Origin: SAR202 cluster bacterium
GTDB taxonomy: Bacteria; Chloroflexota; Dehalococcoidia; Lucifugimonadales; UBA3495
Length of the DNA stretch: 64,000 bases
Reading direction: 5' to 3'
NCBI GenBank assembly: GCA_013204585.1
Contig: JABMNL010000042.1
Location: 1-64,000, forward strand
Position 1 is the stretch's first letter. The number at the start of each line of letters is the position of its first letter. Below the pieces are notes generated by a model. It was not told the DNA's origin and did not search any database. It saw nothing but the letters and a program-made list of their open reading frames with translations. The translations under genes were made by a program, and so were the position numbers. Positions 1 through 64,000 of this stretch are shown here, in pieces.

Positions 1-126
1 CAAGCACTGCCTTGGCAGACCCTTCGCTACGCTCAGGGTGACATGTGGATAGGGCTGTTCAAACCGAAACCTCGGTTCTTTCGCTACTTTGGAGGCAACG
101 CCCCCTTTCAGGGGGAAGGCTAGGTC

Positions 127-159
127 CCCCGATGCATCGGGGAGACTCTCGACAGAGTC
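127..159. repeat. Nested palindromes, repeat-like intergenic element
   Basis: Positions 127-142 form a perfect 16-bp palindrome (CCCCGATGCATCGGGG). It is followed at 144-159 by a hairpin with a 6-bp stem (GACTCT/AGAGTC) and a 4-base loop. The preceding 1-120 shows no supportable gene. The look is that of an extragenic repeat unit rather than a terminator, because no T-run follows on either strand. Confidence 0.5.
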
Positions 160-206
160 GGAGATGGGGGTGAATTACTTCTCGTCAGTGTCGCCTGGCT
201 GCGCTG

Positions 207-686
207 TTAGCTGCCTGCGGGGATGCGGGCCCTGGCAATCTCTTCCAGCTCTTCGTTGGGCATGGATAGGTCTATGACATCTCCCAAGGGCTGCGGAACT
301 TTGTAGGGGGTTCTTACGTACAGTTCGATTCGGTTGCCCTCAGGATCAAAGAAGTACATGCCGAAGGCGATTCCGTGGCTGACAATCCGGTCAATCTCGA
401 CGCCTTCTTCCAGGAGCCGAACGTGGAACTCCTTGAGGTCATCGAGGGACGGGACTATGAAGGAAATCTGCTGGATCACCTTGTTGCCTTCGTTGGAAAC
501 CCGGCCCTTCATCAGGACAAACTCGTGGTGCTCCCGATCCTTGTCGGCGGTGAGGAAAGTCATTCCCCGTTCTTCCAGCTCTTCATCCGCAATCTGAAGA
601 CCCAAGACACGGGTGTAAAAATCCCGCTGCTTCATTAGGTCCTCGGCATAGATTCCGACGTGTCCCAAAGACTCAATTCTAGGCAT
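207..686 (-). CDS. VOC (glyoxalase/extradiol dioxygenase) family protein
   Basis: This is a protein of about 159 residues with the vicinal-oxygen-chelate fold, made of two beta-alpha-beta-beta-beta modules. Likely metal ligands are His9 (in GHVGIY), His53 or His54 (in REHHEF) and Glu121 (in NRIELY), the His-His-Glu set of type I extradiol dioxygenases and related enzymes. I chose the second ATG because GGAGG lies 9 bases before it, whereas it abuts the first ATG, 9 bases further upstream. The substrate cannot be told from sequence. The gene stands alone before pepA on the same strand. Family assignment is good; a ring-cleavage activity is only one possibility beside isomerase, lyase or resistance functions. 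Confidence 0.8.
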   Translation of the reverse strand: MPRIESLGHVGIYAEDLMKQRDFYTRVLGLQIADEELEERGMTFLTADKDREHHEFVLMKGRVSNEGNKVIQQISFIVPSLDDLKEFHVRLLEEGVEIDRIVSHGIAFGMYFFDPEGNRIELYVRTPYKVPQPLGDVIDLSMPNEELEEIARARIPAGS

Positions 687-778
687 GGTGGTCATCCTCC
701 GTCACTATTTTGTCGGTAGACATTTAGATGGGGTAGGTAATTAGCCGGAATTATACACCACTGGTCAGGTACACTCCG

Positions 779-2395
779 CTACTTGGCTTTAGCCTTACTC
801 TTTGCTTTCTTGGGTGCGCCCTCTTTGGCTAAATCCACGGCCAACTGGGCCAGGGTGCGCACGGGGACGCCAGTGGCCCCTTTGACCAGATAGCCGGATA
901 CCCGGTCCGATGTCGATGTGCCTGCGATGTCCAGGTGTACCCAGGCTGCACCGTCCACAAACTCGGCCAGCAAGAGAGCGGCGCTGATAGACCCCGCTTG
1001 CCGTCCGCCGGAATTCTTCATGTCAGCGACATCGCTCTTAATCAGGTCTTTGTATTCATCGAACATGGGCAGTTCCCAGAACTTTTCGCCCGTCTTCTTG
1101 CCAGCCTCGATGGTCTGCTGAATTAGTTTGTCGTCGTTACCCATCACACCGGTGCACGCTTTGCCCAGGGTGGTCACCATGGCCCCGGTCAGGGTCGCCA
1201 CATCCACCAGCCGGGTGATGCCTTGCTCACGGGCGTAGCAAAGCGCGTCGGCCAGTACTAGGCGGCCTTCAGCGTCGGTGTTGATGACCTCGATGGTCTT
1301 GCCGTTCATTGCCCGCACTACGTCACCGGGGCGCTGGGCGGACGCTCCAGGCATGTTCTCGGTCGCCGCAATTACCGCCATGACGTTTATCTTCGGTTTA
1401 ACCTGCCCAATGATTTGCATCGCAGCAATGACCGAGGCCCCACCGGCCATATCGCCCTTCATTGCCTCCATGCCGCCGGGGGGCTTCAGAGAGATCCCGC
1501 CAGTATCAAACGTGATTCCCTTGCCGATGAGACCAAGGTTATTCTCCGGGTTGGCTGGGTCTCCGTCGTAGCGCAAAACAATGAGCTTGGCCGGTTCGTC
1601 GGTACCCTGGGCGACGCCCATGAACGCGCCCATGCCCATCTTCTTCATCTCGGCGTTGTCGAAAACCTGGATTTTGAATCCCTGCTCTGTGGCCACTTGC
1701 TTGGCAATCTCGGCCATGCGGGTCGGTGTCATGTGGTTGGCCGGTTCGTTGACCATGTTGCGGGCGATGATTGACGACAAGGCCGTGGTGCAGCCCAGCT
1801 TGATACCCGCGCCAATCTCTTTAGCCCGCGCCTTGTCCAACTCCACCACGGTCAGTTTTTCGAATTCGGTGGTGGCCTCGGTGTCCTTGGTCAGATAGAC
1901 GCCGAATTTGTAGAGACCCAGATGGGCTCCTTCGGCGATGGCCTGGCCGGATTCATGGGGGTCCAGACCGCCAATCCCGGCTCCGTGGGCGATGGTGGCC
2001 GCATTGGATATGCCCTTACGCCGTAAGAACCGGACGACTTCGGCGGACACCCGCCGGACTACCTGGACATCGAATTTGTCCTGGGGGCCAAGACCAGCCA
2101 CCAAAACCCGGTTGGGCTTAATCTTGCCCAGGGTATGAATTAAAGTCATTTCCCCGGCGCCGCCCTTAATCTCGCCGTCTTTAATCAGCTGGGTGATGAC
2201 GCCGCCGAGGACTTTGTCCACCGCGCCGGTGGCACCGCCCGGCTTCTTAACGCCTCGAAACAGGTTGACCACCAAAGCCGGGGTGTCGATACCAACAATA
2301 TCTGCGGACTCGACCTTGATTATTAACGCCTTGGCTTGAGGAGCTTTGGCGGAACTCTTAGGCTTGGTTGCCTTGGGCTTCTGCGTCGTGGTCAT
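779..2395 (-). CDS. pepA: Leucyl aminopeptidase PepA (M17)
   Basis: Cytosolic metallo-aminopeptidase of family M17 that removes N-terminal residues from peptides. The signature NTDAEGRL, with metal-binding Asp and Glu, lies in the C-terminal catalytic half, and KGITFDTGGISLKP supplies the active-site Lys and further metal ligands. At 538 residues it is longer than the usual 480-500 because of Lys/Ala/Pro-rich tails at both ends (about residues 1-25 and the last 15). It lies 6 bases downstream of a P-loop kinase gene on the same strand, so the two are probably co-transcribed. Known PepA proteins can also bind DNA as Xer-recombination accessory factors; the basic tails would fit such a role, but that is inference. 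Confidence 0.95.
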   Translation of the reverse strand: MTTTQKPKATKPKSSAKAPQAKALIIKVESADIVGIDTPALVVNLFRGVKKPGGATGAVDKVLGGVITQLIKDGEIKGGAGEMTLIHTLGKIKPNRVLVAGLGPQDKFDVQVVRRVSAEVVRFLRRKGISNAATIAHGAGIGGLDPHESGQAIAEGAHLGLYKFGVYLTKDTEATTEFEKLTVVELDKARAKEIGAGIKLGCTTALSSIIARNMVNEPANHMTPTRMAEIAKQVATEQGFKIQVFDNAEMKKMGMGAFMGVAQGTDEPAKLIVLRYDGDPANPENNLGLIGKGITFDTGGISLKPPGGMEAMKGDMAGGASVIAAMQIIGQVKPKINVMAVIAATENMPGASAQRPGDVVRAMNGKTIEVINTDAEGRLVLADALCYAREQGITRLVDVATLTGAMVTTLGKACTGVMGNDDKLIQQTIEAGKKTGEKFWELPMFDEYKDLIKSDVADMKNSGGRQAGSISAALLLAEFVDGAAWVHLDIAGTSTSDRVSGYLVKGATGVPVRTLAQLAVDLAKEGAPKKAKSKAKAK

Positions 2396-2401
2396 AAGTT
2401 G

Positions 2402-3037
2402 TCATCCACCTGATTCAGATTCTTGGTCTACCCGCCCAGCCCAATCGGCCCACTCAACCAGTTGCCGCAAAACCGGTGTGATGTCCTTGGAGCTGTCCAC
2501 CGAGTAATGGTCTCCCTTTATCGGTTCTTCCACCGGAGCAAGCCGGGTGTAAATCAGCCATCCAGCGTCCGAGTAAGTATCGGCGTGCCGACCAGCTTTA
2601 CGCTGCTTCAAACGACGGCGAACAATGTTCTGGGGAGCTGTTACGTGGACCAAAGCTAAGGGCGCACCAGTCGACGCCGATATGTCGTAAATGTACGATC
2701 GGAACTCTTCGTTGAGGTTGGTGGCGTCGAATAAGACGCTGTAGCCGCTGGTCAAATAGGCTTCAATCAGCTTGTAACAGGTCTCGAACACCCTTCGGTG
2801 TTCTCCCGCGGTGTATTTGGGGTAGGTGACCAGTACTTTGCGTAGCCGGTCGGTTTCCATGATTAGAAAGGGGACTTGTTCGCTCAACTTGGCCGCGAAG
2901 TAGGACTTACCAGTGCCGGGGAGGCCGCACATGGCGACCAGCAACGGTTGTTTCGGCATGCGCGGCTGGGCTTCGCGTAAGTCCTGGTCGAGCACTTTGG
3001 TAAGCGAGGCTACGTCGTTGTTAAGTCGGTCTTCCAA
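2402..3037 (-). CDS. P-loop kinase-like ATPase (AAA_33 type)
   Basis: Predicted small-molecule or nucleic-acid kinase of 211 residues. A Walker A motif GLPGTGKSYF sits near residue 40 after the hydrophobic strand LLVAMC. Downstream are an Asp-containing strand (VLFDATNL) and an Arg-rich lid (NIVRRRLKQRKAGR). This resembles the AAA_33/zeta-toxin/polynucleotide-kinase-like group. No partner antitoxin is visible, so a toxin role is not supported. It is upstream of pepA with a 6-base gap and probably shares its mRNA. The substrate is unknown. Confidence 0.75.
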   Translation of the reverse strand: MEDRLNNDVASLTKVLDQDLREAQPRMPKQPLLVAMCGLPGTGKSYFAAKLSEQVPFLIMETDRLRKVLVTYPKYTAGEHRRVFETCYKLIEAYLTSGYSVLFDATNLNEEFRSYIYDISASTGAPLALVHVTAPQNIVRRRLKQRKAGRHADTYSDAGWLIYTRLAPVEEPIKGDHYSVDSSKDITPVLRQLVEWADWAGRVDQESESGG

Positions 3038-3173
3038 TCTGCCGTTCCATCCAATTAGTAATCCGGGTTGTTCGTCGAGGTTATTATAGCCGGTCAGACT
3101 CTGGCGAAGACGGCAACTTTACGGACGGCGCGGTGAGAGATTAGGGAAGGAAGAACGAGCCAAACGCAATTGG

Positions 3174-3437
3174 CTAGAGGGCGGCATCCACAACTTTGCG
3201 CAGCAATATCAGAATAATCAGCACCACCATAGGGCTGAAGTCGAAGCCGCCAAAACTGGGCAGGCTTTTCCGGATGGGCCCAAGGACCGGCTCGGTAATT
3301 TGATTCACCAGTAAGTTGATACTAACGAGAACTGGATGGGGCCGGCCAGCGCTGAGTTGCATCACAAACGAGAGGATTACCCTGGCAAAGATAGCGAGAG
3401 TGAAGAGAAATAAGATTCCATTGATGATTCCTACCAA
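3174..3437 (-). CDS. YggT family membrane protein
   Basis: Integral membrane protein of 87 residues with two hydrophobic segments (about residues 3-26 and 67-86) around a polar loop containing the family-like stretch ITEPVLGPIRKSLPSFGG. YggT proteins are widespread and often sit beside proC or division genes; their role in bacteria is poorly defined, with links to osmotic stress and membrane organisation. The gene begins 12 bases after proC ends, so the two form an operon. Length matches single-repeat YggT proteins. Confidence 0.85.
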   Translation of the reverse strand: MVGIINGILFLFTLAIFARVILSFVMQLSAGRPHPVLVSINLLVNQITEPVLGPIRKSLPSFGGFDFSPMVVLIILILLRKVVDAAL

Positions 3438-3449
3438 TTCCGAACTCCT

Positions 3450-4253
3450 CTACCATTGTCCCAATTGAATCGATTTACGGTATGCGGCATCCACGGCGCT
3501 GACAATTGCCGCCGGAACACCTTTGTCTTCGAGCACGCGCAGGGCCTCGGCGGTGGTGCCCCCCGGAGAGACGACCATGTCCTTTGCTTCGGCAGGGTGC
3601 ATGCCGGTTTCCATTAACAACTTGGTACTGCCAAATACGGTCTGCAGGGCCAGCGTCCGGGCCATATCCCTGGGCATACCCACGTAGACGCCAGCGTCAA
3701 TCAATGCTTCGATGAACAAGAATACATAGGCCGGTCCGCTGGCGCTAAGGGCGGTGGCCATATCCATATATTTCTCGTCGGAAACGTAGATTTCCTGGCC
3801 GATGGTCGCCAATACTGACTTGATCAATTCCCGCTTTGATGCGTCCACTCCCTCGGAACAGGTCCAAAGAGTCATGCCCGCGCCGACTTGAGCGGGGGTG
3901 TTGGGCATTACACGAACTACCGAATTGTGGCCCAAGCCTTTGGACAGTGTGTCCATCTTGGCCCCGGCCACAATGGAAAGGGCGGCCTGCTTGGAATCCA
4001 GATGGCCCTTCAGCTGGCCCATCACCGGACCAAGGTCTTGGGGTTTGACCGCAAACACCAGTAGGTCGGCCTCTCGGGCCGACTTCAGGTTATCAGCGTC
4101 GGTGTTCACTCCAAACTGGCTGGAAAGATACTCCCGCCGCGCGGCCACCGGCTCGCCCACACTGATGTCAGCGGGGGCGGCCAGCTTGCCGGTCACAATG
4201 CCGTGGAGAATGGCTTCCGCCATCTTGCCTCCACCAATAAATGCTACTTTCAT
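3450..4253 (-). CDS. proC: Pyrroline-5-carboxylate reductase
   Basis: Last step of proline synthesis: NAD(P)H-dependent reduction of 1-pyrroline-5-carboxylate to proline in the cytosol. The N-terminal Rossmann fold starts with AFIGGGKMAEAI. The conserved VVRVMPNTPAQVGAGMT stretch follows, and the C-terminal dimerisation domain carries SASGPAYVFLFIEAL and VVSPGGTTAEALRVLE, all typical of ProC. Length (267 residues) is normal. It is followed by yggT at 12 bases. The start ATG is just after an AT-rich spacer to pdxA; no clear separate promoter was seen. Confidence 0.96.
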   Translation of the reverse strand: MKVAFIGGGKMAEAILHGIVTGKLAAPADISVGEPVAARREYLSSQFGVNTDADNLKSAREADLLVFAVKPQDLGPVMGQLKGHLDSKQAALSIVAGAKMDTLSKGLGHNSVVRVMPNTPAQVGAGMTLWTCSEGVDASKRELIKSVLATIGQEIYVSDEKYMDMATALSASGPAYVFLFIEALIDAGVYVGMPRDMARTLALQTVFGSTKLLMETGMHPAEAKDMVVSPGGTTAEALRVLEDKGVPAAIVSAVDAAYRKSIQLGQW

Positions 4254-4377
4254 TAAATAGTTCCGTGCCCCATAACAAATTTAGCGGGAAAATTACTGGG
4301 AAACTCCGGGCACCATTATATCACCGCGCCTGGGATTCATAGCTGAAACACGGCTTCCGATGGGTCTGATTCGCCGA

Positions 4378-5394
4378 CTAGAAATCGGATAGACCGTTAC
4401 CCTGAGCCAGCGCCACCGCTAGGCGAATCGACTCGAGCATACTTTCGTGGTTGGCCACACCTTTACCTGCGATGTCGAAGGCCGTGCCATGGTCCACCGA
4501 CGTCCGCACGAAGGGAAGCCCCAAGTTGGCGGTGATGCTTTCTTCAAACCCGTAGACCTTGACGGGGATGTGTCCCTGATCGTGGTACATGCACAGCACC
4601 GCATCATATTGGTTCTGGATGGCCTGGTGAAAAATGATGTCCGCTGGCACCGGGCCAATGGCATTGATGCCTTCTTTCTTGGCTGCCTCAACCGCTGGGG
4701 CAATCTCTTGGGCTTCTTCGTCACCCAATAGGCCGCCGTCGCTACCGTGGGGGTTGAGGGCTGCAACAGCAATTCTTGGGTTTTTGAAACCGAACTTAAT
4801 GAAGCTCTTGTGGGTGAGCTGTAAATATTCAAGAATTCGGTCTTTCTTGACCAGGTCGCAGGCCAAGCGCAAGGAACGGTGAGTGCTTAGGTGAACCACC
4901 CGAAGGTTCTTGGCCATCAACATGGTTGCCACTGTCTTGGTCTTGGACAATTCTTGTAGTAGTTCCATGTGGCCGATGGACTTGTACCCTGCCAGACTGG
5001 CCGCTTCTTTATTAAGCGGGGCCGTAGCCAGGGCATCAACCAAACCAGCCAAGGCCAATTCGCCAGCCTTCGTAACCCACTCCATGGCCGCCCGGCCGCA
5101 GGTGGGGTTTATCTGGCCCACAGTGATGTCCTCGGGATTCAAGTTGTGGATGTCCACGACGTCAATGACACCGGCGTCCATGCCAGCGGCAGCCGGGTCG
5201 GAGACTTCATTAATCTTTAGGGGAACGCCCGTTAGAGACACCGCCTGCTGCATGGCAAAGACGTTCCCCACCACCAAGGGACGGCAACTAGCGAACACCT
5301 GGGGGTCGGCCATGGCTTTGACAACCACTTCCGGGCCGATGCCACAGGGGTCGCCCATGGTTATTGCGATGGCTGGTTTTTGACCGGTGGTCAT
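4378..5394 (-). CDS. pdxA: 4-hydroxythreonine-4-phosphate dehydrogenase PdxA
   Basis: NAD-dependent oxidative decarboxylase of the DXP-dependent pyridoxal 5'-phosphate pathway, or a PdxA2-type paralogue acting on related hydroxy-acid phosphates. Family hallmarks are the N-terminal ITMGDPCGIGPEV, the metal-binding HMELLQ region with its His, MYHDQGHIPVKV, and VDHGTAFDIAGKG near the C-terminus. Length (338) is standard. AAAGGAAA precedes the ATG. No pdxJ or other vitamin B6 gene is in the window, so the DXP-pathway role rests on homology only. Confidence 0.92.
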   Translation of the reverse strand: MTTGQKPAIAITMGDPCGIGPEVVVKAMADPQVFASCRPLVVGNVFAMQQAVSLTGVPLKINEVSDPAAAGMDAGVIDVVDIHNLNPEDITVGQINPTCGRAAMEWVTKAGELALAGLVDALATAPLNKEAASLAGYKSIGHMELLQELSKTKTVATMLMAKNLRVVHLSTHRSLRLACDLVKKDRILEYLQLTHKSFIKFGFKNPRIAVAALNPHGSDGGLLGDEEAQEIAPAVEAAKKEGINAIGPVPADIIFHQAIQNQYDAVLCMYHDQGHIPVKVYGFEESITANLGLPFVRTSVDHGTAFDIAGKGVANHESMLESIRLAVALAQGNGLSDF

Positions 5395-5588
5395 AATGGT
5401 TTCCTTTAGCTCGAATCAAAGGCCGCAGGCCGCAGATTGTGCCTAAAATAGCAGTCCGACGGATATCGTTGGCTTTTGAGAGGTTATGTTATTAAGGTGG
5501 ACAGATGCGCCGAAATTATAGCATGAGTAGGGTTTTTGCCCTTGGTTTTGTGTGGTATGGTTGGTACTCTTCAAGTAAGAGAGTCATT

Positions 5589-5623
5589 AAAAAGAGCCCC
5601 CGGCATTGGCCGCCGGGGACTCT
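5589..5623 (-). terminator. Rho-independent terminator of the nrdJ transcript
   Basis: On the minus strand a GC-rich stem-loop (12 bp with one mismatch, arms 5593-5604 and 5612-5623, 7-base loop) is followed directly by a run of five T. It lies about 175 bases beyond the nrdJ stop. The intervening stretch therefore belongs to the nrdJ mRNA. Confidence 0.85.
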
Positions 5624-5672
5624 GGGAAGGCAGCCAAGCTGGCGCAGAAACCGCACCGCACATGAGACTCGA

Positions 5673-5819
5673 TTAGCCGCAGCAGCAGTCGGACTCCACA
5701 ACCACACACTCTGCACCAGCCAGGCCTGCCTGTAATGTCTTTTTAAGTACTTCTTCCTTTCTACTCCCTATATCTAATCCTATTATCTCCCCAGTTCTAC
5801 TCGCACTTGTTCCAGCCAC
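5673..5819 (-). CDS. Possible small Cys-rich protein overlapping the nrdJ end
   Basis: I recognise no family. A 48-codon frame begins with GTG inside the last codons of nrdJ (+1 relative to it) and ends with TAA at 5673. It reads MAGTSASRTG, then a helix-like stretch RKEEVLKKTLQAGLAGAE, then CVVVESDCCCG. The composition is protein-like, with a terminal Cys triplet, and the frame fills the gap between nrdJ and its terminator. Against it: the only starts are GTG or TTG, the ribosome site is weak, and it is short. It could be translated by coupling to nrdJ. Treat as a candidate. Confidence 0.35.
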   Translation of the reverse strand: MAGTSASRTGEIIGLDIGSRKEEVLKKTLQAGLAGAECVVVESDCCCG

Positions 5820-8202
5820 AGGCAACGCACTTCATGCATCCCTCTTCAAAGATGACCGGAGTGTTGCAGTCAGGGCATTTCCGGGCGTTGAGAATTTCTT
5901 TAACATGCCCGTTGCCGTTGCCATTTCCGTTGGTGACTGCCTGCGGTGCGAACTTCAATTGCACTTCGGTGGACTCGCCGTGCCCGTGTTCTGCGCCACT
6001 GGTGTGACGCTCTAGAGCCAAGGCCACTGCATCGGGTCCGGAGCGAACCATCGTGCCTTCGTCCCATGCCGGACAGCAGGTGATGCCCCGTATCTGGTCG
6101 ATGACCGTCTTGGCCTCAATGCCCGAGCGTAGGGCCAGGGAGACCAGCCGGGATATCGCCTCTAACTGGGCCGAGTCGCAACCGCCAGCCTTGCCCAGGT
6201 TTCCGAACACTTCGAACGGAGCGTCTGACTCATCGAAGTTGATAGTTACGTACATGTTGCCATGACCGGTGCGCACTCGCTCGGTGACGCCGCGAATGGA
6301 TTGGGGCCGCTGGCGAGGGGCTAGGACATCATTTATCTCGTCGGTTTCCTCGGATTTCTTACCTGTGCCACCCGTGCTGAGCACCTGACCAGACTTGCTG
6401 CCGTCACGGTAGACGGTGATTCCCTTGCAGCCCAGTTCGTAAGCCAGCATGTAGGCACCAGCGATTTCTTGCACTGTAGCGTCGTTGGGGAAGTTAATCG
6501 TCTTTGACACCGAGTTGTCGACATACTTCTGCACCGCTCCCTGCATTTTCACGTGCCAGTCGGGGCTAATGTCATGGGAGACCCGGAATACCTCTTTTAC
6601 CCATTGGGGTATATCGAGGTGCTCTAGGCTACCGGTGCGGGCCAGGTCTTCCATTAATTCAGCGGAGTAGAACCCTTCCTGACGGGCCACGGCCTCGAAG
6701 TATGGGTTACCCTCCACTAGTTTGGTGTTATCCATGACGTTGCGAACATAGCTAAGGGCAAACAACGGCTCAATACCGCTGGATGCGCCTGCAATGATGC
6801 TGATGGTGCCGGTGGGCGCGATGGTGGTTGGGGCCGAGTTCCGCATGGGCTTCACGGAGCCGTCGGGTCCCGGCCGGTTGTAGATGCTACCCTCCCAAGC
6901 CGGGAAGCAGCCCCGTTCCAGGGTCAGGTCCGAAGACGCTTGATGGGTTTGTTCTTGGATGCGGCGCATGACATCTTCGGCGGTCTGTAAGCCTTCTTCG
7001 GAGTCGTACCGAATGCCCAGTTGTATCAATAGGTCGGAGAATCCCATCACACCGAGACCGATTCGCCGAGTCTTCTTGCTCATCTCTTCAATTTCAGGAA
7101 TGGGGTAGTTGTTCATGTCGATAACGTTGTCCAACAGATGAACTGCGATATTGACGGTCTCGTCCAAACGTTCCCAGTTAATGGCAACATCACCATCGAC
7201 GATGGTCACCATCCGGGCCACGTTAATGGAAGCCAGGTTGCAAGACTCGTGGGGCAGCAGGGGTTGCTCGCCGCACGGGTTGGTACTTTCAATTTCGCCC
7301 AACTGTGGGTTGGGGTTGTCTCGGTTAATTACATCTAAGAAGATTAGCCCTGGGTCACCGGTCTTCCAGGCCATATGGGTCAACATATCGAATATTTCTT
7401 TGGCGTTGCGTTGGCCCACTACCTTCCCGGTACGCGGATTAATCAGGTCATATTCTTGACCGGCCTTGGCCCGTTCCATGAAGTCGGCGTTCACAGCAAC
7501 TGAAATGTTGAAGTTGCTCAGGTTAACCCCGTCTTCCTTGGCTTTGATGAATTTTTCAACGTCTGGGTGGTTGACGCTTAAGATGCCCATGTTGGCCCCG
7601 CGACGGGTGCCGCCCTGTTTTACAACATCGGTTGCAGCGTCGAAGGCGCGGATGAAGCTGACCGGACCGCTGGCGATACCGCCAGTGGAGCCAACAACGT
7701 CACCCTCGGGGCGGAGACGGCTGAACGAGAACCCGGTGCCGCCACCACTCTTGTGAATCAGAGCTGTTTGTTTGACCTTGTCGAAGATGGCACCCAGGTT
7801 GTCCTCAATGGGTAGTACGAAGCAAGCAGACAACTGCTGGAGCTCCCGTCCGGCATTCATAAGGGTGGGAGAATTGGGCAGCAATTCCAAACGCTGCATC
7901 GCCATGAAGAATTTGTCTTCGGTGGCCTGTCGTTTCTCTTCAGTAGCGCCATAGTTCAGGTCGGCCTGGGAAAGGTTCACGGCAACCCGTCGGAACATTC
8001 CGTCGGAATCTTCTAGTATCTTGCCTTCCCGGTCTTTAGATAGGTAACGCCGCTCCAACACCACTTTGGCGTTGTCGGTCAATTGCGAAGACCGTTCGTT
8101 GGTCTGTTTGGCTATCCCAGCGGCCTCTAGTGCCGTTGATATGCGTCGGCGTCTTTCCTGAATTTCTGCGGATGTTCCGGGGCCTTGATGCGTGGCAGTC
8201 AT
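5797..8202 (-). CDS. nrdJ: Adenosylcobalamin-dependent ribonucleotide reductase (class II)
   Basis: Reduces ribonucleotides to deoxyribonucleotides with a radical generated from coenzyme B12, without oxygen dependence. The barrel domain carries the NPCGEQPLLPHESCNLASIN segment with the substrate-site cysteines, GGGTGFSFSRLRPEG, and APTGTISIIAGASSGIEP. The C-terminal part has a TSCPD-type segment (GITCCPAWDEG) and ends in a four-Cys zinc-ribbon-like tail (CPDCN...CMKCVACGWNKCE). The length of 801 fits the short Chloroflexota/Thermotoga-like NrdJ class. AGAGGAA precedes the ATG by a normal spacing. It lies downstream of nrdR on the same strand, with its own promoter (8463-8492) and palindromes in the leader. 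Confidence 0.96.
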   Translation of the reverse strand: MTATHQGPGTSAEIQERRRRISTALEAAGIAKQTNERSSQLTDNAKVVLERRYLSKDREGKILEDSDGMFRRVAVNLSQADLNYGATEEKRQATEDKFFMAMQRLELLPNSPTLMNAGRELQQLSACFVLPIEDNLGAIFDKVKQTALIHKSGGGTGFSFSRLRPEGDVVGSTGGIASGPVSFIRAFDAATDVVKQGGTRRGANMGILSVNHPDVEKFIKAKEDGVNLSNFNISVAVNADFMERAKAGQEYDLINPRTGKVVGQRNAKEIFDMLTHMAWKTGDPGLIFLDVINRDNPNPQLGEIESTNPCGEQPLLPHESCNLASINVARMVTIVDGDVAINWERLDETVNIAVHLLDNVIDMNNYPIPEIEEMSKKTRRIGLGVMGFSDLLIQLGIRYDSEEGLQTAEDVMRRIQEQTHQASSDLTLERGCFPAWEGSIYNRPGPDGSVKPMRNSAPTTIAPTGTISIIAGASSGIEPLFALSYVRNVMDNTKLVEGNPYFEAVARQEGFYSAELMEDLARTGSLEHLDIPQWVKEVFRVSHDISPDWHVKMQGAVQKYVDNSVSKTINFPNDATVQEIAGAYMLAYELGCKGITVYRDGSKSGQVLSTGGTGKKSEETDEINDVLAPRQRPQSIRGVTERVRTGHGNMYVTINFDESDAPFEVFGNLGKAGGCDSAQLEAISRLVSLALRSGIEAKTVIDQIRGITCCPAWDEGTMVRSGPDAVALALERHTSGAEHGHGESTEVQLKFAPQAVTNGNGNGNGHVKEILNARKCPDCNTPVIFEEGCMKCVACGWNKCE

Positions 8203-8410
8203 TTAACTATTCCTCTTTATTGTCAACGCGCGGTAGACAGTGAGCTAGCTCCACTCCCACCGGCCCTGTATTTGTAGCATTGAATGCCCGGATTTTCGCC
8301 ACCGAAATGTCAGCCTGGTCAGAGTGCGGCTAACACGCTTGGTAAAAGTTTTTCCGGTACAAATCACCACCTACAACATAGCATACATAAGCAAAGATAT
8401 TATGTTGCAC

Positions 8411-8428
8411 ACCACAACATGATGTGGT
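8411..8428. promoter_or_regulatory. Imperfect 18-bp palindrome in the nrdJ leader (possible NrdR site)
   Basis: The sequence ACCACAACATGATGTGGT is an 18-bp palindrome with one mismatched pair, lying just downstream of the predicted nrdJ transcription start. A second, weaker inverted repeat (ACTAC, 5-base gap, GTAGT) is at 8442-8456, with centres about 30 bp apart. That spacing recalls the paired-box arrangement of NrdR sites, but the bases match the consensus only loosely. Confidence 0.35.
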
Positions 8429-8462
8429 TGGGTGTCTTTAAACTACAAAAGGTAGTAGGCAA

Positions 8463-8492
8463 ATACTATCTCTGGGTCCGGGGCGAAGTCAA
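8463..8492 (-). promoter_or_regulatory. Sigma-70-like promoter for nrdJ
   Basis: On the minus strand TTGACT (8492-8487), an 18-base spacer, then TAGTAT (8468-8463). Transcription would start near 8456 and give a leader of about 255 bases before the nrdJ ATG. Confidence 0.5.
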
Positions 8493-8670
8493 TAGAAATT
8501 GATGGAATATTGTGAGCCAAACTCGGCTATTTGTTGGGGAATTAGCCGGGGTATTTAAGAGGGCGCTGAACGGGGAATGACGGTCCAAAACCTACGGCCC
8601 AAATTTTGGTCAAAACCGGGAGCACATGCTGATGAAACCGCCAAAACTTGTAGCAAGGGTGCAACAGATA

Positions 8671-8693
8671 AGGGCGGGTCATCGACCCGCCCT
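8671..8693. repeat. GC-rich hairpin repeat, copy 1
   Basis: A perfect 10-bp stem (AGGGCGGGTC/GACCCGCCCT) with a 3-base loop and no T-run. Related hairpins occur at 34004-34020 and 34112-34132. The remainder of 8494-8815 shows no gene that I can support. Confidence 0.6.
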
Positions 8694-8815
8694 ACATCAT
8701 CACATCTAAGCCCCCGAATTCAGGGACCCAGATTTCAGGTCCATATCTAAAACATGATGGGACTCGAACCTGGGGCGCTAAAAACTATTGTGGAGAAAAC
8801 CGGGACGAAGAAAGC

Positions 8816-9067
8816 CTAAAGCTCGTACTCTTCGTCTTCGGCGTTTGAGTTGCCCAGCCAACAGGTGGCCAGACTGGCCCTGGCGGCCTGGTCGATCTCT
8901 TCTTGAATCTCGGCGATACGGCACCCCGAGAACATCTGGTCCGCGAGAGCTACCCCAGCCGGTACGGTTGGAACCGTCTCGACCAGCATTTTATGCTCTA
9001 AATCATGGACCTGGTTGTTGAGGGTGAGTAGCCTGGTTAGAGCTGAATACTGCAAGCTGCCGTTCAT
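8816..9067 (-). CDS. Hypothetical small acidic protein between nrdR and nrdJ
   Basis: No family recognised. This is a protein of 83 residues starting at an ATG preceded by AAGGAG with 8-base spacing. I prefer that start over an upstream in-frame ATG 17 codons earlier, which has no ribosome site. It is predicted mostly helical, has two Cys, and ends in a strongly acidic tail (NAEDEEYEL). No membrane segment or signal peptide is seen. It lies between nrdR and nrdJ on the same strand with gaps of 110 and 613 bases. The good ribosome site and position support a real gene; a link with ribonucleotide reduction is only positional. Confidence 0.55.
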   Translation of the reverse strand: MNGSLQYSALTRLLTLNNQVHDLEHKMLVETVPTVPAGVALADQMFSGCRIAEIQEEIDQAARASLATCWLGNSNAEDEEYEL

Positions 9068-9154
9068 AATAAGGACTCCTTGGATGAATAGATGAATAAT
9101 GCTTTTGGTTGCCTGCATTCGGTTTTCCCGATGCTATTGTGTGCCCGGAAGTAT

Positions 9155-9190
9155 TACTGATTAATTTACTGATTAATTTACTGATTAATT
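9155..9190. repeat. Three perfect 12-bp tandem repeats at the nrdR stop codon
   Basis: The unit TACTGATTAATT occurs three times head to tail without change. In the nrdR frame each unit reads Ile-Asn-Gln-stop, so the gene ends in three consecutive in-frame stops, one per repeat. Confidence 0.9.
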
Positions 9191-9795
9191 AGGCCGCGCT
9201 GTGAACCGGCGCTATGCCGGCTAACTTTGGGTTTTTTGTCTAAAATCTCTTTTTGAGCCGGATGAAATTCTGCTTCCGGTTCCACCGCCCGCCGACGCCC
9301 TTTCTTGGGTAGGGTTGGCGGCATGTTCAACAGCGGCAACTGGGACTCGTCCTGTACCCGAAGGTCCCGAACCGCTTCTTCGAAACTCTCTATGTCTTGG
9401 AAGGCCCGGTAAACGCTGGCGTAACGGATGTAGGCCACCCGGTCCAGTTCCCTTAGCCGTTCCATCACCAACGTGCCGAGCACGGTGGTTGAAACCTCAA
9501 TGTTTCCCATCTGTTGTAGTTCCGCCTCAATGTCCTCAACCAATTTGTCGATCGTCCGAGACGCTACCGGCCGCTTGGCACAGGCCTTTCTAATTCCAGA
9601 GGCGAGCTTTTCGCGGTTGAATTCCTCTCTTCGGTTATCTTGTTTAAACACCATCAGCGGGGCAGCCTGCACCCGCTCGTAAGTGGTGAAGCGAAGTTCA
9701 CAGCTTTGGCATTCACGCCGCCGCCTAATCCCGCTTTCCACCACCCGAGAATCGGTGACCTTAGAATGGGGATGGCCGCAATATGGGCAATGCAT
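9178..9795 (-). CDS. nrdR: Transcriptional repressor NrdR
   Basis: ATP/dATP-sensing repressor of ribonucleotide reductase genes. An N-terminal zinc ribbon has Cys3, Cys6, Cys29 and Cys32 with the basic DNA-contact stretch GIRRRREC. An ATP-cone domain follows (about residues 47-140, starting VFKQDNRREEFNREKL). At 205 residues it is about 50 longer than typical; the extra C-terminal part is basic and probably disordered (PKKGRRRAVEPE onward). It is upstream of nrdJ, the obvious target, and has two NrdR-box-like sites in its own upstream region, suggesting autoregulation. Confidence 0.96.
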   Translation of the reverse strand: MHCPYCGHPHSKVTDSRVVESGIRRRRECQSCELRFTTYERVQAAPLMVFKQDNRREEFNREKLASGIRKACAKRPVASRTIDKLVEDIEAELQQMGNIEVSTTVLGTLVMERLRELDRVAYIRYASVYRAFQDIESFEEAVRDLRVQDESQLPLLNMPPTLPKKGRRRAVEPEAEFHPAQKEILDKKPKVSRHSAGSQRGLINQ

Positions 9796-9836
9796 TTCTT
9801 GGTTGCTTTTTTATACTTTTCTTAAATTCGTTTTAA

Positions 9837-9852
9837 ATACTATATATAGTGT
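9837..9852. promoter_or_regulatory. NrdR box 1 upstream of nrdR
   Basis: ATACTATATATAGTGT closely matches the family consensus acaCwATATATwGtgt. It lies 42 bases upstream of the nrdR ATG. Together with box 2 it forms the paired arrangement known for NrdR operators. Confidence 0.75.
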
Positions 9853-9867
9853 TATTGTTAACTAAAC

Positions 9868-9883
9868 CTACTCTCTATAGTGT
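9868..9883. promoter_or_regulatory. NrdR box 2 upstream of nrdR
   Basis: CTACTCTCTATAGTGT keeps the right half (CTATAGTGT) and a weaker left half of the consensus. It begins exactly 31 bp after box 1, the three-helical-turn spacing reported for cooperative NrdR pairs. Confidence 0.65.
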
Positions 9884-9984
9884 CTAAGATTCTATATACC
9901 ATGCAAAGAGTTGTCAAACCGTTACGTATTCCGTCGCAGGCATGGCAGCTTTATTTAGTCTAGCTTCGATAGTATTCGGGACAC

Positions 9985-10019
9985 AAAAAAAGACCGCCCT
10001 CCAATTAAGGAGAGCGGTC
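9985..10019 (-). terminator. Rho-independent terminator after ftsZ
   Basis: Minus-strand hairpin GACCGC-N-CTCC / GGAG-N-GCGGTC (9992-10019) followed by seven T. A smaller GGGGC/GCCCC hairpin at 10106-10120 lies closer to the ftsZ stop but has no strong T-run. Confidence 0.85.
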
Positions 10020-10197
10020 GTATGATGATTCCCGGCGCCTGATTAAGATGCTTTGATTAGGGGGATTAGTGCGCTTTGGCTTCCGAGAACATTACTCTAT
10101 TTTAAGGGGCTTTCGGCCCCACCTTTCATGTTGCGTTTTCGCAAATTTATCCTAGCATAATTAGTGGAACCGAGAGCCTCGGCGTTATTTGCGGATT

Positions 10198-11352
10198 TTA
10201 ACGGAAAAACCCGCGATTTTTGTTACTGGCCTGACGGCGTAGGAAGCTTGGCACATCCAAATCCTGGTCCGCCTGGGGGATGACATCTTGAAGCAACCGC
10301 TCCAGTTCGTCCTCTCGCAACTGCTGGTTCTCCGCAATTACGGGGAAGGACGCAGCCACCATCGTAATCTTGACCTCGTCTTCCAACTTGGGGTCTCGGC
10401 AGGTGCCGAAGATGATGTTGGCATCGGGGTCGGACATGTCTTGGATTACCCGAGCAGCATCCTGAACTTCTTGCAGGGTCAGTGTTGGGCCGCCGCTGAT
10501 TACGAACAAGATTCGCTTGGCGCCGTTCATGTCGATATCTAGTAGTGGGCTCTTGGTGGCCATACGCGCCGCGTCGACAGCCCGGTTCTCGCCCTTGCCC
10601 TTACCGATCGCCAACCAGGCCGGACCGGCGTTGTTCAAGATGGTGCGAACGTCGGCGAAGTCCACGTTGATTTCGCCCGGTACCGTCACTACTTCGGCGA
10701 TGGCCTGGATGCCTTGTTGCAGGACCGAGTCGGCCATCTTCAACGCATCTTCCCAGGTGTAAGCCTTCTCAACGTTGGTGTTCAGCTGAAGCAACCGGTC
10801 ATTGGGGATGACTATCAGGGTATCAACGTTATCTTTGAGCCTGGCAATGCCTTCCTCGGCGTTCTTCTTCCGCATGTTGGCTTCAAAAGAAAAGGGCCTG
10901 CTCACCACGGCCACGGTCAGTGCGCCCGATTCTTTGGCAATTTGAGCGATTACCGGAGCAGCTCCTGTCCCGGTTCCGCCGCCCATTCCTACGGCCAAGA
11001 AGACCATGTCCGAGCCTTCCAATGCCTTTTCAATGTCATGACGGCTCTCTTCAGCCGCTTGGCGTCCCAGGTCGGGATTGGCACCAGAGCCCAGGCCACG
11101 GGTTAGGTTCTGTCCAATGGCCAGTCGGTGGGACACATCACAACGGAATAGATGCTGCGCGTCGGTATTGACGCTGTAATATTCGACCACCGGCAGTTTG
11201 TCCTTGAACATCCTGCTTACGGCGTTGCTGCCGCCTCCACCGATACCCATTACTTTGATATTGGGCGAACCAGCGTTAATCTCCTGCACCATCTCGAAGG
11301 TGTTGTCTGCGTCCTTGCTGGGCTCCCAGGCTGCCGAATTGTCTTGTGCCAT
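10198..11352 (-). CDS. ftsZ: Cell division protein FtsZ
   Basis: Tubulin-like GTPase forming the division ring. The GTP-binding signature GGGTGTGAAPVIA is intact, as are the upstream GGGGSNAVSRM and the NVDTLIVIPNDRLL region. The C-terminal linker is very short and ends with the conserved peptide DLDVPSFLRRQ, which in other bacteria binds FtsA and other anchors. Length is 384. GGAGG precedes the ATG. It is downstream of ftsA with a gap of 170 bases and ends before a terminator, so it is the last gene of an rsmH-ftsA-ftsZ unit. Confidence 0.97.
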   Translation of the reverse strand: MAQDNSAAWEPSKDADNTFEMVQEINAGSPNIKVMGIGGGGSNAVSRMFKDKLPVVEYYSVNTDAQHLFRCDVSHRLAIGQNLTRGLGSGANPDLGRQAAEESRHDIEKALEGSDMVFLAVGMGGGTGTGAAPVIAQIAKESGALTVAVVSRPFSFEANMRKKNAEEGIARLKDNVDTLIVIPNDRLLQLNTNVEKAYTWEDALKMADSVLQQGIQAIAEVVTVPGEINVDFADVRTILNNAGPAWLAIGKGKGENRAVDAARMATKSPLLDIDMNGAKRILFVISGGPTLTLQEVQDAARVIQDMSDPDANIIFGTCRDPKLEDEVKITMVAASFPVIAENQQLREDELERLLQDVIPQADQDLDVPSFLRRQASNKNRGFFR

Positions 11353-11522
11353 GCTAGGTCCTCCACGTCTTTATCATCAAATTAGGGATTGGAATCCGTT
11401 TGTCGGACTCCAGGTTTGGTCCGTTTGTCTTTGCATTTTTTATTGGGTCCGATATCCGGGCTAATTCCCCGGAGCGCCGGCGAAAGTGTTCAGCGCCAAC
11501 GTCTAATACCCTATTAGTTCTG

Positions 11523-12767
11523 TTACCTCACCGCGGCTACTTTTTTTCTACCCAACCCCCATCGCCAAGATTTGATGCCTCTTATCGATCGGTCGCCATT
11601 CAAGGAGGACCGTGTTTCACCCTGATGTTTAATTCCCCAAAGCAACAGCCCGACGGCGGCCGAGAATGCTGGTTTTCGGAGCTGGACCGGTAAACCGGCA
11701 ATGCCATCTGGGTAGGCAATCCGGACCCGTCCGCCCAGGGTTTTTTGGACCAGATCTGCCAGTCCGGTCATTTCTGCTCCGCCCCCGGTCAGCACAATGC
11801 CGCCAGCAGGGAATTCCCTTAGTCCAGACTGTCTCACCTTCAGTACAATCATTGTTATTAGTTCCATCATCCTGGCGTTCAGGGGTTCGCTCAGGATTCG
11901 GCGAGACAATGAATGTTGCGGTTGCCCTTGGAAGCTGGGAATCACCACTTTAGCGTCCGTCGGGATCATCTCTGGCATGACGCTGCCCCATTTAATCTTC
12001 ATCTCTTCGGCGAGATACAGCGGCGTTTTTAAGGCAATCGATAGGTCTCTGGTCAGCTGAAAGCCGCCGACCGGTATAACGGCGGAGTAGCAAGGTTGGC
12101 CCTGCCGGTAAATGGCGATATCGGTGGTGCCGCCGCCGATATCTACCAGCACGACGCCCATTTCCCGTTCGTCGCCGCCAAGGGTTGCCTCGGCGGATGC
12201 CAGGGAGTGGGCCACCATACTTTTTACGGACGTTTTGTTGGACTCAATCACCTTCACGGTGTTCTTCAAAGTGGCCGCGTCCCCCATCACCACGTGGGCT
12301 TCAACCTCCACCAAGTTACCGTGGAGTCCCACCGGGTTGCGGATGCCGGACATGCCATCGACGTTATAACCGTTGGGTATAACGTGAAGGACTTCTTGGT
12401 CTGGGCCGACATCGGGGAAGGAACCTCGGAGCAAGCGATCCAGCAACTTGCTGGTTATGTCTCCAACATTGTCCGGATCGTCCACCATCTCTTTCGTGTT
12501 GAGAGAGGTTAGGTGAGTCCCGCTAACACTGGCGTATACGTCAGTGGGCACGCCACTTCCTATATAACGCTGTGCTTCTTCCAGGGACTCATGGACGACT
12601 TCCTGGACTTCTTCAATGTTCTCAATCCGGCCCTTTGTGACCCCTTGGGAGGTCACAACGCCGGTACCAAGAATCTTTAGTTCACCCTCGGTACCCACAC
12701 GGGCCATGATGGAGGTAACTTTATCGGTGCCGATGTCTACCGCGGTATAGAACGTGTCTCTTGCCAA
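11523..12767 (-). CDS. ftsA: Cell division protein FtsA
   Basis: Actin-family ATPase that tethers FtsZ filaments to the membrane. Phosphate-binding motif AVDIGTDKVTSIMARVG is at the N-terminus, VVLVDIGGGTTDIAIY is phosphate 2, and GIVLTGGGAEMTGL is the adenosine motif. The SHS2/1C subdomain lies between. The C-terminus (GIKSWRWGLGRKKVAAVR) is basic with aromatic residues and could be the amphipathic membrane-targeting helix. The start is TTG with AAGGTGA upstream. It is followed by ftsZ and preceded by rsmH, 51 bases away. Confidence 0.95.
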   Translation of the reverse strand: MARDTFYTAVDIGTDKVTSIMARVGTEGELKILGTGVVTSQGVTKGRIENIEEVQEVVHESLEEAQRYIGSGVPTDVYASVSGTHLTSLNTKEMVDDPDNVGDITSKLLDRLLRGSFPDVGPDQEVLHVIPNGYNVDGMSGIRNPVGLHGNLVEVEAHVVMGDAATLKNTVKVIESNKTSVKSMVAHSLASAEATLGGDEREMGVVLVDIGGGTTDIAIYRQGQPCYSAVIPVGGFQLTRDLSIALKTPLYLAEEMKIKWGSVMPEMIPTDAKVVIPSFQGQPQHSLSRRILSEPLNARMMELITMIVLKVRQSGLREFPAGGIVLTGGGAEMTGLADLVQKTLGGRVRIAYPDGIAGLPVQLRKPAFSAAVGLLLWGIKHQGETRSSLNGDRSIRGIKSWRWGLGRKKVAAVR

Positions 12768-12818
12768 CCTGTCACCTTCCTTATTAGTGCCGTAATCTGA
12801 CTTAATTAAAGGGCCCGG

Positions 12819-13772
12819 TTAAATCCGCTGGGCTACCCTAAGCTTGGCGCTGCGGCTGCGCGGGTTCGATTCAATTTCTTCGCTAGACGGTTTTATTACA
12901 CGCCGGTTGATGATTCTCAGCTGCGGCGTCTGACTGCAATTGCATACCGGTAGACCAGGAGGACAAACACAGGTGGCCGCCTCGCGGTTGAAATACGATT
13001 TAATAATCCGGTCTTCCAAGCTGTGATAGCTAATTACTGCCAACCGACCGCCGGGGGCGAGCAGCCCAACCGCCGCATCCAGACCTCGCTCTACATTGAA
13101 GAGTTCGTCGTTGACCGCGATGCGGAGGGCTTGGAAGGTACGAGTGGCCGGGTTTACCCGCTGGCCGGGCCTACGCCCCAAAACCGCGCCTACTATTGAA
13201 GCCAGTTGACCGGTGGTGGTGACGGGCCTTTCTTTAATAATTGCCCGGGCGATGCTCATGCCTCTGGGTTCTTCTCCAAAGCGGCGGATAACCTGGCCCA
13301 GTTCGTGTTCGCTATAGGTGTTAACAATCTCTTCTGCGGTCAGCGGCCCGTCCGGGTCGTACCGCATGTCCAATGGCCCGTCTACCTGAAAGCTCAGGCC
13401 GTACCCTGCACCTTCTATTTGAAGTGACGAGAATCCCAAGTCCAACAACACTCCGTCGACAATGGTGATTCCTCGCCCTGCGGCCAAGACTGCCATGTCC
13501 GCATAATTGCCCGTAGCGGGCACGAACCGGCTACCGAACTCGGCCAGCCGGGCTTGGGCTGATTTCATGGACCGTGGGTCCCAGTCGATACCCAATACGG
13601 TCTTTACCTGCGGCTCCGCCCGGAGGATGGCCTCGGAGTGGCCGCCTTGTCCGGTGGTGCCGTCCACGTAGGTGCCGCCCTCCTGCAACAGCAGGTTGTC
13701 GACCGACTCCTTGAGGAGTACAGGTCGATGAGAGACAGCGAAATCGTCGGGGTTATGACCGCTGCGGTTCAT
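12819..13772 (-). CDS. rsmH: 16S rRNA m4C1402 methyltransferase RsmH (MraW)
   Basis: S-adenosylmethionine-dependent N4-methyltransferase of 16S rRNA C1402. Motifs are HRPVLLKESVDNLL, the SAM site YVDGTTGQGGHSEAIL, LLDLGFSSLQI, FQALRIAVNDE, and YHSLEDRIIKSYF, all typical of the family. I chose the ATG at 13772 (317 residues, close to the usual length) because GGAG lies 5 bases upstream. A GTG 60 bases earlier would add 20 residues and also has a possible ribosome site. No mraZ precedes it and no ftsL, ftsI or mur genes follow, which is unusual for this position. Confidence 0.94.
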   Translation of the reverse strand: MNRSGHNPDDFAVSHRPVLLKESVDNLLLQEGGTYVDGTTGQGGHSEAILRAEPQVKTVLGIDWDPRSMKSAQARLAEFGSRFVPATGNYADMAVLAAGRGITIVDGVLLDLGFSSLQIEGAGYGLSFQVDGPLDMRYDPDGPLTAEEIVNTYSEHELGQVIRRFGEEPRGMSIARAIIKERPVTTTGQLASIVGAVLGRRPGQRVNPATRTFQALRIAVNDELFNVERGLDAAVGLLAPGGRLAVISYHSLEDRIIKSYFNREAATCVCPPGLPVCNCSQTPQLRIINRRVIKPSSEEIESNPRSRSAKLRVAQRI

Positions 13773-13875
13773 AAGCTCCGTTAAGCGTAAATCTGATAGT
13801 TCTTCTGGTTTTGCCAGGATTGCCAGCGTCACCGCCGCTCCCGTCCGCCAGATTTAATCTGACGGTCACATCACT

Positions 13876-13933
13876 TTTACTTGGCCCTTTACTTGGCCCT
13901 TTACTTGGCCCTTTACTTGGCCCTTTACTTGGC
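13876..13933. repeat. 12-bp tandem repeat, about 4.8 copies
   Basis: The unit TTTACTTGGCCC is repeated four times exactly, with a fifth copy of 10 bases, about 100 bases upstream of the rsmH start codon. On the minus strand one frame reads repeats of Gly-Pro-Ser-Lys, but I do not consider that frame a gene. Confidence 0.9.
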
Positions 13934-14113
13934 ATTGTTGCCGGAAGCTTCCGACAGGGGGCCGGAAGACTTTCCGCAGAAGTTAGGCAAGAAGTCTGGA
14001 GAAACCTAAGATGAAATCCCGTCGTCCCCACCGCCCAACTGACATTTAGCTGTTGCAATTGCACCTGAAATTAACAATCTATAGACATAACTGTCAATGA
14101 GAAATTGGGTGCA

Positions 14114-14142
14114 GTTTTATTTATTTCTTAGATTTATGTCAA
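14114..14142 (-). promoter_or_regulatory. Possible promoter for rsmH-ftsA-ftsZ
   Basis: Minus strand TTGACA (14142-14137), 17-base spacer, TAAAAC (14119-14114), in an AT-rich stretch. A second TTGACA on the same strand at 14097-14092 has only a weak -10. The resulting leader of over 300 bases would include the tandem repeat. Confidence 0.4.
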
Positions 14143-14309
14143 TTTTGGTCAAAATATAAGAAATGGTCAAGCTGCCATGCCTGTTTATTGTCGATTTTCT
14201 TCCACGCCAATCCATTAAACCGGACCCGATAATGAGCCGCGACGACTCGGGAGAACCCGGGCATGACGGCCCTAGTTTAATTAGGCCTGGCGGCGCAGTT
14301 TCACTTAGG

Positions 14310-14333
14310 AAGGAAAAGTCCAAGGAAAAGTCC
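14310..14333. repeat. 12-bp direct repeat, two copies
   Basis: AAGGAAAAGTCC occurs twice in tandem without change, immediately upstream of the tig promoter -10 element. It could be a binding site for a regulator of the tig-clpP-clpX operon or a slippage product. Confidence 0.8.
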
Positions 14334-14338
14334 GGCGG

Positions 14339-14349
14339 TATGCTATAAT
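14339..14349 (+). promoter_or_regulatory. Extended -10 promoter for tig-clpP-clpX
   Basis: TATGCTATAAT contains a perfect TATAAT at 14344-14349 with an extended -10 TG. No good -35 is present at 16-18 bases upstream, where the 12-bp repeat lies instead. The start would be near 14356, about 100 bases before the tig start. Confidence 0.6.
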
Positions 14350-14456
14350 CATGGCTGCCCGGACACACCGCAGGGCCTTCTTTGTGCCCGCCGTTTGGGT
14401 GGCAATTCCCAGGGCCGTTTCACACACGGTAATGGCATGTAATTGAGAGGAAGACG

Positions 14457-15848
14457 TTGATCGTCACAAGGGACACAGTAACTAACACCGAGGTAACCCT
14501 CACCATATCCATGGATTCTGAAGATGAGGAACCGTTCCTCAACCGTTCCTATAGAAGGGTAGCCAGCCGCGTCCGGATTCCCGGGTTCCGTCCCGGTAAG
14601 GCCCCCCGCTCCGTGGTTGAAAGCCAATTGGGCCGGGATACTCTAGTCCACGAAGCTCTAGAATTCATGATTCCAGAGTCATTGGACAAGGTATTAAAGG
14701 ACGAGGACATTCAGGCCTTCATCGACCCCAAGTTAGAAGTGCTTGGCATGGAGCCAGTTTCTTTCAAGGCCGTGGTGGCCCTGGAGCCGACAGTAGATTT
14801 GGGAGAGTTCCAATCCATCCGCCTCACTAGGGAAGACGTAGCCATCACCGACGAGCAAGTCGCGGAGGTACTTGAGAGCCTGCGTTTTGAGTCGGCCCCT
14901 TGGGAGCCGGTTGAACGCTCCATTGCCCTTGGCGACCAAGCGACTATGAATGTCAAAGGAACCATCAGCGGTGAGCAGGTGATTACCGACGAAGGGATAG
15001 ACTTCATCCCCAAAGAAGAAAATGACCTTCCCCTCCCTGGTTTCTCCAAGCAATTGGAGGGCATGACTGAGGGCCAGACCAAGGAATTCACACTGAACGT
15101 CCCAGACGATTACCACCAAGCGGACTACGCCGGAAAGGAATGCCAATTCGAGGTTGAAGTCCTTGCCATCAAGGAAAAGATTCTGCCGGAGCTGGATGAC
15201 GAATTTGCCAAGGGCGTCCGCGAAGGATTTGAGAGTCTGGCTGCCCTTTCAGAACACGTCCGTGGACGTCTGAAAGATGAAGCTGAAGCAGCTGAGACCC
15301 GACGTCTAGAGCAGTCCAGCCTCGAAGAGGTCAAAAAGCTGGCCAAAATTGAGGCCTCAGAACTGGTCTACCAACGTGAATTGGATTTAATGTACGAGGA
15401 GCGCGCACGGGCTCTGAGTAACCAGCGCATGGACATGGAACTCTATCTCAGTTATATGGGCCAAACTGAGGAAGAACTTAGAGAGCAAATGAAGCCCCAG
15501 GCGGAAGAGAGATTAAACACAATGTTGGTTCTCCGCAAACTGGCCGATGCCGAGAGCATTGAGGTTTCTGCCGAAGATATCCAAGCAGAAATCGACAACC
15601 TGATTACCTCCACCGGTGGAGAGTCCGAAGCTGCGATGAAGCAGGCCCTGAACACAGACAGCGCCAGAGATTCCATACGGTCGTCTTTGATGAACCGGAA
15701 GATTATGGCCAGGTTGGTGGAGATCGTCCAAGGGCAGGCACCTGCCAGCCCGGCAGCCGAAGAAACCAAAGGCACTGAAGAGACCTCGGAACCCAATCAA
15801 GAAATCGCGCCGGAAGAAGAAACTCCGGTCGAAAACGCAACCGAATAA
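14457..15848 (+). CDS. tig: Trigger factor (ribosome-associated chaperone/PPIase)
   Basis: Folding chaperone at the ribosomal exit tunnel. The N-terminal ribosome-binding domain contains the signature [12 protein letters not shown] (about residues 42-53). A FKBP-like PPIase domain follows (about 150-240, with [17 protein letters not shown]), then the long helical C-terminal arms. The last 40 residues are Glu/Pro-rich and likely disordered. The start is TTG with AGAGGAAG upstream. It is followed by clpP after 13 bases, the classic tig-clpP-clpX order. Confidence 0.96.
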
Positions 15849-15861
15849 GGAGCGCACCTCG

Positions 15862-16503
15862 ATGCAAGACGTCCCCTACGCCAGTGGATTATTCGCCCCC
15901 CAAAACATCGTCCCCATGGTTATTGAGACCAGCCCAAGGGGCGAGCGGGCTTTTGACATATATTCCCTTCTGTTGAAAGAACGAATCGTTTTCCTGGGTA
16001 CGCCCATTAACGACCAGGTTGCCAACGTAATCATCGCCCAACTGTTGTTCCTCGAACGGGAAGACCCCGACAAGGGCATCAACCTTTACATCAACAGCCC
16101 AGGTGGCGTGATTAGCTCCGGCCTGGCCATTTACGACACCATGCAATTGATTAGTCCCGAAGTCTCCACCATCTGTATGGGCATGGCGGCCAGCATGGCC
16201 ACCATTTTGCTGTCGGGCGGACAAAAGGGTAAGAGGTATGTTCTACCCAACTCCACCGTCCACATGCATCAGCCCCTTGGCGGAGCCCAAGGACAGGCCT
16301 CGGACATCGAGATTGCGGCCCGCGAGATTATCCGGCTGCAAGATAAGGTTCGGACCATGCTATCGGTAAACACCGGGCAGACTTACGACAAAATTGCCAG
16401 AGACACCGACCGGGACTACTACCTAACCGCCGAGCAGGCAGTGGAGTATTCCTTGGTCGATGAGATATTGTCCGCCAAGAAACCTGCGGGCAAAAATTCT
16501 TAG
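15862..16503 (+). CDS. clpP: ATP-dependent Clp protease proteolytic subunit
   Basis: Serine peptidase forming the tetradecameric barrel that degrades substrates delivered by ClpX. The catalytic triad is visible: Ser in [12 protein letters not shown], His in [11 protein letters not shown], and Asp in [34 protein letters not shown] is the family stretch of the oxyanion region. Length (213) is normal. GGAG lies about 10 bases before the ATG. It is between tig and clpX in one operon. Confidence 0.97.
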
Positions 16504-16539
16504 GCAGTTTCTAAACGGGATTAGTGCAGGGTTCGAGGG

Positions 16540-17841
16540 GTGAGTGTGGCGAACGGTAAGAGCGGAAGCAAGCTCTCTAGGTGTTCTTTTTGTGAAAAAC
16601 CCCAGCCTCGGTCAGAGATGGTGGTCGCTGGGGAGGGTCGGGCAGCCGTATGTTACGACTGCATTAGAGTTCTAGGGCAGGTAGTCGAAGAAGAGACTCC
16701 TGCCCCGGCAAAGAAGTTCGAACCCGCGAAACCCTTGGCCCCGCGAAAGATTTATTCCAACTTGGACACCTACGTGGTGGCCCAAGAGCGGGCTAAAAGG
16801 GTCCTCAGCGTAGCGGTCTACAATCACTTCAAGCGGATTTGGAACGGGCACCAAAATTCCGAATCCGACGTGGAGCTACAGAAGACCAATATCCTCCTCA
16901 TTGGCCCCACTGGCTGCGGGAAGACACTGCTGGCAGAAACCCTGGCCCGCACACTGGATGTTCCCTTTGCTGTATGCGATGCCACTTCCCTCACCGAGTC
17001 CGGTTACGTCGGCGAAGACGTAGAGAACATCCTTCTTCGACTGATTCAGGCCGCCGACTGGGATGTAACCCGTGCAGAACACGGAATCATCTATATCGAC
17101 GAGCTAGATAAAATCGCCCGCAAAGAGGGCATAAACCGATCCATTACCCGTGATGTTTCCGGCGAGGGCGTACAGCAAGAACTACTAAAAATAGTAGAGG
17201 GTTGCGTCGCCAATGTACCGCCCCAGGGCGGGCGCAAACATCCCCACCAAGAGTTCATCCAAATTGACACCCGCAACATACTGTTCATCTGTGGCGGCGC
17301 ATTCGCCGGGCTAGACGAAATTGTTGCTAAAAGAATTAGTTCCGGGAACTCTCAGATGGGATTCCTCTCCAGTGGCCGCGACGGAGTCGAACCGGAGGGA
17401 AGCGCCCTTACTCAGGTCATACCCGCAGACCTGCTGCAGTTCGGGTTCATACCCGAGATGGTGGGTCGGCTCCCGGTAACAGTCAGCCTTGAATTGCTGG
17501 ACAAAGAGTCACTGATTCGCGTACTCACGGAACCGAAGAACGCAATCGTGAAACAGTATCAACAGCTTTTCAGCATGGACGGCGTGGAACTGGAATTCAC
17601 CGAAGACGCCCTAGCGGCAGCAGCAGAGCGCGCCCTGGAACACCAGACCGGCGCTCGCTGTTTGCGGTTCGTTATCGAAGACACGCTGATGGACGTGATG
17701 TACGATCTGCCGTCGTTGGATGAAGTAGTCCGCTGCGTAGTGGACCGGGCCGCCATTGAAGGTAAATCGCTACCGAGTCTGTTCACTGAAAGCGGCGAAA
17801 AAGTGGAACTGCCGCCTCAACCAATAAAGAAGACCGCTTAA
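16540..17841 (+). CDS. clpX: ClpX ATPase, Clp protease unfoldase
   Basis: AAA+ unfoldase partner of ClpP. The N-terminal zinc-binding domain has four Cys (CSFC at about 14-17 and CYDC at about 38-41). Walker A is GPTGCGKT, Walker B is [10 protein letters not shown], and sensor and substrate-loop regions ([23 protein letters not shown]) are present. A ClpP-docking loop of the IGF type is probably replaced by MGF in the stretch [11 protein letters not shown]. The start is GTG with GAGGGG close upstream. Length 433. The 3' end overlaps by 4 bases the convergent formyltransferase gene. Confidence 0.96.
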
Positions 17842-18668
17842 CCGGTACGTTTCTCTGGGTCTTCTTGCATTGCTTTAGCTATCTGCCGATCCAGGCAGAG
17901 GCCATTGGGCATCGACCGTGGCAATGGCTCTCCAGAGGCGTCCAGGACCTGCCCGCCCCGTACTAGCACCTCTCCTTGACTGACAGCCCGCAGCGTCTCG
18001 AACAGCAGATACGGTTCCCTCTGGTATTGCTCTCTGCGAATGGCCTGAAAGAGAGCGTAATCCTCACCTTCGGTTTCCTTTATTTGCCCTAGGTCTTTGC
18101 CCTTTAGCGACTCCCAGTGTTGGTCAAACCCTGGCCCGGTTATCGGCACCGTCACATATGAAATGACAGGCCCACGGTCTACCTCTTCGGTTGCCAAGTG
18201 GACCATCGCCCCAGTTTCGCTCGCCTTGGCCTCTATTAGACTCCACACCACTTCCTGCCAGGTCCCCGTCGGACCGTCAGGGAGGGCCGGGTGAAGATTT
18301 AGCAAGGGATATTGACGACACATCTTGCCGCCCACAATCAGCATGTATCCGGCTAGCACACAGATATCGGCTTCACGGTCGGCCAACTTATCCATCACTT
18401 GTTGGTCGAACTCGTCGCGATGGGCGGAGAAACGGCCCTCAACGGCTCTTCGAAAGGCCGAAGAAGAATGGGTGACCAATGGTATGCCGTAGCCGTCAAC
18501 TAACTTAAAAAACTCGTCCGAGCCCTCGGCCTCTCCCCGCTCCCGGTTGCTGAATACAAAACTGATACGGGCATCAGCACCTGTTTCAATCAGGCGCTTT
18601 TGTACAAAATCGAGGAGTCCCCGCGAACCTTCTCCACGCCCGGTGGAGAACCACCCAATATTCAACAT
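17838..18668 (-). CDS. Formyltransferase family protein (PurN-like)
   Basis: Related to phosphoribosylglycinamide formyltransferase, which transfers a formyl group from 10-formyltetrahydrofolate. The catalytic-type stretch [15 protein letters not shown] includes the His, with an Asp further on ([12 protein letters not shown]). The N-terminus ([17 protein letters not shown]) corresponds to the nucleotide-phosphate loop in PurN, but is altered. At 276 residues it is longer than PurN, and the C-terminal 60 residues are not obviously family-like. No pur gene is nearby. It is the last gene of the efp-xseA-xseB run, 51 bases after xseB. The substrate is uncertain. Confidence 0.75.
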
Positions 18669-18719
18669 CCTTAGGTTGACACCTTTCCCAACACTTTTAA
18701 TAAGCCGATAGCCAAAGAC

Positions 18720-19001
18720 CTACTCGTCCGGGTCTTCTTCCAGGTCATCATCTGCATAGTTCGGAGCGTCGTCTACGCTATAGGTCTGCTTTAGCTCGGT
18801 AATCTTTAATTCAGCGTTGCTTAGAAGCTCGTTGCAATGCTGCACCAGCTTCATTCCTTCTTCGAAACGTGAGGTAGCATCGGCCAAGGTCAGCCCACCG
18901 GTTTCTAGCTGTTCGGCCATCTCTTGCAAGCGACGGAAAGAACCCTCAAAACTGGTGGATTCAGCATCCGCATCGGGCGAAGAATTCTTGGGCTTGGCCA
19001 T
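18720..19001 (-). CDS. xseB: Exodeoxyribonuclease VII small subunit
   Basis: Small helical subunit that binds XseA to form exonuclease VII, which degrades single-stranded DNA to oligonucleotides. The family core is SFEGSFRRLQEMAEQLE followed by GLTLADATSRFEEGMKLVQ. Lys/Ser-rich N-terminal and very acidic C-terminal tails (YADDDLEEDPDE) bring it to 93 residues. It follows xseA on the same strand after 124 bases. Confidence 0.93.
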   Translation of the reverse strand: MAKPKNSSPDADAESTSFEGSFRRLQEMAEQLETGGLTLADATSRFEEGMKLVQHCNELLSNAELKITELKQTYSVDDAPNYADDDLEEDPDE

Positions 19002-19125
19002 TGTTTAGACTCCTGGGGAGCGGTTTATAAAACGGGTCGTTTCCGCATCACAAGCATAGCTATTGGCCCGTTGTTCCCGCGGCACAAGCATGCCAGTCGA
19101 GAGCGGAATCCGCAAGTGGTAGATG

Positions 19126-20397
19126 CTACAAAAGAGGGGTCATTCCGTTGGGCTGCCCAGCCTTGTCTTTTTTCTTGGGCTCGGGCTTTGCCTTAGGACG
19201 CGGCGCGGCATTGGCAGCGATTGGCCCCACCACCGCCGAAATTGCCCCGTCGGTCACGGTAATCTCAAGCGCATCGCCATCCGAGACCTGTTTAGCACTG
19301 GACAGCACCTGCCCCGTATCTGGCAGGTGAACTATGGAGAACCCTCGACCCAAGGTCGCCAACGGATCCAAGGCCCGCAAACGCTGGCTAATTCCGTCGA
19401 CCTGCATCGTCCTTTCCTGCAACAGCCTTGAGGACGCCGATTGCACCACCCGCCCCACATCGTCTACCCGGCGGCGCATGGTCTGGGTATCGGGCAAGCT
19501 CATCACCATGCGGCGGCGGACTGCGGCCACGTCGGAGCGGTGCGACGCGGTCTGACCCATTAACCGCCGGTGAAACGTCGCCGTCATATTTAACAAGGCC
19601 TGACGAAGCGCATAAGCGTCGGGGACAACCATCTCGGCGGCAGCGGAGGGAGTTGGGGCTCTAAGATCAGCTACGTAGTCTGCGATGGTCTCGTCGGTCT
19701 CGTGACCCACGGCGCTGACCACCGGAGTTTTACACGCGTAGATAGCACGGGCAACCACCTCTTCGTTAAACGGCCAAAGGTCTTCCATGGACCCGCCACC
19801 ACGCCCGATTATTATCACATCGCAACCGCCCTCTCGGTCCAGTAATTCCAAGGCAGCGGCAATTTTCGGAGCGGCTTCTGGCCCTTGGACCATGGTCGGC
19901 GAAATCACCAGTTCTACCAGCGGATAGCGACGTTGTAATACGTTCTGGATATCGTGGAAAACAGCCCCAGTTGCGGAGGTGACCACTCCCACTTTTTTGG
20001 GGAATTCGGGAAGTTGACGTTTGCGGCTGGTTTCGAACAACCCTTCGGCGGCCAGTTTCTGTTTTAGCCGCTCCAATTCCAGGGCCAGCTCTCCCGCACC
20101 TTCGGGCATGGCGATATCCACCATGAAATCGGTGGTGCCGCGTTGGGTGTAGAAAGTAATTCGACCGTGGGCCGAGACAGAAACGCCTTCAGAAAGCAAA
20201 TCGGCGCCCTTCTGGCCTCTAAACATGACGCAGCGCAGTAGGCTTTCCCGGTCTTTCAAACTGAAGTAGGTATGCCCGGCGGAAGAAGCGCGGAGGCCAG
20301 AGACTTCGCCGACAATCCAAAGATCCATCAGCAAAGGGTCGGACTCAAGCGACTCCTTTATGTGGAAGGAAACCTGGCTGACGGTATAGACGGCCAC
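19126..20397 (-). CDS. xseA: Exodeoxyribonuclease VII large subunit
   Basis: Catalytic subunit of exonuclease VII. The N-terminal OB fold (about residues 5-100, with LWIVGEVSGLRASSAGHTYF) binds single-stranded DNA. The catalytic domain has VGVVTSATGAVFHDI, IIIGRGGGSMEDLWPFNEE and VSAVGHETDETIADYVADL, including the family's conserved Gly-rich and His-Glu/Asp motifs. A coiled-coil and a C-terminal beta-barrel (LGRGFSIVHL) complete it. A Lys/Pro-rich tail ends the protein. It starts 3 bases after efp ends, so they are co-transcribed. Confidence 0.95.
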   Translation of the reverse strand: MAVYTVSQVSFHIKESLESDPLLMDLWIVGEVSGLRASSAGHTYFSLKDRESLLRCVMFRGQKGADLLSEGVSVSAHGRITFYTQRGTTDFMVDIAMPEGAGELALELERLKQKLAAEGLFETSRKRQLPEFPKKVGVVTSATGAVFHDIQNVLQRRYPLVELVISPTMVQGPEAAPKIAAALELLDREGGCDVIIIGRGGGSMEDLWPFNEEVVARAIYACKTPVVSAVGHETDETIADYVADLRAPTPSAAAEMVVPDAYALRQALLNMTATFHRRLMGQTASHRSDVAAVRRRMVMSLPDTQTMRRRVDDVGRVVQSASSRLLQERTMQVDGISQRLRALDPLATLGRGFSIVHLPDTGQVLSSAKQVSDGDALEITVTDGAISAVVGPIAANAAPRPKAKPEPKKKDKAGQPNGMTPLL

Positions 20398-20400
20398 AGT

Positions 20401-20967
20401 CTAGCTCACGCGCTCGGTGTACTCTCCGGTGCGGGTATCCACCCGGATAATCGTCCCGGGAGTGATGAACATGGGAACGTTAACCCGAAGGCCAGTTTCT
20501 AATGTTGCCGGTTTGTTGCCGCCCTGGGCGGTATCTCCCCGGAATGAGGGCGGGGTATCGGTAACTTCCAGTTCAACGTGGGTCGGCATCCTGACACTGA
20601 TGGCTCTGCCGTTGTAGAGCACCACATCGACCAACGCCAGCTCTTTCAGGTAACCCAACGAATCTCCCAGTATCTCTTTGGTCAGGTCATACTGCTCGAA
20701 AGTTTCCTGGTCCATGAAGTAATAGAAATTACCATCGGTATACAGGAATTGGGTTGGCCGGTTATCAATATCGGCCAAGGTGAACCCGGTGTCGTAGCGC
20801 TGGAACGTGCGCTCTAAAACTGCCCCGGTCAACAGGTTCTTCATCTTAATTCGGGTAACGGGCGCCCGCTGCTGCATCTTGTGGCGCTCGTATTCCATTA
20901 CTTCCCAAGGCTGATTTTCTAACTCAATAACGAGTCCACGGCTAAGGTCACTAAAGTTGATGCTCAT
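20401..20967 (-). CDS. efp: Elongation factor P
   Basis: Translation factor that rescues ribosomes stalled at polyproline. Three beta-barrel domains are seen: the KOW-like N-terminal domain, OB domain II, and the C-terminal OB domain with GDTAQGGNKPATLETG and VPMFITPGTIIRVDTRTGEY. Length 188 is normal. Ungapped alignment to E. coli EF-P around the domain I tip puts Gln33 (in HKMQQRAP) where Lys34 is modified in E. coli, with Arg34 next to it. GGAGGG precedes the ATG, and a TATACT -10-like element is at 21017-21012. Confidence 0.95.
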   Translation of the reverse strand: MSINFSDLSRGLVIELENQPWEVMEYERHKMQQRAPVTRIKMKNLLTGAVLERTFQRYDTGFTLADIDNRPTQFLYTDGNFYYFMDQETFEQYDLTKEILGDSLGYLKELALVDVVLYNGRAISVRMPTHVELEVTDTPPSFRGDTAQGGNKPATLETGLRVNVPMFITPGTIIRVDTRTGEYTERVS

Positions 20968-21119
20968 CGGGGGTCCCTCCGGGTGTCTGGTGAAGGCCTA
21001 CTGGGGGCAGAAGTATAAATCAAATAAATAAATCTAATAAATCAGGCCTAGCAGTATCTCGATAGAGTGTAACACTCACGCGCCTAACGAGGCGGGAACC
21101 CAAGCAACTGCCTAGTGGT

Positions 21120-22187
21120 CTATTTGGTCGCCTTGCTCAAGGGCGCGGCTCCGTCCTCCTTAAGAATCACTATGTCTTCGATTCGGATTCCGCCCCAGCC
21201 GCTGAGGTAGATACCCGGCTCGACAGTAAACACGGTATTGAGTTCCAGGATGTCTGGAGAACGAGGGCCAACCCTGGGGTTCTCGTGAATCACCAGTCCC
21301 ACTCCATGACCCAGACTGTGACCAAAATTGTCACCGTAGCCGGCTGCAGCAATGATGTCCCTAGACAGGCTGTCGGTCTCTTCGCCAGTCATTGCCACCT
21401 TGACGGTATTGATTGCGGTTAGTTGAGACCCCAAAACGATGTCGTAAATCTTCTTAAAAGTCTCGTCGGCCTCGCCCACAGCGATGGACCGGGAAAGGTC
21501 GGAGCAGTAGCCGCCGACCCTCGCGCCCATGTCGATGACGATGGGGTCTCCATGCTTAATCACGTAGTCGCTGGGCATATGGTGGGCCATTGCCCCGTTC
21601 GGCCCGGCAGCGACAATTGTATCGAAGCTAATGCTGTCAGCGCCGAAGTTGCGCATGGCAACTTCCATCTTCCAGGCTACTTCCCGCTCGGTCATGCCGG
21701 GGACAATAGTGGGGCAGACTTGGTCCATGGCCTTGTCTGAGGCGTCGATTGCCAGTTGCAATAGCGCCAGCTCTTCTGCGTCCTTAATGATACGCTGGTT
21801 TTCGGCCAGCCCAGGCGCAGGCACCAATGTGACGCCACCCAAAGATGAGTCACCCTTGATAGCATCGAGCAAACCATTGTATGAGGAGACGGTCATATCC
21901 TGACTTTCAAAGCCAATTTTCTTGACTCCCGAGGCCTTTATCTCCTCAATGAGCCAGCTCCAGCCGCCTTTGACTTGCTTGACCTCGAAATCGGGAGACT
22001 GGTTACCGGCCTGCTCGGTATACCGGGAATCGGTGACCAGAACAGCGTTGTCTTTGGTGATGAACAGGTAACCCGCCGAACCGCTGAACCCAGACAGATA
22101 GCGTCGGTTTTCTGGGGCTGAAATCAAAACTCCGTCCAGTTCTTTTTCTGGGAATTGGGCAACGAGTCCCTCGACTCTTTCTTTCAT
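21120..22187 (-). CDS. M24 family aminopeptidase (Xaa-Pro peptidase-like)
   Basis: Metallopeptidase that probably removes residues before proline. The N-terminal creatinase-like domain (to about residue 125) is followed by a pita-bread catalytic domain. Metal ligands are the two Asp in IDMGARVGGYCSDLSRS, His in NFGHSLGHGVGL, and the two Glu in TVFTVEPGIYL and GIRIEDIVIL. Length (355) matches PepQ/YpdF-type enzymes. The ATG overlaps the aroQ stop (ATGA), so translation is coupled. It is placed before efp, a common arrangement in many bacteria. Confidence 0.92.
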   Translation of the reverse strand: MKERVEGLVAQFPEKELDGVLISAPENRRYLSGFSGSAGYLFITKDNAVLVTDSRYTEQAGNQSPDFEVKQVKGGWSWLIEEIKASGVKKIGFESQDMTVSSYNGLLDAIKGDSSLGGVTLVPAPGLAENQRIIKDAEELALLQLAIDASDKAMDQVCPTIVPGMTEREVAWKMEVAMRNFGADSISFDTIVAAGPNGAMAHHMPSDYVIKHGDPIVIDMGARVGGYCSDLSRSIAVGEADETFKKIYDIVLGSQLTAINTVKVAMTGEETDSLSRDIIAAAGYGDNFGHSLGHGVGLVIHENPRVGPRSPDILELNTVFTVEPGIYLSGWGGIRIEDIVILKEDGAAPLSKATK

Positions 22188-22630
22188 CGGGATTCCTCCT
22201 CAACAACTGCGGCCAATATCTGTAAGGCCGACGTATAACTTCTCCATCCAAATCCGGCAACCTGACCACGGGCGATGTCAGAAATCACCGAAACTCTTCG
22301 CCAGGGTTCCCTGGCCCACGGGTTTCCCAAATGGACTTCAACCACCGGCAAGCGGGAGTCGATGAGCGCATCTTTCAAGCTGAGACCGTAATGGGTGAGA
22401 GGGCCAGGGTTAACAATTATCCCCTGGACCTTGTCCGAATGTTCCTGGATGCAGGTGACCAAATCTCCTTCCAGATTGGACTGGTAGAAGATTGCCTCTA
22501 CTCCGAGGTCTTTGGCCACTTGGCCGATTTCCTTGTTAACCTCATCCAAAGTCTTGGAGCCGTAGATTGCGGCGTCCCGGCGTCCCAGCATGTTGATGTT
22601 GGGGCCATGCAATATCAAGAAACTGGCCAT
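22184..22630 (-). CDS. aroQ: 3-dehydroquinate dehydratase, type II
   Basis: Converts 3-dehydroquinate to 3-dehydroshikimate in the shikimate pathway. The dodecameric type II family is recognised by LHGPNINMLGRRD, FYQSNLEGDLVTCIQE, IIVNPGPLTHYGLSLKDAL and VVEVHLGNPWAREPWR. The usual catalytic Tyr is seen in AIYGSKTLDE, and His in VEVHLGN. The sequence differs slightly from the common NPGAYTHTS (here NPGPLTHYG). Length 148 is normal. It lies between the xerC-like gene (3-base gap) and the M24 peptidase. Confidence 0.93.
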   Translation of the reverse strand: MASFLILHGPNINMLGRRDAAIYGSKTLDEVNKEIGQVAKDLGVEAIFYQSNLEGDLVTCIQEHSDKVQGIIVNPGPLTHYGLSLKDALIDSRLPVVEVHLGNPWAREPWRRVSVISDIARGQVAGFGWRSYTSALQILAAVVEEESR

Positions 22631-22633
22631 GTT

Positions 22634-23698
22634 CTAGGCGTCCTTCCCGGCAATTGCGGGTTCTTCTATTATGGAGCTATCTTTCGGATTCCGGCGGCCC
22701 GCCGGTTCATCGGCCCTGGGATGGTGGGATAGATAGGCCACCAGGGCTTCTTGCTGGGTAACGTGAGTATAAATCTGGGTGGTAGTGGGACTGGAATGAC
22801 CCAGCAGTTCTTGAATCACCCGCAGGTCTGCGCCGCCCTCCAGCATATGGGTTGCGAATGTATGTCTCAAGGTGTGGGGATGAACATTGTTCCTGGTTCC
22901 CGCCAGGACTGAATAGCGGCGCACAAGTTTCTCGAAGCTACGCCGCGACAGTCGCTCGCCGTACCGGTTCAAAAAAAGCGCCTGGGTTGGCCCGGAGGCC
23001 AACTTGGGACGGGACTCATTGATATAGCGGTCCAAGGCATCTTCGGTCGGCCCGCCGAACAATACCATTCGTTCTTTTGAGCCTTTACCCCGGACCAATA
23101 TCTCCCGCTGGGAGAATTTAATGTCTGTAATATCCATTCCATGAATTTCCGCCAACCGGATACCACAGGCGTATAGAGTCTCCAATATGGCCTTGTCACG
23201 GAGACCGTTGACCGTTGATTCGTCTGGCGCGTCCATCAGCCGGGTAACTTCCCGCTGCCCCAAGAACTGGGGAAGCGTTTTGTCTACCTTTAGTTTGAAG
23301 CTGCGGCCCGATGGTACGGGAGTGGAGCGAAATAGCCCTTCTTGAACCAGGTACTTGTAGAACGTCCGCAACACAGTTAGCTTGCGAGCGACGCTGACCC
23401 TGGCAAAGCCCTGTTCCCCGCCTCGACCTACCGTGGCCAACCACGCCAGGTATCCCCGTAGGTTCTGGCGGTCCATGTCGGTCAAGCCCATTTTTTCTTG
23501 GGCCAGGTACTGGCGGAATGACTGAAGGTCGGCCAGGTAGACCCGCTCGGTATTTTCCGACAGGCCGCGTTGGCCGCGAAGGTAGCGGGGAAACAGCTCT
23601 ACGTAGTGGTCGAACTGGGCCAAACCCTCAAGGCCGGAATTGTCGAGGCTAGTCGCCAACCGAGGCCAGCTCTTCCGGATCTTCGGCGCCATCGGCAC
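22634..23698 (-). CDS. xerC: Tyrosine recombinase XerC/XerD family
   Basis: Site-specific recombinase, probably resolving chromosome dimers at dif. The N-terminal SAM-like core-binding domain (about residues 30-120) is followed by the catalytic domain with Arg (ACGIRLAEI), Lys (VRGKGSKERM), His-x-x-Arg (HTLRHTFATHML), His (LLGHSS) and nucleophile Tyr (TTQIYTHV). At 354 it is about 50 longer than usual, because of an N-terminal stretch that overlaps topA by 50 bases and a Pro/Arg-rich tail. A later start is possible. C versus D subtype is not decidable here, and no second Xer gene is in the window. Confidence 0.9.
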   Translation of the reverse strand: MPMAPKIRKSWPRLATSLDNSGLEGLAQFDHYVELFPRYLRGQRGLSENTERVYLADLQSFRQYLAQEKMGLTDMDRQNLRGYLAWLATVGRGGEQGFARVSVARKLTVLRTFYKYLVQEGLFRSTPVPSGRSFKLKVDKTLPQFLGQREVTRLMDAPDESTVNGLRDKAILETLYACGIRLAEIHGMDITDIKFSQREILVRGKGSKERMVLFGGPTEDALDRYINESRPKLASGPTQALFLNRYGERLSRRSFEKLVRRYSVLAGTRNNVHPHTLRHTFATHMLEGGADLRVIQELLGHSSPTTTQIYTHVTQQEALVAYLSHHPRADEPAGRRNPKDSSIIEEPAIAGKDA

Positions 23699-25979
23699 TG
23701 TCCAGGTTTTCGATAACGGCTTCCTGCCACGAGCAATTAGTGCACGCGATATTATCCCGGGTTTTCTGTACCATCAAACCGCTACATTCTGGACACGGTG
23801 TAGTCAGCGGACGTTGGTTCAATATCAGGTCGCATTCCGGGTATTTGGAACAGCCAAAGAATGACCGGCCCTTGCCTTTGGCGCGGCGCTCTACGATGTC
23901 GTCTCCGCACTTGGGGCAGGCCACACCGGTCTTTTTCAAGATTGGCTTGGTGTTCCGACAATCGGGGAACCCTGTGCAGGCCATGAAGCGACCAAAGCGA
24001 CCGGTCTTAATAACCATTGGTTTGCCACAAACGACCCCTGATTCGTCCGGTTTCTCGCAGACCTCGTCGGTCTCTTCTTCCATCTTAATCTTGGGCATCA
24101 ATTCGTCGGCATTCGACAATGCTTGTTGGAACGGGCCATAGAACTCGCCCAGCATGGGAATCCATTCCCGTTCGCCGCGGGACACGTCGTCCAATTCCTC
24201 TTCCATTTTCGCAGTGAAGTCTGGATCCATTATGTCGGTGAAATACTCAGTTAGCAGGTCGGTCACCGTAATTCCCAGTTGAGTGGGGGTCAGGCGGTTT
24301 CGTTCCCGTTCAACGTAGTTCCGGTTCACCAAGGTGCCAATGGTTGGGGCATAGGTGCTAGGACGACCAATGCCCTTTTCTTCCATGATTTTAATCAGCG
24401 TGGCTTCTGTGTAACGAGGGGGCGGCTCGGTGAAGTGTTGGTTTGCATCTAACTTTGAGCAATCCAAGACATCGCCTTCGGAAAGCGTCGGCAAACTGTT
24501 TTTGTCGTCAGGTTCATTACTGTCGTCCCGTCCTTCCATGTATACGGTGCGGAACCCAGCAAATTTAAGAACCGAACCAGAGGCCCGGAAGTTGTATATA
24601 TTGCCAGTGCCCTTGCAGGTGGCGTCAATGTTCAGAGTCGTTGCCTCGGACCTAGCGTCCTCCATTTGGCTGGCCAGCATCCTCGACCACACAAGGGTGT
24701 AGAGCTTCAACTGGTCCTCGGACAGATAGTCCTTGAGCGATGCAGGATCCCGCTTGATGGACGTGGGGCGGACGGCTTCGTGAGCCTCTTGAGCGCCTTT
24801 GGCGGCCTTGGTGTACGCCCTGGCCTTGGCCGGCAAATGGTCTTTGCCATACCGCTCTTGGATGTACTCCCGAACTTCGGCTAAGGCCGAGTCCGCCACC
24901 TGAGTTGAGTCGGTACGCATGTAGGTAATTAGACCCACCGGGCCGCCGCTACCCACACTGAGACCCTCATACAATTGCTGGGCCACCGACATGGTGCGCT
25001 GGGCGGTAAATCTAAGCTTGCGGCCAGATTCCTGCTGCATGGTGCTGGTGGTGAAAGGGGCGGCAGGCCGTTGCCGTACGTCTCTTTTGCGGACCTCCGC
25101 TATCTTGTAATCGGCGTTTGCCAACTCGGCTTCATAACGCCGGGCTTCTTCTTCTTTAGGAATGCTAATTCGGGCGCGCTCACCCTTTACCGAGTGTAAC
25201 GCAGCCGAGAACTGGTTCTTTTCAATGGCGTCGGTGCCAGTTTTGCGGAGCAGGTTATCAATTGTCCAAGATTCCACAGGAACGAAGGCGGCAATCTCCC
25301 GCTCCCGATCAACAATCATGCGCAGCGATACCGACTGCACCCGACCGGGGGACGTTCCGCGTTGGACGCGACGCCAGAGCAGGGGGCTAATCTGGTACCC
25401 CACTAGGCGATCTAGTATGCGGCGCGCCTGCTGGGCGTTGACCAACTGCATGTCGATCTCGCGGGGATGGCGGAAGGCTTCTTCAACGGCTTCCTTGGTA
25501 ATCTCATGGAACACAACACGCTTTGGCGGCGTGGGCAGGTTCTCCCATTCCGCTGCGTTCTGCAGGTGCCATGAAATGGCTTCGCCCTCCCGGTCCGGGT
25601 CGGTAGCCAGGAATATCTCTTTAGCGTCCTTGCCTGCCTTTTTAATCTGGGTCAGTAGGGAACGCTTATCTTTCATAATGACGTAGGACGGCTCGAAGTC
25701 CTGTTCCACATCGACGCCAATCTTACTCTTGGGCAAATCACGAACATGCCCTTGCGATGCAGTGACGACGTATTTATTACCCAATATTTGCCCAACCGTT
25801 CTGGCCTTCGCTGGTGATTCTACAATCACCAGGCTCTTGCCTGCGGAGCTAGGCAGCTTTACAACGGTAGACTTGCCCTTGGCCGTAGTCTTCCGTTTCG
25901 GTGCGGCCTTTTTTGCCGCTGGTTTGGCCGCCGTTTTGCTGGCCGGCGTTGTTGTGGTTGCGCGGGGTTTAGTTGTCAT
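23649..25979 (-). CDS. topA: DNA topoisomerase I
   Basis: Type IA topoisomerase relaxing negative supercoils. The TOPRIM domain begins SLVIVESPAKARTVGQIL and contains the acidic DPDREGEAISWHL. The nucleophile Tyr is in GLITYMRTDSTQVA. Three C-terminal four-Cys zinc-ribbon modules follow (around residues 640-765; CPKCG, CPECS and related). A Lys/Ala/Thr-rich N-terminal extension of about 45 residues precedes the TOPRIM domain and is unusual. The gene overlaps dprA by 11 bases and xerC by 50. Confidence 0.96.
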   Translation of the reverse strand: MTTKPRATTTTPASKTAAKPAAKKAAPKRKTTAKGKSTVVKLPSSAGKSLVIVESPAKARTVGQILGNKYVVTASQGHVRDLPKSKIGVDVEQDFEPSYVIMKDKRSLLTQIKKAGKDAKEIFLATDPDREGEAISWHLQNAAEWENLPTPPKRVVFHEITKEAVEEAFRHPREIDMQLVNAQQARRILDRLVGYQISPLLWRRVQRGTSPGRVQSVSLRMIVDREREIAAFVPVESWTIDNLLRKTGTDAIEKNQFSAALHSVKGERARISIPKEEEARRYEAELANADYKIAEVRKRDVRQRPAAPFTTSTMQQESGRKLRFTAQRTMSVAQQLYEGLSVGSGGPVGLITYMRTDSTQVADSALAEVREYIQERYGKDHLPAKARAYTKAAKGAQEAHEAVRPTSIKRDPASLKDYLSEDQLKLYTLVWSRMLASQMEDARSEATTLNIDATCKGTGNIYNFRASGSVLKFAGFRTVYMEGRDDSNEPDDKNSLPTLSEGDVLDCSKLDANQHFTEPPPRYTEATLIKIMEEKGIGRPSTYAPTIGTLVNRNYVERERNRLTPTQLGITVTDLLTEYFTDIMDPDFTAKMEEELDDVSRGEREWIPMLGEFYGPFQQALSNADELMPKIKMEEETDEVCEKPDESGVVCGKPMVIKTGRFGRFMACTGFPDCRNTKPILKKTGVACPKCGDDIVERRAKGKGRSFFGCSKYPECDLILNQRPLTTPCPECSGLMVQKTRDNIACTNCSWQEAVIENLDSADGAEDPEELASVGD

Positions 25980-27201
25980 ATATTGTTGGCGTCTCTCGGA
26001 TCCTCACGTAGTGCATGCAGCCGACCTGCTTAATTTTTCCCTTTAACTCTAACATCGTTAACGTACTGCTGACTGACGTGATATGTAAGCCGGAGTTTCG
26101 TTGAATATCATCAATATGTATCGGGGAGTCGGCTAACTGACTAAGCAGCGCCGCTTCCTCCGGTGCATCGTCATCAGCCGAAATGAACGGAAGTTGCTCT
26201 GGAACACTGGCCGGGGCCTTTGCCGGGGCCAGTGCCGGGGCCTTTGTTTGCAATTGCCGTGGTCTGCCGTCCAGTGCCTTTGTACTTTGGACAACCTCGG
26301 CGATATTCAACTCTTCTAATATATCGTTAATTCCAGTAACTAGTTTTGCGCCTTCTTGTATCATCCGGTTGGTAAAGCGGCTGGCTGGAGAGAAGATACT
26401 CCCCGGTACGCAGAACACTTCACGGTCTTGCTCCAGTGCATGGTAGACCGTCCAACGAGCCCCACTCCCCTCGGCTGCCTCAATGACCACCGAGCCCAGC
26501 GACATTCCGCTAATTAGGCGGTTGCGCCGTGGGAAGCTGCGGGATGTGGGCCTAACGCCCAAGGGTTGTTCACTAACGACAGCGCCTTGTTCCTGTATCT
26601 GCCTAAACAGACCGTTGTGTTCCTTAGGATAAACATTGTCCAAACCGCCCGCCAATATGGCGATGGTCCGACCTCCGTTCTCCAGAGCGGTCTTGTGGGC
26701 CACTCCGTCAATCCCCAAAGCCAGGCCGCTAACTACTGTCAGACCCGTCTCCGCCAACCCTCGGCTAAGCACCGCGGCGGCTTCCCGACCGTAAGTGGTG
26801 GGGCTTCTGGTGCCCACAATTGCCACCGAACGGTCATCGGACGGCAACAGCCTTCCTTTATAGTAGAGAACCGCTGGCGGATCGGCGATTTCTTTTAATC
26901 GAGACGGGTACTCGGATTGATTCCAGGTTACAGCCGTTACCTGTGCACGTTCAAGGGCAACCATCTCATCGTCGGGTGACGAGTTGTTCCTCGCGGCAAC
27001 GATTTCCTGGGCAGGCCGGTCTTCAATCCCAGCAGCCTTAAGTTCCTTAAAGCTGGCGCGCCAGACGTTTTCAAGCCTGCCAAAGTATGATTCCAGCCGT
27101 CTGAACCGCTTGGTTCCCAACAGAGGGATCCGACTCAAAGCAACCCAGAACTTGGTTTCTTCGAGCTTGGAATCCGTAGAAACTAACGCAATATTGTCCA
27201 T
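25969..27201 (-). CDS. dprA: DNA processing protein DprA
   Basis: Binds incoming single-stranded DNA and loads RecA in transformation; also found in bacteria without known competence. A SAM-like N-terminal region is followed by a Rossmann domain with VAIVGTRSPTTYGREAA, VVSGLALGIDGVAHKTAL, FPRRNRLISGMS and ALEQDREVFCVPGS. A C-terminal winged-helix domain follows an Ala/Pro linker coded by a 12-bp repeat. It is the first gene of the long operon through topA. A promoter ending 7 bases before the ATG suggests a leaderless mRNA. Confidence 0.95.
   Translation of the reverse strand: MDNIALVSTDSKLEETKFWVALSRIPLLGTKRFRRLESYFGRLENVWRASFKELKAAGIEDRPAQEIVAARNNSSPDDEMVALERAQVTAVTWNQSEYPSRLKEIADPPAVLYYKGRLLPSDDRSVAIVGTRSPTTYGREAAAVLSRGLAETGLTVVSGLALGIDGVAHKTALENGGRTIAILAGGLDNVYPKEHNGLFRQIQEQGAVVSEQPLGVRPTSRSFPRRNRLISGMSLGSVVIEAAEGSGARWTVYHALEQDREVFCVPGSIFSPASRFTNRMIQEGAKLVTGINDILEELNIAEVVQSTKALDGRPRQLQTKAPALAPAKAPASVPEQLPFISADDDAPEEAALLSQLADSPIHIDDIQRNSGLHITSVSSTLTMLELKGKIKQVGCMHYVRIRETPTIYDN
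26210..26245. repeat. 12-bp tandem repeat inside dprA
   Basis: Three head-to-tail units of GCCGGGGCCTTT, the middle one ending AGT instead of TTT. They code for repeated Lys/Leu-Ala-Pro-Ala in the linker between the Rossmann and winged-helix domains, and are in frame. Confidence 0.85.
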
Positions 27202-27208
27202 GTCCGGG

Positions 27209-27238
27209 ATTTTAGCACACGCTTATTTTCGTAAACAA
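27209..27238 (-). promoter_or_regulatory. Promoter for the dprA operon, likely leaderless
   Basis: Minus strand TTGTTT (27238-27233), 18-base spacer, TAAAAT (27214-27209) with a TG extension. The ATG of dprA follows 7 bases after the -10, so transcription would start at or next to the start codon. Confidence 0.6.
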
Positions 27239-27351
27239 CGGCGTATCGTCGCCATCAGCCGCTACAATGGGCTTTGGACACTGGGCTGCGGCTAGACGTT
27301 TCCCTCGTAAGCCAGGCACGAAAAACCGGCTTGAAATTACGGCCCATTTGA

Positions 27352-27381
27352 TTGACAATGGAAATAGACCGATGATATATT
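27352..27381 (+). promoter_or_regulatory. Promoter for the 2-oxoacid oxidoreductase operon
   Basis: TTGACA (perfect -35), 18-base spacer, TATATT. A start near 27388 leaves a leader of about 265 bases, in which I see no gene. Confidence 0.65.
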
Positions 27382-27392
27382 CGACTGGAATT

Positions 27393-27406
27393 TTTACGCG
27401 TGTAAA
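27393..27406. promoter_or_regulatory. Possible operator at the korAB start site
   Basis: Inverted repeat TTTAC-GCGT-GTAAA located 5-18 bases downstream of the predicted transcription start, a usual repressor position. No regulator gene is adjacent. Confidence 0.4.
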
Positions 27407-27654
27407 CACGACCAATTAGGTTGTCAAGATACCGGCGTTCACCGAGCCTTCATCTTGGTATCGAGAACGTCGGTCGTCCCAGAGGAAATACCCGACAATC
27501 GTCATGACATCCACCGCTAAATCGCCACGTCCGCGGTATCCCCAGTCCTCTAGTTTTCTTTTTATTTCCGACCCATCCCTATGGCATACTGTCATTTCCG
27601 CCCAACACAATAACTCGCAATCGCCAGAACTCGGCGCCATGAGGAATTCGTAAC

Positions 27655-29370
27655 ATGCAGATGCGCGACTTCGTAGTACGGTTCGCGGGCGAAGGCGGCC
27701 AAGGAGTCGTAACTTCGGCGGAGGGCCTAGCCCAATCGTCGACCCAGGTTGGCTACCACGCCTTGACCTTCGCTACCTTCCCTTCCCAGATTTTGGGCGG
27801 TCCCACCTGGACCCAAGCCCGAATTTCAGTAGACCCCGTTTTGGCCCCTGGCGACGACGTCGATGTCTTGGTTGTTTTCAATCAAGACGCCTACGACTCC
27901 CATCACCAAGATGTCCGTAAAGACGGAGTCATTATCTTTAACTCCTCTGAATTTGAGTTGAAGGGAGACGACCGGAGTTTCGGTCTTCCGATTGACGAGC
28001 TTGCCAAGTCAACGGGCAACAATCGCGCCGCTAACATGGTAATCATGGGTGCGCTGGCCCACTTGGTTAACATGCCCCAACAGTACCTGGTCAATTTCGT
28101 TGAAGAAAGGTTCAATCGCGGACGGGCTGAAGACGCCGAAGTTATCAAGTCCAACATTGAAGCCCTAACGCTGGGCCGCACCCACATAGCGGAAAGCGGC
28201 TTTGTTCTTGGCGAACTTGCTCCGGCAGAAAGACCGGCCTACAAGCAGTTGATGATTAAAGGCAATGAAGCCGTGTCCATCGGCGCGATGGCCGCTGGTC
28301 TCGACTTCTATGTCGGCTACCCCATCTCTCCCGCCACACCCATCTTGCTATATATGGAACGTAACTTGGTCGGCAAAGACCGTGTTGCCTACCAGGTCAG
28401 CTCTGAAATTGAATCTATCACCGCCATTTTGGGCGCTGGTTACGCTGGCAAACGGTCCATGACGGCAACCTCCGGCCCCGGAATGTCATTGATGAGCGAG
28501 GGCCTAGGCCTAGCTTGGATGGCCGAGATTCCCCTGGTCGTGGTGAACGTACAGCGCGGTGGACCAGCCACCGGACTGCCGACCAAGACCGAACAGTCCG
28601 ACCTTTTCGGCTGCATGTACCCGGCCCATGGCGACGTCAAACTTCCCATCATTGCCGCCGGTACCGTCGAAGAATGTTTCTATGGCGCGGCTAAAGCCAT
28701 CGAATGGGCGGAGAGGTACCAAGGCCCAGTCATCCTGATGACCGAGATGGCCCTGGCCGAGCGGGCCCAGAATATACCGATGCCAGACCTCTCCAAGATT
28801 AAGCAAGCAAAGCGCGAAATATATACCGGGTCTAACGGCTACCTGCGTTACGCTGGCCACGACCTAACGCCCATGCCCATACCTGGCTCGCCTGGCGCCT
28901 ACGTCGCCAACGGTAGTGAACACGATGAAATGGGCGACACCACCCACCTTGGCGAGCACCATGTAAATATGACCGAACGCCGGTTCGACAAGATTAAACT
29001 GCTGGAAGAAGACGACTACGAACACGAACAGCAGGAAAACTCAATTGCAGTAGTCCCGTGGGGTGGCAGCAAAGGCCCTGCCCGCGAAGCCTTTAACACC
29101 TTACAAAAGAATGGACTGCCAGTGAGTTGGTACTACACGATGTACCTGAACCCACTGCCGCCAAAGATGCTAGAAGAGCTGAAGAAGAAAGACCTGGTAA
29201 TCGTCCCAGAACTGAACTATCAGGGACAATTTTCCAGTATACTGCGCTCGTTGGGCGTGAAAGCGGAGTCCATCACCCAATACACTGGGTTACCGTTCAA
29301 GGCCCGAACCCTGGTAGAAAAAATTACAGAAATGACGAATGCTCGTCTTAAGGAGACGGTCAGGGTATGA
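27655..29370 (+). CDS. korA: 2-oxoacid:acceptor oxidoreductase, gamma-alpha fusion subunit
   Basis: Part of a ThDP enzyme that oxidatively decarboxylates a 2-oxoacid to acyl-CoA with ferredoxin as acceptor. Residues 1-190 form the gamma domain (FAGEGGQGVVTSAEGLAQ, FPSQILGGPTWTQARIS). About 200-570 form the alpha (pyrimidine-binding) domain with VGYPISPATPILLYME, MTATSGPGMSLMSEGLGLA and RGGPATGLPTKTEQSDL. This gamma-alpha plus beta two-subunit layout is typical of 2-oxoglutarate:ferredoxin oxidoreductases, so KorA is the likely identity, but pyruvate or broad-range activity cannot be excluded. It overlaps korB by 4 bases. Confidence 0.88.
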   Translation: MQMRDFVVRFAGEGGQGVVTSAEGLAQSSTQVGYHALTFATFPSQILGGPTWTQARISVDPVLAPGDDVDVLVVFNQDAYDSHHQDVRKDGVIIFNSSEFELKGDDRSFGLPIDELAKSTGNNRAANMVIMGALAHLVNMPQQYLVNFVEERFNRGRAEDAEVIKSNIEALTLGRTHIAESGFVLGELAPAERPAYKQLMIKGNEAVSIGAMAAGLDFYVGYPISPATPILLYMERNLVGKDRVAYQVSSEIESITAILGAGYAGKRSMTATSGPGMSLMSEGLGLAWMAEIPLVVVNVQRGGPATGLPTKTEQSDLFGCMYPAHGDVKLPIIAAGTVEECFYGAAKAIEWAERYQGPVILMTEMALAERAQNIPMPDLSKIKQAKREIYTGSNGYLRYAGHDLTPMPIPGSPGAYVANGSEHDEMGDTTHLGEHHVNMTERRFDKIKLLEEDDYEHEQQENSIAVVPWGGSKGPAREAFNTLQKNGLPVSWYYTMYLNPLPPKMLEELKKKDLVIVPELNYQGQFSSILRSLGVKAESITQYTGLPFKARTLVEKITEMTNARLKETVRV

Positions 29371-30233
29371 GCAAAAAGAACCCTGAATACGATTTCAAGT
29401 GGTGCCCAGGCTGCGGCGACTTTGGAGTGCGGCGGGCCATAGAATTGGCCATGATTAACCGCCTGGAAGAGACCGGCAAGCCAATGGAAAACAACGTTGT
29501 GGTGGCTGGCATTGGTTGCTCCGGTAACCTGGTTCACCTCTTAGAGGGGCCCCAACCCTACGGCATCCACGGCATTCACGGTCGCGCACTCCCCATCGCA
29601 TTGGGCGTAAAGATGGCCCAGCCTGGGCTGAATGTGCTGGTGGTGGCCGGTGACGGCGATTTCCTCAGCATCGGTGGCGAACATATCGCGCCCCAGGCAG
29701 CACGAAACCTGAACATCTGCGCCGTGGTTATGGACAACGGCGTTTACGGCCTGACCAAGGGGCAGAGTTCCCCGACGACCCTTCAAGGGACCGTCACCAG
29801 CAGCACTCCGTTCGGCAAGATTGAGACCAAGGCCAACCCCTTGGAACTTTACCTGACCTATGGAGTGTCATTTATTGCCTCCGGGTTCTCCGGTCAGCCA
29901 CGGCCTCTCTCCCTGCTCATCAAGCAGGGAATGGAGCACCCCGGTTTCTCGATTGTCCACGTCCAATCGCCGTGCACAACCTATAACGACACTTTCATAG
30001 AACTGAAAGGCGACCTTAAAAACGGTATCCAGCCCGCCCTTTGGGATGTTCCCGAGGACCATGACACTTCCGACCACCTCGCAGCCCGCGCCCTGCTCCA
30101 ACAAGGCGGGGTGCCAGTCGGCGTAATCTACAAAGACACCCACCGGCCTTCATTAGACCAAAGCGTGGAAGCTACGTGGGAAAAGGCCCAGCCCAAATCC
30201 GTTGAACAGTTGATGGAAGCCTTCGTTTTCTAA
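29367..30233 (+). CDS. korB: 2-oxoacid:ferredoxin oxidoreductase, beta subunit
   Basis: ThDP-binding catalytic subunit of the complex with the preceding gene. The iron-sulfur ligands are probably the two Cys in KWCPGCGDFGV, one in AGIGCSGN and one in QSPCTTYND. The ThDP/Mg motif is VAGDGDFLSIGGEH with the later VMDNGVYGLTKGQSS. Length 288. The ATG overlaps the alpha-subunit stop (ATGAGCA-type coupling). A strong terminator follows at 30267. No separate ferredoxin-like delta subunit is present, consistent with the Kor type. Confidence 0.9.
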   Translation: MSKKNPEYDFKWCPGCGDFGVRRAIELAMINRLEETGKPMENNVVVAGIGCSGNLVHLLEGPQPYGIHGIHGRALPIALGVKMAQPGLNVLVVAGDGDFLSIGGEHIAPQAARNLNICAVVMDNGVYGLTKGQSSPTTLQGTVTSSTPFGKIETKANPLELYLTYGVSFIASGFSGQPRPLSLLIKQGMEHPGFSIVHVQSPCTTYNDTFIELKGDLKNGIQPALWDVPEDHDTSDHLAARALLQQGGVPVGVIYKDTHRPSLDQSVEATWEKAQPKSVEQLMEAFVF

Positions 30234-30266
30234 GTCGGCACTCGGCTAATAATCAAGCAACTAGAA

Positions 30267-30294
30267 ACGCCCCGCTAATCAGCGGGGCGTTTTT
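30267..30294 (+). terminator. Rho-independent terminator after korB
   Basis: Perfect 10-bp GC-rich stem (ACGCCCCGCT/AGCGGGGCGT), 4-base loop, then a T-run of 5 including the last stem base. Confidence 0.92.
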
Positions 30295-30366
30295 GCATCC
30301 CTTTTCAGGGGATAGTGCATCTAACTTATGGACAACCAAATTTTGCAGCTATTCAGGCAGTAGGTG

Positions 30367-30396
30367 TTGCCCATCACCGGGGAGACACCTTAGAAT
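30367..30396 (+). promoter_or_regulatory. Promoter for the small zinc-finger gene
   Basis: TTGCCC, 18-base spacer, TAGAAT. The predicted start is about 12 bases before the GTG start codon at 30415. Confidence 0.45.
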
Positions 30397-30414
30397 GATT
30401 CGAGAGCCAACATT

Positions 30415-30678
30415 GTGATTAAAACAATAAAAAGATTTTTCAGGAAGGGCGAACTGGACTGCCAAGACGTAGCAGATTTGTCTTCCGCCTACATCGAAAA
30501 TGACCTGAAGGACAGCAAGCGGTCCGCGATTCAGAACCATCTAAGCAAATGCGGCCCCTGTCAGGCGTTCGTGGACACCTTGTCTTCTACCATCGGGTTG
30601 CTGTCGCGGCTGCCCGGCATCAACCCTCCATCCGCCCTAAAACAATCGCTCCGAGACCGGATGCGCCGGGGCAATTAG
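30415..30678 (+). CDS. Small zinc-finger protein, anti-sigma-factor-like (zf-HC2)
   Basis: Protein of 87 residues with the pattern Cys16...His42...Cys46-x-x-Cys49 (HLSKCGPCQ), the putative zinc-finger of anti-sigma factors of the ZAS type. It has no membrane segment and no adjacent sigma factor gene, so its partner is unknown. The first residues are basic (KTIKRFFRKGE). The start is GTG. It is bounded by its own promoter and a bidirectional terminator, so it appears to be a single-gene unit between korB and ccmE. Confidence 0.75.
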   Translation: MIKTIKRFFRKGELDCQDVADLSSAYIENDLKDSKRSAIQNHLSKCGPCQAFVDTLSSTIGLLSRLPGINPPSALKQSLRDRMRRGN

Positions 30679-30709
30679 CCAAGCAACGCTCTCCAATTAA
30701 GCCCAAATC

Positions 30710-30739
30710 AAAATCCCCTGGACATGTCCAGGGGATTTT
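30710..30739. terminator. Bidirectional terminator between the zinc-finger gene and ccmE
   Basis: A perfect 30-bp palindrome, GC-rich in the stem and flanked by AAAA and TTTT, placed between convergent genes. It can terminate both the plus-strand zinc-finger gene and minus-strand ccmE. Confidence 0.9.
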
Positions 30740-30768
30740 CTCTTCACCAGAGCATCCGCGATATCCAA

Positions 30769-31254
30769 TCAACTATTGGCGGTCGGGACTTCGTCTTCTA
30801 AATCGCGGTACTTCGACGGGCATTTCACCAAAATGTTGTCTGCATGGAATACTTGGTTGGCACCGAAGCTACCTTCCAAAATCAGCTCGGAATAGGGATT
30901 GAAGAACAGGTCAGGAAGGACACCGGTATAACTGGCCTGTAACGTAATATCGGAAGAACCGCCTTCTTTGTCTGTAATCTGGAACTGGGAGTCAATGGAC
31001 TTGCCCTCACGGCCAAACGTTCCCTCCACCAATACGCCAGACACCCTCAGCAAACGACCGTCGTGAACTTCGGTTTTGCTGTTGAACTCGGTAACAGTTA
31101 GGAAATAGAGGGCGTTTCCGGGGAAAGCCGCGTATATCATGTAGCCCAGTGCAAGAACTACGACAGTGCTGAGGAGTAAAAACCTGGTCCGGTTGGAACG
31201 GGCCGGGGAGTCGTCATCTAGTGGATTCAAGGGCTCCATTCCTCTGTCGATCAA
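30769..31254 (-). CDS. ccmE: Cytochrome c maturation protein CcmE, CXXXY type
   Basis: Membrane-anchored periplasmic heme chaperone of the system I cytochrome c maturation pathway. One membrane segment (about residues 25-43) is followed by an OB-fold domain (RVSGVLVEGTFGREG, YTGVLPDLFFNPYSELILEG). The heme-binding residue is Cys145 in KCPSKY, giving the CXXXY variant known from archaea and some anaerobes rather than the HXXXY of proteobacteria. The start is TTG, with an alternative ATG five codons later. It is divergent from ccmABCD with a 321-base spacer. Confidence 0.9.
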   Translation of the reverse strand: MIDRGMEPLNPLDDDSPARSNRTRFLLLSTVVVLALGYMIYAAFPGNALYFLTVTEFNSKTEVHDGRLLRVSGVLVEGTFGREGKSIDSQFQITDKEGGSSDITLQASYTGVLPDLFFNPYSELILEGSFGANQVFHADNILVKCPSKYRDLEDEVPTANS

Positions 31255-31404
31255 GACAGGATTTCCTTTCCCCCAATCACGGCTGTTAGAGGTTAAGACT
31301 GCCGGACGCCGCCACCTGCAATCATGCCCATCATATCATGCGTCCAGGCTCGCTGCCACAGGTGATTACCCCCAATAACCAGTCCTCGGCACAACCCGCC
31401 CACC

Positions 31405-31433
31405 TTGCTATTCAAAAGCCTGTTCAGTAGAAT
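31405..31433 (+). promoter_or_regulatory. Promoter for ccmABCD
   Basis: TTGCTA, 17-base spacer, TAGAAT. The start would be near 31440, leaving a leader of about 135 bases that contains the palindrome at 31513. Confidence 0.5.
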
Positions 31434-31512
31434 CGCCGTAGCTTGAAACTCCCCCCAAACAGCCCCGCCAATACCCTTCCAATACTGACTTGAATCCAAT
31501 TACCTTCCCCAA

Positions 31513-31528
31513 TCGAATACTTATTCGA
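31513..31528. promoter_or_regulatory. Perfect 16-bp palindrome in the ccmA leader
   Basis: TCGAATACTTATTCGA has 7-bp arms with a 2-base centre, 47 bases before the ccmA start. It is a candidate operator; no T-run follows, so it is not a terminator. Confidence 0.45.
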
Positions 31529-31575
31529 CACTGTTTAACCGGCAGGCTATCCCCAGCCGTTACCGTGGCTGGATT

Positions 31576-32310
31576 ATGAGCACACGTTCAGTAGAAGCTA
31601 TCGAAGCGCGTTCCCTAGAAAAGAGCTTTGGCGAGTGGCCAGTATTATGGGACTTGGATCTGTCTGTTCCTTGGGGGCAGACTTTAGTGCTGTTCGGCGC
31701 CAACGGCGCCGGAAAGACCACCCTGCTACGCATTTTGGCCACCCACGTCCGTGCCGACCAGGGCTCCGTGGCTGTTGCCGGGTATAACCTGCGCAGCCGC
31801 CCAGAAGAAGTCCGGCGTCGCATCGGTGTCGTGGGTCACCGCAGCCTGCTCTACGAAGACATGACTTGCCGGGAAAATCTGGTCTACTACAGCCGCTTAT
31901 TCGGTCTAAAAAACCACAATTCCAGGGTTGACGAGGTCTTGGAGAAGGTTCGACTAGGCGACCGCGCCGACCACCGCGTTCGTACTCTGTCCAACGGAAT
32001 GCAGAAACGGGCCGCCATCGCCAGGGCTATCTTGCACCAACCGGACGTGCTGCTCCTAGATGAACCGGAGGCTGGCTTGGATTGCGATTCAGTATCCATC
32101 TTAGGCACCTTGCTGGCTGAATGGACGGAATCGGGACGCTCAGTGGTTATGACAACCCACGACCTGGACCTGGGACTGTCTTGGGGGCACCGGGCTGGCG
32201 TCCTGCGCGGCGGCAAACTCAACTTCCCCGGTGATGCCGGTGAACTTGGAAGCGTGGTTAACGCCAATATTCGGCAGGCCGTGGCCGATGCTCTCGGGGC
32301 CGGGCAATGA
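31576..32310 (+). CDS. ccmA: Heme exporter ATP-binding protein CcmA
   Basis: ATPase of the CcmABCD complex, which releases heme-loaded CcmE. Walker A is GANGAGKTTLLRIL, the ABC signature is LSNGMQKRAAIARA, and Walker B is VLLLDEPEAGLD with a following His in MTTHD. Length is 244. It starts a tight operon and overlaps ccmB by 4 bases. Identity as CcmA rather than another ABC ATPase rests on the neighbours ccmB, ccmC and ccmD. Confidence 0.9.
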   Translation: MSTRSVEAIEARSLEKSFGEWPVLWDLDLSVPWGQTLVLFGANGAGKTTLLRILATHVRADQGSVAVAGYNLRSRPEEVRRRIGVVGHRSLLYEDMTCRENLVYYSRLFGLKNHNSRVDEVLEKVRLGDRADHRVRTLSNGMQKRAAIARAILHQPDVLLLDEPEAGLDCDSVSILGTLLAEWTESGRSVVMTTHDLDLGLSWGHRAGVLRGGKLNFPGDAGELGSVVNANIRQAVADALGAGQ

Positions 32311-32981
32311 ACGGTCTGCTAGGGCCAATCCTGGTTATCGTCTGGAAAGACATCTTGCTCGAACTGCGTTCCAGAGACTTGGTGGTTTCAATCTTGGTAT
32401 TTGGCCTTTTGGTGGTGGTGGTATTCAACTTTGCGTTGAACAACGCCCCCGGAAGGGCCGCCGAGCTTGCCCCTGGCATCCTTTGGGTCGCCTTCGCCTT
32501 TTCCGCCGTCTTGGCAATGAACCGGGCCTTCGTGCGGGAGCAAGAGCAAGGAGGGCTGGAAGGACTGCTAATATCGCCGGTTAGCCGCGACGCCATTTTC
32601 CTCGGGAAGGTGCTGACAAGTCTGATATTCATGCTGTTAATCGAAGCAGCCCTGCTTCCGGTCTATGCGGTAATGCTGGATTTCTCGGCCCTGTCGTTAA
32701 CTCTGGTACTGACCATCTTCCTAGGCACGTTGGGATTCGCGGTGGTGGGCACCCTGTTCTCGGCAATGGCAGTGCAAACCCGGTCTCGGGAGATTATGCT
32801 GCCGGTGTTATTCTTCCCGGTGGTCTTGCCCATCATAATTGCTGCAGTGGAAGCTTCCACCAGGGCGGTAGGCGGCGAGACCTTCGTTGGCCTGGGCCGG
32901 TGGCTACCCTTAATTGGAATTTTCGACGCCCTCTTTCTGGTAATATGCCCTTGGATATTCGCGTTCGTGGTTGAGGAGTAA
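32307..32981 (+). CDS. ccmB: Heme exporter membrane protein CcmB
   Basis: Integral membrane partner of CcmA with six predicted hydrophobic segments. The family-like N-terminal stretch is IVWKDILLELRSRD, followed by RAFVREQEQGGLEGLLISPVSR and LFFPVVLPIIIAAVEA. Length 224 is normal. The ATG overlaps the ccmA stop and ccmC follows after 6 bases, showing coupled translation of a Ccm subcomplex. Confidence 0.92.
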   Translation: MNGLLGPILVIVWKDILLELRSRDLVVSILVFGLLVVVVFNFALNNAPGRAAELAPGILWVAFAFSAVLAMNRAFVREQEQGGLEGLLISPVSRDAIFLGKVLTSLIFMLLIEAALLPVYAVMLDFSALSLTLVLTIFLGTLGFAVVGTLFSAMAVQTRSREIMLPVLFFPVVLPIIIAAVEASTRAVGGETFVGLGRWLPLIGIFDALFLVICPWIFAFVVEE

Positions 32982-32987
32982 TTTAGC

Positions 32988-33719
32988 TTGGCAGCAACCC
33001 AAGGAATCAAGAGCTCCGGTGGTCTAGGCATACCCAGCCTGAAGACTGGAATGGCGGCAATCGCCGGCGTCATGATGCTGGTCGACCTTTATTTCATTTT
33101 CATGGTCGCCCCGACCGACGCAGTATTGGGACACGTACAGCGGGTCTTCTACTTCCACGTACCCATCGCAATCATGTCGTTCTTGGCGTTCTTCGTGGTG
33201 TTCCTCGGCAGCTTGATGTACCTGATTAAGCGAACACCCAAGTGGGACGCCATCGCCCATGCCTCGGCTGAAGTCGGGGTGGTGTTCGTCACTCTGGCGC
33301 TTCTAACAGGCATTATCTGGGCCAGACCGGTCTGGAACACCTGGTGGACCTGGGAACCCCGACTGACCACCACACTGATTCTGTGGTTAATCTACGTGGC
33401 CTATCTGATGGTCAGGTCGTACGCCCCCACCGAGTCGAAAGCCGCCATCTACGCCGCAGTGATGGGCATCATTGGGTTCGTCGACGTACCAATCGTCTAT
33501 TACTCGGTGGTCTGGTGGCGGTCCATCCACCCATCGCCGGTGGTAGGGCCGTTCGCAGAGTCCGATGCGTTAACCGGCACCATGTCGCTCATATTGTTAT
33601 ATTCGCTCATCACTTTCGTGTTCCTCTTCATCTACATGGTGATGGAGCGGATGTCGCTTCGGAAAATGGAAGAAGAACTGGGAAAGATACGATTTAGTTT
33701 GCGGCGTCGCCGACGCTAG
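32988..33719 (+). CDS. ccmC: Heme exporter protein CcmC (heme-handling, HHP family)
   Basis: Membrane protein that loads heme on to CcmE. Six hydrophobic segments are seen. The periplasmic tryptophan-rich signature reads VWNTWWTWEPRLTT, with Glu where many homologues have Asp. Heme-ligand candidates are His in VFYFHVPIA and SIHPSP. The start is TTG, immediately after ccmB. The C-terminus is basic (LRRRRR). ccmF, ccmG and ccmH are not in the window. Confidence 0.92.
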   Translation: MAATQGIKSSGGLGIPSLKTGMAAIAGVMMLVDLYFIFMVAPTDAVLGHVQRVFYFHVPIAIMSFLAFFVVFLGSLMYLIKRTPKWDAIAHASAEVGVVFVTLALLTGIIWARPVWNTWWTWEPRLTTTLILWLIYVAYLMVRSYAPTESKAAIYAAVMGIIGFVDVPIVYYSVVWWRSIHPSPVVGPFAESDALTGTMSLILLYSLITFVFLFIYMVMERMSLRKMEEELGKIRFSLRRRRR

Positions 33720-33739
33720 GCATTATTTAAGGAGCTGGC

Positions 33740-33928
33740 TTGTTAGAGTTGATACTGCTGGATACCCACCTGCCCTCAGCTAATCTACCCTATCTCTTCG
33801 CGGCATTTGCCATCAGTTGGGTGGTGCTATTCGGCTACCTATTCTACGTAAACCGCCGCCAGCACGAAATGCGCAAAGAGATTACCAGACTGCAGCATGT
33901 CCTGGAACAAAGCCCAGAAAACGAGTAG
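33740..33928 (+). CDS. ccmD: CcmD-like small membrane protein
   Basis: Protein of 62 residues with one membrane segment (about residues 17-37) followed by a basic helical tail (NRRQHEMRKEITRLQ), the usual form of CcmD, which stabilises CcmABC with CcmE. The start is TTG with GGAG 7 bases upstream, 20 bases after ccmC. Sequence conservation in this family is weak, so identity rests on size, topology and position. Confidence 0.78.
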   Translation: MLELILLDTHLPSANLPYLFAAFAISWVVLFGYLFYVNRRQHEMRKEITRLQHVLEQSPENE

Positions 33929-34003
33929 GGATTCCAGATTGCCTAAGGCAATCCGATAAGAATATTTCCCATCCCATGTTCGAAACCGTCTACCACCGTA
34001 GGG

Positions 34004-34020
34004 GCGGGTTTCCAACCCGC
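34004..34020. repeat. GC-rich hairpin repeat, copy 2
   Basis: A perfect 7-bp stem (GCGGGTT/AACCCGC) with a 3-base loop, preceded by GTAGGG. The relatives are at 8671-8693 and 34112-34132. Confidence 0.6.
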
Positions 34021-34111
34021 TCTGACACTCGTAAGCCACGTTTATTCCAACAAAGACGTAGCCTCGCACGAGCGACCTCTTCGTTTCGACAGGCACTGTG
34101 GCGGAACAATA

Positions 34112-34132
34112 GGGCAGGTTAGAAACCTGCCC
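34112..34132. repeat. GC-rich hairpin repeat, copy 3
   Basis: A perfect 9-bp stem (GGGCAGGTT/AACCTGCCC) with loop AGA, followed by CTAC. It lies in inverted relation to copy 2, about 100 bases apart, between ccmD and the acyl-CoA ligase gene. Confidence 0.6.
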
Positions 34133-34187
34133 CTACACCTTACCGGCGTTCAGATTGAGCACAAATTAAGTGACCACCGCTCGGCAC

Positions 34188-35807
34188 TCAACTTCCCGAC
34201 TTATAATCCCGATACCGCTCGCGCAGCACTTTCTTGTCGAATTTGCCCACGCTGGTCTTCGGGATTTCGTCGATGAAGACCACATCATCGGGAATCCACC
34301 ACGACGCGAACTTGTCCCTGATGAAGTCCAATACTTCGTCCTTTTGCAGCTTCCCTTGAGATTCGACGTTGGCCACAACGCAGGCCAACGGCCGTTCGAC
34401 CCAAGTGTCGTGGGGGATGGCAATTACCGCCGCCTCTAGTACCCCTGGATGGGCGATGATGGCGGTCTCTAAGTCAACAGAAGATATCCATTCCCCACCA
34501 CTTTTCACCATGTCTTTTACCCGGTCGCCAATCTGGATGTAGCCGTTGGGGTCAACCGAGGCGATGTCGCCGCTGTGGTACCAGCCATCAATGAAAGTCT
34601 CATCGCTCCGGGAATCGTTATAGTACCCATCGGCAATCCACGGTCCCTTGAACAGCAGTTCTCCCCGTTGCTCTCCGTCCCACGGCAGGTCGTTGCCTTC
34701 ATCGTCAACCAGGCGCATTTCCAGTCCCGGCGCCATAACTCCCTGGCTTCCGGCCAGCTGCAATTTTTCGCCCTCGGAGATACCGTCCAATTGGCTTCGC
34801 AAGCGGTTATAGGAAATCAACGGAGTCGCTTCAGTCATCCCGTAGGCGTGCACCAAATCGACGCCCAGCTTTTCCTTGTATTTCTGAATCATGCTGATGG
34901 GGACTGCCGACCCGCCACTGGCTATTTCACGCAAACTGGAGAAATCGTAGGTCTTGCCGGAACGTTCGAGGTAGTCCAACACGGCCGTCCAAATGGTGGG
35001 CACACCCAGACTTAACGTCACCTTCTCGGAGTCAATCAGAGTGCAGATGGCCTCGGGGTCGGGCCTCACCCCGGTGAGGACTTGCTTGGCTCCGACCATC
35101 GTTGCGGAGTAGACCGAGCCCCAGCAGTTGGCGTGGAACATGGGCACGATGGCCAGCACCACGTCCCGTTCCCGAAACCCAACGATATCGACTTGGGCCT
35201 CCATCATGGAGTGCAGTACTAACCCACGATGGGAGTAGACCACACCTTTGGGACGACCAGTGGTCGCCGAGGTATAGCAGAGGCCAGCAGGGGAATTTTC
35301 GTCCAGCTTGATTGGCGAATAAACGTCTGATGCTCCGGACAACAGGTCTTCATAGTTGTGGGCCGACGGCAACGACGTGGCGAAATTCTGGTCGTCGGTC
35401 ATGATAATGAAGTGCTTTACCGACTCCAAACGGGGGGCCAACGGCTCCAATATGGCTGCCAGGTCCGGGTCGACAAGGATTACCTTGTCACCGGCGTGGT
35501 TGATGATGTAGACCAGGTCATCAGCCGACAACCTGATGTTTATAGTGTGGATTACAGCCCCCATGACAGGGACCGCGAAATATGCCTCGAGGTGCCGGTA
35601 GGTATTCCAGCCAAAGGTGCCCACCCGGTCTCCAACGCCCACGCCCAGACCAGCCAAAGCGTTGGACAGGCGCGACGCGCGCAGCATCAGGTCGGCATAG
35701 GTGTACCGATGAGTCCCGGTCGCTTCGCGGGTCACAATCTCCTTATTGGGAGAAAAGGTGTTGGCCCGCTCTAGGAACTGGGACACTAACAGGGGGTAAT
35801 CCATCAT
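34188..35807 (-). CDS. Fatty acyl-CoA ligase (AMP-binding, AlkK-like)
   Basis: Adenylate-forming enzyme that activates a medium or long fatty acid to acyl-CoA. The P-loop is YTSATTGRPKGVVYSHRG, motif A5 is HAYGMTEATPL, the hinge region is WYHSGDIASVDPNGYIQIGDR, and the C-terminal catalytic Lys is in KTSVGKFDKK. Length is about 539. I chose the ATG after AGGAGG with 11-base spacing, because an in-frame GTG 4 codons upstream overlaps that site. It is followed upstream by an SDR gene on the same strand; both fit lipid or fatty-acid metabolism. Confidence 0.9.
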   Translation of the reverse strand: MMDYPLLVSQFLERANTFSPNKEIVTREATGTHRYTYADLMLRASRLSNALAGLGVGVGDRVGTFGWNTYRHLEAYFAVPVMGAVIHTINIRLSADDLVYIINHAGDKVILVDPDLAAILEPLAPRLESVKHFIIMTDDQNFATSLPSAHNYEDLLSGASDVYSPIKLDENSPAGLCYTSATTGRPKGVVYSHRGLVLHSMMEAQVDIVGFRERDVVLAIVPMFHANCWGSVYSATMVGAKQVLTGVRPDPEAICTLIDSEKVTLSLGVPTIWTAVLDYLERSGKTYDFSSLREIASGGSAVPISMIQKYKEKLGVDLVHAYGMTEATPLISYNRLRSQLDGISEGEKLQLAGSQGVMAPGLEMRLVDDEGNDLPWDGEQRGELLFKGPWIADGYYNDSRSDETFIDGWYHSGDIASVDPNGYIQIGDRVKDMVKSGGEWISSVDLETAIIAHPGVLEAAVIAIPHDTWVERPLACVVANVESQGKLQKDEVLDFIRDKFASWWIPDDVVFIDEIPKTSVGKFDKKVLRERYRDYKSGS

Positions 35808-35864
35808 GGCAGAAGCCACCTCCTGATCAGGTTGTCTAAAACATATGCGGTTGAGACGCTTGGT

Positions 35865-36659
35865 TTAGGGGGCTTGGACGCTGACTCCGCCGTCCACGGC
35901 CCAAGTCTGCCCGGTAACGTAAGCCGCAGCAGGAGAGGCCAGGTATACGCACAGGTAGCCCGGTTCCTTCAATCTACCCAGGCGACCCAGCGGCACTGTC
36001 CCTTTGGCGGTGTCTTGCCGGGCCTGGTAGGCTTCGGCGGTCATCTGCTCCGGGTCGGGGAAAGAGCCCGGTGCCACAGCGTTTACCCTGACTCCGAAGG
36101 GTGCCCATTCTTGGGAAACGCTCTCCGTAAAACGCATCACTCCGGCCTTCGCGGCGTCATAGGCCGCTGATCCGGCGCGACCTCGGAATGATGCCCAACC
36201 CGATATGTTGATAACGGAACCTTGTCCGCGTTCCAGCAGGTGGGGGCCGACAGCGCGGCAGCCTTGAAAGGCCCCGGTCAGGTTTATGTTAACTACGTGG
36301 TTCCATTCGTCTTCGGTCATTCCCTCAACAGATGTGCCGGGCAATTTGACCACCGGCTTGCGGATGGAATCACCGACACAATTGACCAGGGTGTCGATGT
36401 GGCCGAATTCGGCCAGTACCTGGGCGGTTATTTTGTCCATGTCGGCAGCTTTTGTCGCATCACCCGTGACCGGCAAAGCGGTACGACCCAAGGCCCGAAT
36501 TTCCTCGGCTACTTTGCCGACAGTGGCCGCGGACAAACTTGTGATGGCGACGTCGGCCCCCGCCTCCGCAAAAGCTACAGCAATGCCCTTGCCAATACCC
36601 CGGCCAGCGCCGACAACTAAGACCTTCTGACCCGTTACTTCAAATTCAGCCAGGCTCAT
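35865..36659 (-). CDS. Short-chain dehydrogenase/reductase
   Basis: NAD(P)-dependent oxidoreductase of the classical SDR family with 264 residues. The cofactor motif is VVGAGRGIGKGIAVAF, the catalytic Ser is in VINISGWASF, and the YxxxK motif is in AAYDAAKAGVM. The C-terminal GQTWAVDGGVSV is typical of 3-oxoacyl-ACP reductase-like members. Located 57 bases upstream of the acyl-CoA ligase gene, it may act on a fatty acyl or hydroxyacyl substrate. The exact substrate is unknown. Confidence 0.88.
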   Translation of the reverse strand: MSLAEFEVTGQKVLVVGAGRGIGKGIAVAFAEAGADVAITSLSAATVGKVAEEIRALGRTALPVTGDATKAADMDKITAQVLAEFGHIDTLVNCVGDSIRKPVVKLPGTSVEGMTEDEWNHVVNINLTGAFQGCRAVGPHLLERGQGSVINISGWASFRGRAGSAAYDAAKAGVMRFTESVSQEWAPFGVRVNAVAPGSFPDPEQMTAEAYQARQDTAKGTVPLGRLGRLKEPGYLCVYLASPAAAYVTGQTWAVDGGVSVQAP

Positions 36660-36796
36660 TACTCACTCCAAGAGAACCAATCTATGGGACTAGGCTTTGC
36701 CATTGATTAATGGATAGTAGTTGGACAATGCCAGAGGGTCAATAGACGGCAACCCCAGGCATCGCACGGCTTCAATTTACCAGGCTCGGCCAAGCT

Positions 36797-36825
36797 TTGA
36801 CTGACCTCGTCTGCCAGGTTATGAT
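36797..36825 (+). promoter_or_regulatory. Promoter for the MDR dehydrogenase gene
   Basis: TTGACT, 17-base spacer, TATGAT; five of six bases match consensus in each element. The start would be about 45 bases before the ATG, which is itself preceded by AGGAGG. Confidence 0.65.
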
Positions 36826-36878
36826 TCGTGCGAATCCCGGGTCACTAATATGCTAAGGAACCACTAGGAGGCAGCCCG

Positions 36879-37910
36879 ATGAAGGCCGTTTATATTACTG
36901 AGCACGGCGGCACCGATAAACTAGTCTTTGGCGACCGACCCGAACCCGAAGTGGCACCAGGCGAGGTCATGCTGCGGGTCCGCGCCAGCGCTCTGAACCA
37001 TCTTGATTTAAACCTCCGCGCCGGGACGTCCTACAAGGGCCCGCTGCCCCGCACTTTAGGCTGCGACATTGCCGGGGAGATAACCGCCATCAGCCCCCAG
37101 GCGCACACTTCGCTCAAGATTGGCGACCGGGTAATTCTCAACAACCGCCTTACCTGCGGCGTGTGCGACAACTGTAATCTGGGCTTGGACAATGCCTGTT
37201 CCAACGGGCAACGCATCGGTGTTGACGTTGACGGAGGCCACGCGGAATATGTGACGGCCCCTGCGGCCAACGCCCATGTGATACCCGACGCCATGGACTT
37301 CAACGAAGCCGCCACCCTACCCATCGCTGCCCACACAGTCTGGCACTGCCTAGTCACCCAGGCCCAGATTAAACCCTGGGATACAGTGCTAGTCCAGGCT
37401 GCCGGAAGCGGCGTAGGCAGCATGGCCATCCAGATCGCAAAGATGATGGGTGCCCGCGTAATTACCACCGCCGGTAGCCAGTGGAAACTGGACAAGGCCA
37501 AGGAATGGGGCGCCGATGAGGTAATTAACTACCGGGAGACTCCCAACTTCAGCCAACGGGTGAAAGAGTTGACCGAGGGTGTGGGCGCGGACTTGGTATT
37601 CGACTGTGTCGGCGCAGACATCTGGAACGAGAACCTGCTATCAATGGCACCACGCGGACGATTGGTCATCACCGGGGTCACTTCCGGCACTCAGGTCAAC
37701 ATGAACCTCTCCCTGCTCCACAACGGCCCCCTACAGCTCATGGGCAGCGGAGGCCGGAGCAACCGGACCTTCGCTGAATTCATGAAGGTGGTGCACCACG
37801 GCTCTCTCCACGGAATAATAGGCGGGGTCTATCCGTTGGACGACGTGGCAGGAGCGCACCAAGCCATGGAAGATCGCAACTTTTACGGTAAACTTGTTAT
37901 CGAAAGCTAA
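36879..37910 (+). CDS. Zinc-type MDR alcohol dehydrogenase / quinone oxidoreductase-like
   Basis: Medium-chain dehydrogenase/reductase of 343 residues. A GroES-like domain has LGCDIAGEITAI and a structural-zinc lobe CGVCDNCNLGLDNAC with four Cys. A Rossmann domain follows with VQAAGSGVGSMAIQIAK, suited to NADP(H). The usual catalytic-zinc Cys is replaced by Asn in the ALNHLDLN region, so the enzyme may resemble crotonyl-CoA reductase or quinone oxidoreductase types more than true alcohol dehydrogenases. AGGAGG precedes the ATG. It is transcribed from its own promoter. Confidence 0.85.
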   Translation: MKAVYITEHGGTDKLVFGDRPEPEVAPGEVMLRVRASALNHLDLNLRAGTSYKGPLPRTLGCDIAGEITAISPQAHTSLKIGDRVILNNRLTCGVCDNCNLGLDNACSNGQRIGVDVDGGHAEYVTAPAANAHVIPDAMDFNEAATLPIAAHTVWHCLVTQAQIKPWDTVLVQAAGSGVGSMAIQIAKMMGARVITTAGSQWKLDKAKEWGADEVINYRETPNFSQRVKELTEGVGADLVFDCVGADIWNENLLSMAPRGRLVITGVTSGTQVNMNLSLLHNGPLQLMGSGGRSNRTFAEFMKVVHHGSLHGIIGGVYPLDDVAGAHQAMEDRNFYGKLVIES

Positions 37911-37976
37911 GGCCACCAGATTCAAGATTAATCTGGCAGTTCATAGTCAACGAATCTAATTAAAGGACTAATACCC

Positions 37977-38903
37977 ATGTTTACCCGGATTCTGGTTCCC
38001 TTAGACGGTTCCGAGCTAGCTGAGCAATCTTTGCCTTTCGTCCGTCTTTTAGCGAGCGCTTCCAAGATTTCCATCGACCTGATTAGCGTCTTCAGTTCGG
38101 TGCCGCCGGGCCTAGCCGAGCCCGAGCACGGGCTTTATGAGACCCAAATAGCCGCCAGTTTTCGCGACAACTCTGTTGAATATCTAGACCGGATAAAGGC
38201 GACTCTCAGCGACACCGGGGCCACTGTTTCTTGCGCTGCCCACGAAGGTAATCCGGCCGACCACATCATCAACGAAGCCGAAAAGGCCGCCAACACGTTG
38301 ATTGTCATGGCCACCCACGGGCGCTCCGGAATCGGGCGCTGGCTGATGGGCAGTGTTACCGACAAAGTGCTCCACGGCACCGCTAACCCGCTGCTGGTTA
38401 CCCATTCCCGTGACGGCGGCGCTCAATCGTCAGAGGTCAGCCTGAAAAACGTCATTATCCCACTAGACGGTTCGAACCTGGCGGAGCAAATTTTGCCCCA
38501 CGCCATACCGTTGGCACAGGCGCTAAGATTGAATATTATTCTGACGAGGGTCACTCCTTCGGCGGACGAGTACTACCGCTTCATGGACCAAGCAATGACG
38601 GCCAGTATCAGCTCGGAACGCTATGAGGATTACGCCAGCGAAGCTGATGCCGACGCTACGAGCTACCTCGACCAGGTACAAGCAAGGCTGGCCAAAGATG
38701 ATGTCACGCAGGTTGAAACCCGTCTGATGCGCGGGAGCGCTGCCGACGCAATTCTAGACCTGGCTGACGGGACTCCCGACAGTTTAGTCGCCTTGACCAC
38801 CCACGGACGCTCCGGCATTGGACGTTGGGTGATGGGCAGTGTTGCTGATCGGCTGGTGCGCCACTCCGGCCTCCCGGTGCTGGTGATTCGGGCCCAAGTC
38901 TAA
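37977..38903 (+). CDS. Universal stress protein, two UspA domains
   Basis: Tandem UspA protein of 308 residues. Each half starts with an ILVPLDGSELAEQ-type strand (residues 4-16 and about 158-170) and ends with the ATP-binding signature (GRSGIGRWLMGSVTDKV, GRSGIGRWVMGSVADRL). The G-2x-G-9x-G(S/T) pattern is complete in both, so both domains probably bind ATP. Function is stress-related and not more precise. It stands 66 bases after the MDR gene and may share its mRNA. Confidence 0.92.
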   Translation: MFTRILVPLDGSELAEQSLPFVRLLASASKISIDLISVFSSVPPGLAEPEHGLYETQIAASFRDNSVEYLDRIKATLSDTGATVSCAAHEGNPADHIINEAEKAANTLIVMATHGRSGIGRWLMGSVTDKVLHGTANPLLVTHSRDGGAQSSEVSLKNVIIPLDGSNLAEQILPHAIPLAQALRLNIILTRVTPSADEYYRFMDQAMTASISSERYEDYASEADADATSYLDQVQARLAKDDVTQVETRLMRGSAADAILDLADGTPDSLVALTTHGRSGIGRWVMGSVADRLVRHSGLPVLVIRAQV

Positions 38904-39084
38904 GTAAAGGCAGAGATTTAGGTAGCCAACCTTAGCCTGGCAGGTTAAGATGACGCCGTCATTTTGCCGTCAATTTAATTAATGGTATCCAGTTCCGTTA
39001 CGACTGATTCCGCTATGAGCGGGAGATGACTGTTACACCGGGACAATAACTGCAACCGCAATAGCTATAGGAGGGAACAACCCC

Positions 39085-39840
39085 ATGAAGATTGCCCGAT
39101 ATCTCGCCCACGGCCAGATTAGCTACGGAGCCGTGGAAGGCGACTCGGTTAAAGAATTGAGCGCCAGCCCCTTCGAAGACTTCACAATTACCGACCACAC
39201 CCATAAGCTGTCCGAGGTTAAGCTGTTGGCCCCCTGTGTGCCAACCAAGGTCTTGGCCATCGGCCTGAACTACTCCAGCCACCTCCATGACCGCCCAGCC
39301 CCCACCGAGCCGATGGTCTTCTACAAGACCCCCACCTCGGTCATTGGCCCAGGCGACACCATCATCCGACCCAAAGGCACCGAGAAGTTGGACGCCGAAG
39401 CCGAGTTAGTCATCGTGATTAAGGACCGCTGCCACAAGCTCACCAAGGCCAACGCCATGCAGCACGTGCTTGGCTACACCTGCGGCAACGATGTCTCCGC
39501 CCGCGACTGGCAGCGCGACGACCGCAACTGGTGGCGGGCCAAGTCTTCGGACACCTTCTCCCCCGCTGGTCCGTATATCGAGACTGAACTCGACCCCCAC
39601 AACATCCGGGTCACTGGCCGCATCAACGGGAAAGAAGTCCAGGGCGAAAGCACCACGTATCTAATCTTCGACGTTCCCACCATCTTGGAGTATGTAACCC
39701 AGTACGTGACGCTGGAACCCGGCGACATGATCTACTCCGGCACGCCGGGCGAGCCTCAAGAGATGAAGGACGGCGATGTCTGCGAGATTGAGGTCGAGGG
39801 TATCGGGGTTCTCAGCAACCCCATCAAACTGGAGAGCTAA
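39085..39840 (+). CDS. Fumarylacetoacetate hydrolase (FAH) family protein
   Basis: Metal-dependent hydrolase, isomerase or decarboxylase of the FAH superfamily. Residues typical of the Mg site are in KLDAEAELVIVIKD (Glu-x-Glu) and GYTCGNDVSARDWQ (Asp). GLNYSSHL and IYSGTPGEP are family stretches. At 251 residues it matches 2-hydroxyhepta-2,4-diene-1,7-dioate isomerase/5-oxopent-3-ene-1,2,5-tricarboxylate decarboxylase-like proteins. It may act in aromatic catabolism or as an oxaloacetate decarboxylase/tautomerase. AGGAGGG precedes the ATG. Confidence 0.88.
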   Translation: MKIARYLAHGQISYGAVEGDSVKELSASPFEDFTITDHTHKLSEVKLLAPCVPTKVLAIGLNYSSHLHDRPAPTEPMVFYKTPTSVIGPGDTIIRPKGTEKLDAEAELVIVIKDRCHKLTKANAMQHVLGYTCGNDVSARDWQRDDRNWWRAKSSDTFSPAGPYIETELDPHNIRVTGRINGKEVQGESTTYLIFDVPTILEYVTQYVTLEPGDMIYSGTPGEPQEMKDGDVCEIEVEGIGVLSNPIKLES

Positions 39841-39866
39841 CCTTCACCAGTAATAGCACTGACTAC

Positions 39867-39906
39867 AAAAAGGGTGGAGCCGATAATCTGCGGCTCCACC
39901 CTTTTT
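39867..39906. terminator. Bidirectional terminator between the FAH gene and the binding-protein gene
   Basis: A 16-bp perfect inverted repeat (A5-GGGTGGAGCCG / CGGCTCCACCC-T5) with an 8-base loop lies between convergent genes, with A and T runs suited to both strands. Confidence 0.92.
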
Positions 39907-39927
39907 CTTTATCTGGTTTGCCCCTGT

Positions 39928-41028
39928 CTAGTGCCACGGATAGACCAGATTTCCCTTGGCTAAGTGTTGCGGCCAAACGATAACTTTTCGGCCATCTTGC
40001 CACTGGACCAACAGCGTTTCCCGTCCTACCTGTCGTCCGGTCTCGCCATCAATTTCGAACTTCCCAAAGAACGTAGAAAACTTTAAAGCAGCAGCGGCTT
40101 CTCTCAGGGCTTGGCTGTCGGCGCTCCCCGCTTCTTCCAAACAACGCTGCATGACAACTCCGGTGGCGTAAGCCTGGGCCATCGGATAATCCACGTGAAG
40201 ATGACCGTCTCTGCGCAAAGAGGCAATCACCTCCGCTGTAGTTGGCCCGAAATCTGGGGCATAGGCGGCTTCCGGCTCCCACTGGCTCGGGCCCACAAAC
40301 CCGTCTGCCAGGCTGCCCAACTCATCTTGGAACGCCTGTATTCCGGCGGCTACGAAGGCTGCAACGCCAACTTTTATTCCTCCCTCAGCGAGTTGTCTGG
40401 CCAGGAGTAGGTCGTTACGCACCCGCCCTACCCCCACAACTACATCAGCATTAATGGCCTTAAGTTGGTCAAGAATTTCAGAGAAATCATCGGTTGTGGC
40501 CGGAAATTGGGCGGCGAGCACGGTGGTGAAACCCAATTCGCGGGCGCTTCCTTCAACGCCCAAGCACACGGCCTTGGGGAATTCTCCGGCGGCAGCGCGT
40601 ACCAAAGCGACTGAGTTGGCAGAGGAGTCGGCCTGCCGCACCAGCGGAAGAAGCCCCATAAGGTAATGGCTGGCTGGGGTCAATATCCCAACTATCCAGC
40701 GGTATCCCTGCCGATAAACATTGTCCGACGCACCGCCCTGGTTCCACAGCAGCTTGCCGTGGGCTTCTGCAACCGCGGCGGCAGCTGAAGTAAGAACAAT
40801 AGAGTATGGGCCGACGAGAATATCGACTCGGTCGTCTACTATCAGGCGCTGGGTAGCGGCACGAACAGTGGACGAGTCACTAGCATCGTCGTAATGAAGC
40901 ACCGTGAATGAATTCGGAGTAACGGCATTGGCGTCGCGAGCCCAAGCTTCCAGTCCAGCTAAAGCCTGACGCCCTTGGGTCTCGAACTGCCCACTAAGGG
41001 ACACCGGCATGCCAACAACGAGTGTCAC
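39928..41028 (-). CDS. Periplasmic-binding-protein-type (LivJ-like) protein without signal peptide
   Basis: Type I periplasmic-binding fold of 366 residues, like the receptors of branched-chain amino acid/amide ABC transporters. The start VVGMPVSLSGQFETQGRQA is the mature N-terminal strand of that family, followed by DDRVDILVGPYSIVLTSAAA and a second lobe. There is no signal peptide or lipobox: a stop lies 13 codons upstream in frame. No permease or ATPase gene is near. It is 85 bases downstream of a FIST gene on the same strand. A cytosolic ligand sensor, like AmiC, is more likely than a transporter part. Confidence 0.82.
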   Translation of the reverse strand: MTLVVGMPVSLSGQFETQGRQALAGLEAWARDANAVTPNSFTVLHYDDASDSSTVRAATQRLIVDDRVDILVGPYSIVLTSAAAAVAEAHGKLLWNQGGASDNVYRQGYRWIVGILTPASHYLMGLLPLVRQADSSANSVALVRAAAGEFPKAVCLGVEGSARELGFTTVLAAQFPATTDDFSEILDQLKAINADVVVGVGRVRNDLLLARQLAEGGIKVGVAAFVAAGIQAFQDELGSLADGFVGPSQWEPEAAYAPDFGPTTAEVIASLRRDGHLHVDYPMAQAYATGVVMQRCLEEAGSADSQALREAAAALKFSTFFGKFEIDGETGRQVGRETLLVQWQDGRKVIVWPQHLAKGNLVYPWH

Positions 41029-41113
41029 GGTCGAAGTCCATTCCCAATCAAGTTCCTGCCCTCATAAACCCCACAACGCAACCCAAGACGCCCCATGAAA
41101 ACAAAGCGAGCTT

Positions 41114-42298
41114 TTAGAGTTTGGGGCGGAAGAGGCCGAAGGAACTGGTGTAGCCGTGGAGGAACGTTGTCCCACTAACCGGGCCAATCTCACCATTGCA
41201 AAAGAAGCCACCCAAGGGCACAGCGCCCAACTTTTCGCGGAACAAATCAGCGTCATGGTTGGGATGACCATAGAGAAACTGGCCCCGACCTAGACAGGAG
41301 AACAATAAGGCTCCAAGAATATCATTCTCGCGATTTTCACCGGCGTACCGACTCAACACCGCCTCGAGGTCGTCCGTTGAAGTCTCCGCGTCGCGCAAAT
41401 GAAATTGCACCAATTGACCTTCTTTGAGCATCTCCCCGATGGCCAAGCCGCCAGTGCCTTGATTCATCCCAACCACATTTCGGATGAGGAAATCCCCTTG
41501 GACTGGAGCATCAATCAACTCATCCATGACCACTCCTAGAAAAAGGGAATGCCCCAACAGCTCTTGGTCGCGTTTTGGCAGATCGTGGAACAGAGCCCGC
41601 AACACTTCCATAGGGGCCTGGCCATCAAGCTCCAGCAACATATTACTTTCACTCTTGGTTATGCGCATTGGCTCGCCGACGGGGCGGCAGCCTTGAGCCA
41701 CCACCGTATCCACAATAATGTTGCCGTCGAGGGCCAAGCCGATTGCCCCGGTTCGCAGCACTTGTCCGTTCAGGAACAGCGCATTGCCACCCGGCCGGCT
41801 GGCGCCGCTGGCCAGACCACCAATCTTGATGGATTTCGGAAAGGCAAAGTCCATCCCCATCAGCAGGTTCTGTACTGGGAATGAGTAAGGGTCCGCCACC
41901 ATCAGGAAATGAGGGTCACGGTCGGCCGTAACACCCAATAGGTCTTCCCATTTGTCTGGGCCAGCATCCAAATCTGGTAGGTGATGTACCTGAAGATGAA
42001 AAGGCTTGATATCCACGTTCGGCAGCACCGCGGCAGTTATCGACACCCCAGCCCGCTGCTCAATCTCGAGTCCGTTGCCAATCACACCGCCACCAGAGCA
42101 GCCAAATATTTGCTTGGCACCTAGATGTTCGGCCATTAGGTCGGCCACCCGCTCGTAAGTATCTTCGTAATGAGGCGATATGAAAGCGATTGCCAGGTCT
42201 AACGCTTCGTCCCCAACGGCGGTCATTATAGCTACGGCGCACTCGGCAATGGCGTCGTTTAAATCTGGTTGTTCAGATACCGCAGATGTCCATTTCAT
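41114..42298 (-). CDS. FIST domain sensory protein
   Basis: Protein of about 394 residues with FIST_N (about residues 30-225; GCSGGGVIGNGLEIEQ, IGGLASGASRP) and FIST_C (about 240-375) domains. FIST is a predicted small-ligand sensory module, often fused to signalling domains; here it stands alone. I chose the ATG with AAGGGGAA upstream over a GTG 10 codons earlier. It is paired with the signal-less binding-protein gene, suggesting a cytosolic two-part ligand-sensing unit. No kinase, cyclase or regulator is adjacent. Confidence 0.85.
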   Translation of the reverse strand: MKWTSAVSEQPDLNDAIAECAVAIMTAVGDEALDLAIAFISPHYEDTYERVADLMAEHLGAKQIFGCSGGGVIGNGLEIEQRAGVSITAAVLPNVDIKPFHLQVHHLPDLDAGPDKWEDLLGVTADRDPHFLMVADPYSFPVQNLLMGMDFAFPKSIKIGGLASGASRPGGNALFLNGQVLRTGAIGLALDGNIIVDTVVAQGCRPVGEPMRITKSESNMLLELDGQAPMEVLRALFHDLPKRDQELLGHSLFLGVVMDELIDAPVQGDFLIRNVVGMNQGTGGLAIGEMLKEGQLVQFHLRDAETSTDDLEAVLSRYAGENRENDILGALLFSCLGRGQFLYGHPNHDADLFREKLGAVPLGGFFCNGEIGPVSGTTFLHGYTSSFGLFRPKL

Positions 42299-42490
42299 GC
42301 CTAATTCCCCTTCCGGCGGAGGCTCCACCGTTGAGGAATTATATCAACCGCGGTTAGTAATTGCGATTGGAATGCTCATGCGGTGTTACCAAGTTTGAGA
42401 CCCCATAAAATCAGAGTTATTAATAACCGACCATGTTCAATTCTCTGGTTGTTCATCCCGGGCCTCGGCAGGGCACCCGGTTGATTCACC

Positions 42491-42520
42491 TTGACACTCG
42501 TGCGCACCGCTCTCTAGAAT
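42491..42520 (+). promoter_or_regulatory. Promoter for yvcK
   Basis: TTGACA (perfect), 18-base spacer, TAGAAT. The start would be about 83 bases upstream of the yvcK ATG. Confidence 0.65.
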
Positions 42521-42609
42521 CCAGTTGAGCCGCTCGGCATTTTAGGCCATGGTCAGGCCTAGAGAGACGAGCTTGTTGATTGTGGCGGGGTTGTTTGTGC
42601 TAGAGGAAC

Positions 42610-44037
42610 ATGATTCGAGCGATTAGGTTGCTGACCAGTAGGCGCTTCCACCAGTATCTTCTTTTCCTACTAATTCCGGGTCTCTCTTTAAAGCGTTGGC
42701 TGGCCGTGGGCGCGATTGGTCTTTCGTTCGTCGCCCTGGGCGTCATTTTCACTCTAAAAATATCCACCGGCCCGACATTTGTTTCGTTTCTGGAAACGGC
42801 CAGTCTCCGTAATGAATCTCCCTATTTGCGCGGCGGAATATTCATCGGCATCGGAGTCGTGGGGGCAGTGATTGCTGGCCTTGGGCTCACGCGGTCGTTA
42901 GGCCAAGTTCGGAACCGGACCAGGAATTGGCCATTTCTAGACTCGCTGTATGTAGAGCGGGTTCTCGGTTCCGGCCCAAAGATAACGGTGATTGGCGGAG
43001 GCAGCGGCCTGCCCAATCTCCTCAGGGGTCTAAAACTCTACACCTCCAACATTACAGCAGTAGTAACAGTTGCCGACGACGGCGGCAGCTCGGGCCGACT
43101 TAGAAACGAACTAGGCATTTTGCCACCTGGAGACATCCGAAACTGTCTGGTAGCCTTGGCCGACTCCGAAGACATCATGCAACAGCTCATGGACTACCGA
43201 TTCGAATCTGACGGGCAGCTAGACGGCCATAGCTTTGGCAACATTCTCATCGCGGCGCTGGCCGGCATCGGAGGGGATTTCTACCGCGGTGTTGAAGTCG
43301 CCGGAGAGCTGCTGGCCATACGAGGCCGCGTCATACCGTCCACAGTGGATCATGTAACGTTGGTCGGAAGCACAATGTCCGGGGAGACTTTAATCGGCGA
43401 GACTCGTGTTGGTAACTCAGCCGACCGTCTCGAATCGTTGACCCTAATCCCAGCTAATCCATCCGCACACCCGGAAGCGGTCCGGGCTATAGAAGACGCC
43501 GATATGGTTATAATTGGACCTGGCAGCCTATTTACCAGCTTGGTACCGAATCTTCTAATCCCCGATATCGCGGCCGCTCTGGCAGACTCCCCCGCATTCA
43601 AATTATATGTCTGCAATGTAGCCGAGGAACCAGCCCAAACCGAAGGCTACAGCGTCCTAGACCACCTAAACATTGTCCGACACTACGGCGGAGATAAATC
43701 CGTCGACGCCGTGGTCGCCAACAACAACATTCCGAACGCGCCAACGCCAGCAGGACTAGATTTCATCCGAGCCAACAATCCATGGGACGACGACGTATTG
43801 CTGGTTGCAGCAGACGTAATTGACGCGACCGACGAAAGCAGCACCGCCCGCCACGACCCAGTCAAACTATCCAACGCTATTGCAGAAGCTTATCGCAAGT
43901 ACAGGGGGCGAAGGCGGCGGTTGCCGAGGGTTCGGTTGAATTTGGAGTTGAGCAGACGGGTCAAAGGTCGGGCAATTGTAACCGGTGAGAGGAATCCCAA
44001 ACCAATTCCAATTCGGAAGGAAGCAACTAGGGGTTAG
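42610..44037 (+). CDS. yvcK: YvcK/CofD-like gluconeogenesis factor with N-terminal membrane segments
   Basis: Member of the YvcK family, which binds UDP-GlcNAc and influences carbon and cell-envelope metabolism in other bacteria. The domain begins ITVIGGGSGLPNLLRGLK (about residue 118) and includes VADDGGSSGRLRNELG, PPGDIRNCLVAL and GHSFGNILIAALAG. Unlike B. subtilis YvcK it has an N-terminal region of about 115 residues with two membrane segments, a form known from Chloroflexota and Actinobacteria-like lineages. The usual neighbours rapZ and whiA are absent; the polysaccharide locus lies just downstream. Confidence 0.9.
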   Translation: MIRAIRLLTSRRFHQYLLFLLIPGLSLKRWLAVGAIGLSFVALGVIFTLKISTGPTFVSFLETASLRNESPYLRGGIFIGIGVVGAVIAGLGLTRSLGQVRNRTRNWPFLDSLYVERVLGSGPKITVIGGGSGLPNLLRGLKLYTSNITAVVTVADDGGSSGRLRNELGILPPGDIRNCLVALADSEDIMQQLMDYRFESDGQLDGHSFGNILIAALAGIGGDFYRGVEVAGELLAIRGRVIPSTVDHVTLVGSTMSGETLIGETRVGNSADRLESLTLIPANPSAHPEAVRAIEDADMVIIGPGSLFTSLVPNLLIPDIAAALADSPAFKLYVCNVAEEPAQTEGYSVLDHLNIVRHYGGDKSVDAVVANNNIPNAPTPAGLDFIRANNPWDDDVLLVAADVIDATDESSTARHDPVKLSNAIAEAYRKYRGRRRRLPRVRLNLELSRRVKGRAIVTGERNPKPIPIRKEATRG

Positions 44038-44123
44038 TTGAGTCTGGCAGCCAATTACTATTCCATTCCAACCTCGGAGCTTCCGAAAATGATTCTCAAC
44101 AATTTGGTTAACTACAGTAATTA

Positions 44124-45344
44124 ATGGGAACACCACGCCCATATAAAGTCGCAATAATCGCTCCTACCTGTTTTTACTACCAGGTGCCGCTTTTTCGCGC
44201 CCTAGCTGCTGATGACCACATTGAATTGACGGTTTATTTTTGCTCCGGTGAAGGAGTTTCAGGGCAAGACGTAAAAATTGTCTATGGGTCTGATAGCAAC
44301 TGGGGCGTGCAAGATGAACTATTGGAGGGTTACAACTTCAAATTTCTCCGAAACCACGCTCCCAACGGATCTTATCTAAAATCGTTGGTTGGCCTGGCCA
44401 ATCTGGGCATTTGGAAAGAACTCAACGATACCCGTCCCGATGTTGTGGTGGTCATGTCCTGGATGAATCCCACATGGTGGTTAACCTTTTTCGCTTCTTT
44501 GCGGTTCAATATCCCCCTATTGCTTATGACGGACGCCAACGTAAATGCTGAGCGATTAATGAGTCCATGGAAATCATGGATCAAGCGCCTATTCTTGGGC
44601 GGTTTCCTATTTCGGATTGCCACTGGCTATCTATGCGCCGGCACTGCAAATCGTCAGCTATATACCTACTACGGTGTTCCGGATGAAAAGCTGGTGCCTT
44701 TCGCCTATTCTTGGGGATATTCCCACTTGCTAGAGGAAGGAAAGCAACTGCGGGACCAAAAAGCGGAGTTGCGAAACAAGTACAACATCCCTCAAGACGC
44801 GGTTGTCATACTTTACTGTGGTCGATTTAGCACAGAGAAGGGCTCGATGGAGCTATTGGAAGCATACAAAAGGGTTTCCCACTCTAGAAAAGCATTGGTA
44901 TTGGTTGGGGACGGCCGACTACGAACAAGGATGGAGGATTTCGTCGCTAGCAAAGGCCTCGAGTCGGTCTACTTCATGGGATTCCAAACTAGAAATGATA
45001 TGAGCATATTTTACACATTGGCAGATTGTTTAATCCTCCCATCCCATAGAGAAACCTGGGGGATGGTCGTCAATGAAGCGCTTTGTTTCTCTCTGCCTGT
45101 GGTTATCTCAGACCAAGTGGGATCTGGACCAGACTTGGTCATTCCCGAGGAGAACGGGCATTATTTCCCGGCACGTGACGTATCAGCTTTAGCAGATCGG
45201 ATTACCCAAATTATTGAGTTGAGCGATGAAGACCGGCATATTATGGGAGAAAAGTCGTACAGCCTAATCAAGAAGTGGACAGACCGAGACCTCGCAACAA
45301 CCATGGTGAAATATCTTGACTCGCTGCAGATAGTCCGGGATTAA
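44124..45344 (+). CDS. Glycosyltransferase family 4 (GT-B fold)
   Basis: Retaining glycosyltransferase of 406 residues. The N-terminal acceptor domain (starting PYKVAIIAPTCFYYQVPLFRAL) is followed by the GT1/GT4 donor domain from about residue 220, with VVILYCGRFSTEKGSMELL, LVLVGDGRLRTRMED and the EX7E-like motif in LPSHRETWGMVVNEAL. Sugar donor and acceptor are not predictable. It is the first gene of the glycan locus and is separated by 483 bases from the regulator gene that follows. Confidence 0.9.
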   Translation: MGTPRPYKVAIIAPTCFYYQVPLFRALAADDHIELTVYFCSGEGVSGQDVKIVYGSDSNWGVQDELLEGYNFKFLRNHAPNGSYLKSLVGLANLGIWKELNDTRPDVVVVMSWMNPTWWLTFFASLRFNIPLLLMTDANVNAERLMSPWKSWIKRLFLGGFLFRIATGYLCAGTANRQLYTYYGVPDEKLVPFAYSWGYSHLLEEGKQLRDQKAELRNKYNIPQDAVVILYCGRFSTEKGSMELLEAYKRVSHSRKALVLVGDGRLRTRMEDFVASKGLESVYFMGFQTRNDMSIFYTLADCLILPSHRETWGMVVNEALCFSLPVVISDQVGSGPDLVIPEENGHYFPARDVSALADRITQIIELSDEDRHIMGEKSYSLIKKWTDRDLATTMVKYLDSLQIVRD

Positions 45345-45378
45345 GTCCGTTGATGCCAACACCAATTAGGTTGAGACA

Positions 45379-45552
45379 ATGGACTTAGTTATAAGGTCAT
45401 TGTCGGCTTGCTATCGGGTCTTGCCCGTATGGCTGGCGCAATTCCTGGCCCTGTCCGCCGTCATTGCTGTCTTCACAGCCAGCGCGACATTCCTCTTAAT
45501 AAGACCGGTCCTCCGCAAGTTCCGGGCCAGATGGAACCACCTACGGTCCTAA
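45379..45552 (+). CDS. Possible 57-residue single-pass membrane protein
   Basis: A short frame not matching any family I know. It starts MDLVIRSLSACYRVLP, then a hydrophobic segment (about residues 17-42, rich in Leu, Ala, Val and Phe), then a basic tail RPVLRKFRARWNHLRS. The layout of one membrane helix with positive flanks is coherent. An AGG lies about 9 bases before the ATG, a weak ribosome site. It sits 34 bases after the glycosyltransferase stop and could be its operon partner. It may also be chance. Confidence 0.4.
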   Translation: MDLVIRSLSACYRVLPVWLAQFLALSAVIAVFTASATFLLIRPVLRKFRARWNHLRS

Positions 45553-45791
45553 CGTGCCGTGAGACTCACGTCAATAGCCTCCACGGCCACCAACACCTTA
45601 AAACATTATTCCACCTAATCCACCGGTTAGGAATCTGTCCGATCAATCAACACTGTTGTTCTCGGATTGCCTCAGATGCCGCTTGGCAGCAATCAACGGT
45701 GACAGAACCTCTGGCGAGAGAATCTCCGCCGAATAATTTGCCCATTTTTTCTCAATGCACCAAAATTAGGCATTCAACGTTATGTAATTGC

Positions 45792-45820
45792 TTGACTTAG
45801 AAAATCCGCCCTCCTACACT
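45792..45820 (+). promoter_or_regulatory. Promoter of the regulator-NusG-like unit, likely leaderless
   Basis: TTGACT, 17-base spacer, TACACT. The ATG of the next gene begins 8 bases after the -10, so transcription would start at or just before the start codon. No ribosome site is present, which agrees with a leaderless mRNA. Confidence 0.6.
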
Positions 45821-45827
45821 ATTTATT

Positions 45828-46469
45828 ATGCGTTCGCAACGTGAACAACAAGATCCATCTGAGTCCCACGCCTACCGGGAATTGCAACTGCTTTCCAGAC
45901 TGGACGAGAGCCCAGACGCCACTCAACGTCAACTTTCTGTACGGCTAGGAATCGCGCTGGGGCTGACCAATGTTCTATTGCGAAGCATGGTACAAAAGGG
46001 GTACATCAAGGTCATCCAAGCTACCTGGAAACGTCGGCTATACACGCTGACGCCGACGGGCTTTTCGCGAAGAATCAGCTTGATGGCCGACTACGTTCAC
46101 AAGGTTCTAGACCATTACCAAAGCGTTCGCCAAACCTTAAGAGAACAACTCCAACCGCTGGCGTTAAACGCAGAATCTCGGGTGGCTATTTTCGGCACCG
46201 GCGAGTTTGCAGAGCTGGTCTATCTGGGTCTTAAAGAATTGTCCATCGAAGAAATCGATGTTTTCGAGCTTCAGCCAGCAACGGACCGCCGTTTCTTGGG
46301 CATGCCGGTAAGAGAGCTAGCATCGCTTCAGAGTGAGCACTACGATCGGGTAATCGTCGCTCAACTAGTACCGCAGTTGGCAGAGATGTCGAAGATTAAA
46401 GACCGGGGTGTGTCATCGGAGCAACTAGTTAAATTTTTCTCGAATGGAAAAGCCAAAGGGGGGTTGTGA
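45828..46469 (+). CDS. Winged-helix regulator fused to a Rossmann-like domain
   Basis: Protein of 213 residues. Residues about 15-85 form a MarR-like winged helix (ATQRQLSVRLGIALGLTNVL as recognition region, with a following LTPTGFSRRISLMADYV), as in EPS-associated regulators. About residues 117-195 resemble the nucleotide-binding start of sugar-acyltransferase PglD or CoA-binding proteins (RVAIFGTGEFAELVYLGL). This suggests a DNA-binding protein that senses a nucleotide or sugar nucleotide. The next gene, a NusG-like factor, overlaps its stop (TGATG). Function in controlling the downstream glycan genes is inferred from position. Confidence 0.75.
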   Translation: MRSQREQQDPSESHAYRELQLLSRLDESPDATQRQLSVRLGIALGLTNVLLRSMVQKGYIKVIQATWKRRLYTLTPTGFSRRISLMADYVHKVLDHYQSVRQTLREQLQPLALNAESRVAIFGTGEFAELVYLGLKELSIEEIDVFELQPATDRRFLGMPVRELASLQSEHYDRVIVAQLVPQLAEMSKIKDRGVSSEQLVKFFSNGKAKGGL

Positions 46470-47059
46470 TGGGATCGAGTTGGTACGTGGCTCGCACCGA
46501 GCCCAGAGCGGAGTTCATAGCGACCAAAGAACTTGAGCGCGACGGTTACGACGTCTTCCTCCCTCTTATTGCCGAAACAGCCCCGCGACCTGGCCGCACC
46601 GAATCGCCCCTATTCCCCGGATACCTCTTCGTGCGCTGCAATCCCGAGGCAGAACAATGGCCGACATTTCGGTCGGCACACCGAGTTACCGGCTGGGTGC
46701 GCTTCGGAAATGAAGTTCCATCGATACCGGATAGCAATATGGTCGAATTAAAAGAAAGTTTGGATCGAATCAACCAGCAGGGTGGGATTCTGAGAAGGTT
46801 TGCTACTGGTGAAGTTGTACAGGTTGATGCCGGACACTTCCAAGGCCTGGGAGAGGTACTAGCAGTAGGGAAATCTCCGCAAGCTCGTGCAAACGTGATA
46901 TTGCAATTCATGGGGCGGCTGGTACGGGTTCAGGTTCCTTGGGAAAGCCTCCGGCCCGCTGAAGACCGACCCAAGGAAATACCACGACTCCCTCGTCGAA
47001 CCCGTGGCAAAGGCCGGTGGGTTGGTTCCTTTCGACCCATTCCGGGCGTCACCGCATAG
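46469..47059 (+). CDS. NusG/RfaH-like transcription antitermination factor
   Basis: Specialised NusG paralogue of 196 residues. The NGN domain starts SSWYVARTEPRAEFIATKEL and contains LFPGYLFVRC, the hallmark of NusG/RfaH/UpxY proteins. The KOW domain (about residues 110-155) has EVVQVDAGHFQGLGEVLAV. A basic tail follows. Such paralogues usually act on one long polysaccharide operon, often the one next to their gene, and this one lies just before a 666-base leader and a long glycan gene run. It overlaps the upstream regulator gene by one base (TGATG). Confidence 0.88.
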   Translation: MGSSWYVARTEPRAEFIATKELERDGYDVFLPLIAETAPRPGRTESPLFPGYLFVRCNPEAEQWPTFRSAHRVTGWVRFGNEVPSIPDSNMVELKESLDRINQQGGILRRFATGEVVQVDAGHFQGLGEVLAVGKSPQARANVILQFMGRLVRVQVPWESLRPAEDRPKEIPRLPRRTRGKGRWVGSFRPIPGVTA

Positions 47060-47100
47060 AGCAGCTCCGACCGGAAAACAACTTGGGTTACATCGGGCGT

Positions 47101-47123
47101 CCTTCGTCGTAGCCACTGCTCCG
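47101..47123 (+). repeat. 23-bp direct repeat, copy A
   Basis: The repeat begins CCTTCGTCGTAGCC and ends ACTGCTCCG. It is followed after a few bases by a CTAAATAGG stretch resembling the one after copy B. It starts 41 bases after the NusG-like stop. Confidence 0.85.
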
Positions 47124-47418
47124 AAGATGTCCTAAATAGGTCACCATTTTCTCGCCCTTGCGCGGCGAGATGGCGCAGCATTAGAGAATTGGATTAACTG
47201 GAAGGTAATTTGAAACCACGTGTCGTTGCCACCAAAATCGTCGTTTTCTCCTGGCTACCGAGCCAGAAAGATGACGCTATTTTGCCTTATATATTCTTGA
47301 CATAAAATTTCATTATCCGTAACCTTTTTATTAAGCGTTCTGAATCTGAACACAGCTAACCCGTCGAGCTTTTCAATCACCTAAATATTGAAGACTGACC
47401 GGGTCACACAAATGCCAG

Positions 47419-47441
47419 CCTTCGTCGTAGCCACTGCTCCG
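47419..47441 (+). repeat. 23-bp direct repeat, copy B
   Basis: Identical over 23 bases to copy A, 318 bp downstream. It is followed by GGGCGGGTCTTAAATAAGG, similar to the bases after copy A (GTC-YTAAATA-GG in both). Confidence 0.85.
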
Positions 47442-47468
47442 GGGCGGGTCTTAAATAAGGGTATTTAT

Positions 47469-47501
47469 AATTGCCAAGCAATGGCAATTTGGCGGAGCGT
47501 G
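47469..47501 (+). promoter_or_regulatory. Hairpin followed by an ops-like sequence
   Basis: A perfect 8-bp stem (AATTGCCA/TGGCAATT, 5-base loop) is followed one base later by GGCGGAGCGTG (47491-47501). The E. coli ops element that recruits RfaH is GGCGGTAGCGTG; this differs by the loss of one T. A 12-base palindrome (TGATTTTAATCA) overlaps its end. The distance to the first sugar gene is about 225 bases. Confidence 0.45.
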
Positions 47502-47668
47502 ATTTTAATCAGCAGCGCCCGCCATAGCGATGAGCACTCCGAAGTTAAAATCCCGCGACCTCCCACAAGCAGAATAATATTAAGGCTACGGTTAAAAAGT
47601 GCGTCCGATAGAGTCGGGCCAATGTTCCTGATGAGACAACGACGTAAGGTGGAGAATATTCCGCGAAT

Positions 47669-47692
47669 AATCAAACCGACAATCAAACCGAA
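47669..47692. repeat. 12-bp tandem duplication before the first epimerase gene
   Basis: AATCAAACCGAC is followed directly by AATCAAACCGAA, 11 of 12 bases identical, 33 bases before the start codon of the next gene. Confidence 0.75.
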
Positions 47693-47725
47693 GATTGTCC
47701 CGGTTCAACAACCCAAACGAGTCAT

Positions 47726-48757
47726 ATGCGTTATTTAGTCACCGGCTGTGCTGGATTCATTGGATCAACAGTTGCGGGAATGCTCCTGAACCAAGAACAT
47801 GAAGTCGTTGGCATCGATAACCTTAACGACGCTTATGATGTTCGATTAAAAGAATGGCGTTTGGGACAACTGCAAGGAAGGCAAAACTTTCAATTTAAAC
47901 GTCTCGATATAGCCGACCGCGCAGCCCTGCAAGATTCAATCTCCAAGATGCAAGCATCCGACCCAAAGAACCCACTAGAAGCAATAGTGAATTTCGCGGC
48001 ACGCGCCGGGGTTCGGCAGAGCGTCGAGGATCCGTGGACTTACTACCAGACCAACGTAATTGGCACACTGAACTTGCTCGAGGCCTGCAAAGATTTCGGA
48101 ATAGCAAAATTTACACAAGCATCTACCTCAAGCGTCTATGGCTCACGCGTCCGACCTAACGAACTTAGCGAACCCGCGAGACCTCATAAACTGAACGAAC
48201 CATTCCTTGAGGAAGATTCGACCGACCGTCCGCTTTCTCCTTACGCAGCGTCCAAAAAGGCAGCTGAGGTCTTGTGCCACAGCTACCACCACCTCTATGG
48301 GTTGGATCTCACGGTGTTCCGGTTTTTCACCGTATATGGCCCGGCCGGAAGACCCGACATGAGCGTATTCCGGTTCATCAAGTGGATTGACTCCGGCAAG
48401 CCAGTATCCGTTTACGGGGATGGACTGCAAGAGCGGGACTTTACCTACGTCGATGACATCGCACGTGGCGTGGTTGCGGCATCTAAGTTGAGTGGATTCA
48501 ATGTCATCAACCTTGGTGGTGCCCGGCCGGTACAGTTGATTGAGATGATTCGGATGGTGGAGGGTCTGTTGGGAAAGAAAGCCAATCTTAGCTATTCTCC
48601 CGCCGACCCTACCGACGTTACCGCCACCTGGGCAGACATCTCGAAAGCCCATCGGCTATTAAGTTGGTCGCCGCAAACACCGTTGGAAGTCGGACTGGCC
48701 AGCACCGTGGAGTGGTATCAACAGAACCAAGAGTGGGCTCAACACACGGCGACTTAA
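47726..48757 (+). CDS. NAD-dependent nucleotide-sugar epimerase (UDP-glucuronate 4-epimerase-like)
   Basis: Extended SDR of 343 residues. The NAD motif is VTGCAGFIGSTVAG, the catalytic Ser/Thr is in TQASTSSVYG, and YxxxK is in SPYAASKKAAEVL. The region VVGIDNLNDAYDVRLKEWRL and FRFFTVYGPAGRPDMSVFRF match UDP-glucuronate 4-epimerases best. It is the first gene after the long leader and so probably the first of the main glycan operon. No clear ribosome site precedes the ATG. Confidence 0.88.
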   Translation: MRYLVTGCAGFIGSTVAGMLLNQEHEVVGIDNLNDAYDVRLKEWRLGQLQGRQNFQFKRLDIADRAALQDSISKMQASDPKNPLEAIVNFAARAGVRQSVEDPWTYYQTNVIGTLNLLEACKDFGIAKFTQASTSSVYGSRVRPNELSEPARPHKLNEPFLEEDSTDRPLSPYAASKKAAEVLCHSYHHLYGLDLTVFRFFTVYGPAGRPDMSVFRFIKWIDSGKPVSVYGDGLQERDFTYVDDIARGVVAASKLSGFNVINLGGARPVQLIEMIRMVEGLLGKKANLSYSPADPTDVTATWADISKAHRLLSWSPQTPLEVGLASTVEWYQQNQEWAQHTAT

Positions 48758-48863
48758 GCGTCGTCAGAGTGCTGCTTCTAAACGATGGCCCTGGCCACGA
48801 TTTTAGCAATGTCTACCGGATAGTACCCGGATAAATTTAGCCTCATCCGAGAGTAACCATTCT

Positions 48864-49454
48864 ATGAACACGCCGCATACACAGCGATATTTTGAAGAAG
48901 TAAGTGCCGTAGCTAGCTCTATCGATACCGACGCAATCGAAGAACTAGCATCCGAACTGGTGGCGTTGCGCAATAGGGGCGGGCGATTGTTTTTCTTGGG
49001 CGTCGGCGGGAGCGCCGCAAACTGCAGCCATGCGGTCAATGATTTTCGCAAGCTTTGCGACATTGAGGCCTACACTCCAGTAGATAACGTCGCCGAATTA
49101 ACCGCCCGAACCAACGATGAGGGATGGGACACGGTTTTCGCTGCGTGGCTGCGCACTAGCAGAGCCGACGAAAACGACGCGGCTTTCGTGTTTTCCGTCG
49201 GCGGTGGCAACGTGGAGAAGAACGTCAGCGTTAATATCGTGAATGCCCTCAAAGAGGCTAAGTCCCGCGGGATGAAAATTATGGGGGTCGTGGGACGAGA
49301 CGGTGGCTACACCAAAGAGGTCGGTGATGTGGTGGTGGTGGTTCCGACCATCGACGAATCCAGAGTCACTCCTCACACCGAAGGCTTTCAAGCGGTAGTC
49401 TGGCATTGCCTAGTTTCTCATCCAGACCTGCAGCAGATGGCCACAAAATGGTAA
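48864..49454 (+). CDS. gmhA: SIS-domain sugar-phosphate isomerase (GmhA-like)
   Basis: Protein of 196 residues with the SIS fold of sedoheptulose-7-phosphate isomerase, which makes heptose 7-phosphate. The phosphate-site stretch LGVGGSAANCSHAVNDFRK, and VFSVGGGNVEKNVSVNIVNAL and TPHTEGFQAVVWHCL fit that family. The flanking genes (GmhB-like phosphatase, transaldolase and HldE-like protein) support the heptose role. Classical GmhA zinc-ligand residues cannot be assigned with certainty. Confidence 0.78.
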   Translation: MNTPHTQRYFEEVSAVASSIDTDAIEELASELVALRNRGGRLFFLGVGGSAANCSHAVNDFRKLCDIEAYTPVDNVAELTARTNDEGWDTVFAAWLRTSRADENDAAFVFSVGGGNVEKNVSVNIVNALKEAKSRGMKIMGVVGRDGGYTKEVGDVVVVVPTIDESRVTPHTEGFQAVVWHCLVSHPDLQQMATKW

Positions 49455-49492
49455 AAGTCGACTACTGAATCCTATCCGCGAATGCAAATCCA

Positions 49493-50038
49493 TTGAAGCG
49501 AGCAGTCTTTCTAGATCGTGATGGCACCATTAACCGTGCGATTGTGCGCGACGGCAAGCCTTATCCCCCAGCCACATTGGAGGAATTCGAGCTTCTACCT
49601 GGGACAGCAAAAACAATCGCGGCGCTGCACGAGGCCGGGTTTTTGATTATTGTCGTGACCAATCAGCCAGATGTCGCCACCGGAGTTCAGCGTAAGGAAG
49701 TAGTGGAGTCAATGCACGAAACCCTGCTCACCTCAGGTATATGCGATGACATTATGGTGTGTTATCACACTGATGCGGATCAATGTGAATGTCGCAAGCC
49801 CAAACCAGGAATGTTAATTGAAGCAGCCAGTCAGTGGCAGATTGATCTCACCCAAAGTTTTATGGTGGGCGATCGATGGCGGGATGTGGCGGCAGGAAAA
49901 GCCGCGGGCTGTTTCACATATTTGATTGACAGTGAATATCGGGAACGACACGACGAGCCCGATGTGAAAGTCAGCTCATTGGAAGAAGCAGGCATACTCA
50001 TTCTTCAGGAAATATATCCAGGAGGAGAACCCGACTAA
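49493..50038 (+). CDS. gmhB: D,D-heptose 1,7-bisphosphate phosphatase-like HAD protein (GmhB)
   Basis: HAD-superfamily IIIA phosphatase of 181 residues. Nucleophile motif FLDRDGTINRAI is at the N-terminus, the Thr motif is IIVVTNQPDVATG, and KPKPGMLIEA plus SFMVGDRWRDVAAGKAAGC supply the Lys and acidic residues. A zinc loop with CYHTDADQCECRKPKPG matches GmhB. The start is TTG, 38 bases after the isomerase gene. It overlaps the transaldolase start by one base (TAATG). Confidence 0.86.
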   Translation: MKRAVFLDRDGTINRAIVRDGKPYPPATLEEFELLPGTAKTIAALHEAGFLIIVVTNQPDVATGVQRKEVVESMHETLLTSGICDDIMVCYHTDADQCECRKPKPGMLIEAASQWQIDLTQSFMVGDRWRDVAAGKAAGCFTYLIDSEYRERHDEPDVKVSSLEEAGILILQEIYPGGEPD

Positions 50039-50772
50039 TGACATCAATTGCAGATCTCCAGGTTAAGATTTTTGCTGACGGCGCCGATCTTGATGGCATG
50101 AAGGAAATGTATGCCAACCCACTCATTAAGGGATTCACCACCAACCCTACTCTGATGCGCAAGGCCGGAGTCCAAAATTACGAAGCGTTCGCTCGCCGAG
50201 TGGTGGAAGAAATTCCAGACCGGCCAATATCGTTCGAGGTATTCGCCGACGAGTTCGACGAAATGGAACGCCAAGCGGTGGATATCGCATCATGGGGAGA
50301 AAACGTCTACGTCAAGATCCCCGTGATGAACACTAAGAAGCAGTTCACCGGCCCTCTGATAGAGCGGCTTAGCAACGCTGGAGTCTCACTCAACGTTACC
50401 GCCGTGATGTCGCCAGAGCAGGTGAAAAGAATCACCGATTGCCTAGCAGCAGACACTCCGGCAATCATATCGGTGTTTGCCGGACGCATTGCCGATACCG
50501 GGTTGGACCCGTTGCCGTTGATGGCGGAAGCAATGAAAATCATTAGCGCCAAGCCGAAAGCGGAACTTATTTGGGCCAGCCCCCGCGAGCTGCTAAATAT
50601 TTTCCAAGCCGACTCAATTGGATGCCACATCATCACTGCGACCAACGATATTCTGAACAAGCTCCCCACGGTCGGGAAGGACTTGGATCTCTACTCCCTC
50701 GAAACCGTGCAAATGTTTTACCAGGACGCCGCCGCGGCGAAATACACGATTCAAAAAAACGCGGTCGCTTAG
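50038..50772 (+). CDS. Transaldolase family protein (TalC/FSA-like)
   Basis: Class I aldolase of 244 residues that may make or use sedoheptulose 7-phosphate. The Schiff-base Lys is in NVYVKIPVM. GFTTNPTLMRKAGV and VSLNVTAVMSPEQ are typical of the small transaldolase/fructose-6-phosphate aldolase group. TAATG overlap with the GmhB-like gene indicates translational coupling. Its place inside the heptose genes suggests a dedicated supply of C7 sugar phosphate, an inference from context. Confidence 0.86.
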   Translation: MTSIADLQVKIFADGADLDGMKEMYANPLIKGFTTNPTLMRKAGVQNYEAFARRVVEEIPDRPISFEVFADEFDEMERQAVDIASWGENVYVKIPVMNTKKQFTGPLIERLSNAGVSLNVTAVMSPEQVKRITDCLAADTPAIISVFAGRIADTGLDPLPLMAEAMKIISAKPKAELIWASPRELLNIFQADSIGCHIITATNDILNKLPTVGKDLDLYSLETVQMFYQDAAAAKYTIQKNAVA

Positions 50773-50849
50773 CCAAGACGTCAAATTTGAACAAGTCTTT
50801 GAACAAGTCCACGAAGCAAAATCTAATTCAACAATACTAAATAGCGAAG

Positions 50850-51863
50850 ATGAAACAACAAATGTACAAAAACATACTGATTACTGGTGGCGCAGGCTAT
50901 GTTGGCAGCGTCGTAACGCCGCAATTATTGGAAGCCGGTTACAACGTGACCGTATACGACATCATGTATTTTGGGTCCGAAGGACTGCCGAAGCATCCCA
51001 ACCTATCGGTGATTACCGGAGACAGTCGCGACACCGGCAAACTTGCAGACGCGTTCAAAGACATCGACGTCGTATTGCATCTTGCCTGTATCTCAAACGA
51101 CCCCAGTTTTGACCTCGACGAGAACCTAAGCAAGACCATTAACTTCGATTGTTTCGAGCCGACGGTGATTGCCGCCAAGGAAGCTGGCGTCAAGCGCTTC
51201 GTCTACTGCTCATCAAGTTCGGTCTACGGCGTGAGCGACCAGCCCAACGTGACCGAGGACCATCCACTGGTGCCCCTCACGCTCTACAACAAGTTCAAAG
51301 GCATGTGCGAACCGCTGCTATTCAAACATGAATCGCCCGACTTCACTTGTGTCACCATCCGGCCCGCCACGATATGCGGCTTCAGTCCACGCATGCGGTT
51401 GGATTTGACGGTAAATATCCTGACCAACCACGCCATCAACAACAATAAAATCACCGTTTTTGGCGGAGAGCAATTACGCCCGAATCTGCACATCAACGAT
51501 ATGGCTGACCTGTATCAGTTGCTGTTAGAGGTGCCGAGCGAAAAAATCGCCGGTCAGATATTTAACGTTGGGTACGAGAACCACAGCATCATGAATATCG
51601 CGCAGATGGTGCGTAAAGTGGTAATGGAAGAGTTCCCTGACAAGGGTGAGATTGAAATCGTTACGACGCCATCTGATGACCTGCGGTCGTACCACATCAA
51701 TTCCGACAAAATCTATAACGCCCTTGGGTTCCGCACAAAGCGAACCATCGAAGACGCAGTGCGCGATTTATGCGCGGCGTTCAAGGCTGGCAAGCTGCCG
51801 GACAGCATGACTCAGGAAAACTATTTCAATGTTAAGACAATGATGTCCCAGGGCATTAAATAA
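50850..51863 (+). CDS. NAD-dependent epimerase/dehydratase (extended SDR) 2
   Basis: Extended SDR of 337 residues. NAD motif ILITGGAGYVGSVV, catalytic Ser in YCSSSSVYGVSD, and YxxxK in TLYNKFKGMCE. The D-rich C-terminal half with PNLHINDMADLYQLLLE is shared with GDP- or UDP-sugar epimerases and with hydroxyacyl-type relatives. The sugar is unknown. Two Met codons (1 and 5) are possible starts. It is followed by a second epimerase gene after one base. Confidence 0.86.
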   Translation: MKQQMYKNILITGGAGYVGSVVTPQLLEAGYNVTVYDIMYFGSEGLPKHPNLSVITGDSRDTGKLADAFKDIDVVLHLACISNDPSFDLDENLSKTINFDCFEPTVIAAKEAGVKRFVYCSSSSVYGVSDQPNVTEDHPLVPLTLYNKFKGMCEPLLFKHESPDFTCVTIRPATICGFSPRMRLDLTVNILTNHAINNNKITVFGGEQLRPNLHINDMADLYQLLLEVPSEKIAGQIFNVGYENHSIMNIAQMVRKVVMEEFPDKGEIEIVTTPSDDLRSYHINSDKIYNALGFRTKRTIEDAVRDLCAAFKAGKLPDSMTQENYFNVKTMMSQGIK

Positions 51864-51864
51864 C

Positions 51865-52863
51865 ATGGCCCGTCCCGTTGCGGTAGTTACCGGTGGCGCT
51901 GGATTCATCGGTAGCCACATGGTCGATTTGCTAATCGAAGAGGGTTTCGAAGTCCGGGTAATCGACAATCTTGTTGGTGGCCGCGAAGAAAACATTAAAC
52001 ATCACAGTAGTGACTCGCTGGTATTCGAGCGGCGGGAGATTCGCGACGTCCAGAAAGACGATGTCCTCTTCAAAGGCGCCGATTACGTATTTCACTTTGG
52101 GGGGATTGGCGATATTGTGCCGTCCATTGAACGGCCAACTGAGTATATGTCCACCAATGTCCAAGGCACGGTGCAGATGCTCGAATGCGCGCGGTACGCC
52201 GGGGTAAAGAAATTCGTCTACGCCGCCTCCTCTTCTTGTTACGGCCTTGCCGACGTTCCGACCCGTGAGGACCACCGAATCGACCCCCAGTATCCCTACG
52301 CCCTGTCCAAGTATCAGGGAGAGCAGGCCTGTCTCCACTGGAACCAAGTCTATCGATTGCCGGTGAATTCGATTCGAATTTTTAACGCATACGGAACACG
52401 ATCACGTACTTCTGGCGCTTATGGCGCGGTATTCGGAGTTTTTCTCAAGCAAAAATTGGCCGGAAAACCCTTCACTGTTGTTGGGGATGGCACGCAGTCC
52501 CGCGATTTCCTGTATGTCACCGACATCGCTCGCGCGTTTCACCTGGCGGCCAAAACCGATCGGGTGGGGGAGATTTACAACCTCGGCGCGGGCAATCCTC
52601 AATCCGTTAATCGGCTAATTGAGTTGCTCGGTGGACCTGTCGTGCACCTGCCCAAACGACCCGGTGAACCCGATTGTACCTGGGCGGACATCACCAAGAT
52701 TAAAACCCAGCTGGGCTGGGAGCCGCAGGTAAGTTTTGAAGATGGTGTTCAGAGAGTTCTAGACAACATCGAGTACTGGCAGAACGCACCTCTGTGGGAT
52801 CCAGACACCATCGCCACTGCCACAAAAACTTGGCGCGAAATGCTGTCTTCGAAAGGCGAATAA
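51865..52863 (+). CDS. NAD-dependent epimerase/dehydratase (UDP-glucose 4-epimerase-like) 3
   Basis: Extended SDR of 332 residues. NAD motif VTGGAGFIGSHMVDLL, catalytic Ser in YAASSSCYGLAD, YxxxK in PYALSKYQGEQA, and the stretch RSRTSGAYGAVFGVFLKQ plus GDGTQSRDFLYVTDIARA are typical of UDP-hexose 4-epimerases. The C-terminus has TWADITKIKTQLGWEP, usual for the family. Adjacent to the preceding epimerase with a one-base spacer and 2 bases from the HldE-like gene. Confidence 0.88.
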   Translation: MARPVAVVTGGAGFIGSHMVDLLIEEGFEVRVIDNLVGGREENIKHHSSDSLVFERREIRDVQKDDVLFKGADYVFHFGGIGDIVPSIERPTEYMSTNVQGTVQMLECARYAGVKKFVYAASSSCYGLADVPTREDHRIDPQYPYALSKYQGEQACLHWNQVYRLPVNSIRIFNAYGTRSRTSGAYGAVFGVFLKQKLAGKPFTVVGDGTQSRDFLYVTDIARAFHLAAKTDRVGEIYNLGAGNPQSVNRLIELLGGPVVHLPKRPGEPDCTWADITKIKTQLGWEPQVSFEDGVQRVLDNIEYWQNAPLWDPDTIATATKTWREMLSSKGE

Positions 52864-52865
52864 AA

Positions 52866-54425
52866 ATGGAAGAACCTAGCAAAGGCCAAATTGGCCACAA
52901 GATTAAGACAGTAGAAGAACTTTCTGCGATTATTGGTCTGCGGCCCCGTGAAAAAACAGTGATTATGTGCCACGGCACATTCGATGTTGTTCATCCCGGC
53001 CATATTCGGCATCTAATGTACGCCAAGACAAAAGGCGACATGCTCGTCGCAAGCCTAACTGCCGATGAGCATATCGAAAAGGCAGATTTCCGACCTTACG
53101 TCCCCGAGGAATTGCGTGCGATTAACTTGGCTGCTCTGGAGATGGTTGATTACGTCATCATCGACCGCGACTCGACACCGCTCCGGAACCTAGGAATCAT
53201 CCAGCCTGACTTTTTTGCCAAAGGCTACGAATATTCCAGCGCCGGGGTAAATCCCAAGACCCAAGAAGAAATTGAGGTACTTGAAAGCTATGGCGGTGAA
53301 ATTATTTTCACTCCCGGCGACATCGTCTACTCTTCTTCGGCACTGATTAACCTTGCACCGCCTAAGATTGCCAATGAAAAACTGCTAACACTGATGGAAG
53401 CCGAGGGAATCGAGTTCAGCGATCTTTACGCAGCGCTCGATATGTTCAAATACATCAAAGTCCACGTTGTGGGCGACACCATCGTAGACAGTTATACCCA
53501 TTGCAGCATGATTGGCGGCGTGACCAAGACACCGACCATGAGCGTTTTATTTCAAAATAAAATCGACTATACCGGCGGGGCGGCGATTGTTTCAAAGCAC
53601 TTAAAAGCGGCGGGCGCCGATGCCACGTTTTCTACGGTGCTTGGAAACGACACCTTAAAGGACTTTGTCCTCGACGACCTGAACAAGGCCGGGGTCAAGG
53701 TTCATGCCATAGTTGATAACACACGACCGACTACCAACAAAAACGCCATCATTTCAGAAGGCCACCGGCTGCTAAAGGTCGACACGCTAGACAACCGGTC
53801 AATCTCCGAAAGAGACGTGGCACGCCTGCAAGAACAAATCGCCACAATTCAGACCGACGCCATAGTATTCAGCGACTTCCGCCATGGCATCTTCAATCGC
53901 CACACTATTCCAGAACTGACTTCCGCGATTCCATCTGACGTTTTCCGTGCGGCGGACAGCCAAGTGGCTAGCCGCTGGGGCAACATCCTTGAATTTGAGG
54001 GGTTCGACCTAATCACCCCAAACGAACGCGAAGCCCGGTTCGCTCTGGGCGATCAGGACTCGGTGGTCCGCCCGCTTGCGCTCGAACTACGACACCGCGC
54101 GAAGTGCAAAACACTGATACTCAAGTTGGGAGAACGCGGCATAATCACCTACCGCTCGGATTCGCAAGTGCCGCGAGCCTTCTTCGCAATTGACAGTTTC
54201 GTGGAGCGACTAGTGGACGCCGTTGGGGCTGGCGACGCATTGCTAGCGTATTCCACCCTTGCCTTGATTGCCACGAAGAATGAGGTTATCGCTTCAATAC
54301 TAGGTTCCATGGCGGCGAGTGTGGAATGCGAATACGACGGCAACGGGCCGGTAAAGCCAGAAGCTGTTAAGGAAAAAATTCATCGCGTGGAAACGCACAC
54401 CCAATACCAGTACGACGCGAATTGA
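52866..54425 (+). CDS. hldE: HldE-like protein: nucleotidyltransferase plus PfkB kinase, reversed order
   Basis: Bifunctional enzyme of 519 residues for ADP-heptose synthesis or a similar activated sugar. The cytidylyltransferase-like domain comes first (about residues 30-165; CHGTFDVVHPGHIRHLM contains the HxGH motif). The PfkB carbohydrate-kinase domain follows (about 195-505; TGGAAIVSKHLKAAGA, then DAVGAGDALLAYSTL with the catalytic Asp). In E. coli HldE the kinase comes first. I chose the ATG just after the epimerase stop. Joint activity is inferred from both domains being intact. Confidence 0.82.
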   Translation: MEEPSKGQIGHKIKTVEELSAIIGLRPREKTVIMCHGTFDVVHPGHIRHLMYAKTKGDMLVASLTADEHIEKADFRPYVPEELRAINLAALEMVDYVIIDRDSTPLRNLGIIQPDFFAKGYEYSSAGVNPKTQEEIEVLESYGGEIIFTPGDIVYSSSALINLAPPKIANEKLLTLMEAEGIEFSDLYAALDMFKYIKVHVVGDTIVDSYTHCSMIGGVTKTPTMSVLFQNKIDYTGGAAIVSKHLKAAGADATFSTVLGNDTLKDFVLDDLNKAGVKVHAIVDNTRPTTNKNAIISEGHRLLKVDTLDNRSISERDVARLQEQIATIQTDAIVFSDFRHGIFNRHTIPELTSAIPSDVFRAADSQVASRWGNILEFEGFDLITPNEREARFALGDQDSVVRPLALELRHRAKCKTLILKLGERGIITYRSDSQVPRAFFAIDSFVERLVDAVGAGDALLAYSTLALIATKNEVIASILGSMAASVECEYDGNGPVKPEAVKEKIHRVETHTQYQYDAN

Positions 54426-54432
54426 TTTAACA

Positions 54433-55356
54433 GTGCGTGTCATCGTCGTCGGCCTCGGAGTACAAGGAAATAAAAGACTGGCTATCGCCGGCAAGGAAGT
54501 CGTAGCGACGGTCGACCCAATTAGTGACAAGGCAGATTACAAATCAATAAGTGATGTGCCGCTGGGCGAATATGACGCCGCGTTAATTTGCACGCCTGAC
54601 GATGCGAAGATCGAACTGCTCACCTATTTACTAAACAACGGCAAGCACCTGTTGGTGGAAAAGCCCTTACTCGCTCCCGATAATAGTGCGCTTGAGGTGC
54701 TGGCGAAAACAGCCCGTTTGAATGGGGTTGTCTGTTATACCGCTTATAACCACCGTTTCGAACCTCACTTTGTCCGAATGAAGCAAACAATAGAATCGGG
54801 GCAGCTTGGCAAAATCTACTGCGTACGCATGTTCTACGGAAACGGCACTGCGCGTCTTGTTCGAAACTCACCTTGGCGCGACCAAGGAGATGGCGTTCTA
54901 ACTGACTTGGGCTCACATCTGCTTGATACCCTGCTGTTCTGGTTCGGAAAGCCGGAGGCACCGTTCGATATCTATTCGAGCAACCGATTTGAGAACCAAT
55001 CGTTCGATCATTTCTCCTTCGGGGCCAATGGCTCACCTGTGCTCCAATTAGAAGTAACACTGCTGAACTGGCGCAACCATTTCTATGCTGACGTGCTGGC
55101 CGAAAAAGGCAGCGCCCATATTCAATCGCTATGTAAATGGGGACCTACCACCTTCACGCTGCGGAATCGTGTGCTGCCGAGTGGGAAACCCGACGAGGAA
55201 GAAGTGACTTTGGCGCAATCCGACCCCACATGGGAGCTCGAATACCAGCACTTCAAGGGACTAACGGCAACCGGTGAAAGCAATATCGAAAATGATATGT
55301 GGATAAATTCAGTGCTTAACGGACTTGGCCAGCGCGCCTTAGGTGCAACACAATGA
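54433..55356 (+). CDS. Gfo/Idh/MocA family oxidoreductase
   Basis: NAD(P)-dependent sugar oxidoreductase of 307 residues. The Rossmann motif is VIVVGLGVQGNKRLA, and the hallmark EKP is in HLLVEKPLLAPDN. YTAYNHRFEPHFVRMKQ and TDLGSHLLDTLLFWFG belong to the C-terminal catalytic half, with the His of the active site in LGSHLLD. Substrate could be a nucleotide sugar or inositol-like compound. The start is GTG, 7 bases after the HldE-like gene; the end overlaps the next gene by 4 bases. Confidence 0.87.
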   Translation: MRVIVVGLGVQGNKRLAIAGKEVVATVDPISDKADYKSISDVPLGEYDAALICTPDDAKIELLTYLLNNGKHLLVEKPLLAPDNSALEVLAKTARLNGVVCYTAYNHRFEPHFVRMKQTIESGQLGKIYCVRMFYGNGTARLVRNSPWRDQGDGVLTDLGSHLLDTLLFWFGKPEAPFDIYSSNRFENQSFDHFSFGANGSPVLQLEVTLLNWRNHFYADVLAEKGSAHIQSLCKWGPTTFTLRNRVLPSGKPDEEEVTLAQSDPTWELEYQHFKGLTATGESNIENDMWINSVLNGLGQRALGATQ

Positions 55357-56627
55357 CCTTGCCAGTTATCGGCTTTGCAGGCATGAGCCATCTCGGGCTA
55401 ATATCAGCGGTCGCGGCGGCAGAGAAAGGTTTCGACACAATTTGTTACGACCCAGACTCGCAGCAAATAGCCAAGCTTGCCCGCAACGAGCTAACGATAG
55501 TTGAGCCGGACTTATGCGAGTTACTCGAAAAAAACCAGTCTCGCATCAAGTTTTCAGCAGACCTACAAGAGTTAACGTCCTGCGAGTTGGTATACATCGC
55601 AGTCGACGTGCCAACTGATGATCAGGCACAGAGTAACCTTGAACCGATTAATTCATTGGTCAGTCAGGTCGATTCGAATCTAGGTTCGGATGCGGTAATG
55701 GTTATCCTGAGTCAAGTCCCGCCCGGATTTACCCGAGAACATGTGCGGAATGCTCGTCAGATATATTGCCAGGTAGAAACACTAATCTTTGGCCAAGCTA
55801 TCGCCAGGGCCCTCAATCCAGAACGAACGATCGTTGGTTGCGCAGAGCCGAATAAGCCGTTACCCCAGGCATTCGCACAGTTTCTAGACAGCTTCGGTTG
55901 CCAGATATTGCCAATGCGCTATGAAAGCGCGGAGCTAGCCAAGATTTCAATCAACATGTGCCTGGTTGCGTCGGTCAGCGTCGCCAACACGCTCGCTGAG
56001 CTATGCGAGAACATCGGCGCAGACTGGTCGGAGATTGTGCCAGCGCTCAAGCTCGACCGGCGAATCGGCCAGTACGCCTATCTGGCACCAGGGCTCGGCA
56101 TTTCTGGCGGCAACCTAGAGCGGGATTTGGCGACGGTGTGCAACTTAGCCGACCAGAATGGCACCGACGCCGGCGTGGTACGCGCCTGGGTTGCCAACAG
56201 CCACCACCGCCGCGATTGGGTACTGCGCACTTTACATCGAGAGACCCTGTCCAAGGTGGACGACCCGGTAATTACTGTGTTGGGACTTGCCTACAAACAA
56301 GATACTAATTCAACCAAAAATTCGCCTTCGATAGCGCTGCTAGAGAACTTAACGCCGTTCCAAGTACGCGTGTTTGATCCGGTGGTTCCGGCCTCGGCTG
56401 CTCCAAATCCCCGTTGCCACGCCGCTGAATCCGAGTACGAAGCGTGTGACGGAGCGGATGTGCTGGTGGTGATGACACCCTGGACGCAATTCAAACATCT
56501 GGATCTTCAGGAGGTTGCGAAACGTATGCGCGACCGCGTTATCCTCGACCCCTATGGTGTGTTCCAGGCCAAAGATTGCCGTGACGCGGGACTGTCTTAC
56601 CACACGCTTGGCGTACCGGCTGAGTAG
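55353..56627 (+). CDS. UDP-sugar dehydrogenase homologue lacking the catalytic Cys
   Basis: Related to UDP-glucose/GDP-mannose dehydrogenases, with 424 residues. The NAD-binding, central (ELAKISINMCL with the Lys) and UDP-binding domains are present. In the active-site loop (residues 249-258, GISGGNLERD) an ungapped match to the family pattern G-x-G-G-x-C-x-P-K-D places Asn254 where the thioester-forming Cys should be. The usual N-terminal GxGxxG is also altered (GFAGMSHLG). It may therefore perform a different reaction, such as a single oxidation. It overlaps the Gfo/Idh gene by 4 bases. Confidence 0.85.
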   Translation: MTLPVIGFAGMSHLGLISAVAAAEKGFDTICYDPDSQQIAKLARNELTIVEPDLCELLEKNQSRIKFSADLQELTSCELVYIAVDVPTDDQAQSNLEPINSLVSQVDSNLGSDAVMVILSQVPPGFTREHVRNARQIYCQVETLIFGQAIARALNPERTIVGCAEPNKPLPQAFAQFLDSFGCQILPMRYESAELAKISINMCLVASVSVANTLAELCENIGADWSEIVPALKLDRRIGQYAYLAPGLGISGGNLERDLATVCNLADQNGTDAGVVRAWVANSHHRRDWVLRTLHRETLSKVDDPVITVLGLAYKQDTNSTKNSPSIALLENLTPFQVRVFDPVVPASAAPNPRCHAAESEYEACDGADVLVVMTPWTQFKHLDLQEVAKRMRDRVILDPYGVFQAKDCRDAGLSYHTLGVPAE

Positions 56628-56634
56628 AAATTTT

Positions 56635-57519
56635 ATGATTATACATACAAACCAAGAACCTACTAAACCATCTCGTGTACTACTGCTTGGTGCCACTGGA
56701 TTCATCGGGGCTGTGATTCAGCAACAGCTAGAGTCGGCGGCGATTCCCACAGTTGCCCTGGGTTCGGCTGACATCAATCTTTTAGAACCATCGGCGTCGG
56801 ACCGCCTGGGCGAATTGCTTAGTCCGGACGACTCAGTAGTGATGCTCGCTGCGCTTACCCCCGACAAAGGCCGTAACATCGCCACCCTCATGAAGAATCT
56901 GGTGATGATGCAGACCGTATGTGAGGCACTGGAGAAATCCGGTTGTGGCCATTTAGTCTATTTCAGCTCTGACGCAGTCTATGGCACCGGAGTGAGCCAA
57001 GTAACCGAAGACACACCGGTTGCCCCTGAGGATCTCTACGGTGCGATGCACTACACTCGCGAAATTATGATTCGCAGCCTGGCTGCGGTTCCAGTGATTG
57101 TTTTCCGACCGACAGGGGTCTACGGCCGTGATGACACGCACAACTCCTATGGACCAAACCGCTTCCGTAAGGCAGCACAGGCGGATGGGAAAATCACACT
57201 GTTCGGCGGTGGAGAAGAGACCCGCGATCATATATACGTGGACGACGTTGCGGCACTTACCATACGCTGCCTACTCCAAAAGAGCACCGGAACTCTGAAT
57301 GTCGCCACTGGAATTTCCACTTCCTTCCACGAAGTCGCTGAGACCATATCCAAGCAATTTGGCGGTGGAATCGAGATTATCATCACGCCTCGCGCTAATC
57401 CCATTACCCACCGCCACTACGACCCGACGAACCTCATCAAGGCCTTTCCGGATTTCAGTTTCATGCCTCTGGTTGATGGTATCGCACTGGTGCATAAAGA
57501 ATCGTCGATGACCGCTTGA
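56635..57519 (+). CDS. Extended-SDR epimerase homologue with altered YxxxK
   Basis: NAD-binding nucleotide-sugar SDR of 294 residues. The NAD motif is LLGATGFIGAVIQQQL, and the Ser region is YFSSDAVYGTGV (residues 109-120). The expected YxxxK reads YGAMH (Tyr135, His139), so the catalytic Lys is missing. FRPTGVYGRDDTHNSYGPNRF and HIYVDDVAALTIRC are family-like. I chose the ATG at 56635, just after the preceding stop; an upstream in-frame start would overlap the dehydrogenase by over 100 bases. Activity is uncertain. Confidence 0.85.
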   Translation: MIIHTNQEPTKPSRVLLLGATGFIGAVIQQQLESAAIPTVALGSADINLLEPSASDRLGELLSPDDSVVMLAALTPDKGRNIATLMKNLVMMQTVCEALEKSGCGHLVYFSSDAVYGTGVSQVTEDTPVAPEDLYGAMHYTREIMIRSLAAVPVIVFRPTGVYGRDDTHNSYGPNRFRKAAQADGKITLFGGGEETRDHIYVDDVAALTIRCLLQKSTGTLNVATGISTSFHEVAETISKQFGGGIEIIITPRANPITHRHYDPTNLIKAFPDFSFMPLVDGIALVHKESSMTA

Positions 57520-57563
57520 TAATCGGCACACTTAGATTCCTCAATCGAAAAAAGAGGGCTCTA

Positions 57564-58370
57564 ATGCTTAGAGTAAATCCGGTATTGAGACGGATGCTCG
57601 GATCAAAGAAATCAATGGGTAATGCAGTAGGTAATCCATTCAGTCACGGTGCCGTCGATGCATTTATCGCTTCTAATTATGCTTACTTTCGATCAGGTCA
57701 TTTTCATGAACATTACTCAGAATGGAGAATGAGAAGGATCAGGAAAATACTCCAGATATACGAGGTTGAGTTTTTTAACGGCAAAACAATCCTCGAGATT
57801 GGTGGCGGACACGGTGATATTGGTGCTTTCTTTGCCGAGTTGGGTGCTGACGTTTTATCGCTGGAAGCGAGAGATGAAAACAGAACCTTTGCAAATCTCA
57901 AGTATCGGCATTTAACGAATTTTAAGTCACTTAAACGTGATGTTGAAGATGACTTCGCCGACCTTGGTAGATTTGATCTAATCATAAATTTCGGCCTATT
58001 AGAGGTTGTAAGTAACATCGATAACGTTATGAGCTGCTGTGCCAAATTATCAGACGATATTATTTTAGAAACGATGGTTTGTGATTCTACTGATCCAACC
58101 AAGACTTTATTTGTTGATATGGATCCTCGAGGAATCGATAATCCGCTTCAGGGCAAAAGTGCGCGACCGTCGCCTACTTACATTGAGAATTATTTCAAAA
58201 ATCAGAATTTCTCTGCTACTCGATACTTCGATAGTGACTTGAATTCGTCAGGAGGTCATCGTTATGACTGGGAACACAAAAATGACGATAGCGTTAAGGT
58301 GGGTCTGAGGCGTTTTTGGCGTTTTACAAGGGAATGCGAAATAGCTGGTAGTTCTTTGGGCAAAGGTTAG
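57564..58370 (+). CDS. Class I SAM-dependent methyltransferase, AT-rich gene
   Basis: Protein of about 268 residues with the SAM-binding motif ILEIGGGHGDIGAFFAELG and the acidic second motif VLSLEARDENR. FDLIINFGLLEVV is motif III-like. The acceptor is unknown; sugar O-methylation is plausible in this locus. AGAGGG lies 5 bases upstream of the chosen ATG; an in-frame TTG 48 bases earlier overlaps the previous gene. The gene is visibly richer in A and T than its upstream neighbours, suggesting separate acquisition. Confidence 0.84.
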   Translation: MLRVNPVLRRMLGSKKSMGNAVGNPFSHGAVDAFIASNYAYFRSGHFHEHYSEWRMRRIRKILQIYEVEFFNGKTILEIGGGHGDIGAFFAELGADVLSLEARDENRTFANLKYRHLTNFKSLKRDVEDDFADLGRFDLIINFGLLEVVSNIDNVMSCCAKLSDDIILETMVCDSTDPTKTLFVDMDPRGIDNPLQGKSARPSPTYIENYFKNQNFSATRYFDSDLNSSGGHRYDWEHKNDDSVKVGLRRFWRFTRECEIAGSSLGKG

Positions 58371-58402
58371 GCAGGGATTTTCTTGGTTATTCTGACGACG
58401 AT

Positions 58403-61006
58403 TTGACCACTATGATTAACAGATTCAGCCTTACTGATCGGGACCGGCAGGAGATTGAGAAACTAAGGGTTAACCCCTTAGACATTCAAAACGACAATTA
58501 CGACTACTCAAAAGTCGTCGTGAAAAAACCCTGGGGTTATGAGTACCTGATTTTCGCCAATGAGACGATAGCAGTTTGGATTCTTTATTTAAAATCAGGG
58601 GCTGAAACCTCGATGCATTGCCACCCCGGCAAAAAGACATCGCTGGTGGTATTGGAAGGGCAGGTAAATTGCTCCACCATCACCGAACAACTGATCCGCG
58701 GTGCTGGCGAGGGGTTATGGATCGACAAAGGAGCATTTCACCAGACCTCCGCAATTTCAGAAGCAGGCGCTTTTGTGATGGAGATTGAGACTCCGGTCAA
58801 TAAACGAGATTTAGTCCGACTCAAAGATAAATACGGGCGAGAAGGACAGGGGTACGAGTCGGAAGCTCAACATTCTTTTGACACCCAAAACTACAATTAC
58901 ATCTCGTTTCAGGGACTTGAGATACAGCACAATCTTAAGAAGCGGTACGGGCAGTGCTCCATGACATTCAAGAAACTGTCTGACGCAAATGTCTTGGATG
59001 AAATTCTTCAACTTAACCCAGAAGATGTTGTCTGCCTTCTAAAAGGGACGCTCCTCGACACCGCCAACCAATCTGTCGTAGCAGCGGGCGACACTATGAC
59101 GGTTGATGCACTAAAACAGATGGGCCAGTTGCAAATCGGCGAGAATTCGGAAATGTTGACCATCAAGAAGATCGACCGTATTCTCAAAATCTCTGATTGC
59201 GTCGCATCATTCTTGAACGAAAACGGTATCAACCCGGTCTTTATCGTGCCCGGCGAGGCCAATGTCCATCTGCTCGATTCCATCGGTCGGCACGAGGGTT
59301 TGAGCTTTGTTTGCACCCAGAATGAAAAAAGCGCCTCTCTGGCCGTCGAATCATTCTGCAAGCTGCGGTCGGGATTAGGAGCACTGGTGGTCTCTTCTGG
59401 GGCTGCGGCCGCGAACGCGATTCCTGGAGTGGCAAATGCCTGGGCAGATTCTGTTCCGATGCTGGTCATCTCTGGACAGGCGCGTACCGACCAAGACACG
59501 GATGGCCGGGTTAGGCAGCTGGGTAATAAGCAATTGAACGTCGTCGATATAGTTCAGTCGATGACGAAATATGCCGTCAAGGTCACCGACCCAACCATGG
59601 TTCAATATCATCTGGAAAAGGCCATCTACCTTGCCACACGAGGAAGACCCGGACCAGTTTGGATCGACCTCCCCATCGATGTTCAAGGGATGGTCGTTGA
59701 TGAAGAAGAACTAATACGGTTTAATCCCGCTGAATTGAGTCTGACCGCCACAGCTTCGACAAGCGAGGCTCAACGGCAAATCGCGCAGGTGTTTGAACTT
59801 CTTAGACAGTCGTCTCGCCCCGTAATTTTAGCTGGCAGCGGTATCCGCCTCGCGAAGGCGAGCAAGGAATTTTTGGAACTGGTCGACCGACTTGGTATTC
59901 CTGTGCTTACCAGTCGCCGCGGCGCAGACCTTATGGCAGACAATCACCCGTACTTCTTTGGCCGGCCCGGCACTTATGGACAGCGAAGCGCCAACTTCAT
60001 AATTCAAAATTGCGATTTGTTAGTCAGCATTGGGTCACGGCTCTCCATCCCGCTTATTGGTCGTGACACCAAGGCCTTTGCGCGGGCAGCCAGCATAATC
60101 ATCGTCGACGTAGACCCCAACGAATTGAAAAAACCAACCCTGAAGCCCAAATTGCCAATCAACATGGATGCCGGTAGCTTCATTAACGGGTGTCTAGCCA
60201 CCTTACCGGAGTCGCTTCCTTCCTATTCGTCCTGGATTGATCGCTGTTGGGAATGGCGCCAACAATTCCCTCCAGATTCTTATACCGGGCCGTCGCTGCC
60301 ACCTGACCCACGCAAAGACAATGAGTTAATTTATCCTCTCTCAGTTCTCCGCACGCTCTCAGACGAGCTAGCTGAAGATGATGTGGTCATCGCCGATGGT
60401 GGGGCTACTTTGATTTACACCCTATTGGGCTTTCGATTTAAGTCAGGCCAAAGACTCATCAGCTCTACAGGCTTGGAACTCCCAGGATTTGCCTTGGCAG
60501 GGGCGATTGGGGCCTGCGTAGCAAATGACCGGCAACAAGTGGTCTGTCTCTGTGAGGACCGCGGCTTTCAGATTAGCATTCAAGACCTTCAGACCATTGT
60601 CGACTACCGGCTGCCGATTAAAGCGCTGATTTTTAAAAGCAAAGGGCATTCCATAATCAGAAATATCCAACGGGACTACTTTGGCGGTCGATTTGTCGGG
60701 ACCGATCATGAGATTCGTTTGGGGTCAGCTCCGTTAATCGAAATTGCCAAGACTTTCGGCTTTCCGACCTTCCAAGCGTCTCTGGACAAACAACTACAAT
60801 CCACGATTGCTGAATGGCTCCAAATAGAGGGTCCTGCGATTTGTGAGATTCAGGTTGAAGACGACCAAGACAAAATTCCACGTCCCGGTTTCACGATTCG
60901 AGACGACCAAAAGTGGATTGCGAAACCCCTGGAGGATATGTCGCCATTCTTGGAACGTAAAACATTGGCAGAAACCATGTTGATAAAACTAGTCCATGAG
61001 GACTAA
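58403..61006 (+). CDS. Fusion of double-cupin (PMI-like) and ThDP-dependent enzyme
   Basis: An 867-residue fusion. Residues about 40-130 are a cupin of mannose-6-phosphate-isomerase type (KKPWGYEYLIF, His72 and His74, with His113), and about 165-255 look like a second, degenerate cupin. From about 258 to the end is an acetolactate-synthase-like ThDP enzyme: catalytic Glu308 (CTQNEKSASLAVES), VVSSGAAAANAIPGVANAWADS, then the ThDP/metal motif as E718-D-R-G-F with Lys745-Ser746 where Asn-Asn is usual. The metal-site Asp stays but the Asn is lost. The start is TTG here, or ATG 9 bases later. A related ThDP gene follows after 18 bases. Confidence 0.85.
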   Translation: MTTMINRFSLTDRDRQEIEKLRVNPLDIQNDNYDYSKVVVKKPWGYEYLIFANETIAVWILYLKSGAETSMHCHPGKKTSLVVLEGQVNCSTITEQLIRGAGEGLWIDKGAFHQTSAISEAGAFVMEIETPVNKRDLVRLKDKYGREGQGYESEAQHSFDTQNYNYISFQGLEIQHNLKKRYGQCSMTFKKLSDANVLDEILQLNPEDVVCLLKGTLLDTANQSVVAAGDTMTVDALKQMGQLQIGENSEMLTIKKIDRILKISDCVASFLNENGINPVFIVPGEANVHLLDSIGRHEGLSFVCTQNEKSASLAVESFCKLRSGLGALVVSSGAAAANAIPGVANAWADSVPMLVISGQARTDQDTDGRVRQLGNKQLNVVDIVQSMTKYAVKVTDPTMVQYHLEKAIYLATRGRPGPVWIDLPIDVQGMVVDEEELIRFNPAELSLTATASTSEAQRQIAQVFELLRQSSRPVILAGSGIRLAKASKEFLELVDRLGIPVLTSRRGADLMADNHPYFFGRPGTYGQRSANFIIQNCDLLVSIGSRLSIPLIGRDTKAFARAASIIIVDVDPNELKKPTLKPKLPINMDAGSFINGCLATLPESLPSYSSWIDRCWEWRQQFPPDSYTGPSLPPDPRKDNELIYPLSVLRTLSDELAEDDVVIADGGATLIYTLLGFRFKSGQRLISSTGLELPGFALAGAIGACVANDRQQVVCLCEDRGFQISIQDLQTIVDYRLPIKALIFKSKGHSIIRNIQRDYFGGRFVGTDHEIRLGSAPLIEIAKTFGFPTFQASLDKQLQSTIAEWLQIEGPAICEIQVEDDQDKIPRPGFTIRDDQKWIAKPLEDMSPFLERKTLAETMLIKLVHED

Positions 61007-61024
61007 CAAGTTGGAGTCTAAGTA

Positions 61025-62827
61025 ATGCGCGTTGCCGATTACGTTATCGAGTTTTTTGAGAACCAAGGCGTCGATCACATATTCACCGTCTCAGGCGGAG
61101 GATCGATTTTTCTCTGTGACGCCTTGGCGGTGGCAAAAAAAATGAAGTATGTTGCCTGCCATCACGAGCAGGCGGCATCCATGGCAACCGAAGCCTATGC
61201 TCGGGTCCGGCAAGACCTAGGAGTCACTCTAGTCACCGCTGGTCCGGGAGGCACCAATACTGTCACCGGAGTCGCTGGTTCCTGGCTAGACCATGTCCCG
61301 CATGTGACCATTTCAGGGCAGGTCTTTTTGGCCCAAACTATCAATAACCATCCCGGTTTGCGGACGTTGGGAGTCCAGGAAATAAACATCGTCGATGTCG
61401 TCCGGCCCATCACCAAATATGCCGTCATGGTTGAGGACGCTCAGGAGATTAAATACCACTTGGAGAAGGCCGTTTACCTAGCAACTCATGGTCGGCCTGG
61501 CCCTACTTGGATTGATCTTCCAGCCAATATCCAAAATGCCAACATCGATGTGGCTACCCTGAAAAGCTATGACCCCAAAGAGGATGAGGAACACCTAGAC
61601 CCCGACTTGGAAGCAAAAATAGGGCAACTTGTAGAATTATTAAGTTCGGCAACGCGGCCCCTAGTGCATGTGGGACAGGGTGTCCGGATTGCTGGCGCTG
61701 AAAAAGAGTTCTTCAAACTCATAGAAAATCTTCGACTACCTTTTGTGACAGCAAGAAACGCCAACGACATCACGTCTTCGGACCACGAATTTTTTGCCGG
61801 TCGTCCTGGGACTTTTGCCGAACGAGGGGCCAATTTTGCAGTACAGACTGCCGACGTATATCTGGCAATAGGCACCCGTCTTTCCCTCGCCCAAACCGGC
61901 TACGACGCAAACAACTATGCGCGCAACGCCAAAGTCATCATGGTTGATATTGACCAGGCAGAGTTGGATAAAGACACCGTCAAATTACATCTGAAGATTA
62001 AATCCGACGCAAAGCTTTTCTTAGAAGAACTGAACCGACAGCTTTCCCAGACGGAGTTGGATAACCATCAATGGGATAAATGGATTGCCCAATGTCAACA
62101 GTGGCGACAAAAATACCCGGTCGTTCTACCCGAATACCGAGACCAGGTCGGTAGCGTCAACTCTTATCATTTCATCGATACCCTCTCTGACGTTTTAGAG
62201 TCCGATGATGTAGTCGTTACAGACATGGGCTTTGCCTTTCAGAACACCCACCAAGCCCTTCGTATTAAAAAGGGACAGCGGGTATTCACCAATTGCGGCC
62301 TAGCTGCCATGGGCTGGGGCCTACCGGCGGCGGTGGGAGCCTGTTTCGGGAACGGCAAAAAGCGAACGGTCTGCATTGCTGGCGAAGGAGGGTTCATGAT
62401 GACCGTCCATGAGATGGCAACAATCATGCACCACCGCCTACCAGTCAAAGTGTTTATCTTCAATAATGGTGGTTATCTGACCATCAAACAGACCCAGGAG
62501 CTTGGTTTTGATGGGCGCATCATGGGGGTCAATGAGGACTCGGGGCTCTCTTTTCCAGATTTCATGAAACTCGCCGAAGCCCACAACTTCAAAGGTGTCC
62601 GCCTCACATCCCATCAGGGATTAAAGGAAGCGATTCAGGAAATCATGGACCATGACGGGCCTGTGCTCTGTGAAATCATGATGGATCCGGACCAGATGCA
62701 GGCACCCAAATCCATCAACCGGCGAAACGCTGACGGTACCATGAAACAAACACCTATCGAGGACAGTTTCCCTTTCTTAGATTCGGAAGAAGTCGCAGCA
62801 AATCTGGACATCGTCAACAAGATTTAA
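61025..62827 (+). CDS. ThDP-dependent acetolactate-synthase-like enzyme
   Basis: Protein of 600 residues with the three-domain ThDP decarboxylase/carboligase fold. The catalytic Glu is Glu48 (CHHEQAASMATEAYA). LVTAGPGGTNTVTGVAGSWLDHVP belongs to the pyrimidine domain. The pyrophosphate/metal motif reads G-E454-G-G-F instead of GDG, and the Asn pair (Asn480-Asn481) is kept. Related acetolactate-synthase-like enzymes in glycan loci, such as YerE of Yersinia, attach a two-carbon unit to a keto sugar; a similar role is an inference here. The gene is a clear paralogue of the fused one upstream, including the C-terminal IEDxxPFL-like end. Confidence 0.87.
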   Translation: MRVADYVIEFFENQGVDHIFTVSGGGSIFLCDALAVAKKMKYVACHHEQAASMATEAYARVRQDLGVTLVTAGPGGTNTVTGVAGSWLDHVPHVTISGQVFLAQTINNHPGLRTLGVQEINIVDVVRPITKYAVMVEDAQEIKYHLEKAVYLATHGRPGPTWIDLPANIQNANIDVATLKSYDPKEDEEHLDPDLEAKIGQLVELLSSATRPLVHVGQGVRIAGAEKEFFKLIENLRLPFVTARNANDITSSDHEFFAGRPGTFAERGANFAVQTADVYLAIGTRLSLAQTGYDANNYARNAKVIMVDIDQAELDKDTVKLHLKIKSDAKLFLEELNRQLSQTELDNHQWDKWIAQCQQWRQKYPVVLPEYRDQVGSVNSYHFIDTLSDVLESDDVVVTDMGFAFQNTHQALRIKKGQRVFTNCGLAAMGWGLPAAVGACFGNGKKRTVCIAGEGGFMMTVHEMATIMHHRLPVKVFIFNNGGYLTIKQTQELGFDGRIMGVNEDSGLSFPDFMKLAEAHNFKGVRLTSHQGLKEAIQEIMDHDGPVLCEIMMDPDQMQAPKSINRRNADGTMKQTPIEDSFPFLDSEEVAANLDIVNKI

Positions 62828-62854
62828 TCCATTAATTGATTGGAGAATAAGCAC

Positions 62855-63373
62855 ATGACAGGAAAGGCGCTAATCATCACCGGGCGGCAAGTCCAAGACC
62901 ACGAATATATCTATCCATATTATCGGCTTCAGGAAGAGGGCTATGAAGTAGATGTTGCGGTACGCGGTAAAGAGACCGTGCTGGCAATCATTGGGGTTCG
63001 AATTGAACCTACCAAAGATATCCCCGAGCTAAAGGTAGAAGACTACGAAGTCCTAGTCCTCCCTGGTGGTGCCAAGGCGATGGAATACATGAGACAAGAT
63101 CAGGAGATTCTTGATTTTATCGCCAAATTTCATGCCTCCGGTAAGGTGATTGGTTCTATCTGTCACGCGGGTCAGTTACTTATCTCAGCCAAGCTTGTCA
63201 AAGGGAGAAAAGTCTCCGGTTACTACAGCATCAAAGATGATATCAACAACGCCGGTGGCACCTATGTTGATGCGCCCTTTGTGACGGACGATAGAATTGT
63301 TTCTTGTCCTCATTACAAGCATCTTGGACCGTGGATGAAAGAAGTAATCGCGCAGGCCCAGAAGACTGCATGA
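62855..63373 (+). CDS. DJ-1/PfpI family protein
   Basis: Glutamine-amidotransferase-like fold of 172 residues. The nucleophile elbow is in IGSICHAGQLLIS (Cys), with VLVLPGGAKAMEYMR before it and a His in CPHYKHLGP further on. The family includes proteases, glyoxalase III-like deglycases and chaperones. GGAG lies about 10 bases before the chosen ATG; a TTG 5 codons upstream is less likely. It follows the ThDP enzyme after 27 bases and may remove reactive aldehyde by-products of the sugar route, an inference. Confidence 0.87.
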   Translation: MTGKALIITGRQVQDHEYIYPYYRLQEEGYEVDVAVRGKETVLAIIGVRIEPTKDIPELKVEDYEVLVLPGGAKAMEYMRQDQEILDFIAKFHASGKVIGSICHAGQLLISAKLVKGRKVSGYYSIKDDINNAGGTYVDAPFVTDDRIVSCPHYKHLGPWMKEVIAQAQKTA

Positions 63374-63423
63374 CTTCCGAGATTCGGTAAAATTTGGACA
63401 ACTCACTGGAACACCATTAACGC

Positions 63424-64000
63424 ATGCGTGAATATGACGCTTTAACAGGTTATCCCGAACCAAACCAACCGCGTGTCGTTCATCCAAATATCAGGACGAT
63501 ACACAATCGAATTGTCGCTTCTTATCGTGGCGAAGAATTCTATGACGGGGACCGCAATAATGGGTATGGCGGTTTCAGGTACGACGGTCGGTGGGCGCCG
63601 GTCGCCAAAAACATGTTGGAACAATACTCCCTCAGTGGACAATCAGCGATTTTGCAGATTGGCAGCGACAAGGGTTTCTTGCTCCACGAGTTCCTCCAGA
63701 TCTGTCCCGACATGAAAGTAAGAGGAACCGAAGTCTCCGACTATGCGATTGAATACACGATGCCTTCAGTCAAGTCTTTCGTAGAGCAGGCGCCGTTCAC
63801 GAAACTGCCGTTCGCAGACGAAGAATTTGATTTCATCATTGCCATTGGGCCGGTTTATTCCTTAAACCTACCCGATGCCATCAAATGCCTAAAAGAAATA
63901 CAACGTGCCGGGAGAGGGAAAAGTTTCATAACCCTTGGTGCCTATGAGACGGAAGAAGATTTTCGTCTGTTTCGATACTGGACCCTTCTGGGCAGCACGA
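63424..64000 (+). CDS. Methyltransferase-like protein, cut by the window edge
   Basis: An open frame from ATG 63424 runs off the right edge with at least 192 codons. It begins MREYDALTGYPEPNQPRVV, contains a SAM-binding-like strand ILQIGSDKGFLLHEFL and an acidic second motif (GTEVSDYAIEYT), then LPFADEEFDFIIAIGPVYSL, the pattern of class I methyltransferases of the Methyltransf_11 kind. The first motif (GSDKG) is a variant of GxGxG. Its place in the locus suggests a glycan or lipid methylation, but the acceptor is unknown. Confidence 0.78.
   Translation, partial: MREYDALTGYPEPNQPRVVHPNIRTIHNRIVASYRGEEFYDGDRNNGYGGFRYDGRWAPVAKNMLEQYSLSGQSAILQIGSDKGFLLHEFLQICPDMKVRGTEVSDYAIEYTMPSVKSFVEQAPFTKLPFADEEFDFIIAIGPVYSLNLPDAIKCLKEIQRAGRGKSFITLGAYETEEDFRLFRYWTLLGST

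Follow-up and report, generated by a model that had tools for sequence, protein, structure and literature searches.

A conserved cupin–YerE-like fusion with a rewritten cofactor site beside an intact paralogue in a sugar operon of a SAR202 cluster bacterium

Gene content of the locus

The window (the whole stretch of 64,000 nucleotides that was analyzed) carries toward its end a glycan-type operon with sugar-enzyme genes, in agreement with the glycan locus proposed in the initial annotation. The features of this operon are as follows.

47726..48757, + strand: NDP-sugar 4,6-dehydratase/epimerase-like protein (below equivalog cut-offs)
48864..49454, + strand: SIS-domain protein, phosphoheptose-isomerase-like, divergent (family match, below equivalog cut-off)
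49493..50038, + strand: HAD phosphatase, GmhB-like (family match, below equivalog cut-off)
50038..50772, + strand: transaldolase (TIGR02134, above cut-off)
50850..51863, + strand: NAD-dependent sugar epimerase/dehydratase (Pfam)
51865..52863, + strand: NAD-dependent sugar epimerase/dehydratase (Pfam; a 58% homologue lies upstream of the single fusion in L037)
52794..54425, + strand: HldE-like protein in swapped order, nucleotidyltransferase first and PfkB kinase second (homologues near the cassette in L029, L030, L035 and L036)
54433..55356, + strand: Gfo/Idh/MocA oxidoreductase (Pfam)
55353..56627, + strand: nucleotide-sugar dehydrogenase, UGDH family (family matches)
58412..59173, + strand: cupin domain of the fusion (Pfam, alignment of 10 cupins, AlphaFold2, structural matches)
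59180..61006, + strand: YerE-like ThDP-enzyme part of the fusion, cofactor site rewritten (sequence, alignment, structure match)
61025..62827, + strand: free YerE-like paralogue, here ThDP2, 600 aa with an intact site (sequence, alignment; partner of the fusion in L029-L032)
62840..63373, + strand: DJ-1/PfpI family protein with a CxH elbow, GSICHAG (family matches; 3' of ThDP2 in L029-L032)
63424..63999, + strand: SAM-dependent methyltransferase running past the window end (226 aa in L109:625-1305)

Three sugar epimerase/dehydratases lie in 47726-52863 and a fourth at 56515. Beyond the window (L109) an SDR, a NUDIX protein and two DegT proteins follow. The operon neighbours mostly score below curated cut-offs. 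A NusG paralogue (46466-47059) heads the operon; it may be an antiterminator dedicated to this operon, comparable to RfaH or LoaP.

Layout and family of the fusion protein

Positions 58403-61006 on the plus strand form a single unbroken ORF of 867 codons, counted from the TTG at 58403. Since the relatives all align from the ATG at 58412, which yields 864 aa, we prefer this codon, and it is probably the true start; residue numbers of the fusion are counted from TTG 58403 throughout. The cupin takes up residues ~1-257 and is followed by a whole ThDP-enzyme chain at ~260-861. Pfam TPP_enzyme_N, _M and _C match residues 262-816, and the Cupin_2 match at residues 62-124 scores 21.7 bits, below the curated cut-off of 27.2. 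Structure prediction, a check put forward in the initial annotation, gave with AlphaFold2 a full ThDP-enzyme fold at 258-867 (mean pLDDT of the ThDP part 85.7) and, in a model of the isolated cupin (pLDDT 85.2), a confident barrel at ~37-142.

The best match to the fused ThDP chain is JanthE of Janthinobacterium sp. HH01 (PDB 8rph/8rpi/8rpj; E 2.4e-112, residues 258-860), ahead of acetolactate synthases. JanthE is also the top structural match to the predicted chain (Z 51, 580 residues, 1.8 A), shares its fold, and at 35% identity is the closest solved structure; it is the closest solved relative of ThDP2 as well. The NCBIfam AHAS equivalog TIGR00118 gave 315.7 bits for the fusion and 389.4 for ThDP2, both below its cut-off of 538.35. 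The earlier description of the chain as acetolactate-synthase-like therefore stands at the superfamily level only: all ALS/AHAS models are far under their cut-offs, JanthE is much closer, and the fused ThDP part is YerE-like, not an acetolactate synthase. JanthE is described as a member of the YerE-like class, whose enzymes join 2-oxo acids with ketones and form the C-branched sugars of LPS (PMC12247030). The yersiniose synthase YerE of Yersinia pseudotuberculosis, a member of this C-branching carboligase family that acts on CDP-keto-sugars and is encoded in LPS loci (PMC12247030), has a similar operon setting; its kinship to the window chains is drawn via JanthE, and neither a cupin nor a degenerate paralogue has been reported for it.

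Relatives and distribution of the fusion

Contigs of 84,980 genomes were scanned with an alignment that combined JanthE with the fusion and the neighbouring ThDP2. This search for further cupin-ThDP fusions found five close relatives (L029-L032, 58-66% identity; L033, 60%, which ends at a contig edge), three distant fusions (L035-L037, 35-36% identity) and one split pair, L034, whose cupin and ThDP parts are adjacent genes (880-1647 and 1648-3444). An error of sequencing or assembly joining two genes, the artefact that the initial annotation had named as a possible explanation, is excluded by the recurrence of the same fusion in five close (one truncated) and three distant relatives, and the cupin-ThDP fusion is confirmed as real and conserved. 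The relatives are labelled Myxococcota, Acidobacteriota, Pseudomonadota, Planctomycetota, Lentisphaerota and Elusimicrobiota, labels that carry a binning risk since all of them are metagenome bins. The other 71 loci of the scan hold YerE-like enzymes without this cupin in the flanks examined, save for a weak cupin match in L075.

Closer to the host, the fusion was not found in 60 relatives, and at E 1e-20 only one of 50 members of the host family, the genome itself, had it, which fits horizontal gain, or loss elsewhere. Searches of 400 genomes of the host phylum gave only weak single-cupin matches and not the fusion, and the fusion was likewise not found in the viral contigs and plasmids searched. 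In the tree, the fused chains group in one clade and the free ThDP chains in another, both with full support, and pairwise identities rank alike in the two. AU tests gave p 0.36 for an origin of the fused chain from the adjacent ThDP2 by tandem duplication and 0.30 for one origin of all fusions, and the tree does not separate alternative relationships among the fused, free and single-fusion ThDP chains.

The literature searched gave no relevant match for a cupin plus acetolactate synthase fusion in a polysaccharide context, or for heptose, PfpI, cupin and ThDP genes together. As far as searched, the architecture is thus undescribed, as the initial annotation had supposed, and its component parts come from known families.

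The cofactor site of the fused chain is rewritten

We compared the fused clade with 56 sequences outside it, in which each of the columns reported here as lost is at least 97% conserved; the columns were placed around the ThDP site via the JanthE papers and known family motifs. Counts for the PP half rest on five sequences (L033 is truncated) and those for the PYR half on six. All fused members have lost M434, G460, N486 and Y489 in the PP half and H52, Q54, T76, G80 and Q122 in the PYR half (JanthE numbering). The methionine that imposes the V conformation on the cofactor (M434) is P694 in 5/5, the metal ligand Asn486 is S746 in 5/5, and Tyr489 is His or Asn. The GDG/CDG triplet reads E718-D719-R720 in the window fusion and EDR or EDH in the orthologues, G460 being replaced by Arg or His. 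The motif G/C-D-G-x24-27-N is therefore absent from the fused chain, and EDR/EDH-x24-[KR]-S stands in its place in 5/5 orthologues reaching it. JanthE, which is without a cupin, has Met, CDG and NN where the fused chain has Pro, EDR and K-S.

Other parts of the chain are retained. The middle domain keeps 12/12 near-invariant columns, the activating Glu of the PYR domain (Glu53 of JanthE) is E308 and is kept in 6/6 members, and Asp719 is also retained. The replacement residues are themselves conserved (P694 and S746 in 5/5, K376 and R554 in 6/6) among orthologues whose ThDP chains are 55-71% identical across phyla, which indicates constraint and not decay; simple pseudogene decay was rejected on these grounds. 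The alignment argues for a fixed new state of the fused ThDP site, and the chain probably no longer binds ThDP.

These data bear on the model of the initial annotation, in which the fusion itself would be bifunctional, the cupin isomerizing a sugar and the ThDP part then carrying out cleavage or carboligation on the same chain. The full ThDP fold, the retention of E308 and D719, the conserved FAD-positioning Tyr and Pro of JanthE (Y525, P550) and the tolerance of JanthE to an altered first Gly of the motif (PMC12247030) all speak for it. We nevertheless consider it quite improbable for this gene, in view of the loss of near-invariant cofactor residues throughout the fused clade and of the intact ThDP enzyme encoded by the very next gene. 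The distant single fusions L035-L037 have the same cupin on a ThDP chain that keeps the canonical GDG...NN (as does the split pair L034), so there a one-chain combination of cupin and active ThDP enzyme is plausible from the sequences.

A set of basic residues in the fused pocket (K376, R554, R720, K745, K747 and R827) is fixed or nearly so, and the Mg-binding Asn is gone. It is conceivable, if very doubtful, that the rewritten pocket has taken on a new ligand and a new role, holding an NDP-keto-sugar by its diphosphate (or else a nucleotide) and offering the sugar to the cupin and the paired ThDP2, in a two-protein isomerase-carboligase assembly.

The free paralogue and the recurring cassette

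ThDP2 has the site residues H47-E48-Q49, M429, G453-E454-G455 and N480-N481. With GEG-x24-NN and the activating E48 it has both the ThDP/Mg motif and the Glu, and it retains its own full PYR set (H47, E48, Q49, T71, G75, Q118) and full PP set. The change from Asp to Glu at the Mg2+ ligand (GDG to GEG) is found in the free ThDP2 clade and also in L054 and L102.

In the window, as in L029, L030, L031 and L032 (61-76% identical), this gene comes directly after the fusion, and in L031 the fusion stop and the ThDP2 start overlap in TGATG. At L032:3575-5210 the ThDP2 frame is without the N-terminal stretch bearing the activating Glu and shows a frame change; this is either an assembly fault or a real loss. 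The DJ-1/PfpI gene precedes the single fusion in L035-L037. The cassette is also flanked by the methyltransferase in L029, L030 and L035-L037, and by an SDR in L030, L035-L037 and L109, the stretch downstream of the window. Since distant lineages have the cupin and a YerE-like chain with canonical GDG...NN either as one gene (L035-L037) or as neighbouring genes (L034), the two functions travel together.

In this superfamily, ThDP sites lie between the PYR and PP domains of two chains. The fusion and ThDP2 might accordingly form an obligate heterodimer with a single type of ThDP site, made up of the PP domain of ThDP2 and completed by E308 from the fused PYR domain, neither protein being active alone. 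Such an arrangement would account for the conservation of E308 in 6/6 orthologues while the neighbouring His and Gln vary or change, and it matches the presence of ThDP2 next to the fusion wherever the contig extends, as well as the L032 frame without its own Glu stretch, if that is not an assembly fault. We judge it unlikely: five near-invariant residues are gone from the PYR half of the fused chain, and ThDP2 retains a PYR set on which there would be no constraint if its counterpart were the dead PP domain of the fusion. That both sets are complete in ThDP2 favours ThDP2:ThDP2 sites over a site shared with the fused chain.

That the fused ThDP part is a relic serving cupin folding only, with no partner role, is most unlikely. 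Its cofactor site is degenerate, as a relic's would be, but the 55-71% identity and the specific new residues fixed across phyla, together with the co-occurrence of fused and free proteins in the same order, stand against it.

The cupin domain

The cupin model had a best DALI-scale Z of 14.2, and the C-terminal cupin of CapF, an archaeal PMI, KdgF and lyxose isomerase are tied at Z ~13-14; dioxygenases and storage proteins are also among the top matches. The earlier reading of a PMI-like double cupin holds in part. One barrel is confident, and residues ~178-256 are beta-rich (pLDDT ~80-93), but coverage among the structural matches listed is mainly 29-150; residues ~178-256 may, judging from the model, be a degenerate second cupin.

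Across 10 aligned cupins, H72, H74, P75, K77, T79 and H113 are invariant, giving a cupin 1 motif H72-x-H74-P-x-K77-K-T79 plus H113, followed by a conserved tail DLxRLxDxYGRxGxxYE. The metal Glu of the standard cupin motif, as found in PMI, is Thr79 in 10/10, so that by this motif the cupin is not a phosphomannose isomerase, and Pfam MannoseP_isomer has no match in the window cupin (the L034 cupin scores 24.1, barely above the cut-off of 23.6). In the host phylum, single PMI-like cupins ~34% identical to the window cupin adjoin phosphoglucomutase/phosphomannomutase-like genes (neighbour identity judged by eye). The window cupin shares with these single cupins a KPWG start and a DLxRLxDxYGR-type tail, and it differs from PMI-type cupins in Thr79, in His-x-His for Gln-x-His and in the attached ThDP chain. 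CapF of Staphylococcus aureus is a known nucleotide-sugar enzyme in which a cupin is joined to another catalytic domain (Z 14.2), although its cupin is only 14% identical in sequence and its partner domain is an SDR reductase and not a ThDP enzyme. The ligand of the window cupin is likely a sugar.

Pathway setting

Judged by its parts list only, the operon is similar to the pathway for the lincosamide octose (LmbR, N, K, P, O, L, M, Z, S; PMC4351081; for the LmbR reaction, PMC5854111): it encodes a transaldolase, SIS isomerase, HAD phosphatase, kinase/nucleotidyltransferase, UGDH-type dehydrogenase, epimerases, Gfo/Idh/MocA and DegT proteins (48864-56627 and L109:2326-5955). The kinase/nucleotidyltransferase of the window differs in being HldE-like, and the ThDP/cupin/DJ-1 cassette is not in the Lmb list. 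By analogy, the operon may make an octose or some other sugar of the higher-carbon type. In branched octoses elsewhere, a C-4 acetyl branch has been proposed to undergo ketoreduction (PMC4753412), which would fit the SDR beside the carboligase.

Two further groups of proteins were observed in the flanks. A recurring protein of ~270-320 aa, possibly oxygenase-like, is found at L109:1317-2282 (no Pfam/NCBIfam match), L109:12232-13044 and L030:16133-16993 (alike by eye), and L109:7388-8611 and L109:8679-9908 encode tandem, closely similar proteins of ~408 aa, the first without a Pfam match.

A proposed two-protein assembly

The reading we prefer, to which we give about an even chance, is that the locus builds a higher-carbon keto-sugar, with ThDP2 as the carboligase and with the fusion, a rewritten YerE-like scaffold bearing a cupin, assembling with it. 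The locus would make an unusual NDP-activated (heptose/octose-like) keto-sugar, which would then be given an acyl branch. A ThDP2 homodimer, the simplest catalyst since both site halves are intact in ThDP2, would bind ThDP, decarboxylate a 2-oxo acid and join the acyl anion to the keto group of the sugar. The fused cupin would act on or bind the same keto-sugar (as an isomerase or epimerase type), its YerE-like scaffold docking with ThDP2, and the downstream SDR and methyltransferase would respectively reduce and methylate the branch. We infer the assembly from gene order and the substrate from the neighbours; the cupin reaction and the order of steps are likewise proposals. Several points stand against this reading: a wholly dead site would not need the E308 that is kept in 6/6, Asp719 is kept as well, the tree does not order the three kinds of ThDP chain, the neighbours that suggest the substrate mostly score below curated cut-offs, and a shared cupin fold does not identify a reaction.

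Few enzymes can join carbon to ketones, and the YerE-like enzymes belong to this small group. In the cassette described here, present in several phyla, a cupin and a DJ-1 protein accompany a YerE-like enzyme and a conserved paralogue whose site is rewritten, which suggests a two-protein system that attaches carbon branches to unusual sugars. The cassette offers a defined gene set for studying the origin of ThDP pseudoenzyme subunits and for finding a new branched higher-carbon sugar.
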